Shown in pieces: positions 1 to 42,923 of a DNA stretch of 42,923 nt; position 1 is the stretch's first letter; each line of letters starts with the position of its first letter. Origin of the DNA: Flavobacterium sp. Its GTDB lineage: Bacteria > Bacteroidota > Bacteroidia > Flavobacteriales > Flavobacteriaceae. Made by a program: the position numbers and the translations under genes. The stretch lies in the NCBI RefSeq assembly GCF_017985075.1, contig NZ_JAGNYF010000016.1, forward strand, positions 1 to 42,923. Reading direction: 5' to 3'. The notes below the pieces were generated by a model. That model had not been told where the DNA came from, ran no database searches, and was given only the letters and a program-made list of their open reading frames with translations.

Positions 1-1007
1 TGCAAGACTATTTCATTAAAGAAAACGTTCGTAATTTTTATTCAGTTTCTATTTCTGGATATCATATTGCTGAAGCAGGAGCGAACCCAATTACGCAATT
101 GGCATTCACTTTAGCTAATGGTTTCACTTACGTGGAATACTATTTGAGTCGCGGAATGAACATCAATGATTTCGGTCCGAATTTATCATTCTTTTTCTCT
201 AACGGAGTGGATCCAGAATATGCAGTTATTGGTCGTGTAGCTCGAAAAATTTGGGCGAAAGCTATGAAAAACAAATATGGAGCGAATGAAAGAGCACAAA
301 TGTTGAAATACCACATTCAAACTTCAGGACGTTCGTTACATGCGCAAGAAATTGATTTTAATGATATTCGTACGACACTACAAGCTTTGTATGCGATTTA
401 CGACAATTGTAATTCCTTACATACGAATGCGTATGACGAAGCCATTACTACTCCAACAGAAGAATCTGTGCGAAGAGCTATGGCAATTCAGTTGATTATT
501 AATAAAGAATTAGGTTTGGCGAAAAACGAAAATCCAATTCAAGGTTCGTTCATTATCGAAGAATTAACCGATTTAGTAGAAGATGCCGTGTTACAAGAAT
601 TTGACCGAATTACAGAACGTGGAGGTGTATTGGGTGCGATGGAAACCATGTATCAACGTTCTAAAATTCAAGAAGAAAGTTTGTATTATGAAACCTTGAA
701 ACATACAGGTGAATTTCCGATTATTGGTGTAAATACCTTCTTAAGTTCAAAAGGCTCTCCAACGGTTATTCCTGCTGAGGTTATTCGTGCAACGGAAGAA
801 GAGAAAGCCTATCAAATTGACATGCTTAATAATCTTCAAAAATCGAATTTAGATCACGTAAATCAGCATTTGAGTAATTTACAAGATGCCGCTATTCGTA
901 ACGAAAATATTTTCGATAAATTAATGGAAGCTACAAAGGTATGTTCGTTAGGACAAATTACCAGCGCCTTGTTTGAAGTAGGAGGACAATACAGACGCAA
1001 TATGTAA
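1..1007 (+). CDS. icmF: Methylmalonyl-CoA mutase family protein (IcmF-like), C-terminal part
   Basis: This is the 3' part of a B12-dependent acyl-CoA mutase. The frame is open from base 3 with no start, so the gene begins outside the window. The mutase barrel signature [19 protein letters not shown] is read from about base 57, followed by the substrate-domain motif [20 protein letters not shown]. The stretch [20 protein letters not shown] is closer to fused isobutyryl-CoA mutase IcmF than to classical methylmalonyl-CoA mutase. In IcmF the order is B12 domain, G-protein chaperone, then substrate domain, so what is visible would be the last third. The family isomerises branched and linear acyl-CoA thioesters using adenosylcobalamin. 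The protein ends YRRNM, followed by a hairpin terminator. The family call is firm; IcmF versus MCM is an inference because the N-terminal domains are not in the window. Confidence 0.88.
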
Positions 1008-1052
1008 TTTTGATATACGATTTGAATATTAAAAATTCTTTTATATAAAAAC

Positions 1053-1084
1053 AAAACCTTTCAGAAATTGGAAGGTTTTTTTAT
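1053..1084. terminator. Bidirectional hairpin terminator between convergent genes
   Basis: The arms AAAACCTT and AAGGTTTT flank a 12-nt loop. A T-run follows on the plus strand and an A-run precedes it. It lies between the stop of the mutase gene and the stop of the convergent membrane-protein gene, so it can serve both. Confidence 0.7.
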
Positions 1085-1458
1085 TCTTTAAATTTTCTAT
1101 GATGTAGCATTGTTACTAATGAAACTAATATAAATGGAATCGTTGAAAGTGCAATTTTGTAGTTTAAACTAATTATTCCTATGAAAAGCATAAATACAAA
1201 TAGGATGCCTAAACCAAAAATACTAATATAAGTTAATTTTTTACTTGGTTTTTTTTGGAACAAGGTAAATAGTAAGATAAATTGAGCTAGTATTGGAAAA
1301 ACTATAAATGGATGAATAACTGAAATTGGGCTTGTAAATAATTTAGAAAAAATTTCAATTTCTGCTTCAAATAAAAATATATGCTGATTTCCGCTCCATT
1401 CCAAATAACCAAAGAGTGAGAAAATGATAAGAAGAAAATTTAGTATTTTACTTTTCAT
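1081..1458 (-). CDS. Small hypothetical membrane protein, four predicted TM segments
   Basis: I do not recognise this 125-residue protein. It has hydrophobic segments at about residues 4-20, 45-67, 73-98 and 101-119, with a short polar, Glu-containing loop after the first and a Lys-rich turn (QKKPSKK) before the third. That fits an integral inner-membrane protein with four helices. It lies 7 bp downstream of the CDF transporter gene on the same strand, so the two are probably co-transcribed, but nothing in the sequence links it to metal transport. Its stop codon abuts the terminator shared with the upstream mutase gene. Confidence 0.6.
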   Translation of the reverse strand: MKSKILNFLLIIFSLFGYLEWSGNQHIFLFEAEIEIFSKLFTSPISVIHPFIVFPILAQFILLFTLFQKKPSKKLTYISIFGLGILFVFMLFIGIISLNYKIALSTIPFILVSLVTMLHHRKFKE

Positions 1459-1465
1459 TTTTTAA

Positions 1466-2335
1466 TTATTCATTCGGTTCAATGTGAATTAGAACATGTC
1501 CTAACTCTAAAATCTTACTTCTTAAAGTGTCTTTTAGTTTGTGCGCCAAATCGTGTCCTTCTTTAACAGAAATAGTAGCATCTACAATAGCGTGTAAGTC
1601 CACATGATATTTCATTCCTGCTTTTCTAATAAAACATTTCTCTGTCCCGATTATCCCATCTACTTTTAACGATTCTTCACGAATGTTTTCCACTAAATCG
1701 TCATACCGATGTTCGTCCATAATTTCACCAAGTGCAGGTCGGAAAATCATATAACTATTATAAAGAATAAAAAAAGAAGCTAATAATGCCGCCCAATCAT
1801 CAGCAGATTCGTATCCTTTTCCTAAGACCAATGCTATTGAAATTCCTATAAAAGCAGCAACCGAAGTAATCGCGTCACTTCTATGGTGCCAAGCATCTGC
1901 TTTTAAAGAAGAACTATTGGTAATAATGCTCTTTTTCATTACTTTTTGAAATGAGTATTCTTTCCATAAAATAATTAATGCCAATACGATTAGTGTCCAC
2001 GATTTTGGTAAATCATGAGGCGTACCAATATTTAAAATGCTTTCATAGGCAATAATAGTAGCTGATGTAATTAAAAATCCAACTACAAGAAAAGTAATTA
2101 AAGGTTCGGCTCTTCCGTGCCCGTAAGGATGATTTTCATCTGCAGGTCGGTTTGAATATTTAATTCCAAATAAAACTAAAAACGAAGCAAAAATATCCGT
2201 TGTAGATTCTATAGCATCAGCAACTAATGCATACGAATTTCCGAAAAAGCCCGCCAATCCTTTAATTAACGCTAAACTGGTGTTGCCAATAATACTAAAA
2301 TAAGTGGCTTTTATAGCGGTTTGCTCGTGTGTCAT
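1466..2335 (-). CDS. Cation diffusion facilitator (CDF) family transporter
   Basis: This is a proton-coupled divalent metal efflux protein of the inner membrane, 289 residues, the usual length of bacterial FieF/YiiP-type CDFs. TM segments fill residues 10-200. The predicted transport site is formed by Glu43 and Asp47 (ADAIESTTD) with His150 and Asp154 (HHRSD), an ExxxD/HxxxD arrangement. HPYGHGRAE at residues 69-77 is the conserved loop after TM2. The C-terminal 80 residues form the cytoplasmic dimerisation domain, ending HVLIHIEPNE. Substrate (Zn, Fe, Mn or Co) cannot be fixed from sequence; Glu in place of the usual first Asp or His is worth noting. It lies 13 bp after the M28 peptidase gene and 7 bp before the small membrane protein gene, in one probable transcript. 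Confidence 0.9.
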   Translation of the reverse strand: MTHEQTAIKATYFSIIGNTSLALIKGLAGFFGNSYALVADAIESTTDIFASFLVLFGIKYSNRPADENHPYGHGRAEPLITFLVVGFLITSATIIAYESILNIGTPHDLPKSWTLIVLALIILWKEYSFQKVMKKSIITNSSSLKADAWHHRSDAITSVAAFIGISIALVLGKGYESADDWAALLASFFILYNSYMIFRPALGEIMDEHRYDDLVENIREESLKVDGIIGTEKCFIRKAGMKYHVDLHAIVDATISVKEGHDLAHKLKDTLRSKILELGHVLIHIEPNE

Positions 2336-2348
2336 TTTTTAGTTTTTA

Positions 2349-4571
2349 TTAAAACGTTACGTTTACCTTATTAGTTTTTCCGTCTCTAATAAATATAACT
2401 TCTTTCGTTTCACCAGAATTAATTTTGGATAAGCATTCCATATAACCATATACTTCTTTTACCTCGCAATCACCAATTTTAGTAATTATATCACCTTCTT
2501 TAATTCCAGCTTTAATGGCTGGACGGTCTTCAGTAACACCATCTACGTGTAACCCATCGCCATGTTCAGCATAATCAGGCATAATTCCAAGAGTTACTTT
2601 GTATTTTGCCATTTTCTTTTCGCTGTTTATTTTGGTTTTGGTAAATTCAATGTTTTCTTTATCGGCCAATTCATTTGCGATTCTAAAAACATAATTTACA
2701 ATATTGGTTACGCCATAATAATTGATTTTTTCTTCATCATCACTTGGTTTGTGATAATCTTCATGTGTTCCGGTAAATAAAAACAGTACAGGAATATCTT
2801 TTAAGTAAAAAGAAGTATGATCAGATGGTCCAATTCCACCAGTTTCTTCTGTAACTCCAAATCCCGCAGGTTTGTTACGTTGAATTAATTCTGAGAAAAT
2901 AGGAGAGGTACCGGTTCCTCCAACTACCAGACTTTTCTTATCGTCTAATCTTCCAATCATATCCATATTAATCATTGTGATTACATTTGGATACAGTGTT
3001 TTTATCGATTCAGCCATATGTTTCGATCCAATTAATCCATCCTCTTCACCAGAAAACAAAGCAAAAATGAAATTCACTTTTTCTTTTGTCTTGTTTTTCG
3101 CATAGATACGAGCCAAATCTAACACACCAGCAACACCAGAGGCATTGTCGTCTGCACCATTATGAATCATACCTTTTGAAAAAGGTTTGGTAGAATTATT
3201 ATGTTCGTTTCTTCCTAAGTGGTCATAATGTGCCCCTATTACAATGGTTTTGTTTGCACCATTATTTAAATAAGCAATTACATTATTCGAATTTAATAAA
3301 TCTCCTACAACTGTTGAATCTGCATGTGGATTGGTTTTGTATCGATACGAAAAAGGTTGCAAAAATGTTTTATTGTAAGGTTGTAAACCTAATTTTTTAA
3401 ATTCACTTTCAATATATTTTGCTGCTATTTTCTCAGCTTTACTTCCTGAAAGTCTTCCTTCTAAAGCATCAGAAGCTAAATACGAAATGTGTTTTTTTAA
3501 ATTTTTATTATCTGCATTTTCAACTTCATCTGTCTCTACCCAATCGGCTATAAATACATTTGTTTCACGCGCTTTATCTTGTTGGCGATTACTTGAAAAT
3601 ACTAATTTTTTTCCGTCTGGTGAAAATTGTGGAAACGCATTAAATTCACTTTCATAGGTAATTTGTTTCAATCCCGTACCATCGATATTAATCATATATA
3701 ATTGAAAATCATATCCTTTAGTAGCGTGATGATTGGAAGAAAAAATAATTTTTTTGTCCGATGGATGAAAAAAGGGCGCCCAATTGGCTTTACCTAATTT
3801 GGTGATTTGCTTTAAATCTGAGCCATCAATATTACAAGTATAAATTTCCATGTTAGTTGGCATTACTAAATTTTCTGCCAATAAGTCTTTGTATTCTTTA
3901 ATATCTTTTTCAGTGGTAGGACGAGAGGAACGAAAGACTAATTTTTTACTGTCGTGTGAAAAGAAACATCCGCCATCATAACCCAAACCAAACGTAATTT
4001 GTTTTAAGTTACTTCCGTCGATATCCATAGTGTAAATTTCTAAATCACCAGAACGAATACTTGTGAAAGCTATTTTTTTTCCATCAGGAGAAACCACCGC
4101 TTCTGCATCATAACCTGGAGAATCAGTTAATTTTTTTACAATCTCACCCGCTTTAGTTGCCATATAAATTTCAAATTCTGGATAAATTGCCCAAAGATAT
4201 TTTCCGTCTTTTGGTTTCGGCGGGGCAGGGCAAGCTACATTCGCTTCATGCGTAGAGGCATAAATAATATGCTTTCCATCTGGCATATAATATGAACAAG
4301 TGGTTCTTCCTTTTCCTGTAGATACTAATTTCAGATTGTTAAAATCAGTTATAGGTTGCGTCAAATCTAACGAGTAAATTTGATCGCATGGTACACCAAA
4401 TTGAGTATTGGTAACTTGCATGGTTAAGTTTTTACTATCCGGACTAAAATAAGCCTCAGCATTATCACCACCAAATGTTAGTTTTTTAATGTTTTGTAAG
4501 TTTCTTTCTTGTCCTTGAACGGTTAATGAAAGAAATAAAAACGAAAGAAATGCGTATTTTTTTACTGCCAT
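2349..4571 (-). CDS. Secreted M28 family metallopeptidase with beta-propeller (PD40) and PDZ domains
   Basis: A 740-residue exported Zn aminopeptidase-like protein. A signal peptide covers residues 1-20 (ending VQGQ). Residues 30-345 carry repeated PD40/TolB-type blades (SPDGKKIAFTS, SPDGKKLVFSS and similar). The M28 catalytic domain spans about 358-635 with a full ligand set: His448 (GAHYDH), bridging Asp474 (GADDN), catalytic Glu509 and ligand Glu510 (SGEED), Asp537 (NMDMIG) and His607 (EDYHKPSD). A PDZ domain follows at about 655-740 (AGIKEGDIITKIGD). All catalytic residues are present, so it should be active, probably in the periplasm or outside the cell. Substrate is unknown. The N-terminal blades look like the protein-interaction propellers seen in other Bacteroidetes exopeptidases. 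Confidence 0.9.
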   Translation of the reverse strand: MAVKKYAFLSFLFLSLTVQGQERNLQNIKKLTFGGDNAEAYFSPDSKNLTMQVTNTQFGVPCDQIYSLDLTQPITDFNNLKLVSTGKGRTTCSYYMPDGKHIIYASTHEANVACPAPPKPKDGKYLWAIYPEFEIYMATKAGEIVKKLTDSPGYDAEAVVSPDGKKIAFTSIRSGDLEIYTMDIDGSNLKQITFGLGYDGGCFFSHDSKKLVFRSSRPTTEKDIKEYKDLLAENLVMPTNMEIYTCNIDGSDLKQITKLGKANWAPFFHPSDKKIIFSSNHHATKGYDFQLYMINIDGTGLKQITYESEFNAFPQFSPDGKKLVFSSNRQQDKARETNVFIADWVETDEVENADNKNLKKHISYLASDALEGRLSGSKAEKIAAKYIESEFKKLGLQPYNKTFLQPFSYRYKTNPHADSTVVGDLLNSNNVIAYLNNGANKTIVIGAHYDHLGRNEHNNSTKPFSKGMIHNGADDNASGVAGVLDLARIYAKNKTKEKVNFIFALFSGEEDGLIGSKHMAESIKTLYPNVITMINMDMIGRLDDKKSLVVGGTGTSPIFSELIQRNKPAGFGVTEETGGIGPSDHTSFYLKDIPVLFLFTGTHEDYHKPSDDEEKINYYGVTNIVNYVFRIANELADKENIEFTKTKINSEKKMAKYKVTLGIMPDYAEHGDGLHVDGVTEDRPAIKAGIKEGDIITKIGDCEVKEVYGYMECLSKINSGETKEVIFIRDGKTNKVNVTF

Positions 4572-4626
4572 TTTATTTTATATTTTATTTTATTTATTTT
4601 TTAAAGATTCTATCTACTTTCTACTT

Positions 4627-5220
4627 TTAGCCATGTACAGTTACGCCTTCACCATATTTAGCTATTACACTCGCTTCGTATGTTAACCATGCTTTCCAAC
4701 GTTTTTCTACATCGATATTTCCTGCATATTTTCTAGCTAAGTTTATAAAAGTTGTATAATGAGCGGCTTCACTTTCCATTAAATCTCTATAAAACTGAGC
4801 TAATTCTTCGTCTTTTAAATTTTCAGAAAGTACTTTAAATCGTTCGCAACTTCTGGCTTCAATCATAGCTGCAAAAAGTAAACGTTCTATTAAACCACAC
4901 TCACGACTTCCGTCAGAAGATTGCTTCATGAATTTGGCTAATTCGTTTACATAATCGTCTTTTCGTTCCCTTAAAAATTCGTAACCACGTGCCTTAATAA
5001 TATCGTGAACCATTTGAAAATGTTGCATTTCTTCAATAGAAATCGCAGTCATTTCGGTCACCAAGTCTTCTTTCTCAGCATTATTAATAATAAGCATTAT
5101 GGCATTTGTGGCTGCTTTTTGTTCGCACCAAGCATGGTCACTTAAAATATCTTCTAAGTTTTCTTCTACTATATTTGCCCAACGAGGATCTGTTGGTAAT
5201 TGCAATCGTAAAATAGACAT
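4627..5220 (-). CDS. miaE: tRNA-(ms2io6A)-hydroxylase MiaE
   Basis: A diiron, ferritin-like monooxygenase that hydroxylates the isopentenyl chain of ms2i6A37 in tRNAs reading UNN codons. The helical bundle carries the expected carboxylate and His pairs: CEQKAA, EEMQHFQ, EARSCERF and ESEAAHY. I start at 5220 (MSILRLQLPTDPRW, 197 aa) rather than at the in-frame ATG at 5262, because the region 5253-5287 is a clear terminator hairpin for glyA that the longer start would overlap. It lies between glyA and the M28 peptidase gene on the same strand. MiaE needs O2, so it is consistent with an aerobic or microaerobic organism. Family identity is firm. Confidence 0.88.
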   Translation of the reverse strand: MSILRLQLPTDPRWANIVEENLEDILSDHAWCEQKAATNAIMLIINNAEKEDLVTEMTAISIEEMQHFQMVHDIIKARGYEFLRERKDDYVNELAKFMKQSSDGSRECGLIERLLFAAMIEARSCERFKVLSENLKDEELAQFYRDLMESEAAHYTTFINLARKYAGNIDVEKRWKAWLTYEASVIAKYGEGVTVHG

Positions 5221-5251
5221 ATTGTTGAAGGTTTTCAGGTTTATTATGTTT

Positions 5252-5287
5252 AAAAAAGGCATTATGATTGCTACATAATACCTTTTT
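5252..5287 (-). terminator. Rho-independent terminator of glyA
   Basis: Read on the minus strand, a 14-bp stem (AAAAAGGTATTATG with CATAATGCCTTTTT, one G-U pair) encloses a 7-nt loop and ends in a T-run. It sits 17 bp after the glyA stop and before the miaE start, so miaE is likely transcribed from its own promoter or by read-through. Confidence 0.75.
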
Positions 5288-5303
5288 ATTTTATATATGT
5301 CAA

Positions 5304-6578
5304 TTAAAAAACAAACATGGCTCTTTCGCCCATAAGTTCGTTAACTTCTTCAGCTACTTCTTCTATTACAGCTTCATTAGTGTAATTCATTAATACTTTG
5401 TCGATTAAAGCAACAACGGTTTCCATATCTTCTTCAACTAATCCACGAGTTGTAATTGCTGGTGTTCCAACACGAATTCCTGAAGTTACAAATGGCGATT
5501 TGTCATCAAACGGCACCATGTTTTTGTTTACTGTAATTTCGGCTTTAACCAATGCGTTTTCAGCATCTTTACCAGAAATATTTTTGTTACGTAAATCAAT
5601 CAACATCATGTGATTATCAGTTCCACCAGAAATTAATTTATAACCTCTTTTGTTGAACGCTTCTGCCATAGCTTTTGCATTTTTTTGCATTTGTAACGCA
5701 TAACGGAAAAATTCATCTGTTAACGCTTCACCAAACGCAACCGCTTTAGCGGCAATAATATGCATTAATGGGCCTCCTTGATTTCCAGGGAAAACAGACA
5801 TATCTAATATATGGCTCATCATTCTAATATCGCCTTTTGGAGTCGTTAATCCCCAAGGGTTTTCAAAATCTTTCCCCATCATAATTAATCCACCACGAGG
5901 ACCACGTAAAGTCTTATGTGTAGTTGTTGTTACTATATGACAGTGAGGAATTGGATCATTTAACAAGCCTTTTGCAATCAATCCAGAAGGATGTGAAATA
6001 TCAGCTAATAATAATGCTCCAACTGAATCTGCAATTTCACGGAAACGTTTAAAATCCATATCACGAGAATAAGCCGATGCTCCTGCAATAATCATTTTAG
6101 GTTGCTCTTTTGTAGCTATTTCTTGAATTTTATCGTAATTTAATAATCCAGTTTCTTCTTCTACACCATAAAAACTTGCGGTATATAATTTACCTGAAAA
6201 ATTTACGGGAGATCCATGCGTTAAATGCCCACCGTGAGACAAATCGAATCCTAAAATTTTATCTCCTGGTTTTAAACAAGCTGCAAAAACTGCAGTGTTT
6301 GCCTGTGAACCAGAATGTGGTTGTACATTAGCATATTCAGCTCCAAATAATTCTTTTACTCGATCAATAGCAACTTGTTCTACAATATCTACTACTTCAC
6401 AACCTCCATAGTATCTTTTTCCAGGATATCCTTCCGCGTATTTATTGGTTAAACATGAACCAGCAGCTTCCATTACTTGGTCGCTTACAAAGTTTTCTGA
6501 AGCAATTAATTCTATTCCATGAATTTGTCTGTCTTGCTCGTCTAAAATTAGGTCAAAAATAAGTTCGTCGCGTTGCAT
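5304..6578 (-). CDS. glyA: Serine hydroxymethyltransferase
   Basis: A PLP enzyme interconverting serine plus tetrahydrofolate and glycine plus 5,10-methylene-THF, the main source of one-carbon units; cytosolic homodimer or tetramer. At 424 residues it is full length. Landmarks are IASENF (25-30), [15 protein letters not shown] (45-59), SGSQAN (89-94), the DISHPSGL region (193-200), and the PLP-binding Lys222 in [15 protein letters not shown] -7 promoter element lies at 6604-6611, divergent from the fahA promoter. It is followed by its own terminator. Confidence 0.97.
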
Positions 6579-6603
6579 TTTTTAGTATAAATTTAAATTT
6601 TGT

Positions 6604-6611
6604 CAAAAATA
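6604..6611 (-). promoter_or_regulatory. -7 promoter element for glyA
   Basis: On the minus strand TATTTTTG matches the Bacteroidetes -7 consensus TAnnTTTG, 25 bp before the glyA start. I do not see a well-spaced TTTG for the -33 box. Confidence 0.5.
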
Positions 6612-6620
6612 CAAAAAATG

Positions 6621-6651
6621 TTTGGTAAATTGAAAGGATAGTTTAATTTTG
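6621..6651 (+). promoter_or_regulatory. Bacteroidetes-type promoter of fahA
   Basis: TTTG at 6621-6624, a 19-nt spacer and TAATTTTG at 6644-6651 match the family consensus exactly. The predicted transcript starts near 6656, leaving a leader of about 33 nt before the ATG at 6689. Confidence 0.7.
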
Positions 6652-6688
6652 ATTACTCAATTATCAACAAAAAATAGTACATAAAGAT

Positions 6689-7975
6689 ATGCCAAATTTT
6701 GCCAATGACCCAAGTAGAAAATCTTGGTTAGATATTAAAAAAGATAGTGATTTTCCAATTCAAAATATTCCTTTTGGAGTTTTTATAACTAAAGAAGATG
6801 TTATAACTATCGGAACAAGGATAGGTGATTATGCAATTGATATGGGAGCATTACAACAATTAGGCTATTTTGAAGGTATAGATCTTACTGACGATATGTT
6901 TATGCAAGATACGCTTAACGATTTTATTTCTGACGGAAAGAAAACTTGGCGTTTAGTAAGAAATAGATTATCGGATATATTTTTAGATACCAATCCAAAA
7001 TTAAGAGATAACGATTCACATAAAAATATTGTTATTTTTAAAATAGATGATGTTGAAATGTTATTACCTGTTCAAATTGGTGATTACACCGATTTTTATT
7101 CAAGTAAAGAGCACGCTACTAATGTAGGAAAAATGTTTCGCGATCCAGAAAATGCATTATTACCAAACTGGTTGCATATTCCAGTAGGATATCACGGAAG
7201 AAGTTCTACAATTGTTCCAAGTGGAATTCCAGTTCACAGACCATACGGACAAACGTTACCAAATGGAGAAACTCAACCTGTTTTTGGGCCTTCAAGATTG
7301 GTTGATTTTGAATTAGAAACCGCTTTTATTACTACGGATGCCAATATAATGGGTGAACCCGTTTCAGTTGCTGAAGCAGAAGAATGTATTTTTGGAATGG
7401 TTTTGTTTAACGACTGGTCGGCAAGAGATATTCAAAAATGGGAATATGTTCCATTAGGTCCCTTTTTAGCAAAAAACTTTGCATCATCAATCTCACCATG
7501 GATTGTTACTTTAGATGCTTTGGAACCGTTTAAATGTGCATCACCAGAACAACAACCAACACCATTACCTTATTTACAGCAAACGGGTAATCATGCTTAC
7601 GATATTAATTTACAAGTAGCCATTCAGCCAGAAAATGCTGTTGAAACGATAGTGTCAAACTCTAATTTTAAATACATGTATTGGACTATGAGTCAACAAT
7701 TGGCACATCATACAATAAATGGTTGTAGAGTGAATTCTGGAGATATGATGGGAAGTGGTACGATATCAGGACCAACGCCAGATTCTTTCGGTTCGATGTT
7801 AGAATTGTCTTGGGGTGGACAAAATCCAATTAAAATGAATGATGGTTCAGAACGTAAATTTATAAACGATAACGACACGGTAATTATTAGAGGATATTGT
7901 CAAAATGACCAAATTAGAATTGGTTTTGGAGAAGTAACAAGCAAATTACTTCCAGCTATTGAATTGAAATTTTAA
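6689..7975 (+). CDS. fahA: Fumarylacetoacetase
   Basis: The last enzyme of tyrosine catabolism, hydrolysing fumarylacetoacetate to fumarate and acetoacetate in the cytosol. The 428-residue length is typical. N-terminal SH3-like domain, then the FAH fold with metal and catalytic landmarks DFYSSKEHATNVG, PVGYHGRSSTIV, RLVDFELETAFI, NDWSARDIQKWEYVPLGPF and NSGDMMGSGTISGP. The start at 6689 follows a well-formed promoter at 6621-6651. Stand-alone here; no homogentisate dioxygenase lies in the window. The next gene follows after a short gap and may be read from the same promoter. Confidence 0.96.
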   Translation: MPNFANDPSRKSWLDIKKDSDFPIQNIPFGVFITKEDVITIGTRIGDYAIDMGALQQLGYFEGIDLTDDMFMQDTLNDFISDGKKTWRLVRNRLSDIFLDTNPKLRDNDSHKNIVIFKIDDVEMLLPVQIGDYTDFYSSKEHATNVGKMFRDPENALLPNWLHIPVGYHGRSSTIVPSGIPVHRPYGQTLPNGETQPVFGPSRLVDFELETAFITTDANIMGEPVSVAEAEECIFGMVLFNDWSARDIQKWEYVPLGPFLAKNFASSISPWIVTLDALEPFKCASPEQQPTPLPYLQQTGNHAYDINLQVAIQPENAVETIVSNSNFKYMYWTMSQQLAHHTINGCRVNSGDMMGSGTISGPTPDSFGSMLELSWGGQNPIKMNDGSERKFINDNDTVIIRGYCQNDQIRIGFGEVTSKLLPAIELKF

Positions 7976-8015
7976 ATTAAGCACGCTATTGTTTCCCAAA
8001 TCTAAAAGTGTATAT

Positions 8016-9197
8016 ATGAAAAGAATTATTTTACTATTACTAACCTTGTTTTTGTTTTCCTGTGGAGTAAAAAAAACGCAGTCTATGTTAAGTAATGGCG
8101 ACTATGATGGCGCTATTGAAAGAGCTTTAGATGGTTTAAGAACAAATAAAAATGCCAAAGGAAATCAAGATTATGTATATCTTTTGGAAGAAGCATTTGC
8201 CAAAGCCAAAGAACGTGATTTAAATAATTTATCATTATTGGTAAAAGAAAAAAATCCAGCAAATTTAGAGAAAATCTATAATTTGTATAACCAATTACAC
8301 AATCGACAAGATAGAATAAGGGGTGTTTTACCTTTAATGCTATTGAAAGAAAACAGAAACGCTATTTTTCCTTTTAACGATTATTCTAACGAATTAATTG
8401 CGAGTAAAGCTGATTTGTCTATTTATTTATACAATAATGCGAAAAAACTACTTGCTTCTAAAAATAAATTAGTCATTCGTGAAGCGTATGATGACTTAGC
8501 TTACTTAGATGATTTAAATCCTAACTATAAAGATGTTCTTGATTTAATGGATCAAGCGAAATTTAAAGGAACTGATTTTGTATTTGTGTCTACTAAAAAC
8601 GAAACAAATATGGTTATTCCATCTCGTTTACAGGATGATTTATTGGATTTTAGTACATACGGAATTAATGATAAATGGACAGTATATCATAATAAAAAAC
8701 AAAACGATATTTTTTATGATTTTTCATTGGTTGTAAATTTCAGAGAAATTAAAATTTCACCAGAACAAGTTAGAGAGAAACAATTTGTTAAAGAAAAACA
8801 AATTAAAGACGGAACAAAACCACTTTTAGATGACAAAGGTGTTCAAGTTAAAGATTCTGAAGGTAAACCGATGGTTGTAGATGTTATGAAAACAATTTCA
8901 GCAAGCATTTATGAATTTACCCAATTTAAATCTGTGCAAACCACTGCTAAAGTTGAATTTTACGATTTATATACGAAACAATTAATTGATGCCTACCCGT
9001 TATCAAGTGAATTTGTTTTCAGTTATATATATGCTAATTATAATGGAGATAAACGAGCATGTGAACAAGATTATTTTCAATATTTTGACAGAAGAGCGGT
9101 GCCGTTTCCAACAAACGAACAAATGGTTTATGATTCAGGGGAAGATTTAAAAGCAAAATTGAAATCTATAATTTCAGGCAACAGATTTAGAAGATAA
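8016..9197 (+). CDS. Hypothetical lipoprotein
   Basis: A 393-residue protein I do not recognise by name. The start at 8016 gives a clean lipoprotein signal: MKRIILLLLTLFLFSC with the lipobox Cys at residue 16. A longer frame from a TTG at 7989 would put nine extra residues ahead of the signal, so I reject it. Residues 20-175 look helical with TPR-like spacing (SNGDYDGAIERALDGLRTN near 27-45). Residues 180-390 look more beta-rich, with QFVKEKQIKDGTKPLLDDKG in the middle. It lies 40 bp downstream of fahA. It is probably anchored to a membrane on the periplasmic side or to the outer membrane; role unknown. Confidence 0.7.
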   Translation: MKRIILLLLTLFLFSCGVKKTQSMLSNGDYDGAIERALDGLRTNKNAKGNQDYVYLLEEAFAKAKERDLNNLSLLVKEKNPANLEKIYNLYNQLHNRQDRIRGVLPLMLLKENRNAIFPFNDYSNELIASKADLSIYLYNNAKKLLASKNKLVIREAYDDLAYLDDLNPNYKDVLDLMDQAKFKGTDFVFVSTKNETNMVIPSRLQDDLLDFSTYGINDKWTVYHNKKQNDIFYDFSLVVNFREIKISPEQVREKQFVKEKQIKDGTKPLLDDKGVQVKDSEGKPMVVDVMKTISASIYEFTQFKSVQTTAKVEFYDLYTKQLIDAYPLSSEFVFSYIYANYNGDKRACEQDYFQYFDRRAVPFPTNEQMVYDSGEDLKAKLKSIISGNRFRR

Positions 9198-9206
9198 ATA
9201 ATGAAT

Positions 9207-9246
9207 AAAAAAATCGCTTTTAAAAATTTAAAAGCGATTTTTTTTA
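9207..9246. terminator. Bidirectional terminator between lipoprotein gene and ytxJ
   Basis: The arms AAAAATCGCTTTTAAA and TTTAAAAGCGATTTTT form a near-perfect 15- to 16-bp stem with A- and T-runs on either side. It lies between the convergent stops at 9197 and 9254. Confidence 0.8.
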
Positions 9247-9253
9247 TTTTAAA

Positions 9254-9652
9254 TTAAGTAAATTGTTTCAAGTCTTCTGCAGAGATACTGTCGTGTGATG
9301 CATTAAAAACAGCTTTTTCATTTCTGATCACTATTATTTGTGGCGATTGATGCATTACGTTATACCTGCTTGCAATTTCATTAGATAAATCTCTGTGATT
9401 TAACAAATCTAATAAATACCAATCTATTTTTTCTTCGGGATAATTAAACTCGGCATCAAATTGTTTTAATGCCATTCTACTTATGCTGCATTTTGTACTG
9501 TGTTTGAAAAGGACAACCAGTTTTGTTTGAGAAATTTCATCTATTTCATCAAATTGTTCCATTTTATCTAATGTATAAAATTTGGCTGTCTCTTTTATTT
9601 CTTCGTTGGAAGTGTTTGCGTTTTCTTTAAAGATATTTTTGAAAAAACTCAT
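9254..9652 (-). CDS. ytxJ: Bacillithiol system redox-active protein YtxJ
   Basis: A 132-residue thioredoxin-fold protein of the YtxJ family (DUF2847), a monothiol bacilliredoxin-like factor proposed to reduce bacillithiol-protein mixed disulfides. The single active-site Cys55 sits in FKHSTKCSISRMALKQF. The C-terminal half has the cis-Pro-type segment HQSPQIIVI typical of thioredoxin folds, and the protein ends DSISAEDLKQF. There is no signal peptide, so it is cytosolic. It is divergent from clpB; the shared upstream region holds several dyads. Bacillithiol synthesis genes are not in the window, so the pathway assignment rests on the family. Confidence 0.85.
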   Translation of the reverse strand: MSFFKNIFKENANTSNEEIKETAKFYTLDKMEQFDEIDEISQTKLVVLFKHSTKCSISRMALKQFDAEFNYPEEKIDWYLLDLLNHRDLSNEIASRYNVMHQSPQIIVIRNEKAVFNASHDSISAEDLKQFT

Positions 9653-9668
9653 ATTTGTTAATTTTTTA

Positions 9669-9734
9669 AGACAAATTGTCTGATTTTAATGATTTTAGGT
9701 GTTATTTTAATGACATTTTGTCAATGTTTTGACT
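9669..9734. promoter_or_regulatory. Cluster of three dyads between ytxJ and clpB
   Basis: Three short inverted repeats lie between the divergent genes: AGACAA-A-TTGTCT at 9669-9681, TGACA-TTT-TGTCA at 9711-9723, and GTCAA-TGTT-TTGAC at 9720-9733, which overlaps the second. All share a TGACA/TTGTC-like half site. They could be operators for a stress regulator of clpB, ytxJ or both. No clear TAnnTTTG element is seen next to them. Confidence 0.45.
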
Positions 9735-9813
9735 ATGGAATATAAATTGACCTTGTTTAAACAAAGATACAATTACAAAAGTAAAATTAATTAGTGATTA
9801 AAAAATATATACT

Positions 9814-12402
9814 ATGAATTTAAAAAACTTAACCATAAAATCGCAAGAAGCATTACAAGTAGCGCAGCAAATTGCTACTGGATTTGGACAGCAACAGTTA
9901 GAGAATGAACATATTTTCAAGGCCATTTTAGATGTAGACATATCTGTTACACCATTTATTTTGAAAAAAGTAAATGTAAATATGGATGTATTTCAAAAAA
10001 TGTTAGATCAAATCATTCAAGGATTTCCTAAAGTTTCGGGTGGAGAAGTTATGTTTTCCAGAGAAGCATCTTCTACATTAAATGAAGCTACTTCTTTGGC
10101 AAAAAAAATGAATGATGATTTCGTATCTCTTGAACATATCATTTTAGCCATTTTCAAATCGAAAAGTAAAGTCGCTCAACTATTAAAAGACCAAGGTGTT
10201 ACCGAAAAAGATTTGATTTCTGCTATTACTGAACTCCGTAAAGGCGAACGAGTTACTTCCTCATCAGCAGAGGAAACGTATAATGCTTTAAATAAATACG
10301 GTAAAAATTTAAATGATTTAGCTAAAAATGGAAAATTAGATCCTGTAATAGGTAGAGATGAAGAAATTAGAAGAGTTTTACAAATTTTAACTCGAAGAAC
10401 AAAGAATAATCCGATGTTAGTTGGTGAGCCAGGTGTAGGTAAAACAGCAATTGCAGAAGGATTAGCACATAGAATAGTGGATGGTGATGTACCTGAAAAT
10501 TTAAAAGATAAAATTGTTTATTCTTTAGATATGGGTGCCTTAATTGCGGGTGCGAAATATAAAGGCGAATTTGAAGAACGATTAAAAGCCGTTGTAAAAG
10601 AAGTAACTTCTGCGGAAGGCGACATCATACTTTTTATCGATGAAATTCATACACTTGTAGGAGCAGGAGGAGGCGATGGTGCTATGGATGCGGCAAATAT
10701 ATTAAAACCCGCTTTAGCTCGTGGTGAATTACGTGCTATTGGTGCTACAACTTTAGATGAATATCAAAAATATTTTGAAAAAGATAAGGCGCTTGAACGA
10801 CGTTTTCAAAAGATTATGGTTGACGAACCTGATACAGAAAGTGCCATTTCTATTTTGCGTGGAATCAAAGAAAAATACGAAACGCATCATAAAGTTAGAA
10901 TCAAAGATGATGCTATTATTGCTGCTGTTGAACTTTCACAACGTTATATTACGAATCGATTTTTACCAGATAAAGCAATTGATTTAATGGATGAAGCGGC
11001 TTCAAAATTAAGAATGGAAATTAATTCAAAACCTGAAGAATTAGATGTTTTGGATAGAAAAATTATGCAATTAGAAATTGAAATTGAAGCCATAAAACGA
11101 GAAAAAGACGAATCGAAATTAAAGATTTTAAATATTGATTTGTCAGAACTAAAAGAACAACGTAATGAAATTTATGCCAAATGGAAATCGGAAAAAGATG
11201 TTGTAGATGCCATTCAAGGTTATAAACAACAAATTGAAGATTTCAAAATTGAAGCAGAACGCGCGGAACGTGATGCAGAATACGGAAAAGTTGCCGAACT
11301 TAGATATGGTAAAATTGTTGAAGCACAAAAGAAATTAGACGAGTTACAAATTGAATTGCTCGAAAATCAAAGTGAAAAATCGCTTATTAAAGAAGAAGTT
11401 ACTCAAGAAGATATTGCTGAGGTTGTAGCCAAATGGACGGGAATACCAGTAACAAAAATGCTACAAAGTGAGCGTGAAAAATTGCTAAATTTAGAAGATG
11501 AATTGCACAAAAGAGTAGTAGGACAAGAGGAAGCTATTGAAGCTATTTCTGATGCGGTAAGAAGAAGTCGTGCGGGTTTACAAGATATGAAAAAACCGTT
11601 AGGTACCTTTCTTTTTTTGGGTACAACTGGAGTAGGTAAAACAGAATTAGCAAAAGCGTTAGCTGATTATTTGTTTGATGATGAAAATGCGTTGACTCGA
11701 ATAGATATGAGTGAATATCAGGAACGTCATAGTGTAAGCCGTTTAGTTGGTGCGCCTCCAGGTTATGTAGGTTATGATGAAGGCGGACAATTAACTGAGG
11801 CCGTAAGACGTAAGCCGTATTCGGTGATTTTGTTAGATGAAATAGAAAAAGCACATCCAGACACGTTTAATATATTGTTACAAGTTTTAGACGAAGGACG
11901 ATTAACAGACAATAAAGGACGTTTGGCTGATTTTAAAAATACTATTATTATTATGACGTCAAATATGGGAAGTCATATTATTCAAGAGAAATTTGAGAAT
12001 TTAAAAGGAAGTATTGATGCTGCTATGGAAACAGCAAAAGTGGAAGTTTTAGCCTTGTTAAAACAAACGGTTCGTCCTGAATTTATTAACAGAATAGATG
12101 ATATTGTACTATTTACACCATTAACAAATGAAAACATCAAACAAATAGTTGGATTACAATTAAAATCGGTGTTTAAAATGTTAGAACAACAGCATATTTC
12201 CATGTCGGCAACACATGAAGCAATTGATTATTTATCTAAAAAAGGGTATGAACCTGAATTTGGGGCAAGACCAGTAAAAAGAGTCATTCAGCGAGAAGTT
12301 TTGAATAAACTATCTAAAGAAATTTTAGCAGGAAATATTAAAACGGATTCCGTAGTTTTATTAGATAGTTTCGATAACCAATTGGTTTTTAGAAATCAGT
12401 AA
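9814..12402 (+). CDS. clpB: ATP-dependent disaggregase ClpB
   Basis: A hexameric Hsp100 AAA+ chaperone that threads aggregated proteins together with DnaK. Full length at 862 residues. Clp-N repeat domain 1-145; first AAA domain with Walker A GEPGVGKT (Lys210) and [20 protein letters not shown]; a coiled-coil middle domain at about 400-520 rich in Glu and Lys, which separates ClpB from ClpA/C; second AAA domain with GTTGVGKTE (Lys609), [20 protein letters not shown] and the C-terminal D2 small domain. No ClpP-docking tripeptide is seen, which agrees with ClpB. Dyads at 9669-9734 may mediate heat or redox control. A terminator follows at 12430-12463. Confidence 0.98.
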
Positions 12403-12429
12403 TAATTAAATTTTAAAAACAGAATTTTT

Positions 12430-12463
12430 AAGTCTAGTCGTCGAAAGATAACTAGACTTTTTT
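12430..12463 (+). terminator. Rho-independent terminator of clpB
   Basis: The arms AAGTCTAGT and ACTAGACTT flank a 12-nt loop and run into a T-tract, 28 bp after the clpB stop. Confidence 0.8.
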
Positions 12464-12485
12464 ATTCTAATTATTGATAAAATAG

Positions 12486-12493
12486 TATATTTG
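12486..12493 (+). promoter_or_regulatory. -7 promoter element of the lipocalin-like gene
   Basis: TATATTTG matches TAnnTTTG, 26 bp before the start at 12520. No TTTG with normal spacing is seen upstream. Confidence 0.45.
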
Positions 12494-12519
12494 ATGTTTA
12501 ATTTTTAAAATAATTCTTC

Positions 12520-12924
12520 ATGAGACAACTAATACTTGTGCTATCATTTTTGTTTTTTAATTATACATTTTCTCAAGATTTTATTGGAACTTGGAAAGTT
12601 AAGGAAATTAGTGATTCTAAAGAGACTGAAGCGATAAAAAAAATGTTTTCAGATATTTTTCTTAATTCTGAATTTACATTTACAAACGATAATAAATTTC
12701 AATTTGTTACATCAAACAAATCAAGAGCATCTCATGAGTTTGCCAAAGGACTTTCAAGCGCATCATGGATTTTGAATGAGAAAACTCAACGAATAAGTAT
12801 AGGTTCAAAGAAAAATAATTATACAATTCTTGGAATATTTTATAAAGAAATAGACGGTATAATGTATTTTCAACTTCATGAATTTAATTATGTTTTTAAA
12901 ATGGAAAAAGTAGTAAAAGAGTAA
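12520..12924 (+). CDS. Secreted lipocalin-like small protein
   Basis: A 134-residue exported protein. A signal peptide covers residues 1-19 (MRQLILVLSFLFFNYTFSQ, cleavage before DFIGTW). The mature part starts with the GTWKV motif of lipocalin-like domains and continues as alternating beta strands (EFTFTNDNKFQFVTSNKS, ASWILNEKTQRISIG), as in the small lipocalin-like or META-type proteins common in Flavobacteriia. No ligand can be inferred. It has its own -7 element. The DUF1801 gene starts 20 bp later and may share the transcript. Confidence 0.6.
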   Translation: MRQLILVLSFLFFNYTFSQDFIGTWKVKEISDSKETEAIKKMFSDIFLNSEFTFTNDNKFQFVTSNKSRASHEFAKGLSSASWILNEKTQRISIGSKKNNYTILGIFYKEIDGIMYFQLHEFNYVFKMEKVVKE

Positions 12925-12944
12925 CTTTTATTTATCTAACAATT

Positions 12945-13337
12945 ATGCATCCAGATATTCAAAAATATAACGCTTCTCAAACCGAAGAAAATTATCTAAT
13001 TTGTAATTTATTGTCTGAAATTATCATGGAAAATTTTCCCGAGGCAGAAAATAAAATCTGGCACGCACATCCAGTTTGGTTTTTGGATGGAAATCCCATA
13101 TTGGGTTTCAGTAAATTAAAAGCAGGTATCCGATTGCTATTTTGGAGTGGTGCGAGTTTTGAAGAAAAAGAGCTTAAAATAGGAACTGGAAAATTTAAAG
13201 ACGCCGCTATTACATTCACGAATAGTAACCAAATTAATAAAGAAAATATAATTCGTTGGATACAAAAATCAAAACGGATTCAATGGGATTATAAAAATAT
13301 TGTAAAACGAAAAGGTGTTTTAGAACGTTTGATATAA
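12945..13337 (+). CDS. DUF1801 domain protein
   Basis: A 130-residue cytosolic protein of the DUF1801 (YdhG/YdeI-like) fold. Family landmarks are the N-terminal helix leading into PEAENKIWHAHPVWFLDGNP, then LGFSKLKAGIRLLFWSG and a C-terminal helix IIRWIQKSKRIQWDYKNI. The biochemical role of this family is not established. There is no signal peptide. It is followed by a promoter overlapping its stop codon, so the next gene is separately expressed. Confidence 0.75.
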   Translation: MHPDIQKYNASQTEENYLICNLLSEIIMENFPEAENKIWHAHPVWFLDGNPILGFSKLKAGIRLLFWSGASFEEKELKIGTGKFKDAAITFTNSNQINKENIIRWIQKSKRIQWDYKNIVKRKGVLERLI

Positions 13338-13358
13338 ACGAAAAATGTCTTATTTTTG
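13328..13358 (+). promoter_or_regulatory. Bacteroidetes-type promoter of the DUF4199 gene
   Basis: TTTG at 13328-13331, a 19-nt spacer and TATTTTTG at 13351-13358 give a consensus promoter that overlaps the stop of the upstream gene. The predicted start of transcription near 13363 leaves a very short leader, so the second ATG (13376) is a plausible translation start. Confidence 0.65.
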
Positions 13359-13366
13359 AAAAAAAA

Positions 13367-13870
13367 ATGAATACGATGAACAAGATTATTTTTAAGTATG
13401 GAGTTTTAGGAGGTATTGCAGCTTCAATAGTTATGACTTTAATAACTATATATATGAAATTAAATCCTGAAGAAACGGCCGGGATGTTTATTGGTATGTT
13501 TACCATGATTTTAGCCTACACTTTCATTGTTTTAGGTATTTTAAAATTAAGAAAGGAAAATAAAGACACCATAACATTTGCTAAAGCATTTTTATGCGGT
13601 TTAGGTATAGTTTTTATTACTTCTACTATATACGTTTTAGTTTGGTTAATCATTTATTATAATTTCTTTCCAAATTTCATGGAACATTATTGTGATTTAG
13701 CTTTAAAGCAAACTCCACCAGAAGAATTGATAGCAAAAAAAGCAGAATTGGAAGAATACAAAGAAATGTATAAATCGCCAATTGGAGTCATTTTACTAAC
13801 ATATATGGAGATGTTTCCAATTGGAGCAATTTTTGCTTTAATTAGTGCTTTAATTTTGAAGAAAAAATAG
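13367..13870 (+). CDS. DUF4199 family membrane protein
   Basis: A 167-residue integral membrane protein of a Bacteroidetes-specific family with four TM helices at about residues 9-30, 40-60, 78-100 and 140-162, and an amphipathic Glu/Lys-rich stretch (PEELIAKKAELEEYKEMYKS) between TM3 and TM4. Function of the family is unknown. The longer start is given; the in-frame ATG three codons later fits the promoter at 13328-13358 better. A strong terminator follows. Confidence 0.75.
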   Translation: MNTMNKIIFKYGVLGGIAASIVMTLITIYMKLNPEETAGMFIGMFTMILAYTFIVLGILKLRKENKDTITFAKAFLCGLGIVFITSTIYVLVWLIIYYNFFPNFMEHYCDLALKQTPPEELIAKKAELEEYKEMYKSPIGVILLTYMEMFPIGAIFALISALILKKK

Positions 13871-13885
13871 CACACAAATTTCACA

Positions 13886-13920
13886 AAACCGACTACATTA
13901 ATAAGTCGGTTTCTTTTTTT
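13886..13920 (+). terminator. Rho-independent terminator after the DUF4199 gene
   Basis: The arms AAACCGACT and AGTCGGTTT enclose a short loop and are followed by C and seven T. Confidence 0.8.
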
Positions 13921-13928
13921 AGCATTGT

Positions 13929-14723
13929 ATGAATTTACTAGAACTTTTTGCCCAGCACGACATTTCTATTTTAATAATTATCGCTTTTGCCTCGCTTTTC
14001 GCTGGGTTTATTGACGCTATCGTTGGTGGTGGCGGATTAATTCAGTTTCCAACTTTTATGATTTTATTTCCAAATTCAACAGTGCCAACTGCTTTTGGAA
14101 CGAATAAAATTGCTGGACTTTCAGGCACTTCAATAGCCGCGGTTCAATATGCAAAACGAGTAAAATTTAATTGGAAATTATTATTCATTACTGCTTTTAG
14201 CTCTTTTATTTTTTCTTTTATTGGTGCCAAATTAGTAAGTCGAATCGATGTGAATATTCTGAAACCTTTTATCTTTTTTATGCTAATTGCAATTGCTATT
14301 TATACATTTAAAAAGAAAGATTTTGGTTCGTTTGCTACAAAAGTATTATCCGATAAAAAAAAGTATTTATTTGGATTTTTACTGGGTATTATTATTGGTT
14401 TTTATGATGGTTTTTTAGGTCCAGGAACAGGAAGTTTCTTGGTTTTAGGATTTGTAGCACTTTTGGGATTTGAATTTTTAGAAGCATCTGCGTATGCGAA
14501 AATAATTAATTGCATCACAAATATTTCCGCACTTTACGTTTTCCTATCGCAAGGAAATTATATTTTAGAAATTGCAATTATTATGGCGATTTCCAATATA
14601 TCAGGAAGTATAATTGGAACCAGAATGGCTATTTTAAAAGGCAATCAGTTTATCCGAAAATTATTTTTATTTGTTGTAGTCATAATGATTTTTCGTTATG
14701 GATATGATGTTTTTTTTAGTTAG
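13929..14723 (+). CDS. TSUP (TauE/SafE) family permease
   Basis: A 264-residue inner-membrane protein of the sulfite exporter TauE/SafE family, which moves sulfite, sulfonates or other organic anions. The two-fold pseudo-repeat typical of the family is visible: AGFIDAIVGGGGLIQFPTF (26-44) with GTNKIAGLSGTS, and in the second half GFYDGFLGPGTGSFLVLGF with AKIINCITNISALY. About eight TM helices. No neighbours point to a substrate. It starts 9 bp after a terminator, so its promoter must lie within or upstream of the previous gene, or expression relies on partial read-through. Confidence 0.88.
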   Translation: MNLLELFAQHDISILIIIAFASLFAGFIDAIVGGGGLIQFPTFMILFPNSTVPTAFGTNKIAGLSGTSIAAVQYAKRVKFNWKLLFITAFSSFIFSFIGAKLVSRIDVNILKPFIFFMLIAIAIYTFKKKDFGSFATKVLSDKKKYLFGFLLGIIIGFYDGFLGPGTGSFLVLGFVALLGFEFLEASAYAKIINCITNISALYVFLSQGNYILEIAIIMAISNISGSIIGTRMAILKGNQFIRKLFLFVVVIMIFRYGYDVFFS

Positions 14724-14753
14724 ATTTGTTTTTCATTATAAAACCCCAAATTT

Positions 14754-16328
14754 ATGAAGAACTTTATAATACTTATCGGTACGCTATTTCTATTTTCTTG
14801 TCAATCTACCAAGAAATTTAATCAGCAATTAACACAACCTATTGCAGTAGCTCAGCTTCAAAAAGACGTTGATTATTCGTATAAAAAACTCAAACAATTA
14901 CATCCAAAACTGTATTGGTACATTTCTAAGGAAAAATTAGATTATAAGTTTGATAGCTTAAAAAAATCTATTCAACAACCTATGACTAGTTTGGCTTTCT
15001 ATAAAGAATTGAGCCAAGTGGTTAAAAATGTTGGACAAGGGCATTTAAGCGTTTCACCAAGTTTACCAAAGTTTACCAAAAAAGAAGCAAAAGCACTAAA
15101 TAAAAAAGGAAAATCACCTTTTTCACAATTTGATTTTGAATATATCGACAACAAATTAATAATTTCAAAAAATCGCTCGCGTCATTCTATTTTAGCGAAT
15201 ACTGAAGTTGTTTCCATAAATTCTGAAAAACCATCCGATTTAATTTCATTATTTTCTAAAAGAATAGCTTCGGACGGTTTTAATACAACCTTTATTAATA
15301 GATATTTAGGAAAATATTTCGGTGCGTTTTTTAATTTAGATAAAGGAAAAGTACAAGATAGTTTACATTTACTCTTAAAACTTGAAGGAAAGGATTCTCT
15401 TTTTGTTGTGAAACGAGACACATTCGGTTCAAATTCAAATCAAAAGAAGCCGAAATTATCAAAAAAAGAAAGAAAAGAAAAAGCCAAATTTAATAGTAAA
15501 TACGGTTTCAATAGTTATACTAAAACATTTACCAGAGAATTAAAATTTATGGATAAAGATAGTATCACAGCAATAATGTCGATTAAAGAGTTTTCAAATG
15601 GAAATTATCACGATTTTTATGAAGATACTTTTAACATATTATCTGCAGCAAATACTAAAAATTTAATTATTGATTTACGTAATAATGGTGGTGGAAGATT
15701 GAATGAAATTGCTGATTTATATAGTTATTTAGTTTCTCAACCTTTTGTCTTTATTGATGATTATGAAGTGGTATCAAAAACCAGTTTTTTGCATATGAAT
15801 TATTTTAAAGGAAGTGGTTATGTTACTAAGTTTTTTAAGATTTTAGGCGCGCCTATTTTTTATCCTTTATTTTATTTGAAAACAAGAAAACAAGAAAATG
15901 TTACCTATTTAAGTAATCGATTTTCTAAACAACGTAACCCAAAACCGAATAATTTTAAAGGGAAAATTTATGTGTTAATTAATGGTGGTAGTTTTTCTGC
16001 ATCAAGTATTATTTCTTCAAATTTAAAGTCAAATCAACGTGCTTTCTTTGTTGGTGAAGAAACTGGAGGTGCTTATAACGGAACGGTTGCTGCTCAAATG
16101 CCTTTGGTGCAATTACCAAATAGTAAAGTGAATTTACGAATAGGTTTAGCTTTGGTAAGTGCCGCGGGTAAAACAAATATTGAAGGAAGAGGTGTTTTTC
16201 CAGATAAAGAAATTTTGCCTATTTTAGAAGATAGAAAAAACAACATCGATCCAGAATTGAATTGGATTTTAGAGGATATTAGAAGAGAAAAAGAAGTAGA
16301 ATTATTAATTAAACCCAAAAATAAATAG
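14754..16328 (+). CDS. S41 family protease, lipoprotein
   Basis: A 524-residue protease of the tail-specific/IRBP-like S41 clan. Lipoprotein signal MKNFIILIGTLFLFSC with Cys16. The N-terminal helical part (30-110) is followed by a Lys-rich linker (KKPKLSKKERKEKAKFN, near 230-245). The S41 fold spans about 255-500: NLIIDLRNNGGGRLNE, then NGGSFSASS at 411-418 carrying the nucleophilic Ser, and GEETGG. The Lys that follows Ser in CtpA-type enzymes is not evident; the GEETGG form is seen in many Bacteroidetes S41 members. Probably membrane-anchored, with extracytoplasmic action on proteins or peptides. A repeat element abuts its stop codon. Confidence 0.85.
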   Translation: MKNFIILIGTLFLFSCQSTKKFNQQLTQPIAVAQLQKDVDYSYKKLKQLHPKLYWYISKEKLDYKFDSLKKSIQQPMTSLAFYKELSQVVKNVGQGHLSVSPSLPKFTKKEAKALNKKGKSPFSQFDFEYIDNKLIISKNRSRHSILANTEVVSINSEKPSDLISLFSKRIASDGFNTTFINRYLGKYFGAFFNLDKGKVQDSLHLLLKLEGKDSLFVVKRDTFGSNSNQKKPKLSKKERKEKAKFNSKYGFNSYTKTFTRELKFMDKDSITAIMSIKEFSNGNYHDFYEDTFNILSAANTKNLIIDLRNNGGGRLNEIADLYSYLVSQPFVFIDDYEVVSKTSFLHMNYFKGSGYVTKFFKILGAPIFYPLFYLKTRKQENVTYLSNRFSKQRNPKPNNFKGKIYVLINGGSFSASSIISSNLKSNQRAFFVGEETGGAYNGTVAAQMPLVQLPNSKVNLRIGLALVSAAGKTNIEGRGVFPDKEILPILEDRKNNIDPELNWILEDIRREKEVELLIKPKNK

Positions 16329-16426
16329 TTACAACACAGATAATAGAAATTATTAAAATTTAGAAATTAATAAATCTTTAGCGTCCATTGCGAAAATCTT
16401 TGCGAACTTTGCGGTTAAAAATAAAT
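16327..16426 (+). repeat. Composite intergenic repeat, copy A (parts X and Y)
   Basis: Part X starts AGTTACAACACAGAT and continues as AT-rich sequence (GAAATTATTAAAATTTAGAAAT). Part Y follows with TTGCGAAAATCTTTGCGAA and CTTTGCGGTTAAA. The same two parts recur in the same order at 17110-17206. The element begins at the stop codon of the S41 gene. Confidence 0.75.
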
Positions 16427-16430
16427 CAAA

Positions 16431-16479
16431 AGTTACAACACAGATTAATGAAATTATTAAAATTTAAGAAATTTCTACA
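16431..16479 (+). repeat. Composite intergenic repeat, copy B (part X only)
   Basis: AGTTACAACACAGATTAATG followed by AAATTATTAAAATTTAAGAA is a second copy of part X directly after copy A. Part Y is absent. Confidence 0.65.
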
Positions 16480-16503
16480 ATCAGTGTTTTAAAAACATCA
16501 CTT

Positions 16504-17115
16504 ATGTATAAAAACAATATACTTAAAATATACATCGTTTTATTCTTTATTGGATTACTGCTTTCAGCTATTCAACCTAAAGAATATTTCACTTGGTTTT
16601 TAGAAGTAATTCCAGCAATTGTTGGTTTTGTAATTTTAGTTCTAACCCATAAAAAATTTTCATTCACAAATTTTACTTACTTTTTTATACTTATACATTG
16701 TATTGTTTTATTTATTGGAGGACATTATACCTACGCTGAGGTACCATTATTTGAATGGATAAAAGAAACATTTGAGCAATCCAGAAATAATTACGACAAA
16801 ATTGGACATTTCGCACAAGGTTTCGTCCCTGCGATGATTATCCGAGAATTGTTTATTCGAAAAAAAGTAGTTGCTAATGCTTCTTATTTCAATTTTATTA
16901 TTGTTTCTATTTGTTTGGCAATTAGCGCCGCTTATGAATGGATAGAGTGGTGGGTTTCCATTTCTACAGGAGAAGGAGGCGATGCTTTTTTAGGTACGCA
17001 AGGTTACATTTGGGACACACAATCCGATATGCTTTTAGCCACAATTGGTGCTGTTTGTATGATATTGTTTTTTAGTAAAAGTCAAGACGTTTCAATATCA
17101 AAAATTAATAGTTGA
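16504..17115 (+). CDS. DUF2238 (YjdF-like) membrane protein
   Basis: A 203-residue inner-membrane protein of the DUF2238/YjdF family. About six TM helices. Family landmarks are FIGGHYTYAEVPLFEW, YDKIGHFAQGFVPA, and ISAAYEWIEWWVS, followed by QGYIWDTQSDMLLATIG near the C-terminus; the repeated acidic and His residues in these loops are conserved in the family. Biochemical function is unknown. The gene is bracketed by repeat copies A/B upstream and C downstream, so it could be lost by recombination between them. Confidence 0.8.
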   Translation: MYKNNILKIYIVLFFIGLLLSAIQPKEYFTWFLEVIPAIVGFVILVLTHKKFSFTNFTYFFILIHCIVLFIGGHYTYAEVPLFEWIKETFEQSRNNYDKIGHFAQGFVPAMIIRELFIRKKVVANASYFNFIIVSICLAISAAYEWIEWWVSISTGEGGDAFLGTQGYIWDTQSDMLLATIGAVCMILFFSKSQDVSISKINS

Positions 17116-17206
17116 AACACAGATTGTAGAAATTATTAAAATTTTAGAAATCAATAAAAACCTGCGAACTTTGCGAAAATCTTTGCGAACTTTGCGGTTA
17201 AATAAA
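17110..17206 (+). repeat. Composite intergenic repeat, copy C (parts X and Y)
   Basis: AGTTGAAACACAGATT starts part X and overlaps the DUF2238 stop codon. GCGAACTTTGCGAAAATCTT and CTTTGCGGTTAAA form part Y, with an internal tandem of CTTTGCGAA-like units. It matches copy A over most of its length. An open frame beginning at 17171 reads through this repeat and is not real N-terminal coding sequence of the GNAT gene. Confidence 0.75.
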
Positions 17207-17233
17207 ATACAATATTTATCAAAATTAAAAAAT

Positions 17234-17794
17234 ATGCTTGCCATAAATTTTCAACCCTTTCCAATTTTGGAATCTGAACGATTGGTTTTAAGAAGACTTA
17301 AAGACTCAGATGCTCCAGAAGTTTATAAAATAAGAAGTAGCCCAGAAAGAATGAGATTTGTACCACGACCAATTCTACAAAATGAAGGTGAGGCTTTGGC
17401 GATGATTCAAATGATGAACTCTAAAATTGATGAAAATACCGATATTAATTGGGGTGTTTGCTTAAAAAATTCAGATGAACTAATTGGCTTTATGGGGTTT
17501 TATAGAGTACAACCAGAAAATTATCGTACCGAGATTGGATATATGATTTTACCAGAATATGATGGAAAAGGATATGTGTCTGAAGCTGTAAAAGCTATGC
17601 TGAATTATGCCTTTATTACTGCCGGATTTCACACTGTTGAAGCAGTTATTGATCCAAATAATACCGCTTCAGAAAAAGTATTATTAAAAAATGGTTTCAG
17701 AAAAGAAGCGCATTTTGTGGAGAATTTTTTCTGGAATAATGAATTTATAGATTCAGTACATTATGGATTATTAAAAAAAGAATTTAAAAAATGA
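17234..17794 (+). CDS. GNAT family N-acetyltransferase (RimJ/RimL-like)
   Basis: A 186-residue acetyl-CoA-dependent N-acyltransferase. The fold starts FPILESERLVLRRLKDSDA, with the RimJ/L-type EIGYMILPEYDGKGYVSEA segment containing the acetyl-CoA pyrophosphate loop, and PNNTASEKVLLKNGF (motif B) near the end. I start at 17234 (MLAINFQPF) because the longer frame from 17171 is encoded by repeat copy C. The substrate may be a ribosomal protein N-terminus or a small amine; this is not resolvable. The stop overlaps the start of the next gene by 4 bp (ATGA), so the two are translationally coupled. Confidence 0.88.
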   Translation: MLAINFQPFPILESERLVLRRLKDSDAPEVYKIRSSPERMRFVPRPILQNEGEALAMIQMMNSKIDENTDINWGVCLKNSDELIGFMGFYRVQPENYRTEIGYMILPEYDGKGYVSEAVKAMLNYAFITAGFHTVEAVIDPNNTASEKVLLKNGFRKEAHFVENFFWNNEFIDSVHYGLLKKEFKK

Positions 17795-18642
17795 TAATTA
17801 CAATTACAAACTCACAACTTACAGCAACCATAAATACACTAGGTGCCGAATTAATTTCATTAGTTAAAAACAATAAAAATTACATCTGGAATATCGATGA
17901 AACGTATTGGGATAAAACCTCACCGGTATTGTTCCCTATTGTTGGTCGTTTGAAAAATGATAGCTATTCATTTAATGAAAAAACGTATCAATTACCACGA
18001 CACGGATTTGCCAGAAATATGGAATTTTCATTCGATAAAAAAAGCGATTCTCAAGTTATTTTTGAACTTAATGAAACCGAAGAAACAAAAGCAATTTATC
18101 CTTTTAGTTTTAAGTTTTTAATGGCATACACTTTAATGGAAAACGAATTAGTTATTGAATATTTTGTACGAAATCAATCGGATGAAGTACTTCCTTTTTC
18201 TATTGGAGCACATCCTGCCTTTGCAATTTCAGATAAATTTGAAAATTATTCATTAGAATTTAATTCAGCAGATACTTTTGAAACGCACCATTTAGAAAAT
18301 GAAAGTTTTAATGGAAAAACAACTTTGGTCGATACAAAAAACAACACTATAACTTTAAATTACGCTTTATTCGAAAAAGATGCGTTAGTTTTTAAATCGT
18401 TAAAATCAAATGAAGTTATTTTAAAAAATAAAGACAAATCGATTTTAAAAGTAAATTACGATCATTTTCCATATTTAGGAATTTGGACCAAACAAAATGC
18501 TCCATTTTTATGTATTGAGCCTTGGTGTGGTTTAGCAGACGGTTTAAATCATAACGGAAATTTAGAAGAAAAAGAAGGAATAAATCATTTACCAGCTGGT
18601 GAAGATTTTTTAAGAGCCATCCGAATTGAAATTTTAGAATAA
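17791..18642 (+). CDS. Aldose 1-epimerase family protein (LacX-like)
   Basis: A 283-residue galactose-mutarotase-fold protein. Landmarks are LPRHGFARNMEF, the catalytic-type His in SIGAHPAFAI, and LGIWTKQNAPFLCIEPWCGL, where the Glu is the expected general base. It matches the LacX/YihR type more than classical GalM. It may interconvert sugar anomers, or act on phosphosugars as in the related D-hexose-6-phosphate mutarotases. Translationally coupled to the GNAT gene. The stop is 3 bp from the stop of the convergent methyltransferase gene. Confidence 0.86.
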   Translation: MIITITNSQLTATINTLGAELISLVKNNKNYIWNIDETYWDKTSPVLFPIVGRLKNDSYSFNEKTYQLPRHGFARNMEFSFDKKSDSQVIFELNETEETKAIYPFSFKFLMAYTLMENELVIEYFVRNQSDEVLPFSIGAHPAFAISDKFENYSLEFNSADTFETHHLENESFNGKTTLVDTKNNTITLNYALFEKDALVFKSLKSNEVILKNKDKSILKVNYDHFPYLGIWTKQNAPFLCIEPWCGLADGLNHNGNLEEKEGINHLPAGEDFLRAIRIEILE

Positions 18643-18645
18643 GTA

Positions 18646-19104
18646 TTAAATTCTGGGTTTATTCAGGCCTCTGTCGTATAATATTATACTTCCAGCAACA
18701 GAAACATTTAAACTTTTTTCAGATTTAAATTTTACTAAATGGTGGCATTTTTCCATAGCTTTTTTCGTCATTCCGTGATCTTCTGCGCCTAATAAGTATA
18801 CACATCGTTGTGGATGATGAAAGGTTTCTAAATCTACTGCGGCATCATCTAGTTCAACGCCAACTAATCTTGCGCCTTTAGGTAAGTTTTCGTAAAATGC
18901 TTCAAAAGTATCATAATGAAAATAAGGAATTGCTTTTACTGCGTTGTGTGTATCGCAAGCTTGTTTAGCATACCGTTTTCCAATAGTGAAAATAAAACTC
19001 GCACCAAAATTCTGAGCCGAACGCCAAAGCATTCCTAAGTTTTCAGGTGTTTTTCCGTTTTGTATGCCTATTCCAAAAAATTCGTTTATAAAATTATCGT
19101 TCAT
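18646..19104 (-). CDS. SpoU family RNA 2'-O-methyltransferase
   Basis: A 152-residue trefoil-knot (SPOUT) methyltransferase made of the catalytic domain alone, as in TrmL-type enzymes. Motif 1 is NGKTPENLGMLWRSAQNFGA with the conserved Asn and Arg, motif 2 is CVYLLGAEDHGM, and motif 3 is SLNVSVAGSIILYDR. It should methylate a ribose in tRNA or rRNA using S-adenosylmethionine. Exact target unknown. There is no N-terminal RNA-binding extension. Transcribed in the same direction as the Crp/Fnr regulator upstream, 53 bp apart. Confidence 0.9.
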   Translation of the reverse strand: MNDNFINEFFGIGIQNGKTPENLGMLWRSAQNFGASFIFTIGKRYAKQACDTHNAVKAIPYFHYDTFEAFYENLPKGARLVGVELDDAAVDLETFHHPQRCVYLLGAEDHGMTKKAMEKCHHLVKFKSEKSLNVSVAGSIILYDRGLNKPRI

Positions 19105-19157
19105 ATTGTGGTATGTAAAATAAACAGTAGATTAAAAGTCTATAATCTTTTATCTAT

Positions 19158-19835
19158 TTAAATTAGTCTTTGTAATTCTTTTTTATTGGAAAGGGAAATT
19201 TTTTTGCCTTGTAAAGAAATCCAACCTTCTTTGTTAAATTCAGATAATAATCGAATACAACTTTCAGTAGCCGTACCAATCATTCCAGCTATTTCTTCTC
19301 GAGATAATTGAATTTTTAAACTTCCATCTTCGTGAATACCAAAGTCGGTTTCTAATTTAAGTAAGGTTTCTGCCAAACGTTGTTTTACTGTTTTTTGTGC
19401 CAAATTCACCATATTATCATCAGCATCTTTTAAATCGCCACAAACCGATTTCATCATATTTAATGAAAACTGATTATTTTCGTTAAAAAACTGTAATATT
19501 TCTTGCTTTGGAATAAAACAAACTTGCATATCTTCCACAGCAACAGCACTTAAATTAGTAGATTCTTCACTAATTAACGAACGTTGTCCTAAAAGTTCCC
19601 CTTTTTTTACGAGTTTCACAATTTGATCTTTTCCGTTATCGCTAAGTTTTGATAATTTACAAATACCGTCTTTTATACAATAAATGCCATTTAAGGCATC
19701 TCCTTCGTCAAAAACTGTTTCTCCTTTTTTTACGGCGTATGACGTTTTACAATCAGCAATTTTCAATAACTCATCTTTATTTAATGCCTTTATAGCACTA
19801 AATTCTCTAACAATGCATTGTTCACATTTCCCCAT
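19158..19835 (-). CDS. Crp/Fnr family transcriptional regulator, probable oxygen or redox sensor
   Basis: A 225-residue regulator with an N-terminal cyclic-nucleotide-fold sensor domain (30-125), a dimerisation helix and a C-terminal HTH at about 173-200 (LSREEIAGMIGTATESCIRL). Cys residues lie at 4, 7, 29, 53, 59 and 106. The N-terminal CEQC pair plus Cys29 and one later Cys could hold a 4Fe-4S cluster as in FNR, but the spacing differs from E. coli FNR (20, 23, 29, 122). It is divergent from ccoI. Fnr-type palindromes precede ccoI, ccoS and hemN, which makes it the obvious candidate regulator of the cbb3 oxidase genes. It may also control itself: the 19877-19892 box lies in its own upstream region. 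Confidence 0.88.
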   Translation of the reverse strand: MGKCEQCIVREFSAIKALNKDELLKIADCKTSYAVKKGETVFDEGDALNGIYCIKDGICKLSKLSDNGKDQIVKLVKKGELLGQRSLISEESTNLSAVAVEDMQVCFIPKQEILQFFNENNQFSLNMMKSVCGDLKDADDNMVNLAQKTVKQRLAETLLKLETDFGIHEDGSLKIQLSREEIAGMIGTATESCIRLLSEFNKEGWISLQGKKISLSNKKELQRLI

Positions 19836-19857
19836 AAAAACAAAATTAGTTGCAGTT

Positions 19858-19880
19858 CATACAAATTTACAAATTGTATG
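19858..19880. promoter_or_regulatory. Inverted repeat in the fnr-ccoI intergenic region
   Basis: CATACAA and TTGTATG form a perfect 7-bp inverted repeat 9 bp apart, overlapping the left end of the Fnr-type box. On the minus strand TAAATTTG (19862-19869) and TAATTTTG (19841-19848) are possible -7 elements of the regulator gene, so this dyad may take part in autoregulation. Confidence 0.4.
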
Positions 19881-19921
19881 ACAAATATCATATTTTACTT
19901 ATGAACAATATTTCAACTTTG
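19877..19921 (+). promoter_or_regulatory. Fnr-type box and promoter of ccoI
   Basis: The box TATGACAAATATCATA (19877-19892) has half sites ATGAC and ATCAT around AAAT, one mismatch from a perfect palindrome. The -7-like element CAACTTTG (19914-19921) ends 36.5 bp after the box centre. With transcription starting about 5 nt later, the box is at -41.5, the class II activator position for Fnr. Confidence 0.75.
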
Positions 19922-19932
19922 TATTAGGTAAA

Positions 19933-22332
19933 ATGAGCATTATTATGGACAATAAAAATTGTTTTCATTGTGGTAAGGAATATACTGCAAAAGAAGAAAT
20001 ACAATTTGACGAAAAATCATTCTGTTGTGTAGGATGCAAAACAGTATATGAAATATTTAGTCAAAATAATTTAACGTGTTATTACGATTTTCAATCGGCT
20101 CCTGGAGCCACACCATTAGAAATTAATGGTAAATATGATTTTTTAGATGATGAAAAAATTCAATCCAAATTATTGGAATTTCAAGAAAATTCAATTTATA
20201 TTGTTTCCTTATACATACCACATATTCACTGTAGTTCATGTATTTGGATTTTGGAAAATTTACAAAAACTTCAAAAGGGAATAAGCTCTTCTCAGGTTAA
20301 TTTTACACAAAAAAAAGTTCGTATCACCTATAATTCAGAACAAACCAATTTAAAAGACATCGTTTATTTGTTGTCTTCCATTGGTTATGAACCGTATATT
20401 AGTTTAGAAAATTACGAAACAGGTACCAAACAAATTGATAGAAGTTTAATTTATAAATTAGGAATTGCTTTTTTCTGTTTTGGAAACATTATGCTTTTAT
20501 CGTTTCCAGAATATTTTGAAGTAGATGAGTTTTGGATAAACAAATATCGAAATTTCTTCAGAACGCTAATTTTCTTTTTATCCTTGCCTTCTTTTTTATA
20601 TTCGGCAAGTGGTTATTACATCTCAGCTTATAAAAGTATTAAATCGAAAATGTTAAATATTGATATTCCTATTGCTTTAGGAATAATTGTCATGTTTGTA
20701 CGAAGTGTAATTGATATTACGTTTGATTATGGACAAGGATTTTTTGATAGTTTAACTGGATTGGTTTTCTTTATGTTGTTAGGGAAATTATTTCAACAAA
20801 AAACATATGATTTTTTATCATTTGAACGCGATTTTAAATCCTACTTTCCAATTGCCGTGACGAAAATCAATCAGAATGGTGAAGAAGAACCTTGCCAAAT
20901 ATATGATGTAGAAAAAGGTGATAGATTAATTATCAGAAATCAAGAATTAATTCCAGTTGATGGCATATTAATTTCTCCAAAAACAGCATTAGATTATAGT
21001 TTTGTTACTGGTGAAGCCATTCCAATTGAAAAAAAATCGGGCGATAAAGTTTTTGCAGGCGGCAAACAAATGGGCGGAATTATTGAAATGGAAGTATTGT
21101 TTTCTGTTTCACAAAGTTATTTAACGCAATTGTGGAGTAATGATGTTTTTCAAAAAAAAATAGACCAAAAACACAAATCGATTACAGATAAAGTAAGTCA
21201 GTATTTCACTCCCGCTTTGCTTATTTTGGCTTTTGGATCCTTAATTTTTTGGCTGTTTATAAATGCGTATTTAGCGTTTAATGTTTTCACTGCAGTGCTA
21301 ATTGTAGCATGTCCGTGTGCATTGGCTTTAACCGCGCCTTTTACTTTAGGTAATGTGTTACGAATTATGGGAAATCATAAATTGTATTTAAAAAACGCAC
21401 AAGTGATTGAACAAATGGCAAAAGTAGATACAATTGTTTTTGATAAAACAGGAACCATTACGTCGTCTTTAAAATCAACTATAGAATATACAGGTACAGA
21501 TTTATCCGATAAGGAACTTGCAAATATTAAAAGCATTGTCAGAAATTCAAATCATCCTTTAAGTAGAAAACTATATGCGTTTTTACCTCAATCTGAAATA
21601 GTAGCAATTAATTCATACGAAGAAATTGTAGGAAAAGGAATGTTAGCTTCAGTTGAAAATGTTTCATACAAAATAGGTTCTCTTTACTTAATGAATTTAG
21701 AATTAGAAATTGAAAAAGATAAAAATACTAAAGTGCATATTGAAATTGATTCAGAATATAAAGGCTATTTTGCTTTCAACCATCAATATAGAGAAGGGTT
21801 AAATACTTTATTCAATCAGTTGGATAAAAATAACTTCAAAACTGTGGTTTTATCTGGTGATAACGATGGTGAACAAGAGTATTTGCAATCCGTTTTGCCA
21901 CAAAATACCACATTAGTTTTCAATCAAAAACCTGAGCAAAAATTAGAATATATCAAGAAACTTCAAAATGAAGGTAAAAATGTTATGATGGTTGGAGATG
22001 GATTAAATGATGCAGGCGCTTTAGCTCAAAGTAATATTGGAATCGCACTTTCAGAAAATGTTAATGTTTTTTCACCTGCTTGCGATGGTATAATGGACGC
22101 TTCGCAATTTCAAAAATTGTTTCATTATATACAGTATTCTAAAAACGCTATGAAAACCATTTATATGAGTTTTGGTCTTTCGTTACTATATAACTCAGTA
22201 GGATTAGCTTTTGCTTTAACAGGTAAATTATCGCCATTGTTTGCAGCTATTATTATGCCTATGAGCGCCATTACGATTGTGAGCTTTGTAACCATATTGA
22301 GTAAATTTTACGGTAAAAAAATCAAATCGTAA
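19933..22332 (+). CDS. ccoI: Copper-translocating P-type ATPase for cbb3 oxidase assembly (CcoI/FixI)
   Basis: A P1B-type ATPase, 799 residues, which supplies copper for the CuB site of cbb3 oxidase. Features in order: Cys-rich N-terminal metal-binding region (Cys10, Cys13, then FCCVGC at 30-35); HMA-type domain with Cys100 and Cys103 (HIHCSSCIW); TM helices; actuator loop with TGEA; CPC motif Cys460-Pro-Cys462 in VACPCALALTAPF; phosphorylation site Asp504 in DKTGT; the NHPLSRKL HP loop; and GDGLNDAGAL. The extended Cys-rich N-terminus plus the operon context separates CcoI from CopA. The downstream in-frame ATG at 19945 fits the predicted transcription start near 19926 better; the longer frame is given. 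Confidence 0.95.
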   Translation: MSIIMDNKNCFHCGKEYTAKEEIQFDEKSFCCVGCKTVYEIFSQNNLTCYYDFQSAPGATPLEINGKYDFLDDEKIQSKLLEFQENSIYIVSLYIPHIHCSSCIWILENLQKLQKGISSSQVNFTQKKVRITYNSEQTNLKDIVYLLSSIGYEPYISLENYETGTKQIDRSLIYKLGIAFFCFGNIMLLSFPEYFEVDEFWINKYRNFFRTLIFFLSLPSFLYSASGYYISAYKSIKSKMLNIDIPIALGIIVMFVRSVIDITFDYGQGFFDSLTGLVFFMLLGKLFQQKTYDFLSFERDFKSYFPIAVTKINQNGEEEPCQIYDVEKGDRLIIRNQELIPVDGILISPKTALDYSFVTGEAIPIEKKSGDKVFAGGKQMGGIIEMEVLFSVSQSYLTQLWSNDVFQKKIDQKHKSITDKVSQYFTPALLILAFGSLIFWLFINAYLAFNVFTAVLIVACPCALALTAPFTLGNVLRIMGNHKLYLKNAQVIEQMAKVDTIVFDKTGTITSSLKSTIEYTGTDLSDKELANIKSIVRNSNHPLSRKLYAFLPQSEIVAINSYEEIVGKGMLASVENVSYKIGSLYLMNLELEIEKDKNTKVHIEIDSEYKGYFAFNHQYREGLNTLFNQLDKNNFKTVVLSGDNDGEQEYLQSVLPQNTTLVFNQKPEQKLEYIKKLQNEGKNVMMVGDGLNDAGALAQSNIGIALSENVNVFSPACDGIMDASQFQKLFHYIQYSKNAMKTIYMSFGLSLLYNSVGLAFALTGKLSPLFAAIIMPMSAITIVSFVTILSKFYGKKIKS

Positions 22333-22357
22333 TTCGTAAATTAAAATAAATTCAATA

Positions 22358-22402
22358 TATGATAAATATCATATTTAGTTACATCTCGCTAATCTAAATT
22401 TG
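22358..22402 (+). promoter_or_regulatory. Fnr-type box and promoter of the ccoS-ccoNO operon
   Basis: TATGATAAATATCATA (22358-22373) has perfectly symmetric half sites ATGAT and ATCAT. The -7 element TAAATTTG (22395-22402) ends 36.5 bp from the box centre, the same spacing as at ccoI and hemN. The predicted transcription start is near 22407, so the ccoS start must be 22421. Confidence 0.8.
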
Positions 22403-22420
22403 TTTAAAACTTATAGAGGT

Positions 22421-22582
22421 ATGAGTATCATATATTTTCTTATAACTATTAGCATCTTAATAGCCATTGTGTTTTTAATCACATTCATATTAGCCGTAAA
22501 AAACGGTCAGTTTGATGATGATTACACGCCATCGGTTCGTATGCTTTTTGATGATGAATTAAAAAAAACTAAAACTAAATAA
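22421..22582 (+). CDS. ccoS: cbb3-type cytochrome oxidase assembly protein CcoS
   Basis: A 53-residue protein with one TM helix (about 3-27, MSIIYFLITISILIAIVFL) and a short acidic cytoplasmic tail containing GQFDDDYTPSVRMLFDDE. The D-D-x-x-P segment is typical of CcoS, needed for cofactor insertion into cbb3 oxidase. I start at 22421, preceded by AGAGGT, because a longer frame from a TTG at 22400 would begin upstream of the predicted transcript. It lies 9 bp before the oxidase gene. Confidence 0.9.
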   Translation: MSIIYFLITISILIAIVFLITFILAVKNGQFDDDYTPSVRMLFDDELKKTKTK

Positions 22583-22591
22583 ACATTAATT

Positions 22592-24769
22592 ATGGAAATG
22601 CAACAATTTCGTTATGATAATAAAATCGTTCGTAATTTTATTTATGCATCGCTACTTTTTGGAGTAGTCGGAATGTCAGTAGGATTATTAGTAGCGTTCT
22701 TTTATCTTTTTCCAAATTTAACTGACGGTATTCCGTGGTTAAGTTATGGTAGATTAAGACCTTTACATACCAATGCAGTAATTTTTGCGTTTGTTGGTAA
22801 TGCCGTTTTTGCAGGAGTATATTACTCTTTACAACGTTTACTAAAAGCCAGAATGTATAGCGACTTTTTGAGTCAGGTTAACTTTTGGGGTTGGCAACTT
22901 ATTATTTTAGGTGCGGCTATTACATTACCGATGGGAATTACTACATCAAAAGAATATGCCGAATTAGAATGGCCTTTTGACATCGCTATTGCTTTAGTAT
23001 GGGTTGCATTTGGTATCAATATGATTGGAACTATTGTTAAGCGTAGAGAACGTCATATTTATGTTGCTATTTGGTTTTACATCGCCACTTTTGTTGCAGT
23101 TGCCTTATTACATATTGTAAATAGTATTGCAATACCTGTTTCATTAACAAAAAGTTATTCAGTATATGCAGGCGTTCAAGATGCTCTGGTGCAATGGTGG
23201 TATGGTCATAATGCGGTAGCGTTTTTCTTAACCACTCCGTTTTTAGGATTAATGTACTATTATTTGCCTAAAGCAGCAAACAGACCGGTATATTCATACA
23301 GATTATCAATTATCCACTTTTGGTCTTTAATTTTCTTATACATCTGGGCAGGTCCGCACCATTTATTATATTCTACCTTACCAGATTGGGCACAAAATTT
23401 AGGTGTGGTATTTTCAATTATGCTGATTGCTCCATCTTGGGGAGGTATGATTAATGGGTTACTTACATTAAGAGGTGCTTGGGATAAAGTAAGAACTGAT
23501 GCCGTTTTAAAATTCTTTGTAGTTGGAGTAACAGGTTACGGAATGGCAACATTTGAAGGTCCAATGTTATCGCTTAAAAATGTAAATGCGATTGCACACT
23601 TTACAGATTGGATCGTAGCACACGTTCACGTTGGCGCATTAGCTTGGAATGGTTTCATGACATTTGGTATGATTTATTGGATTATACCAAGAATTACTAA
23701 AACAAAACTATATTCAGAAAAATTAGCCAATTTTCATTTTTGGATTGGAACATTAGGTATCATTTTATATGCATTACCAATGTATGTTGCAGGTTTTGTA
23801 CAGTCATTAATGTGGAAACAGTTTAATGAAGACGGAACCTTAGTGTACGGTCAGTTTATGGATACTGTTGTTGAAATTATGCCAATGTATGCAATGCGTG
23901 CTGTTGGTGGTGTATTATACTTAACAGGTGTTTTAGTTGGAGTTTACAACGTAATTAAAACAGTAAAAGCAGGTTCAGCTGTTACAGATGAAGAAGCAGA
24001 AGCAGTTGCGCTACCAGTAATCGCATCAAGCAGATTGAGAAATGAAAAATTACACGCTTGGTTAGAGCGTAAACCAGTTCAATTTACAATTCTTACAGTT
24101 CTTGCTGTTTCAATTGGAGGATTAATTCAAATTGTACCGATGTTAATTGTTAAATCTAACATTGCTACTATTACAAGTGTAAAACCATACACACCATTAG
24201 AATTAGAAGGTAGAGATTTATATATCAGAGAAGGTTGTAACAATTGTCACTCTCAACTGGTTCGCCCATTTAGAAGCGAAGTAAAACGTTACGGTGAATA
24301 TTCTAAATCAGGAGAATATGTGTATGATCATCCTTTTTTATGGGGTTCAAAAAGAACAGGTCCCGATTTAATGCGAGTAGGTGGTAAATATCCTCATAGT
24401 TGGCACTTTAGCCATATGTGGAATCCACAAGCTACCACAACAGGCTCTATAATGCCAGCGTATAAATGGATGTTTGATAACAAGAAAATGAAACACGACG
24501 ACATTCAGAAGAAAATGAGTGTTATGAAAACGTTAGGTGTTCCTTATACGGATGCTGAAATAGCTAATGCTTTTGTTAGTATTGAAAAACAAGCTACTGA
24601 AATTGAAAAGGGGTTAGAAACCGATCCAAATTTCTCTAAATCGTATGCCGCAAGTAAAGAAAAAGCAAAAATTACAGGTGAAACTTTCGTACAAATGAAA
24701 GATAGAGAAATTGTAGCTTTAATTGCTTATTTACAACGTTTAGGAACAGATATTAAAGTAAAAAAATAG
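22592..24769 (+). CDS. ccoN: cbb3-type cytochrome c oxidase, fused subunits I and II (CcoNO)
   Basis: The catalytic core of the high-affinity terminal oxidase, 725 residues, with CcoN (1-480) fused to CcoO (490-725), a fusion characteristic of Bacteroidetes. In the CcoN part, haem and copper ligands are in RPLHTNAVIFAF, WWYGHNAVAFFLTTP, GPHHLLYSTLPDW and WIVAHVHVGALAWN. The CcoO part carries one haem c site, Cys549-xx-Cys552-His553 (EGCNNCHSQLVRPF), followed by the family motif TGPDLMRVGGKYPHSWH. It reduces O2 and pumps protons in the cytoplasmic membrane. It is in an operon with ccoS upstream and ccoQ, ccoP, ccoG and ccoH downstream. Confidence 0.97.
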   Translation: MEMQQFRYDNKIVRNFIYASLLFGVVGMSVGLLVAFFYLFPNLTDGIPWLSYGRLRPLHTNAVIFAFVGNAVFAGVYYSLQRLLKARMYSDFLSQVNFWGWQLIILGAAITLPMGITTSKEYAELEWPFDIAIALVWVAFGINMIGTIVKRRERHIYVAIWFYIATFVAVALLHIVNSIAIPVSLTKSYSVYAGVQDALVQWWYGHNAVAFFLTTPFLGLMYYYLPKAANRPVYSYRLSIIHFWSLIFLYIWAGPHHLLYSTLPDWAQNLGVVFSIMLIAPSWGGMINGLLTLRGAWDKVRTDAVLKFFVVGVTGYGMATFEGPMLSLKNVNAIAHFTDWIVAHVHVGALAWNGFMTFGMIYWIIPRITKTKLYSEKLANFHFWIGTLGIILYALPMYVAGFVQSLMWKQFNEDGTLVYGQFMDTVVEIMPMYAMRAVGGVLYLTGVLVGVYNVIKTVKAGSAVTDEEAEAVALPVIASSRLRNEKLHAWLERKPVQFTILTVLAVSIGGLIQIVPMLIVKSNIATITSVKPYTPLELEGRDLYIREGCNNCHSQLVRPFRSEVKRYGEYSKSGEYVYDHPFLWGSKRTGPDLMRVGGKYPHSWHFSHMWNPQATTTGSIMPAYKWMFDNKKMKHDDIQKKMSVMKTLGVPYTDAEIANAFVSIEKQATEIEKGLETDPNFSKSYAASKEKAKITGETFVQMKDREIVALIAYLQRLGTDIKVKK

Positions 24770-24773
24770 GACT

Positions 24774-24944
24774 ATGTTGAAATTTGTAAAACACAACTTA
24801 GAAGGAATTAATGGAGTAGAAATTTATCCGATAATATCGTTAGTAATTTTCTTTATCATATTTATTTCCTACTTAGTGTACGCTTTGTCTTATAGCAAAG
24901 AACAAGTGAAAATTATGAGTGAATTACCTTTTAACGAGAAATAA
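24774..24944 (+). CDS. ccoQ: CcoQ-like small subunit of cbb3 oxidase
   Basis: A 56-residue frame of 171 bp between ccoNO and ccoP, starting 5 bp after the ccoNO stop and ending 12 bp before ccoP. It reads MLKFVKHNLEGINGVEIYP, then one TM helix (about 20-40, IISLVIFFIIFISYLVYALS), then a short tail ending LPFNEK. Size, single helix and position match CcoQ/FixQ, which stabilises the oxidase complex. The tight spacing on both sides supports translation. Sequence conservation in this family is weak, so the name rests mainly on position. Confidence 0.82.
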   Translation: MLKFVKHNLEGINGVEIYPIISLVIFFIIFISYLVYALSYSKEQVKIMSELPFNEK

Positions 24945-24956
24945 AACAACAAGATT

Positions 24957-25886
24957 ATGAGAAAATATATTCCAGTTTACATTAGGTTTCCGTTTTTTTA
25001 CCTAATTGTTTTTGCCTTATCAGAATATTTTATTGATTCTGGAGACCGTCCAGCTTTTGTAAAATATCCAATAGTGCCATTAATGCACGTATTATTAATT
25101 TTCATTTTTATAGTAATAGAAGTGATATTGAATGCAGTAGACAATGTGTCGTATCAATTATTATCAGATGAAGCCAAAGTGCAATTTGATATTGATAAAG
25201 CAAAACCATTTACTCAATCCGAGTTGTATAAAAAATGGATGTTTAAAATTTCGGCTTTAAAACCAATTGAAGATGAGAAAGACATTCAATTAGATCACGA
25301 TTATGATGGAATTAAAGAATTAGATAACGGTTTGCCGCCCTGGTTTACGGGTTTGTTTTATGCTACAATTGTGTTTGCGTTGGTATATTTAGTTCGTTTT
25401 CATATAGTTGGAGATTACACACAAGACCAAGAATATGTAATGGACAATGCTTTAGCTGAAAAGAAAGTAGAAGAATACAATAAAACCGCTCCAGATTTAA
25501 TGAATAAAGAAAAAGTTACTTTACTTACTGAACCTGCTGCATTAGCCGAAGGAAAAGCCATTTTTACAACCAATTGTGTGCTTTGTCATAAAGCAGATGG
25601 TGGTGGTGCTATTGGTCCAAATTTAACAGATAAAAACTGGATTTTAGGTGGTGGAATTAAAAACTTATTTAACACCATTACTGAAGGTGGACGACCTGGA
25701 AAAGGAATGGTAGCTTGGAAAGAAAGTTTAAAACCAACAGAAATTCAAAAAGTAGCAAGTTACGTTTTATCACTTCAAGGGACTAAGCCAGCCGCTGGAA
25801 AAGCACCTGAAGGGGAAGTTTGGAAAGAAGAAGGTACTCCTACAACAGCAAAAGTTGAGGTGGTAGATACGATTGCAAAAAAATAA
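24957..25886 (+). CDS. ccoP: cbb3 oxidase subunit III (CcoP), mono-haem form
   Basis: A 309-residue membrane-anchored cytochrome c that delivers electrons to the oxidase core. TM segments at about 8-25, 37-58 and 130-150; the FixP N-terminal signature LDHDYDGIKELDNGLPPWF lies at about 109-127. A single haem c site, Cys207-xx-Cys210-His211 (NCVLCHKADGGGAIGPNL), is followed by the Met-ligand region GRPGKGMVAW. Proteobacterial CcoP usually has two CxxCH sites; only one is present here. The C-terminal tail is Lys/Glu/Thr-rich and low complexity. The extra N-terminal TM pair is also unlike the minimal proteobacterial form. Confidence 0.93.
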   Translation: MRKYIPVYIRFPFFYLIVFALSEYFIDSGDRPAFVKYPIVPLMHVLLIFIFIVIEVILNAVDNVSYQLLSDEAKVQFDIDKAKPFTQSELYKKWMFKISALKPIEDEKDIQLDHDYDGIKELDNGLPPWFTGLFYATIVFALVYLVRFHIVGDYTQDQEYVMDNALAEKKVEEYNKTAPDLMNKEKVTLLTEPAALAEGKAIFTTNCVLCHKADGGGAIGPNLTDKNWILGGGIKNLFNTITEGGRPGKGMVAWKESLKPTEIQKVASYVLSLQGTKPAAGKAPEGEVWKEEGTPTTAKVEVVDTIAKK

Positions 25887-25894
25887 ACACTAAC

Positions 25895-25926
25895 AATTTG
25901 GGTATGCTTTGTTGTATACCCAAATT
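25895..25926 (+). promoter_or_regulatory. Intercistronic hairpin between ccoP and ccoG
   Basis: AATTTGGGTAT and ATACCCAAATT form a perfect 11-bp stem with a 10-nt loop in the 71-bp gap. No long T-run follows, so it is more likely an mRNA-stability or processing element, or a weak attenuator, that separates the structural genes from the assembly genes. Confidence 0.6.
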
Positions 25927-25957
25927 TGTTTCAGCAGTAATGCAAAATATAAAAAAA

Positions 25958-27379
25958 ATGTCGAATATTGAAGACGATAGTTTCCGTGATTCCATTGGAA
26001 CTATAAACGAAAAAGGAAAGAGAAAATTTATTTTTCCAAAGAAACCACAAGGTAAATATTACGATAGAAGAAAGGTACTAAGTTATGTATTATTAACGTT
26101 TTTACTTTCAAGTCCGTTTATTAAAATAAATGGCAATCAGTTCTTGTTATTTAATGTATTAGACCGCCGATTCAATATTTTTGGAATGCCTTTTTGGCCT
26201 CAAGATTTTTACTTGGTCGTAATTTTAATGATTACAGGTGTAGTTGGATTAACGTTGTTTACAGTAGCTTTTGGTCGAATATTTTGTGGTTGGTTTTGCC
26301 CGCAAACTATTTTTATGGAAATGGTTTTCAGACGAATTGAATATTGGATAGATGGCGATAGAGGAGCTCAAATAAAATTAGAAAGTCAAGAATGGAACGC
26401 AGAAAAAATTAGAAAACGCGTACTAAAATGGTTCGTGTTTTTGATTATTTCTTTTGGTATTGCCAATGTGTTTTTAGCATATTTAGTTGGAAGCGATACA
26501 CTTGAAGCGATGATTATTGAAGGGCCACTAAGTAATGTAAAAACATTAGTAGTATTATCCATTTTTACAGGAATTTTTTATTTTGTTTTTACTTGGTTTA
26601 GAGAACAAGTTTGTATTATAGCTTGTCCGTACGGAAGGTTGCAGGGTGTGCTTTTAGACAATAAATCCATTGTTGTAGCTTACGATTATGTTCGTGGAGA
26701 AAGTGAAAATGGAAGAGCTAAATTTAAGAAAAATGAAGACCGAAAAGAACAAAAAATTGGTGATTGTATTGATTGTCATCAATGTGTAAATGTTTGTCCT
26801 ACTGGAATTGATATTCGTCACGGTACACAATTAGAATGTACCAATTGTACGGCTTGTATGGACGAATGTGATTTGATGATGGAGAATGTGAATTTGCCTA
26901 AAGGATTAATTCGTTATGCAAGTGAAGTGGAAATTTCAAAAAAAGAAAAATTCCAATTAACCACAAGGATGAAAGGATATATTGCTGTTTTAGTGATATT
27001 AACAACCGTGATGGTGTCGATGATTTTATTGCGAACAGAAGTTGACACGAAAATTTTAAGATTATCAGGTCAGTTGTACGAAGAAAAAGGGAAAAACATC
27101 AGTAATGTATATACGTACAGAATCATCAATAAAACGAATGATAATTTAAAAAACATTACTTTTAAGTTGATTCATCCCAAACAAGGAACATTAAAATTAA
27201 TTGGAAAAGAAACGTTGCACGTTGAAAAAGCTAATGCTGCAACAGGAACTTTATTTGTTGAAATTCCATTAGTTTTATTGGAAACGGATAATACGAAAAT
27301 TAATATTGAAGTATATCAAGGAAATAAAGTTATAGAAACTATCACTACTAATTTCTTAGGTCCAAGAACATTTAATTAA
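25958..27379 (+). CDS. ccoG: Cytochrome c oxidase accessory protein CcoG (FixG/RdxA)
   Basis: A membrane-bound 2x[4Fe-4S] protein, 473 residues, which reduces copper for delivery to cbb3 oxidase. TM segments near 40, 85-110, 155-175 and 190-210; WFCPQT and CIIACPYGRLQG are family motifs; the ferredoxin-like clusters are CIDCHQCVNVCPTG and CTNCTACMDECD. The C-terminal periplasmic Ig-like domain (FixG_C) spans about 355-473. I start at 25958 (MSNIEDDSFRDS) because the longer frame from 25898 reads through the intercistronic hairpin. Confidence 0.95.
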   Translation: MSNIEDDSFRDSIGTINEKGKRKFIFPKKPQGKYYDRRKVLSYVLLTFLLSSPFIKINGNQFLLFNVLDRRFNIFGMPFWPQDFYLVVILMITGVVGLTLFTVAFGRIFCGWFCPQTIFMEMVFRRIEYWIDGDRGAQIKLESQEWNAEKIRKRVLKWFVFLIISFGIANVFLAYLVGSDTLEAMIIEGPLSNVKTLVVLSIFTGIFYFVFTWFREQVCIIACPYGRLQGVLLDNKSIVVAYDYVRGESENGRAKFKKNEDRKEQKIGDCIDCHQCVNVCPTGIDIRHGTQLECTNCTACMDECDLMMENVNLPKGLIRYASEVEISKKEKFQLTTRMKGYIAVLVILTTVMVSMILLRTEVDTKILRLSGQLYEEKGKNISNVYTYRIINKTNDNLKNITFKLIHPKQGTLKLIGKETLHVEKANAATGTLFVEIPLVLLETDNTKINIEVYQGNKVIETITTNFLGPRTFN

Positions 27380-27403
27380 AAATATAAATAAAATAAAACA
27401 ATT

Positions 27404-27850
27404 ATGAAATTTAACTGGGGAACAGGCGTAATTATAGGATTTGGAAGCTTTATGACTTTTATACTTTTTTTTGTGTTTTTGGTGCAATCAAATTCAAAAT
27501 ATGATAATGAATTAGTAGCTGATGATTACTATAAACAAGAAAGTAAAGTGCAAAGTGATATTGAAAGTCAAAAGCTTTCAAACGCCTTAAAAACAAAATT
27601 GAAAGTAGTAAAAACTTCAGAAGGCATTCAAGTATATTTTCCTGAAGATATAGATTATAAAAAAATAAAAGGAACTATTTCCCTATACAGACCGTCAAAT
27701 CAAAAGTTGGATTTTGAAATGAAAATTTCTTTATCAAGTCCAATAATGCTCATACCTAATCATAAATTGATTGGCGGTCTTTGGGAAATATCTATAAATT
27801 GGAAAGTAGATGAGGTTCCTTATTTAAATAAGGAAACGGTTTATTTTTAA
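27404..27850 (+). CDS. ccoH: FixH/CcoH family cbb3 assembly protein
   Basis: A 148-residue protein with one N-terminal TM helix (about 7-27) and a periplasmic beta domain. The segment after the TM, SKYDNELVADDYYKQE, is the FixH family hallmark, and the C-terminal GGLWEISINWKVDEVPY is also typical. It interacts with the oxidase and CcoI during maturation. It lies 24 bp after ccoG and 24 bp before the SafE-like gene. Confidence 0.92.
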   Translation: MKFNWGTGVIIGFGSFMTFILFFVFLVQSNSKYDNELVADDYYKQESKVQSDIESQKLSNALKTKLKVVKTSEGIQVYFPEDIDYKKIKGTISLYRPSNQKLDFEMKISLSSPIMLIPNHKLIGGLWEISINWKVDEVPYLNKETVYF

Positions 27851-27874
27851 TTTACGATTTGAATTATAGAAAAA

Positions 27875-28576
27875 ATGCTTTATTCTGCGCTAATATTTGG
27901 GTTTATAAGTAGTTTGCACTGTGTTGGTATGTGTGGGCCAATTGCTATGATGCTCCCAATAGATCAAAATAATTCATTTAAAAAATGGAGCCAAATTGCT
28001 ACTTATCAACTGGGTAGAGTAGTGGCTTATGCTTCTTTAGGTTTGCTATTTGGTGTTTTAGGTTCTGGTTTTTTCTTTGCTGGATTTCAACAGCAATTAT
28101 CTATTTTAGTTGGCGTTTTAATGATTTTAATTGCCATTATTCCTGAAAACAAATTAGCACAGTATAATTTTTCAAAACCCATATACAAACTAATTTCTAC
28201 TGTTAAAACACAATTAGGACTACAATTTAAAAACAAAAGTTATAAATCGTTATTTCTAATTGGACTTTTTAATGGGTATTTACCTTGCGGAATGGTATAT
28301 GCTGCTCTGTTTGGGGCTATGGCTATGAATCACGTTTTTTTAGGAAGTTTGTATATGATTTTATTTGGATTAGGCACCATTCCTTTGATGACTGTAGTAG
28401 TTAATTTATTAAAAAGTACCTCGTTTGCTTTTTATACTAAAATTCAAAAAGCCATTCCGATAGTTATCATTTTTATTGGGATATTATTTATTGTAAGAGG
28501 TTTTGGTTTAAATATTCCATATGTTTCTCCTAGCTCAATGAATTTACATATTCAGTCAGAAGTAAATTGCCATTAA
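27875..28576 (+). CDS. Sulfite exporter TauE/SafE (UreH/DsbD_2-like) family membrane protein
   Basis: A 233-residue polytopic membrane protein, about six TM helices. Family landmarks are SSLHCVGMCGPIAMMLP near the N-terminus, YQLGRVVAYASLGLLFG, and NGYLPCGMVYAALFGAMA in the second half. The paired Cys-containing motifs resemble the DsbD/UreH transmembrane fold. This family is usually found as the last gene of cbb3 operons, where a role in copper or thiol handling during oxidase assembly has been suggested. It is the last gene of the operon here. Confidence 0.85.
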   Translation: MLYSALIFGFISSLHCVGMCGPIAMMLPIDQNNSFKKWSQIATYQLGRVVAYASLGLLFGVLGSGFFFAGFQQQLSILVGVLMILIAIIPENKLAQYNFSKPIYKLISTVKTQLGLQFKNKSYKSLFLIGLFNGYLPCGMVYAALFGAMAMNHVFLGSLYMILFGLGTIPLMTVVVNLLKSTSFAFYTKIQKAIPIVIIFIGILFIVRGFGLNIPYVSPSSMNLHIQSEVNCH

Positions 28577-28667
28577 ATTTTTGCCACCAAGCCATAATGT
28601 CAAGAAGTTGTTTTTTACACTCGGATTGAAATGATTTAGGATTACGTTTAGTTAGTAATATTTTTTT

Positions 28668-28700
28668 AGACCTGACAGGTTTCAAAAACCTGTCAGGTCT
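28668..28700. repeat. Perfect 15-bp palindrome between the cco operon and hemN
   Basis: AGACCTGACAGGTTT and AAACCTGTCAGGTCT are separated by CAA. It lies between convergent genes and may act as a bidirectional terminator, though the T-tract after it is weak (TTTAGTT). The core ACCTGTCAGGT resembles a palindrome I associate with dispersed copies in Bacteroidetes genomes. Confidence 0.75.
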
Positions 28701-28704
28701 TTAG

Positions 28705-30066
28705 TTAAACCGTCATTGAAAATAATTCTGTTTGTGGCACCGCTCTTTTTAATCTTAAATCGAAAGCCATACAAATATTTCTCACAAATGCTTTTCCTAA
28801 ATCAGTAACAATTAGTTTTTTATTTTCAATATAAAGTAATCCATCTAATTGCATTTCGTAAAGTGAATCCAAAACATCATAAATTTCTGTAAAATAAGTA
28901 GATTCATCGTTCCAATTCGTTTCAAAATGGCACATTAAGTTTAAAATATGTTGACGAATTACTACATCTTCAGAAGTTAAATGATGCCCTCTAAATACAG
29001 GTAAATTATTGCTATTAATTTTTTGATAATACGTTTCTAACGATTTTTCATTTTGTGCAAAACTATTCCAGCTATCACTAATTGATGACACACCTAAACC
29101 AATCATTAGTTCCGTTTTCGAAGCGGTGTATCCCATAAAATTTCGATGTAGTGTTTTGTTTTTAAATGCTAAATACATTTCATCAGTAGGCAGAGCAAAA
29201 TGATCCATACCGATTTCTATGTAACCCATTTCAAGTAGCATTTTCTTACCTAATTCATATAATTGTCTTTTTGTATCACTTTGAGGAATGTCTTCATCTT
29301 GAAATCCACGTTGACCGTTTCCTTTTAGCCAAGGCACGTGTGCGTAACTATAAAATGAAATCCTATCAGGCAAAAGCGATTTTGTTTTTAATATTGTGTC
29401 TTCAATATCCTGAAGTGTTTGAAAAGGTAATCCGTAAATTAAATCGTGACCTATAGAAGTATAACCTATTTCTTTCGCTAATAAAGTTACTTTTGATACA
29501 TTATGAAAAGATTGCACTCTATGAATTGCAACTTGAACTTTTGGGCTATAATCTTGTACGCCAAAACTGACTCTTCGGAAGCCTAAATTATATAAAGTTT
29601 GCAAATGTTCTTTTGTAGTATTGTTTGGATGTCCTTCAAAACTAAAAATGTAGTTTTCAGCTTTATTTGCTGTTTCAAAAATACCTTCAAGTAATAAAGT
29701 TAAATTTTCTGCAGAAAAAAAAGTTGGCGTTCCGCCTCCCAAATGAATTTCTTTAATATTCGGTTTTCTTGAAAATAAATTGCAGTACAAACGCCATTCT
29801 TTTATTACGGCTTGTATATAAGGCAATTCTACTTCGTGACGTTTAGTAATTCGTTTGTTACAACCACAAAAAGTACATAAACTTTCACAAAAAGGCAAAT
29901 GAATATATAAACTTATGCCTTCTATTTGGTTCGAAATTTTAAACGTTTCTGTTAGATTTTGAATCCATTTTTTTTCTGAAAACGCATCTTCTTCCCAAAA
30001 AGGAACTGTTGGATAACTGGTATATCTGGGACCAGGCACATTATATTTTTGTATCAATGACGACAT
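28705..30066 (-). CDS. hemN: Oxygen-independent coproporphyrinogen III oxidase
   Basis: A radical-SAM enzyme of haem synthesis, 453 residues, which decarboxylates coproporphyrinogen III without O2. N-terminal GPRYTSYPTVPFW; the radical-SAM cluster Cys60, Cys64, Cys67 (PFCESLCTFCGC), with Cys69 as in true HemN; GGGTPTFF; the GHDLIYGLPFQT segment; and the C-terminal HemN domain with YTASKTELMIGLGVSSIS. The Cys pattern favours genuine HemN over the HemW-type paralogue. An Fnr-type box precedes it, which fits induction under low oxygen together with the haem-containing cbb3 oxidase. Confidence 0.95.
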   Translation of the reverse strand: MSSLIQKYNVPGPRYTSYPTVPFWEEDAFSEKKWIQNLTETFKISNQIEGISLYIHLPFCESLCTFCGCNKRITKRHEVELPYIQAVIKEWRLYCNLFSRKPNIKEIHLGGGTPTFFSAENLTLLLEGIFETANKAENYIFSFEGHPNNTTKEHLQTLYNLGFRRVSFGVQDYSPKVQVAIHRVQSFHNVSKVTLLAKEIGYTSIGHDLIYGLPFQTLQDIEDTILKTKSLLPDRISFYSYAHVPWLKGNGQRGFQDEDIPQSDTKRQLYELGKKMLLEMGYIEIGMDHFALPTDEMYLAFKNKTLHRNFMGYTASKTELMIGLGVSSISDSWNSFAQNEKSLETYYQKINSNNLPVFRGHHLTSEDVVIRQHILNLMCHFETNWNDESTYFTEIYDVLDSLYEMQLDGLLYIENKKLIVTDLGKAFVRNICMAFDLRLKRAVPQTELFSMTV

Positions 30067-30084
30067 AACTTTATGAATTTATCA

Positions 30085-30129
30085 CAAAACTATGGGTATT
30101 CACGCTAAATATTTATGATAAATATCATA
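30085..30129 (-). promoter_or_regulatory. Fnr-type box and promoter of hemN
   Basis: TATGATAAATATCATA at 30114-30129 is identical to the ccoS box. On the minus strand TAGTTTTG (30085-30092) matches TAnnTTTG and ends 36.5 bp from the box centre, the same spacing as at ccoI and ccoS. Confidence 0.8.
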
Positions 30130-30177
30130 CGAAGAAAGTAATGTTAATTTGAAATAAAAATAGATTTAGAAATCCAA

Positions 30178-30993
30178 TTACGTGTAAGAACAAATTAATT
30201 CTTTAATTAATGTTCTAATTTGAGGTTCGGCATTTTTGGCTGCTTTCAAAACTTCTTCATGTGATACACTTTCCATATTTTCTTCATTTCCCATATCGGT
30301 AATAACAGAAATTCCAAACGTTTCCATATCCATATGACGTGCAACGATTACTTCAGGAACAGTGCTCATTCCTACGCAATCGCCACCAATATTTTTTATC
30401 ATTTTATATTCGGAAAGTGTTTCATAAGTTGGGCCTTGTAGTGCAACATATACACCTTCTTCTATCTCTATGTTTTTAATTCTTGCAATCTCTTTTACTT
30501 TTGCAATCATATGGTGGCTGTATGGCTCACTCATATTTACAAATCTTGGTCCTAACCGGTCATCGTTTATTCCTCGTAAAGGATGTTCAGGCATCATATT
30601 AATATGATTTGTAATTAAAACAATTGAGCCTACTTTATATTTTGAATTGACACCACCAGAAGCATTAGATACTATTAATTTAGAAACACCCAAATATTTC
30701 ATTACCCTAATGGGAAAAGTTACTTCCTTCATACTATGTCCTTCATAATAATGAAAACGGCCTTGCATTGCGATTACTTTCTTAGTTCCAATAGTTCCAA
30801 AAAGTAAAGCGCCTTTATGACCATCAACAGTAGATGTAGGGAAATTTGGTATTTCAGAATAAGGAATGGTAAATTCAATGGAAATATCTTCTGCAAAATC
30901 TCCTAAACCGGATCCTAAAACCACTCCGTATTCTGGTGTGAAATTTGTTTTTGCTTTTATGAATTCACACGTTTCGTAAATTTGATTTAACAT
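30178..30993 (-). CDS. punA: Purine-nucleoside phosphorylase
   Basis: A trimeric class I PNP, 271 residues, which cleaves purine nucleosides with phosphate to base and ribose 1-phosphate. Landmarks are GVVLGSGLGDFAE (phosphate loop), GRFHYYEGH, VSNASGGVN, ITNHINMMPEHPLRG, GPTYETLSEYKMIKNIGGD with the base-contacting Glu, VGMSTVPEVIVARH, and VITDMGNEE. In class I enzymes the residue at the last motif is usually Asn in purine-specific members (TDMxxxE here). A -7 element lies at 31015-31022. Confidence 0.95.
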   Translation of the reverse strand: MLNQIYETCEFIKAKTNFTPEYGVVLGSGLGDFAEDISIEFTIPYSEIPNFPTSTVDGHKGALLFGTIGTKKVIAMQGRFHYYEGHSMKEVTFPIRVMKYLGVSKLIVSNASGGVNSKYKVGSIVLITNHINMMPEHPLRGINDDRLGPRFVNMSEPYSHHMIAKVKEIARIKNIEIEEGVYVALQGPTYETLSEYKMIKNIGGDCVGMSTVPEVIVARHMDMETFGISVITDMGNEENMESVSHEEVLKAAKNAEPQIRTLIKELICSYT

Positions 30994-31014
30994 GTTTTGA
31001 AGTATTTATTGACT

Positions 31015-31022
31015 CAAAAATA
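31015..31022 (-). promoter_or_regulatory. -7 promoter element of punA
   Basis: TATTTTTG on the minus strand, 21 bp before the start codon, matches TAnnTTTG. No -33 TTTG at normal spacing is seen. Confidence 0.5.
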
Positions 31023-31048
31023 CGAAAATTTTAGTATTTTTTTTAATA

Positions 31049-31088
31049 AAATTTGTAGAATTTTTTGTAGGAATCATTCTACAAATTT
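31049..31088. repeat. 12-bp inverted repeat upstream of punA
   Basis: AAATTTGTAGAA and TTCTACAAATTT are perfectly complementary with a 16-nt spacer. It lies between the punA promoter and the predicted small-RNA promoter, and could be an operator or a hairpin. Confidence 0.6.
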
Positions 31089-31113
31089 GTATCATTTATT
31101 TTATTTAAGTTTG
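31086..31113 (+). promoter_or_regulatory. Predicted promoter of the structured RNA
   Basis: TTTG at 31086-31089 and TAAGTTTG at 31106-31113 match the -33 and -7 boxes, with a 16-nt spacer, slightly short of the usual 19. The predicted transcript starts within the first stem (near 31116-31118). Confidence 0.5.
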
Positions 31114-31115
31114 AC

Positions 31116-31244
31116 AAATGTTTTTGCCCCCAAATTGCATATTATAAAATCTCCCCAATTTTATAATAAAACAGAAACATTTATGCTAGATTTTTTCAGC
31201 ATAGTTTTGTTAAAAGACTTCAAGGATACTTGAAGTCTTTTTTT
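31116..31244 (+). ncRNA. Predicted structured small RNA
   Basis: About 129 nt with no credible coding frame. The outer stem is AAATGTTTTTG (31116-31126) with CAGAAACATTT (31172-31182), with one G-U pair. Inside is a 14-nt C-rich internal loop (CCCCCAAATTGCAT), then the perfect 10-bp stem ATTATAAAAT/ATTTTATAAT (31141-31150, 31158-31167) with the loop CTCCCCA. A second hairpin ATGCT/AGCAT lies at 31183-31202, and a strong terminator ends the element at 31213-31244. A TAnnTTTG element sits just upstream. Family unknown to me; Flavo-1 RNA or a short 6S-like RNA are names to test, not conclusions. The weak point is that the terminator may serve the minus-strand operon instead. Confidence 0.5.
31213..31244. 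terminator. Strong hairpin terminator, best oriented on the plus strand
   Basis: AAAGACTTCAAG and CTTGAAGTCTTT form a perfect 12-bp stem with loop GATA. Seven T follow on the plus strand, but only four on the minus strand. It can end the predicted small RNA and, less well, the minus-strand operon finishing at 31291. Confidence 0.8.
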
Positions 31245-31290
31245 GTTTTATAGTTTAAAAAGTTTTGAATCAGAATCACATCTTTTGGTA

Positions 31291-32052
31291 TTAATTAAAT
31301 CCCAAATCATAACTAAATCCAAATAATATTTGTGAATCTGTGTTTTTTATTTCAATGTAAGGTGTAGAGTGAAAACGATATCTTATTGTGGTATATATTT
31401 TAAAATGCTCAAAATTATAACCTATTTTAGGTTCTAAATACATACGATAATCTTTAAAATCTTCCGAGTTGAGTTGGTAATAAAACACGGTATTGTTTTG
31501 TAATTTATCAGTAATTCTAAAGTTGAAAAAAGAACTAAAACTATATCTGTAATTTATAATATGTACTTCCTCGTTACTATTTTTTAAATACATTTCGTTT
31601 TCATAAAATGGACCAAAGGCAACATCTAAGTAGTTTTTATCTTTTCTATAAATATTTTTACGATATCCAATTCCAATTAAATACCGACTATTCAGCGATA
31701 AAGAAACTGCTTTTTGTCCTTGTACAAATGAATATAAAGAACTGTTTTTTAAGGAATAACTGTATCGTAATTGACTTGTGTAATCTGATGAAATTACCTC
31801 TTTGTCTTGTGAAATATATTCGTAATTAAAAAACAATCGAACTAAATTTTTATCTTTCTTAAACGCAAGTTGATTGGCAGAATTAAATTGTGTTAACTCA
31901 ATATTTCCAGTTGTATAATTTCCGTCAAAACTTGTTGTAAGTACAAAAGTACTATCTAATTTACTCGACATACTCTCAGTATTTACTATAGATTGTGCCT
32001 TAGCGAGAGATCCAAATAATATAAAACAAATGATTTGTATTTTATTTTTCAT
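31291..32052 (-). CDS. DUF481 outer-membrane beta-barrel protein
   Basis: A 253-residue exported protein. A signal peptide covers residues 1-19 (ending AKAQS). The mature part is a run of amphipathic beta strands with aromatic girdles (LVRLFFNYEYISQDKEV, SLYSFVQGQKAVSLSLNSRY, YLIGIGYRKNIYRKDKNYLD), ending FGFSYDLGFN with a terminal aromatic residue as in outer-membrane barrels. This matches DUF481, a family of salt- or stress-induced outer-membrane proteins. It is the last gene of a tight minus-strand set, 9 bp after the channel-like gene. Confidence 0.8.
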   Translation of the reverse strand: MKNKIQIICFILFGSLAKAQSIVNTESMSSKLDSTFVLTTSFDGNYTTGNIELTQFNSANQLAFKKDKNLVRLFFNYEYISQDKEVISSDYTSQLRYSYSLKNSSLYSFVQGQKAVSLSLNSRYLIGIGYRKNIYRKDKNYLDVAFGPFYENEMYLKNSNEEVHIINYRYSFSSFFNFRITDKLQNNTVFYYQLNSEDFKDYRMYLEPKIGYNFEHFKIYTTIRYRFHSTPYIEIKNTDSQILFGFSYDLGFN

Positions 32053-32061
32053 AACTAAATT

Positions 32062-33273
32062 TTAAATAGCATCATCTTTAAATATACTTGCAAAATCTGA
32101 AATATATTGATAGTATGCTGCATCGTTTGATTTTAATATTGAGACATTAACATGAAGCATTAGTAAGTCGTTTTTAGTTTTATTCTGAATAAAATTTGCT
32201 ATATGATTTTTTTCAGGTATACCAACAGTAGCATGTTTAGCTATTGATTTTTCGTATTTTTCAGAAATTAGTTTTGCTTTATTAAAGTATTGATTTAATT
32301 TTTCTATATCTGAAAAATAAATACCATTATCAAAACTAATATCACCTTTTTCGGCACCAATATTAAATTGCATTAAATACTCGTTATTACCTGCGTTTAC
32401 TAAAAATATGCAAATCCCATCATCCTCTTGCATAATTGTTGAAATATCCTTTTTAATTTCCTTTAAAGCTGTTTCCGAAACCAACTCTTCAAAGTAATTT
32501 TCATTATTAATCATATTAAGTCTGTGCTCTTCTAATAATGTAAATTGACCAAACTTCTCATTTGATATATAATTTGCTTGAAGTACATCGGAAATTGCAA
32601 GACCAAAATGACCAAAAAAAGGTTGCGTAAAAGGGTAAAGGTTTACTATTGTTAATTTAGAATTCCTGTTAATGCATTGGCCATAAGTTCTATTGAGATT
32701 TATGTATTCTAATCCAACAGTATTAATGCCATCTATATTTACATTAGTTATTTTAAACTTTTTTGAAAATTCACATACTTGTAAAACAGTACTCTCAGAT
32801 ATTCCCATTTTGTATTTAATGTCACTAATACTCAACCATTTTCTTGGTAAATGTGATACATTTAGTTCTCTTTTGATTTTTATTACAGGCGCTAAGTATT
32901 CTACAGTAAAAGCACTTTCTAATTTTGCTTCGAGAGCTGTTAATTTTTTTAATAACTTATCATTTTCTATTTCTTCAATAAAACCAGATGCAATAATACC
33001 GGCTGGAAGCGCAAACATTCCGACTCCAAGAATGGCAATTAATCCAGATAAAAATTTTCCTGCAGGAGTGATGGGGTTAATATCTTCACCTCCAGTAGAA
33101 GTTAGGTATTTATCGATTCCCCACCATAATGAAGTATAAAGATTTTCAAATGATTTAGGTTGTGCTTCGTGTTCTAAAAAATACATTAGTACTGATGCAA
33201 TGATAATTAAAACCAGAATCATTCCCAATGATACTGTTAATTCAGTTTTCTTGTTTTTAATTGCTTTTATCAT
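32062..33273 (-). CDS. K+-channel-like membrane protein with aberrant selectivity filter
   Basis: A 403-residue protein with a two-TM pore module: TM1 about 14-33, pore helix 42-58 (FENLYTSLWWGIDKYL), filter region 59-70, TM2 73-99 (LSGLIAILGVGMFALPAGII). The overall pattern is that of Ion_trans_2 voltage-independent channels, including the GMFALPAGIIASGF gate helix. The filter, however, reads STGGEDINPITP where the family has TVGYGDxxPxT, so the GYG triplet is replaced by GGE. A Lys/Glu-rich helix (103-122) follows, then a cytoplasmic domain of about 250 residues that I do not recognise. Overlap-free but tight (9 and 17 bp gaps) in its operon. It may conduct something other than K+, or be a gated non-selective pore. 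Confidence 0.72.
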   Translation of the reverse strand: MIKAIKNKKTELTVSLGMILVLIIIASVLMYFLEHEAQPKSFENLYTSLWWGIDKYLTSTGGEDINPITPAGKFLSGLIAILGVGMFALPAGIIASGFIEEIENDKLLKKLTALEAKLESAFTVEYLAPVIKIKRELNVSHLPRKWLSISDIKYKMGISESTVLQVCEFSKKFKITNVNIDGINTVGLEYINLNRTYGQCINRNSKLTIVNLYPFTQPFFGHFGLAISDVLQANYISNEKFGQFTLLEEHRLNMINNENYFEELVSETALKEIKKDISTIMQEDDGICIFLVNAGNNEYLMQFNIGAEKGDISFDNGIYFSDIEKLNQYFNKAKLISEKYEKSIAKHATVGIPEKNHIANFIQNKTKNDLLMLHVNVSILKSNDAAYYQYISDFASIFKDDAI

Positions 33274-33290
33274 AAAATAAATTCCAGGTG

Positions 33291-34022
33291 TTATAAGTTG
33301 TATCTTATAGGATTTGCTGCCCCTTTTTTCTTTAGATGCGCAATTGATTTATTTAAATAGAGGTCTTTTATTTCTCTTGGAGCGTCTTCTCCATTAAACC
33401 CCCATCTTCTATTTATTTTATTATTTTCTGTTGCAGCGGCATACCAATTGTTGATTTTAAAAACGCCTATAATTATACCTTGAAATTCAGATAATGCATA
33501 TTCTAATTCATTAATTCGATTTTTATTAATTACCCAAGATTCTTTAGTAGCTGCGTAAATGGCATTGTTTGAGTTTTTTACTTTTGCATATTGTCTGTTA
33601 ATATTAATAATCACAACATTATGTAATAAATTTTCAAGTTTTGGTGCATTATATTGTCTAATTAATTCATCAGTAGTTTTAATACCATAAAAACCACTAT
33701 TATGACCAGACACTTCGTTTGTTAATTTATTTAAATTAAAATTATGATAATCAATTAAAGTAGCTTCAACTAAAAACGCTTCTTTTTCTGTAAGTCCGTG
33801 ACGTATAATTAAATGTTGGATATCCAATTTTTTGTCTAAAATTTCTTTAATTTCAGTTTTTTTCAACGAATTAATTTCACTTTTATTTTCAAGAACTTCT
33901 TGCTTATGGGCAAATACTCTATTGTCAATTCCTTTACCGATATAAAAGACTTTATTTGTTAATGGATTTACTAAAGCATAGACGTAAAAGCCTAATTTAG
34001 TTACGGTTAAATTATCAAACAT
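33291..34022 (-). CDS. GIY-YIG nuclease domain protein (LEM-3-like)
   Basis: A 243-residue cytosolic protein. Residues 10-110 form a GIY-YIG domain of the LEM-3/COG3680 type: YVYALVNP (13-20), FYIGKG (26-31), Arg35 and His39 (NRVFAHKQ), and catalytic-type Glu86 (EAFLVEATLID). All key positions are filled, so nuclease activity is plausible. Residues 130-243 form a second domain with IYAATKESWVINKNR, a GVFKINNWY segment and RRWGFNGEDA, ending NPIRYN. I have seen this second pattern fused to such nucleases and suspect a PUA/EVE-like nucleic-acid-binding fold, but that is inference. It is encoded between the KAP NTPase and channel-like genes. Confidence 0.75.
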   Translation of the reverse strand: MFDNLTVTKLGFYVYALVNPLTNKVFYIGKGIDNRVFAHKQEVLENKSEINSLKKTEIKEILDKKLDIQHLIIRHGLTEKEAFLVEATLIDYHNFNLNKLTNEVSGHNSGFYGIKTTDELIRQYNAPKLENLLHNVVIININRQYAKVKNSNNAIYAATKESWVINKNRINELEYALSEFQGIIIGVFKINNWYAAATENNKINRRWGFNGEDAPREIKDLYLNKSIAHLKKKGAANPIRYNL

Positions 34023-34066
34023 ACTTAATTGATTTCGTTAGTGTTTTTTAAATATTTTTTCTCTTA

Positions 34067-35857
34067 TTACTTATAATTTAAGGATAAGAAGTCTTTAAAT
34101 TCAGTAGGATTTAATTCTTTTGAAACTTTAAATACTTTTTGATTTCCATTGTCTTTTTCTAAGCTTAAACCCTTAGGATAAGATGTGTTTGATAAATTAA
34201 ACAATTCAATTGATATTAATTCTGTTTGTTTTGGCGGATTATTAAGCTTAGCAAACACATTACTATTTTCAAATTTAATGTAACTGCCTAAAATTGTAAA
34301 TTTTCCAGCAGTTGAATTGGTAATTGCCAATAATGTTTCGAAAACAATTTGATATGTTTTTAATTTTATTTCAAGCCCCTCTTTTTTAGCCCCGTTTGCA
34401 ATTAATTCTTGTTTTATGATGTCAATTTTTGTTTTTATATCAGAAAAAATAGTTTTGTTACCTCTTTTTTCAACCACACCTTTCATGTTTACATCGTCAT
34501 CAACATTCGTAATTGAAGCAAATTTTAATGCCATTACTGTTTTTTCATCTAATACTTCGGGTCTATTTTCGAATTTATTTCTCAAGAAATTAAACAATTC
34601 CAAGATGTTAAAAACTTTAGATTTTAAATACACATCATTTTGGCAAGCACCATATATAATTTGTTCCCAATCTTCATCTAATTTATCATTATCACCATAT
34701 TTTTGAATATCCAGTTTAACGCCGTCTAAATTGATATTATTTTTATTAGCAAAACCTTTATCCCAATCATAAATATCAGGCATTTGAGTAATTAATCTAA
34801 AAATTTTAGGATATGATATTTGCACCCCAATCATTGCAAATAATATCAAATCATCTTCAGAGTCTGGAGGGTTGTCTCCAAAATCGGATGCATCATTTTC
34901 AAAATCAGAGTTTCTTAGATTTCTTAACAATGAAAATGAATTAATATATCTTTTTAAACTTCTTGGATTAAATCCAATAGTATATTTTACAACATTTGTA
35001 TATGAATCATTAAGTTCTTCTGGAATTCCGATAGATAAGGAACTTAATTTTTCAGACAGTAAATTACCCATATCATAAGTCCCTGTTGGCATCGAAAACG
35101 GAACTTGAATGATTTTATCAAAAAAGGAACGAAATTCGCGTTCATTTTCTTCGGTTTTTTTACCAAATTTCGATTCTAAACCTTTTACAACTACATCATA
35201 ATCAATTGCCAATACAAATACACAATTTGGTACGTCAAATAAGTTTTTTAAACTTTCTAATACTTCTACAGCTTGATCTGGTGGGATACGATCTAAATCA
35301 TCAACAAGGAAAACTACTTTTTTATAATCATTATTTGGATCCTCTATTAAATTTGCAATAATAATTTCAATTTCTTTTTTTATCTCAGCAATTTCGGCTT
35401 GCTCTCTATTGGCTTCTTCTCGAACAATAGCACCTTTTATATCTACACCTGTTTGATTTGCTATTACTTGATTTGCTACGTTTCCAAAAAATGAAAAAAC
35501 TTTTTTCATACCCGCCTCAGTCTTCTTTTCAATAGTCCAATTTTCTCCACAACTCAACTTTAAATTGGTAAGCATACCTTTTAAAATGGCAGGCGTAGTT
35601 TCAGCCGGATTTCTAAACATACTATATTCCCAAGTGTTTACCCAAGAAGTTGCTATGTTTTCACGTTTAAAATGCTCTAAAAGCATATAAAGCATTGACG
35701 TTTTTCCGGTACCCCATTCGCCTTGTAGACCAACAGTTAAAGGCGTATCGCCTTGTTTGATGAAATTTGATAAAACAGCACTGTAACGCGACATTTTTAA
35801 TTTATCCTCATCATTTTTTTCGATAGGTTTGTCAGTAATACAAGATTTTAAATCCAT
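34067..35857 (-). CDS. KAP family P-loop NTPase
   Basis: A 596-residue STAND-related ATPase of the KAP family. Walker A is GEWGTGKTS (46-54, Lys52). Walker B is VVFLVDDLDRIPPDQAVEVL (181-200) with Asp186/187/189. An Arg finger or sensor Arg lies in IGFNPRSLKRYINSF. A Glu/Lys-rich coiled segment (142-165) sits between the motifs where many KAP proteins carry TM helices; none are seen here, so this one looks cytosolic. The C-terminal 250 residues are unknown. KAP ATPases occur in membrane-associated and phage-defence or conflict-related contexts. It is followed 44 bp later by the GIY-YIG nuclease gene. Confidence 0.85.
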   Translation of the reverse strand: MDLKSCITDKPIEKNDEDKLKMSRYSAVLSNFIKQGDTPLTVGLQGEWGTGKTSMLYMLLEHFKRENIATSWVNTWEYSMFRNPAETTPAILKGMLTNLKLSCGENWTIEKKTEAGMKKVFSFFGNVANQVIANQTGVDIKGAIVREEANREQAEIAEIKKEIEIIIANLIEDPNNDYKKVVFLVDDLDRIPPDQAVEVLESLKNLFDVPNCVFVLAIDYDVVVKGLESKFGKKTEENEREFRSFFDKIIQVPFSMPTGTYDMGNLLSEKLSSLSIGIPEELNDSYTNVVKYTIGFNPRSLKRYINSFSLLRNLRNSDFENDASDFGDNPPDSEDDLILFAMIGVQISYPKIFRLITQMPDIYDWDKGFANKNNINLDGVKLDIQKYGDNDKLDEDWEQIIYGACQNDVYLKSKVFNILELFNFLRNKFENRPEVLDEKTVMALKFASITNVDDDVNMKGVVEKRGNKTIFSDIKTKIDIIKQELIANGAKKEGLEIKLKTYQIVFETLLAITNSTAGKFTILGSYIKFENSNVFAKLNNPPKQTELISIELFNLSNTSYPKGLSLEKDNGNQKVFKVSKELNPTEFKDFLSLNYK

Positions 35858-35918
35858 AGGGTATAAAATTTATTTTTATATAATTAGTCTTAGATATTTT
35901 CTCATTCAAGAGTTAGTT

Positions 35919-37043
35919 TTATTTTTGTAAACGATATCTGATTTCATAATGAAATGTTTTCTCGTAAAGCGCTACAACATCTAACCAAGCATAAGTATCA
36001 GAGAAGGAACTTGTAGATTGAAGACCAATGTAAGAAAAGCCCGAATAAGGTTTTTTTACCAGTCCAACCCGACTTTGTGTAGAAAATGCACTATTATTAA
36101 TATCGTATTTAAATGCACTTGCATATTGCTTTCCAGGATATTGTAAAAATTTCTTTATTTCTTTTTGTTTATCAAAAAAGAACACATTTAACGTATAATC
36201 TTCGTCTTTTTTTGGTGGGAAAAGCGAATTAAGTATTTCACGACTTAAACTGGTGCTTTTTTCTTCTGATTCCCAAAGCGGTAATCCAAAAACTTTTACC
36301 TTTTTGGAGATTCTATTTACGTCGTTAAATAACCTTCCGTCTTCTCTTTGAGTTTCGTCTTCACCTGATATTCTTAGGGTGTATATAAATTCAACCGTAT
36401 TTTTAGGAATTTCTATGGGTACATATACTTTGCTTTCACCAGACATAGAAAAAGTACTTGATACGATAAATTTCTTAGGTTGGTTAAATACTTTTTCAAA
36501 TGCCATTGTAGTTCCAATTTTACTTTTATTGGTTTTTTTACCTACAACAACAGAGTCGCGAATTAATTTCGCCTTACTTAAGTAATTATCTACACTTCCA
36601 GATTTTCTTGAAACTTCTAAATTATAGTAGGATTCTTTTGGAAAGTAAATTTTAACAGAAAACGGATTATCAAAGAACACATCGTAAGTAAAATCAACAT
36701 CAGATGTTTTTTTAAATGTTTTTACGATTCGTCCACTGCGTTGCTCTACGATTGAAAAAAACTTTACTTGATTGTCAGAATTAAATTTAATTTGAATCGT
36801 ATCTTTACTTAAACCAAAAAAATCTTTTACAATAAAACTATCAGCTGTAGCCAATTCACCTTGATCTGAAATAACATTTTCGAATTTTAAATCTTCTAAA
36901 GTGATTTTTTTTGTAACTTCTACGGTTTCTTTTTCTTCTTTATTATTCGTTTTTGTAGTTGCATTTTCATCGTTTTTTTTACTACATGAAATCAGCAATA
37001 AAGCAGCAATTATAATGATAATATTTTTTTTAGTCCCAATCAT
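35919..37043 (-). CDS. Hypothetical lipoprotein, first gene of the KAP operon
   Basis: A 374-residue protein I do not recognise. Lipoprotein signal with lipobox LLISC and Cys20, then a Lys/Glu/Thr/Asn-rich linker (about 22-50), then a beta-rich extracytoplasmic region (residues 55-374) with segments such as FKYDINNSAFSTQSRVGLV. The C-terminus ends FHYEIRYRLQK, as in secreted beta-sandwich proteins. It lies 61 bp upstream of the KAP gene on the same strand and 81 bp from the divergent gene at 37125. Probably anchored in a membrane facing the periplasm or outside. Confidence 0.65.
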   Translation of the reverse strand: MIGTKKNIIIIIAALLLISCSKKNDENATTKTNNKEEKETVEVTKKITLEDLKFENVISDQGELATADSFIVKDFFGLSKDTIQIKFNSDNQVKFFSIVEQRSGRIVKTFKKTSDVDFTYDVFFDNPFSVKIYFPKESYYNLEVSRKSGSVDNYLSKAKLIRDSVVVGKKTNKSKIGTTMAFEKVFNQPKKFIVSSTFSMSGESKVYVPIEIPKNTVEFIYTLRISGEDETQREDGRLFNDVNRISKKVKVFGLPLWESEEKSTSLSREILNSLFPPKKDEDYTLNVFFFDKQKEIKKFLQYPGKQYASAFKYDINNSAFSTQSRVGLVKKPYSGFSYIGLQSTSSFSDTYAWLDVVALYEKTFHYEIRYRLQK

Positions 37044-37076
37044 AATTTTGATTTTTTAATTTAATATTTAATACTT

Positions 37077-37084
37077 CAAATTTA
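37077..37084 (-). promoter_or_regulatory. -7 promoter element of the KAP operon
   Basis: TAAATTTG on the minus strand matches TAnnTTTG, 33 bp before the lipoprotein start. The TTTGGGCTA repeats lie 24 bp upstream of it, at the -33 side. Confidence 0.5.
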
Positions 37085-37103
37085 AATTAATAATTATTAT
37101 ATT

Positions 37104-37122
37104 TAGCCCAAATATAGCCCAA
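37104..37122. promoter_or_regulatory. Direct repeat TAGCCCAA at 11-bp period between divergent units
   Basis: TAGCCCAA occurs at 37104-37111 and 37115-37122, one helical turn apart. It abuts the start codon of the gene at 37125 and faces the promoter of the divergent KAP operon, so a bound regulator could affect both. Confidence 0.45.
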
Positions 37123-37124
37123 GT

Positions 37125-38405
37125 ATGTATAACGATTATTCTCAATTACTGATTGATGTTCAAAAAAAATCCAATATTACGGTTACTACCATTAGAGATG
37201 TAAAGTATTTAAAGGAAGAATTAGATGCGGTTATAAACAAACCACTTGGTTTTAATACATTAAGAAGATTGTTTGGTTTTTTAGATAGAACCGTTCCTTC
37301 GCTTGCGACTTTAAATACGTTATCAATTTATCTTGGTTTTTCATCGTTTTCTAGTTATAAAAACAATCAATCCAATTATAGTGAATGGTATTTTCAACAG
37401 AGTTTATTGCGTATGCAGAAGCTAAAAATAATTGGGGAAGAAGAAATCAATAAAATCAATATTGGATTGTTAGACGAAAAAAATATTGTATTTCTAGCGT
37501 ATTTTTTATCATTTCAAATTGAAAAAAATAATATAGAAATTCTAAATGCTGTTTTTAAATATGTTGATTTTAAACAAGTGACAGGTACACAATTTCATAA
37601 ATTCTCTACTACCATTTCATTGAGTTTGTTAAATATACCAGAGAAAAAATCATTATCTATCTATGAAGCACTAATTCATTATGATACTTTTAGAAATAAT
37701 ATTCCATTACTTTTTATAGACTATACAAATTTAAATTCAAGGTATTATAAAATTCTTAGCATTATTGAAAAAAACGCAGCAAATGAATCAGATATTTTCT
37801 TTGTTTCATTAATGCGATTTTATAAGAATTATTATTCTGAAATAGAGTCTTTTTTAGATTATGAATTGAAAAAACCAACAGATTTTTCTAGTTTTCATTC
37901 CGTATTAAAAGGAAGGTTTTATGGATATTGCATTTTACAATCGCAAAAAGTAAGTCCGAAATTAAAAAAAGAAATTTTTGATGAATGCAGTTTCAATCGA
38001 GTAAGTTTTTTCTTAGAAGAAATCATTCCAGCTTTAATTATTAAAGAGGAATATGATATTCTAAAAGAAATTATGGATAAACATTACGAGGAATTATTTG
38101 AGTCCGATATTTGGTCATCTACCACAACTAGTGCAATTTATTTAATTGGATTATCAAATAGTAATTGGTATGCAGCTTCATATGCAAGGGCAAAAAGAAA
38201 CTTAGAATTAGTAGATTTGGAATTGGTTGAAATTGGCTATTATGACTACTTATCTTTGTTTTACTATTATACCAAATTAAAAATTAGTTTTTCAGAAAAA
38301 GCAATTGAAACAAATCATAATGCCTTAAAAAACATAAAACTTCATGTTAAGAAAACAGGATTTAAATTATTTCTTTCATTAGTCAAAGGATTTAGTTTGA
38401 GATAA
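37125..38405 (+). CDS. Hypothetical protein with N-terminal HTH-like module (paralogue 1)
   Basis: A 426-residue cytosolic protein, no signal or TM. Residues 25-78 hold a helical module (ELDAVINKPLGFNTLRRLFG then TLNTLSIYLGFSSFSSY) that also occurs in the next gene's product and resembles a small HTH in other Bacteroidetes proteins that I recall only by pattern. The remaining 340 residues are helical, rich in Leu, Tyr and Phe, with a spacing that suggests TPR- or HEAT-like repeats. Possible regulator whose C-terminal part senses or binds a partner. Divergent from the KAP operon. Confidence 0.55.
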   Translation: MYNDYSQLLIDVQKKSNITVTTIRDVKYLKEELDAVINKPLGFNTLRRLFGFLDRTVPSLATLNTLSIYLGFSSFSSYKNNQSNYSEWYFQQSLLRMQKLKIIGEEEINKINIGLLDEKNIVFLAYFLSFQIEKNNIEILNAVFKYVDFKQVTGTQFHKFSTTISLSLLNIPEKKSLSIYEALIHYDTFRNNIPLLFIDYTNLNSRYYKILSIIEKNAANESDIFFVSLMRFYKNYYSEIESFLDYELKKPTDFSSFHSVLKGRFYGYCILQSQKVSPKLKKEIFDECSFNRVSFFLEEIIPALIIKEEYDILKEIMDKHYEELFESDIWSSTTTSAIYLIGLSNSNWYAASYARAKRNLELVDLELVEIGYYDYLSLFYYYTKLKISFSEKAIETNHNALKNIKLHVKKTGFKLFLSLVKGFSLR

Positions 38406-38412
38406 ACGTTTA

Positions 38413-38461
38413 AACTTGAACTAACTTGAACTGTAACTTTCATTTATATTTTATAATTTTA
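38413..38461 (+). promoter_or_regulatory. Tandem AACTTGAACT repeat and -7-like element upstream of paralogue 2
   Basis: Two perfect copies of AACTTGAACT lie at 38413-38432. TAATTTTA, close to TAnnTTTG, follows 21 bp later at 38454-38461. A near copy of this arrangement precedes the gene at 40667. Confidence 0.55.
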
Positions 38462-38476
38462 TAAAAAATAAAAAAT

Positions 38477-39508
38477 ATGTATTACGATAAGATTTTGCTA
38501 GATAAAATATTTAACAAAACAGGTATCTATATCACTAATAAAAACGAGTGTAAATTATTAAGTCAGATTATTGCTAGTGAGAAAAAAGGATACTTATCGG
38601 AATCTACTTTATATCGTTTTTTTCTTAGTCCAAATGGTAAACATAAGCCATATAAAAATACGTTAAATATATTGGCTCAATTCTGCGGATATGCTTCTTG
38701 GGATAACTTTGTGAATTATTGTGATAGTGTGCATTTATTTACGGATGCTAATTTCTTAAACAAGACCTTCGATACAATTATTACTGATTTTGTAAATCAA
38801 GAGAAATTTAACTCTTTAATTGATGTTTTTGATAGTGTGTCACACGAAAATTATAAAACTAAAGAATATTTAGGACTTCGGGCTTTTATATCATTTCAAA
38901 AAAACACATCGTTTTCAACTTTTGTTAAAAAATATGGGCAGCATGATTTTGTAAGAAATATTCTTTTAGAAGCTTTATACGATCCTTTTCACCGAATTCT
39001 AGGCTATACAGATAGTTTTCAGTATTATTTAGATTTAACAAATCCAAATGATACTAATTATTTGCAAGATTATATTTTTGCGAATGCAGTTTTGTTTCGT
39101 TATTTTTATTTTAATGATATTCTAAAAGCTAAAGAAATCGGAAGAAAACTTTATGATTTTCCCATTAGCTCCATTGAATTTGATGCGATTTATATATTTC
39201 CAAAAGCTAGATATGTAGCATATAAAATGTGGTATTTGCATCTAAACGAAGCTAAGAAAAATACTTTAATAGATTATTTAGATGAAGTTTGTTATTTTAT
39301 TGAAAATGAATTTAATAAATCCAATTTAATTATTGAGATAAATATAGTTTATGAAACCTTTATTGAAGTTGTTCAACAACTTAATTTAGTGCAACTAGAA
39401 CAGAAGATTAATACACTTTATGACACAAAAATTAAATCGCTAAATATTAATAACTTAGCATTAGTTAGAACTTTACATTCAAATGGTTTATTAAATATAT
39501 TAAATTAA
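38477..39508 (+). CDS. Hypothetical protein with N-terminal HTH-like module (paralogue 2)
   Basis: A 343-residue cytosolic protein. Residues 23-80 carry the same module as the upstream gene: KLLSQIIASEKKGYLSESTL, YRFF, then TLNILAQFCGYASWDNF. The C-terminal 260 residues are helical with many aromatic residues and a general resemblance to the paralogue but low identity. Preceded by a tandem AACTTGAACT repeat. Its stop overlaps the start of the EamA gene by one base (TAATG), so the two are co-translated. Function unknown; a sensor-regulator is my best guess. Confidence 0.55.
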   Translation: MYYDKILLDKIFNKTGIYITNKNECKLLSQIIASEKKGYLSESTLYRFFLSPNGKHKPYKNTLNILAQFCGYASWDNFVNYCDSVHLFTDANFLNKTFDTIITDFVNQEKFNSLIDVFDSVSHENYKTKEYLGLRAFISFQKNTSFSTFVKKYGQHDFVRNILLEALYDPFHRILGYTDSFQYYLDLTNPNDTNYLQDYIFANAVLFRYFYFNDILKAKEIGRKLYDFPISSIEFDAIYIFPKARYVAYKMWYLHLNEAKKNTLIDYLDEVCYFIENEFNKSNLIIEINIVYETFIEVVQQLNLVQLEQKINTLYDTKIKSLNINNLALVRTLHSNGLLNILN

Positions 39509-40359
39509 TGTTGTACATATTACTATCCATATTTTTATTTTCATTTAATAATGTTTTGTGGAAAAAAAACTTAGAAAAACTACCAGTTTCATTTTTGGTT
39601 GCATACCGTGCTTTTTTTACAAGTACTATTGCATTAAGTCTTTTTTTTTATTTTCATAGCGAAACAATTGTAAGTCATCATTTGATTTTACGAATTACAA
39701 CCGGCTCTATTTTTGGTGTAATTGGGTTGTTTTCTATGCTTTCTGTAATCCAAAAAGCGTCGTTACAATGGTTGGGTATTTATAATTTATTGGGTATTGT
39801 TTTTACTTCCCTGTATTTATGGTTTTTTGAGAAAGTTGTGTTTACGCAATCTATTTTTGGATTGATTTTAATACTTATGGGTTTTATTTTTTATATATAC
39901 TCCAATAAAGAAACTCAGATAAAAATCACAATAAAACAACATGCCTTATTGCTTTTAATGACAATAAGTTTTTCAATATCTTCATTAGTACATTGGAAAA
40001 ATTTAAAAAGTGACATTCCGCCATTATTAATTATTTCCAATCAGGAGATAGTTGTTTTTATTACCGCTTTTGTCTTAACGATATTTAAGTTTAAAACAAT
40101 AAAAATTAAAGAAGTTTGTAAAAATTATTTTTTAAGAGTCATACTAATGGCGTTTATTATTTTTCTAGCCTTACTTTTTAGTTTTTTAGGATTGAAAATT
40201 ACGAATCCTGTTGTTTCAAGTGTCTTGTTTTTGGCTAGTCCGTTAACTACTATTTTATTATCTACGTTGATATTTCGTGAGCAACTTACGCTTAAAAACG
40301 GAATGGCAATTTTAATCATTGCTACAGGCGCATTTATTTTACATTATTATTCTGTTTAG
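39508..40359 (+). CDS. EamA/DMT superfamily transporter
   Basis: A 283-residue inner-membrane protein with ten predicted TM helices arranged as two EamA repeats (residues 1-130 and 140-283), the classical drug/metabolite transporter layout. Landmarks are FLVAYRAFFTSTIALSLF, GVIGLFSMLSVIQKASLQ, and in the second repeat NPVVSSVLFLASPLTTILLS followed by FREQLTLKNGMAILIIATG. Substrate unknown. The start overlaps the stop of paralogue 2, which suggests a joint function, for example export of a compound whose level that protein senses. Confidence 0.85.
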   Translation: MLYILLSIFLFSFNNVLWKKNLEKLPVSFLVAYRAFFTSTIALSLFFYFHSETIVSHHLILRITTGSIFGVIGLFSMLSVIQKASLQWLGIYNLLGIVFTSLYLWFFEKVVFTQSIFGLILILMGFIFYIYSNKETQIKITIKQHALLLLMTISFSISSLVHWKNLKSDIPPLLIISNQEIVVFITAFVLTIFKFKTIKIKEVCKNYFLRVILMAFIIFLALLFSFLGLKITNPVVSSVLFLASPLTTILLSTLIFREQLTLKNGMAILIIATGAFILHYYSV

Positions 40360-40666
40360 AAAAGTAAAGTATTTGTTTTGATTTTCCATACACACTGTTT
40401 TTGTGTATAGCTATTTTAGGACAAGACACTTTTTTTATAGTCGTTTTGGTAGTAAAGTTTACTTTTCGGCAAAAAGTTACCTTTTTTGCAACTGGAATTT
40501 GATGCAATTTCTTTTACTTACAAACTTGAACCAACTTAAACTAAATCCACATAATTATACTTCTTATTTTTACAATAATTAAATAAATTGTGGAGACCAG
40601 AACCCACATAAAAAAACGGGGCGTATTCTGAAAAGCCACAAGAGTAAGAGTAGAAATAAATTTATT
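40360..40666 (+). other. 307-bp intergenic region without a gene
   Basis: No credible frame. It holds a weak hairpin ATACACA/TGTGTAT at 40388-40408 with no T-tract, the AACTTGAACC-AACTTAAACT repeat (40523-40542) and a -7-like TATTTTTA (40565-40572), followed by a leader of about 90 nt before the next start. The leader contains a small TGTGG/CCACA hairpin. Confidence 0.6.
40523..40572 (+). promoter_or_regulatory. Tandem AACTTGAACC/AACTTAAACT repeat and -7-like element
   Basis: Two 10-bp units at 40523-40542 match the element upstream of the gene at 38477 with two differences. TATTTTTA follows 22 bp later at 40565-40572 (21 bp at the other site). The shared geometry suggests one activator acting on both units. 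Confidence 0.55.
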
Positions 40667-40858
40667 ATGGCAAAATTTATATTAACAAAAAAAAGATCAG
40701 CCGCTTGGGAAACATTAAAAGAAGGAGAAACAATTGTTATTGAAATATCATCTTCTTCACTTCATTATTCTGATGTAAGTAAGTACTTAGAAAAAATCGG
40801 AAAGAAGCCAAAGTCTATGGAATTGAATTTATCGTCATTTGACGTTCAAAAACTATAA
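40667..40858 (+). CDS. Small hypothetical protein (63 aa)
   Basis: I do not recognise this 63-residue, Lys- and Ser-rich cytosolic protein. It reads MAKFILTKKRSAAWETLKEG near the N-terminus and looks like a mixed alpha/beta domain: strand, helix, strand (TIVIEISSSS), helix (DVSKYLEKIGK), strand. The next start codon comes 4 bp after its stop, so it is translated together with the 402-residue protein. The fixed spacing in the cassette supports it being a real gene. Confidence 0.6.
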   Translation: MAKFILTKKRSAAWETLKEGETIVIEISSSSLHYSDVSKYLEKIGKKPKSMELNLSSFDVQKL

Positions 40859-40861
40859 TGA

Positions 40862-42070
40862 ATGATTCAATTAAACACAGTCTATTCAATAGATAATGGA
40901 GTAAATTCGGTAATATTTACTGAAGGTAATAAAGGAAGCATCACTGGAACTCATAATGATGGTACGATGACTGGTTTTCAGGAAGGAAATGTATTTAAAG
41001 GAACATTTCACAATACGAAAGTGAATGCATCTGGTTTGATTGAAATTACTTTTCATGAAAGTGGTTTTGAAGCCAAATGGAAAAATGGAATGGAACCAGG
41101 ACCTATGCGTGGGAAATGGGTTGGTGAAATAGAAAACACATCCGATACTGATCAAAAATCAAATTCAAATGAGCAGGATGTTGTAGAAATCACCTTAAGT
41201 GGAAGAATTCCAAAGTACTTTTTTGGATTGTTAAAAGCTGATTTTAGGGATGAAGTAAAGTCAATCATTGAAATGTCTATTCCTGGACTATCAAATGAAC
41301 AAACATTATTGACTGCAATTTTAAAAACAACTTTAGAGGATTATGAAGATGATCGAGCGTATTTGGAGGAGTTATTGAAACGTGATGAAATTGTAGAGCA
41401 GTGTCCAAACCTAGTTGCACTCTATCAAGAGATTGAAGAATATAACTTAGATCATTTCGGCTTGTATGAAGCTCTTTTCGATACGGCTGACTATTGGCCT
41501 GGTGGAACAGGATTTGTTAGTTTCTTTGAAGACGATTGTAAGATTTCGATTTCTGTTAATGGAGAGATTGCTTTGAAAGAAATTTCTTTAGGTGAATTCT
41601 CGAAAATAAGTTCAGGGTATCATACTGAAAATGGACCTGAAAATGAAACAGAAAAAAGTATTGATAAACTATTAAAAGATTTTATTGCTACTAATATACA
41701 TGATTTTGGGTTATCAGAAGATATGGGAGTAAACTGCAATAAATTAGGCGTAATGTTTGCATTAGAATGGTTTGTACCTCCTGTATTAGAAGATGTTTGC
41801 GATAGAAAATATAATGTAACCATTCAACATGACGACATTATTGATTATACTTTTTATTTTGAAACTGTGAATTTTGATTTCAAAAAGTTATTGTTTCTGA
41901 CATATGCGAACTATGCTGATTTTCGAAATAATTCTTCAACAACCTTTGCAAATTATATTTTTTACGATAACGAAATTGTCACACCAGATGAAACATGGCA
42001 TCGCGACAAAGGAATTGAACTAGAATATGAACCTAGAGGGACAAGTCTGGATTTTTTAATTAACGGATAA
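40862..42070 (+). CDS. Hypothetical acidic protein (402 aa)
   Basis: A 402-residue cytosolic protein with no signal, TM or catalytic motif that I can name. Residues 8-90 form Gly-rich beta repeats (GSITGTHNDGTMTG, GFEAKWKNGMEPGPMRGKW), a pattern I have seen in other bacterial hypothetical proteins. A linker rich in Ser, Asn and Gln (92-106) is followed by a strongly acidic domain (110-402) with YWPGGTGFVSFFEDDCKISI and many Asp/Glu, Phe and Tyr residues. It sits in the middle of a three-gene cassette, 3 bp after the 63-aa gene and 11 bp before the glycosylase-like gene. It may be an adaptor or inhibitor. Confidence 0.55.
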   Translation: MIQLNTVYSIDNGVNSVIFTEGNKGSITGTHNDGTMTGFQEGNVFKGTFHNTKVNASGLIEITFHESGFEAKWKNGMEPGPMRGKWVGEIENTSDTDQKSNSNEQDVVEITLSGRIPKYFFGLLKADFRDEVKSIIEMSIPGLSNEQTLLTAILKTTLEDYEDDRAYLEELLKRDEIVEQCPNLVALYQEIEEYNLDHFGLYEALFDTADYWPGGTGFVSFFEDDCKISISVNGEIALKEISLGEFSKISSGYHTENGPENETEKSIDKLLKDFIATNIHDFGLSEDMGVNCNKLGVMFALEWFVPPVLEDVCDRKYNVTIQHDDIIDYTFYFETVNFDFKKLLFLTYANYADFRNNSSTTFANYIFYDNEIVTPDETWHRDKGIELEYEPRGTSLDFLING

Positions 42071-42081
42071 AAACAAAATTA

Positions 42082-42756
42082 ATGAGTAATTTACAAATTG
42101 AAGAATTATATAAAAAAAGATATAATTTTCAAGACTTTTACGAAATAGCTACTACTTTAATCAATCAAAATAAATTGTTTAGTAATGGAAGTAATCAAAG
42201 CGTTCAAAAGGAAAAAATTGAATGTCAAAATGGTGATGTTCGAGTTGATTTACCGATAAGTTTTGGTTCGGAAAAGGCAACGTATCGATTGGCTATTTTA
42301 GGATTAGAACCAAGAGATTCCAATTCAAAATACAATATAAACCGTTCTGGTAAGTTTGTTTTTGGCACTCCATTTGGAATAGAATATTGGACAGAGAAAA
42401 ATAAATATTATAGATGTTTCGAATCATTATTTCAAAGACAAGATTGTTATCTATATTTTACAGATGTTGTAAAAGAATATGAAGTAAAAGATTCCAAAGG
42501 TGCTGCGGATATTAATGCCAGAAAAACATTTTGGACAAAAGCAGCGCTAGAGGATAATATTGCCTTCTTAAAATCGGAATTTGATATTATTAAACCAACT
42601 CATATTTTAGCACTGGGTATTGATACTCACGCTTTTTTAAAGCTGCATTTTGGAGATAAACTAGTACAAGTTATTCATCCAAACGCAAGACAAAATCAAG
42701 AATCAAAATTAAACGCTTGGGAAATTGCTAAAAAGCAATTGAATGATATTTTTTAA
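42082..42756 (+). CDS. Uracil-DNA glycosylase superfamily-like protein
   Basis: A 224-residue cytosolic protein with the motif order of the UDG fold: a motif A-like LAILGLEPRDSN (70-81), then FVFGTPFGIEYW (92-103), YLYFTDVVKEY (123-133), a strand-plus-loop THILALGIDTHAFL (173-186), and the motif B-like VIHPNAR (197-203) near the C-terminus. The usual catalytic Asp or Asn of motif A is not clear; Glu76 or Asp79 could stand in. So the fold is probable but the activity, base excision or otherwise, is not. Last gene of the cassette, followed by a terminator shared with tmRNA. Confidence 0.55.
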   Translation: MSNLQIEELYKKRYNFQDFYEIATTLINQNKLFSNGSNQSVQKEKIECQNGDVRVDLPISFGSEKATYRLAILGLEPRDSNSKYNINRSGKFVFGTPFGIEYWTEKNKYYRCFESLFQRQDCYLYFTDVVKEYEVKDSKGAADINARKTFWTKAALEDNIAFLKSEFDIIKPTHILALGIDTHAFLKLHFGDKLVQVIHPNARQNQESKLNAWEIAKKQLNDIF

Positions 42757-42760
42757 AATA

Positions 42761-42796
42761 AAAACCCTGTAAAATAAGTATTTTACAGGGTTTTTT
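42761..42796. terminator. Bidirectional terminator between the cassette and tmRNA
   Basis: AAACCCTGTAAAATA and TATTTTACAGGGTTT form a perfect 15-bp stem with T-runs on both strands. It ends both the cassette on the plus strand and tmRNA on the minus strand. Confidence 0.85.
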
Positions 42797-42797
42797 G

Positions 42798-42923
42798 TGG
42801 AGTCGGAGAGAATCGAACTCTCGTCCAAACAAGCCATCAAAAAGCGTTCTACATGTTTAGTTTTTGTTTAGATTTTCGACAAAATAGCTTGGCCAAAAAC
42901 AGCCACTATTCGCTTAACTTTAT
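42798..42923 (-). ncRNA. ssrA: tmRNA (SsrA), 3' part
   Basis: On the minus strand the sequence ends GAGAGTTCGATTCTCTCC then GACTCCA, the T-arm and acceptor 3' strand of tmRNA. Upstream lie CTAAACATGTAGAACGC and GGCTTGTTTGGACGAG, typical of the region just before the T-arm. The discriminator A is at 42798; the terminal CCA is not fully encoded, since CAA follows. The tag-peptide frame and the 5' part lie outside the window. tmRNA with SmpB rescues stalled ribosomes. The 3' end is also a common integration site for mobile elements, but no duplicated copy of it was found in the window. Confidence 0.92.

Follow-up and report, generated by a model that had tools for sequence, protein, structure and literature searches.

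Comparison with described defence systems

The roles of KAP-family NTPases in defence are poorly understood. Tmn is a KAP-family NTPase with two transmembrane domains and anti-phage activity, and QatA, likewise a KAP-family NTPase, is a component of QatABCD; the available portions of the papers on both leave the mechanism open. PD-T4-3/CMoRE is an experimentally tested anti-phage family of GIY-YIG type IV restriction endonucleases, which the available portions of its description present as single-component, with one gene being sufficient and the cell not being killed. Most of its members, but not all, are described there as carrying a negatively charged inhibitory loop. Cleavage of DNA containing 5hmC or 5ghmC is a further characteristic of the family. 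Here, we analysed a stretch of 42,923 nucleotides from a Flavobacterium sp. (referred to as the window), in which an operon encodes relatives of both kinds of protein. As a first-pass annotation had described, all five open reading frames lie on one strand with short gaps between them:

31291-37043, minus strand: operon of five genes, with gaps of 61, 44, 17 and 9 bp
35919..37043, minus strand: LIPO, a predicted lipoprotein of 374 aa
34067..35857, minus strand: KAP, a KAP-family P-loop NTPase of 596 aa
33291..34022, minus strand: GIY, a GIY-YIG nuclease of 243 aa, full-length homologue of PD-T4-3/CMoRE
32062..33273, minus strand: CHAN, a protein of 403 aa with a two-TM pore (S5-P-S6) and a tail domain of ~300 aa
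31291..32052, minus strand: DUF481, a predicted outer-membrane barrel of 253 aa, last gene of the operon

The KAP protein belongs to the KAP NTPases by its domain (PF07693, KAP_NTPase, E 2.1e-36 in Pfam) as well as by a Walker A motif (GEWGTGKTS) at residue 46 and a Walker B-like motif (VVFLVDDLDR) at residue 181. Its top PADLOC matches, the candidate system PDC-S20 (6.2e-33) and PifA (1.9e-27), are limited to the NTPase half of the protein (residues 16-248 and 5-274 of 596, respectively), and QatA is matched as well (1.4e-23). While the operon resembles QatABCD in combining a KAP domain with a nuclease, and QatA models match part of the window KAP, the protein reaches 85 bits compared to the QatA equivalog cut-off of 600, and no QueC or TatD family was found by Pfam among the operon genes; an assignment to QatABCD was therefore rejected. 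Tmn shares the KAP family with the window protein but differs in having two transmembrane segments within the NTPase, whereas in the window the membrane component is encoded by a channel gene of its own and no segment of KAP exceeds the threshold of 1.6 (narrowly, with a maximum of 1.59 in a simple hydropathy scan that is not a topology predictor). On this basis, KAP was not assigned to Tmn, and it is probably a soluble NTPase. A second KAP-like match in the genome (L002), a P-loop protein of 206 aa, was put aside upon inspection by eye.

A full-length homologue of PD-T4-3/CMoRE

The GIY protein matches the LEM-3-like GIY-YIG family of Pfam (E 2.7e-15) and the PADLOC model for PD-T4-3 (E 2.8e-52), and residues 6-242 of its 243 residues align to residues 15-259 of PDB entry 9U75, the CMoRE structure (E 3e-37), so that the homology extends over both the nuclease and the C-terminal sensing domain. 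The protein has a GIYxY-YIG motif together with the catalytic residues R and E (GFYVY at 11, FYIGKG at 26, DNRVFAH at 33 and VEATLID at 85), with F in place of I at the second motif position, and both catalytic residues are kept in 10 of 10 aligned rows, 9 of which are distinct. The search of defence databases that the first-pass annotation had proposed thus identified the nuclease as PD-T4-3, and its view that the parts are like those of a conflict system gained a full-length member of a tested anti-phage family. The window protein differs from CMoRE in two respects: upon inspection of the alignments by eye, four consecutive acidic residues were not seen at the place of the inhibitory loop, and its gene shares an operon with those for KAP, the channel and the envelope proteins, whereas CMoRE is described as single-component.

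A predicted pore protein with an altered filter

33073..33102, minus strand: codons for residues 58-67 of CHAN (TSTGGEDINP), the altered filter region, compared with homologues

In CHAN, the Ion_trans family of Pfam covers residues 14-101 only (E 7.8e-7), and hydropathy indicates two membrane segments (8-37 and 71-100). The S5-pore-S6 region aligns with the voltage-gated potassium channels KCNQ and Mll3241 (E about 1e-12), but the voltage sensor is missing, a tail of ~300 aa is added, and STGGE is found where the potassium channels have TVGYG. Among 7 tail-bearing relatives with a voltage-gated-type pore, 6 have an IG[DE]xGG[YF] filter. A plain potassium channel was rejected, as both the window protein and these relatives have a changed filter. 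The earlier description of CHAN as channel-like therefore holds for the pore, but the protein has neither a voltage sensor nor a potassium signature. For the tail, which is conserved over 300 residues in this family that lacks the potassium filter, PDB matches did not improve on E 0.36, and weak Cas2-like matches in Pfam and PADLOC were not believed. These results point to a family of ion channels with a changed selectivity filter, of which we found no described member in the literature or the PDB.

The 7 tail-bearing homologues have about 120-160 additional residues at the N-terminus, the expected place of S1-S4, whereas the window protein begins at the S4-S5 linker, its gene following GIY directly. 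This is what would be expected if the window channel had lost its voltage sensor and the whole set were a remnant of recombination. Such decay is very improbable, however, as all five frames are open with their motif residues kept, a two-TM-like version with the tail also occurs at another locus (L123), and KAP shares 81% identity with its closest full-length relatives.

Predicted envelope proteins

The N-terminus of LIPO (MIGTKKNIIIIIAALLLISC) was judged by eye to have a lipobox-like end, and hydropathy indicates one N-terminal hydrophobic segment. No Pfam family above cut-off and no PDB relative worth naming was found for this protein, the family alignment of which comprises 9 rows. The DUF481 protein matches PF04338 (E 3.6e-15, 57 bits compared to a cut-off of 21.1) and has one N-terminal, signal-like hydrophobic segment by hydropathy, which places it among the DUF481 outer-membrane proteins.

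Partner genes recur beside related KAP genes

Homologues of one or more of the four partners were found by profile at 30 of 83 distinct KAP loci compared to 0 of 40 control stretches (Fisher p 9e-7), the profiles having been built from the same KAP loci and the controls not being matched for defence islands. DUF481 was found at 13 of the 83 loci, the channel tail at 9 (including L051, which had been fetched via a channel search), GIY at 9 and LIPO at 7. When the profiles were replaced by tblastn searches with the proteins of the window, the counts at 87 loci were 9 for the channel (including the ordinary TVGYGD potassium channel without the tail at L075, which was left out of the channel-tail family), 9 for GIY, 7 for LIPO and 3 for DUF481; the six window genes at coordinates below those of the operon were found at 0-1 of the 87 loci, and every query gave 0 of 40 in the controls. 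This recurrence of the other partners beside KAP genes and their absence from control stretches likewise agree with the proposed likeness to a conflict system.

None of the 83 other KAP loci contains the full set of five, the maximum being two of the four partners together (8 loci), while 53 loci had none of the four. The five-gene set of the first-pass annotation needs revising in that it is no fixed system but one selection from a pool of partner genes that are shuffled between loci. Its question of whether the homologues are found together has a divided answer: the exact set does not recur and GIY and DUF481 also occur without KAP, but LIPO and the channel tail are nearly absent from the samples of the phylum, and their few carriers have them mostly beside this KAP.

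It is conceivable that the genes share a defence island merely as independent tenants: recombination would have stacked a stand-alone PD-T4-3 nuclease, a KAP system and others there, adjacency reflecting a shared address rather than a shared mechanism. The tested PD-T4-3/CMoRE acts alone according to the available description, and relatives of GIY occur elsewhere without KAP (in 5 of 197 other genomes), as does DUF481 (40 of 117). KAP was not seen in the short flanks of six GIY loci from this genome sample, and four plasmid-borne GIY relatives have no annotated KAP within 6-8 kb; 3 of the 4, upon inspection, adjoin restriction-modification genes. Moreover, partner combinations differ between loci, and L055 and L056 have mostly different neighbours despite KAPs of 81% identity.

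However, LIPO and the channel tail cluster with this KAP despite being very rare in the samples of the phylum. LIPO was found in 0 of 295 other phylum genomes, whereas all 8 matches in 50 KAP-bearing genomes, the selection of which included known LIPO carriers, lie within 10 kb of KAP; a LIPO relative on a Chryseobacterium plasmid has no KAP in the 16.6 kb covered. The channel tail was found in 1 of 394 other genomes, with that copy 1.2 kb from KAP. In KAP genomes, 7 of 15 tail matches are on contigs other than that of KAP: two are apparent broken-off ends of KAP-locus copies, one adjoins further pool genes, one is truncated where the contig ends, for one the only such gene is of UP type (see below) and about 5 kb away, and two have no pool gene in the stretch covered. 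Neither LIPO nor the tail matched a model of known defence genes in PADLOC, save for the weak Cas2-like match. In addition, KAP-DUF481 and KAP-GIY pairs overlap or nearly so: KAP and DUF481 overlap by 1 bp on the same strand in L055 and L056, and same-strand gaps are 5, 39 and -50 bp for GIY-KAP and 12 bp for LIPO-KAP. Finally, the Bacteroidales loci L087, L088 and L090 share most gene families in shuffled order. We thus regard independent tenancy as weakened and rather unlikely.

A second alternative is a system for envelope or ion stress that is not primarily defensive, in which KAP would energise an assembly of lipoprotein, barrel and cation channel, with the nuclease being incidental. While membrane association or use of ATP is suggested for four of the five products, and the pool also contains TerB, DUF4230, OmpA-like/OmpA-domain proteins, a Phenol_MetA-type barrel and a pyroglutamyl peptidase, this reading appears improbable in light of the nucleases: GIY-, PvuRts1I- or GmrSD-cluster nucleases were found at 22 of 83 loci. 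Against it stand also the 94 PADLOC families matched by 140 sampled KAP neighbours compared to 14 matched by 140 control ORFs, and the patchy distribution (8 of 326 genomes of the order at E 1e-20, including the window's own genome). PvuRts1I-like nucleases were found in 3 of 50 KAP genomes, all beside KAP, compared to 1 of 148 phylum genomes. At one locus, nucleases from two of the three clusters are present; since this is not clearly below chance, mutual exclusion is not claimed. Scans of viral contigs with the channel and KAP alignments confirmed no phage-borne copies.

The sequence itself shows the operon, the identity of each part and the recurrence of these parts alongside related KAP genes. 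Because the same kinds of partners adjoin related KAPs elsewhere, we consider the operon one member of a mix-and-match cluster, and slightly favour the reading that this modular, KAP-centred cluster is functionally linked and serves defence. Its role would probably be directed against phages.

Divergent genes and extent of the cluster

37125..38405, plus strand: UP1, 426 aa, divergent from the operon across an 81-bp gap
38477..39508, plus strand: UP2, 343 aa, clusters with UP1-like proteins

By tblastn, homologues of UP1 were found at 9 of 87 KAP loci and those of UP2 at 5 of 87, compared to 0 of 40 controls each. Since UP1 homologues recur beside KAP elsewhere, the feature probably reaches past 31291-37043 and takes in UP1. 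No Pfam family was found for UP1, and its designation as a regulator is therefore a guess.

A possible mode of action

The following steps are given in order of decreasing confidence. KAP would be the constant part, acting as a switch or scaffold that is driven by ATP and regulated by the divergent gene. GIY, by analogy with its tested relatives, would cut incoming DNA with hypermodified cytosine and would be one of several exchangeable nucleases. More doubtfully, and with rather low probability, the pore without a potassium filter may leak ions and de-energise the membrane once its tail domain or KAP signals infection, and would thereby be a second line that stops the cell. Through the lipoprotein and barrel, part of the system may be located in the envelope, where it would detect or prevent the entry of phages or restrain the pore, although we consider this distinctly unlikely. 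It is also unlikely, if somewhat less so, that all parts constitute a previously undescribed, envelope-spanning and mix-and-match immune machine, in which a KAP hub joins exchangeable cytoplasmic nucleases acting on DNA with modified cytosine to a non-potassium channel, a lipoprotein and an outer-membrane barrel, and in which a single complex, on detecting a phage with modified DNA, would both cut DNA and de-energise the membrane.

In a literature search covering few subscription journals, we found no paper that pairs KAP with ion channels or PD-T4-3, and none on DUF481 in phage defence or on selectivity-filter channels in anti-phage work. A KAP clade that travels with modification-dependent nucleases, an odd channel family and envelope proteins offers concrete partners to test. 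Furthermore, PD-T4-3/CMoRE, single-component in the available description, would sometimes be part of a larger set.

Gene spacing and transcription signals

Three runs of five same-strand genes with gaps of ≤61 bp are present in the window, including the operon. Because the two further runs are as tight, such spacing is ordinary by itself and was dropped as a sign of a system. A Bacteroidota-type promoter pattern had no match in the divergent gap (37043/37125) and showed no excess across the whole window (8 matches compared to 5.6 expected). Downstream of the operon, the sequence contains a hairpin that is a possible terminator, with a T-run that is short on the operon strand and longer on the other:

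31216-31237, downstream of the operon: hairpin, possible terminator

A tightly spaced gene cluster around a KAP NTPase

The first-pass annotation's placement of five one-strand genes at 31291–37043 with gaps of 61, 44, 17 and 9 bp (9, 17, 44 and 61 bp along the minus strand in coordinate order, from the DUF481 to the lipoprotein gene) agrees with the ORF coordinates:

31291–32052, minus strand, ORF: DUF481 barrel
32062–33273, minus strand, ORF: channel
33291–34022, minus strand, ORF: GIY-YIG nuclease
34067–35857, minus strand, ORF: KAP NTPase
35919–37043, minus strand, ORF: lipoprotein

Since the window, this cluster included, has three five-gene runs of such tightness, and is the complete contig C18 of a 2.28 Mb draft genome, this spacing is ordinary, and the case therefore depends on the neighbours of related KAP genes at other loci.

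The KAP protein matches PF07693 (E 2.1e-36); its best PADLOC models are PDC-S20, PifA and QatA, with matches confined to the NTPase half, and its profile found no relative in the PDB at E 0.01. Among the matches listed, the closest full-length KAPs, both at 81%, come from L055 ('Flavobacteria bacterium BAL38') and L056 (a Bacteroidetes MAG); a partial copy in L078, a Flavobacteriaceae MAG, reaches 85% over 256 residues.

Neighbourhoods of related KAP genes

An alignment of four KAPs, used for a pattern scan across 84,980 genomes, yielded at least 593 stretches and at least 248 relatives, the best 80 of which were used. Together with seven loci from earlier searches this made 87 loci, or 83 after removal of the near-duplicates L065, L067, L074 and L081; certain pairs among the 83 still have DNA stretches in common, and L051, picked up by the channel search, favours the channel in the counts. 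The controls were 40 stretches (564 kb) taken from contig 1 of 40 of the same genomes, and their main weakness is that they are not matched for defence islands.

By profile, DUF481 was found at 13, the channel tail at 9, the GIY nuclease at 9 and the lipoprotein at 7 of the 83 KAP loci (best-80 set plus seven), and each of the four at 0 of the 40 controls, unmatched for defence islands. Co-occurrence of the proposed set was thus borne out in part: at least one partner is present at 30/83 KAP loci compared to 0/40 controls, but 53/83 have none of the four. Two partners occur jointly at 8/83 (L045, L062, L085, L087, L088, L090, L098 and L111).

Because the profiles derive from the very KAP loci being counted, tblastn with the window's own proteins is the fairer test. 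At the 87 loci, it recovered the channel at 9 (8 without L075), the GIY nuclease at 9, the lipoprotein at 7 and DUF481 at only 3, so that the higher DUF481 count depends on the profile; DUF481 was confirmed by Pfam at L055, with blastp matches at L044, L045 and L046. On the plus-strand side, the divergent genes UP1 (37125–38405) and UP2 (38477–39508) matched at 9 and 5 loci, the gene at 40862 at 3, the EamA-type gene at 1 and the gene at 42082–42756 at none. The six genes on the low-coordinate side (24957–30993), whose names (ccoP, ccoG, FixH etc.) were assigned by eye, phosphorylase excepted, matched at 0, 0, 0, 0, 1 and 0 loci. Every query gave 0 in the 40 controls, again unmatched for defence islands.

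Several partners are closely coupled with KAP. In L055 and L056, the DUF481 and KAP genes have 1 bp in common, and in L064, L070, L077 and L132 they are 21–75 bp apart on the same strand; the GIY/KAP distance is -50 bp in L082, 5 bp in L045 and 39 bp in L127 (44 bp in the window), and a gap of 12 bp separates lipoprotein from KAP in L104. At L087, L120 and L122, a barrel of another family (Phenol_MetA_deg; one member Pfam-checked) follows KAP by 18–49 bp, which suggests that a barrel in general, not DUF481 specifically, is needed. The Bacteroidales loci L087, L088 and L090 all have KAP, lipoprotein, channel (extending past the contig edge in L088) and barrel, and share a pyroglutamyl peptidase, a PD-(D/E)XK protein and small proteins of cluster c1, in shuffled gene order. 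The identities of the parts and their recurrence near KAP are established. KAP is likely to be functionally linked with the lipoprotein and the channel, moderately likely with the barrel, and may or may not be linked with the GIY nuclease.

Channel and lipoprotein families

Channel residues 1–105 correspond to S5-pore-S6 of the voltage-gated superfamily, which leaves no space for S1–S4, followed by a tail of ~300 residues. All seven homologues with similar pore and tail (L051, L062, L087, L090, L098, L111 and L120) have a substituted potassium filter, IG[DE]xGG[YF] in six and TGSTPQG in L051; the window's channel has STGGE at this position. The pore may form a cation leak. The best PDB match of the tail had E 0.36. 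In L123, the tail is preceded by a different membrane part, and in L099 (10461–11660) it follows what reads as a helix-turn-helix-like N-terminus, the pore being absent, which suggests that it may be a mobile sensor or signalling domain.

With one query sequence, the tail was found in 2/395 genomes, the window's own and G350, where it lies 1.2 kb from KAP. A search of 50 KAP genomes, also used for the lipoprotein below, with the tail alignment gave 15 matches spread over 13 genomes; eight lie at KAP loci of the fetched set and seven on other contigs. Among the latter, two (G698 C55, G716 C22) resemble broken-off ends of KAP-locus copies, one (G708 C24) adjoins c1 and UP-type genes, one (G695 C36) is truncated by the contig end and one (G716 C127) has a UP-type gene ~5 kb off; around G676 C29 and G717 C21, genes recurring at KAP loci were absent from the fetched stretch. 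A pyroglutamyl-peptidase-type gene (c16; two members Pfam-checked) occurs at L087, L088, L090, L098 and L111, all with the channel, which it adjoins at 4 of the five.

The lipoprotein forms a separate family, aligned with eight relatives. Of 296 phylum genomes, its profile matched the window's own and no other, and in the 50 genomes selected from those behind the 80 loci it gave 8 matches, seven at known sites within 10 kb of KAP and one more in G716, where the closer of two KAPs is 9.5 kb away. Because these 50 genomes were chosen to include every locus already known for lipoprotein or channel, the rate for either is biased, whereas the locations are informative.

The nuclease and a proposed link to defence

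GIY residues 2–242 match PD-T4-3 in PADLOC (2.8e-52), and the PDB matches are 9u75 (E 3e-37) and 9u7u (E 7e-33), both CMoRE structures. The CMoRE paper describes a single-component protein that cleaves 5hmC and 5ghmC DNA and, with no abortive infection, protects E. coli against T-even phages; the window's homologue instead lies within a five-gene operon. A second paper reports PD-T4-3 to be active in a native host. The resemblance to defence parts seen in the first-pass annotation holds, the nuclease being a member of an experimentally tested anti-phage family. The five-gene combination was not found described in the literature searched, which covered few subscription journals.

PD-T4-3 occurs in 6/198 and DUF481 in 41/118 phylum genomes, the window's own counted, and both are thus general-purpose genes. 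PvuRts1I-like nucleases (c15) are present at 5/83 KAP loci. PF21598, their type, matched 1/148 in the phylum sample; its three matches in 50 KAP-bearing genomes each adjoin KAP and are the c15 members L059, L085 and L105. As PvuRts1I likewise recognises 5hmC and 5ghmC, two unrelated nuclease families of the same recorded specificity, which their members at the KAP loci may or may not retain, adjoin this KAP. GmrSD-type proteins (c13; one member Pfam-checked by name) were found at 9/83 loci by profile. At E 1e-10, a sample of 140 of the 475 eligible KAP neighbours (named set genes excluded) matched 94 PADLOC families, compared to 14 for a sample of 140 of the 339 control ORFs, these being counts of families, not of distinct proteins. 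Defence is the most economical purpose of the cluster.

Other genes at or near KAP loci

Downstream of UP2, an EamA-type transporter gene (39508–40359, plus strand) follows immediately; EamA homologues likewise neighbour the UP1 homologue of L060 and, as a weak match, that of L063. The first ~90 residues of the protein encoded at 40862–42070 (plus strand) recur at L061, L098 and L132 (tblastn), and the gene after it (42082–42756, plus strand) scores 25.2 bits for the uracil-DNA-glycosylase superfamily (cut-off 24.3). In L098 (8883–9983), the 40862-type N-terminal domain is fused to a UDG-like domain (21.8 bits, under the cut-off), and the fusion gene stops 8 bp ahead of KAP. The island may extend beyond the contig end at 42923.

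The c1 small-protein family (74 ORFs, e.g., L090:2008–2388), frequently in several copies per locus, was found at 34/83 KAP loci and 2/40 controls; the member tested had no Pfam match, and an OmpA domain is present in one member of greater length. DUF2779-type proteins (c4, e.g., L046:10882–12876; one member checked by name) occur at 18/83 KAP loci; at six of them, the gene shares the strand of KAP at a distance of 20–73 bp. The Butyrivibrio plasmid NC_014390 (L053) encodes a more distantly related KAP, followed after ~600 bp by an AAA ATPase and McrC, which make up a further restriction set that depends on modification. At L050, KAP adjoins genes reading like a vWA protein, a PP2C phosphatase and a kinase, reminiscent of the TerY-P triad. 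Finally, G163 carries KAP with a 604-aa protein (GmrSD-type in L047) in two apparently identical copies, L047 and L048, one of them set among repeats of a 263-aa ORF.
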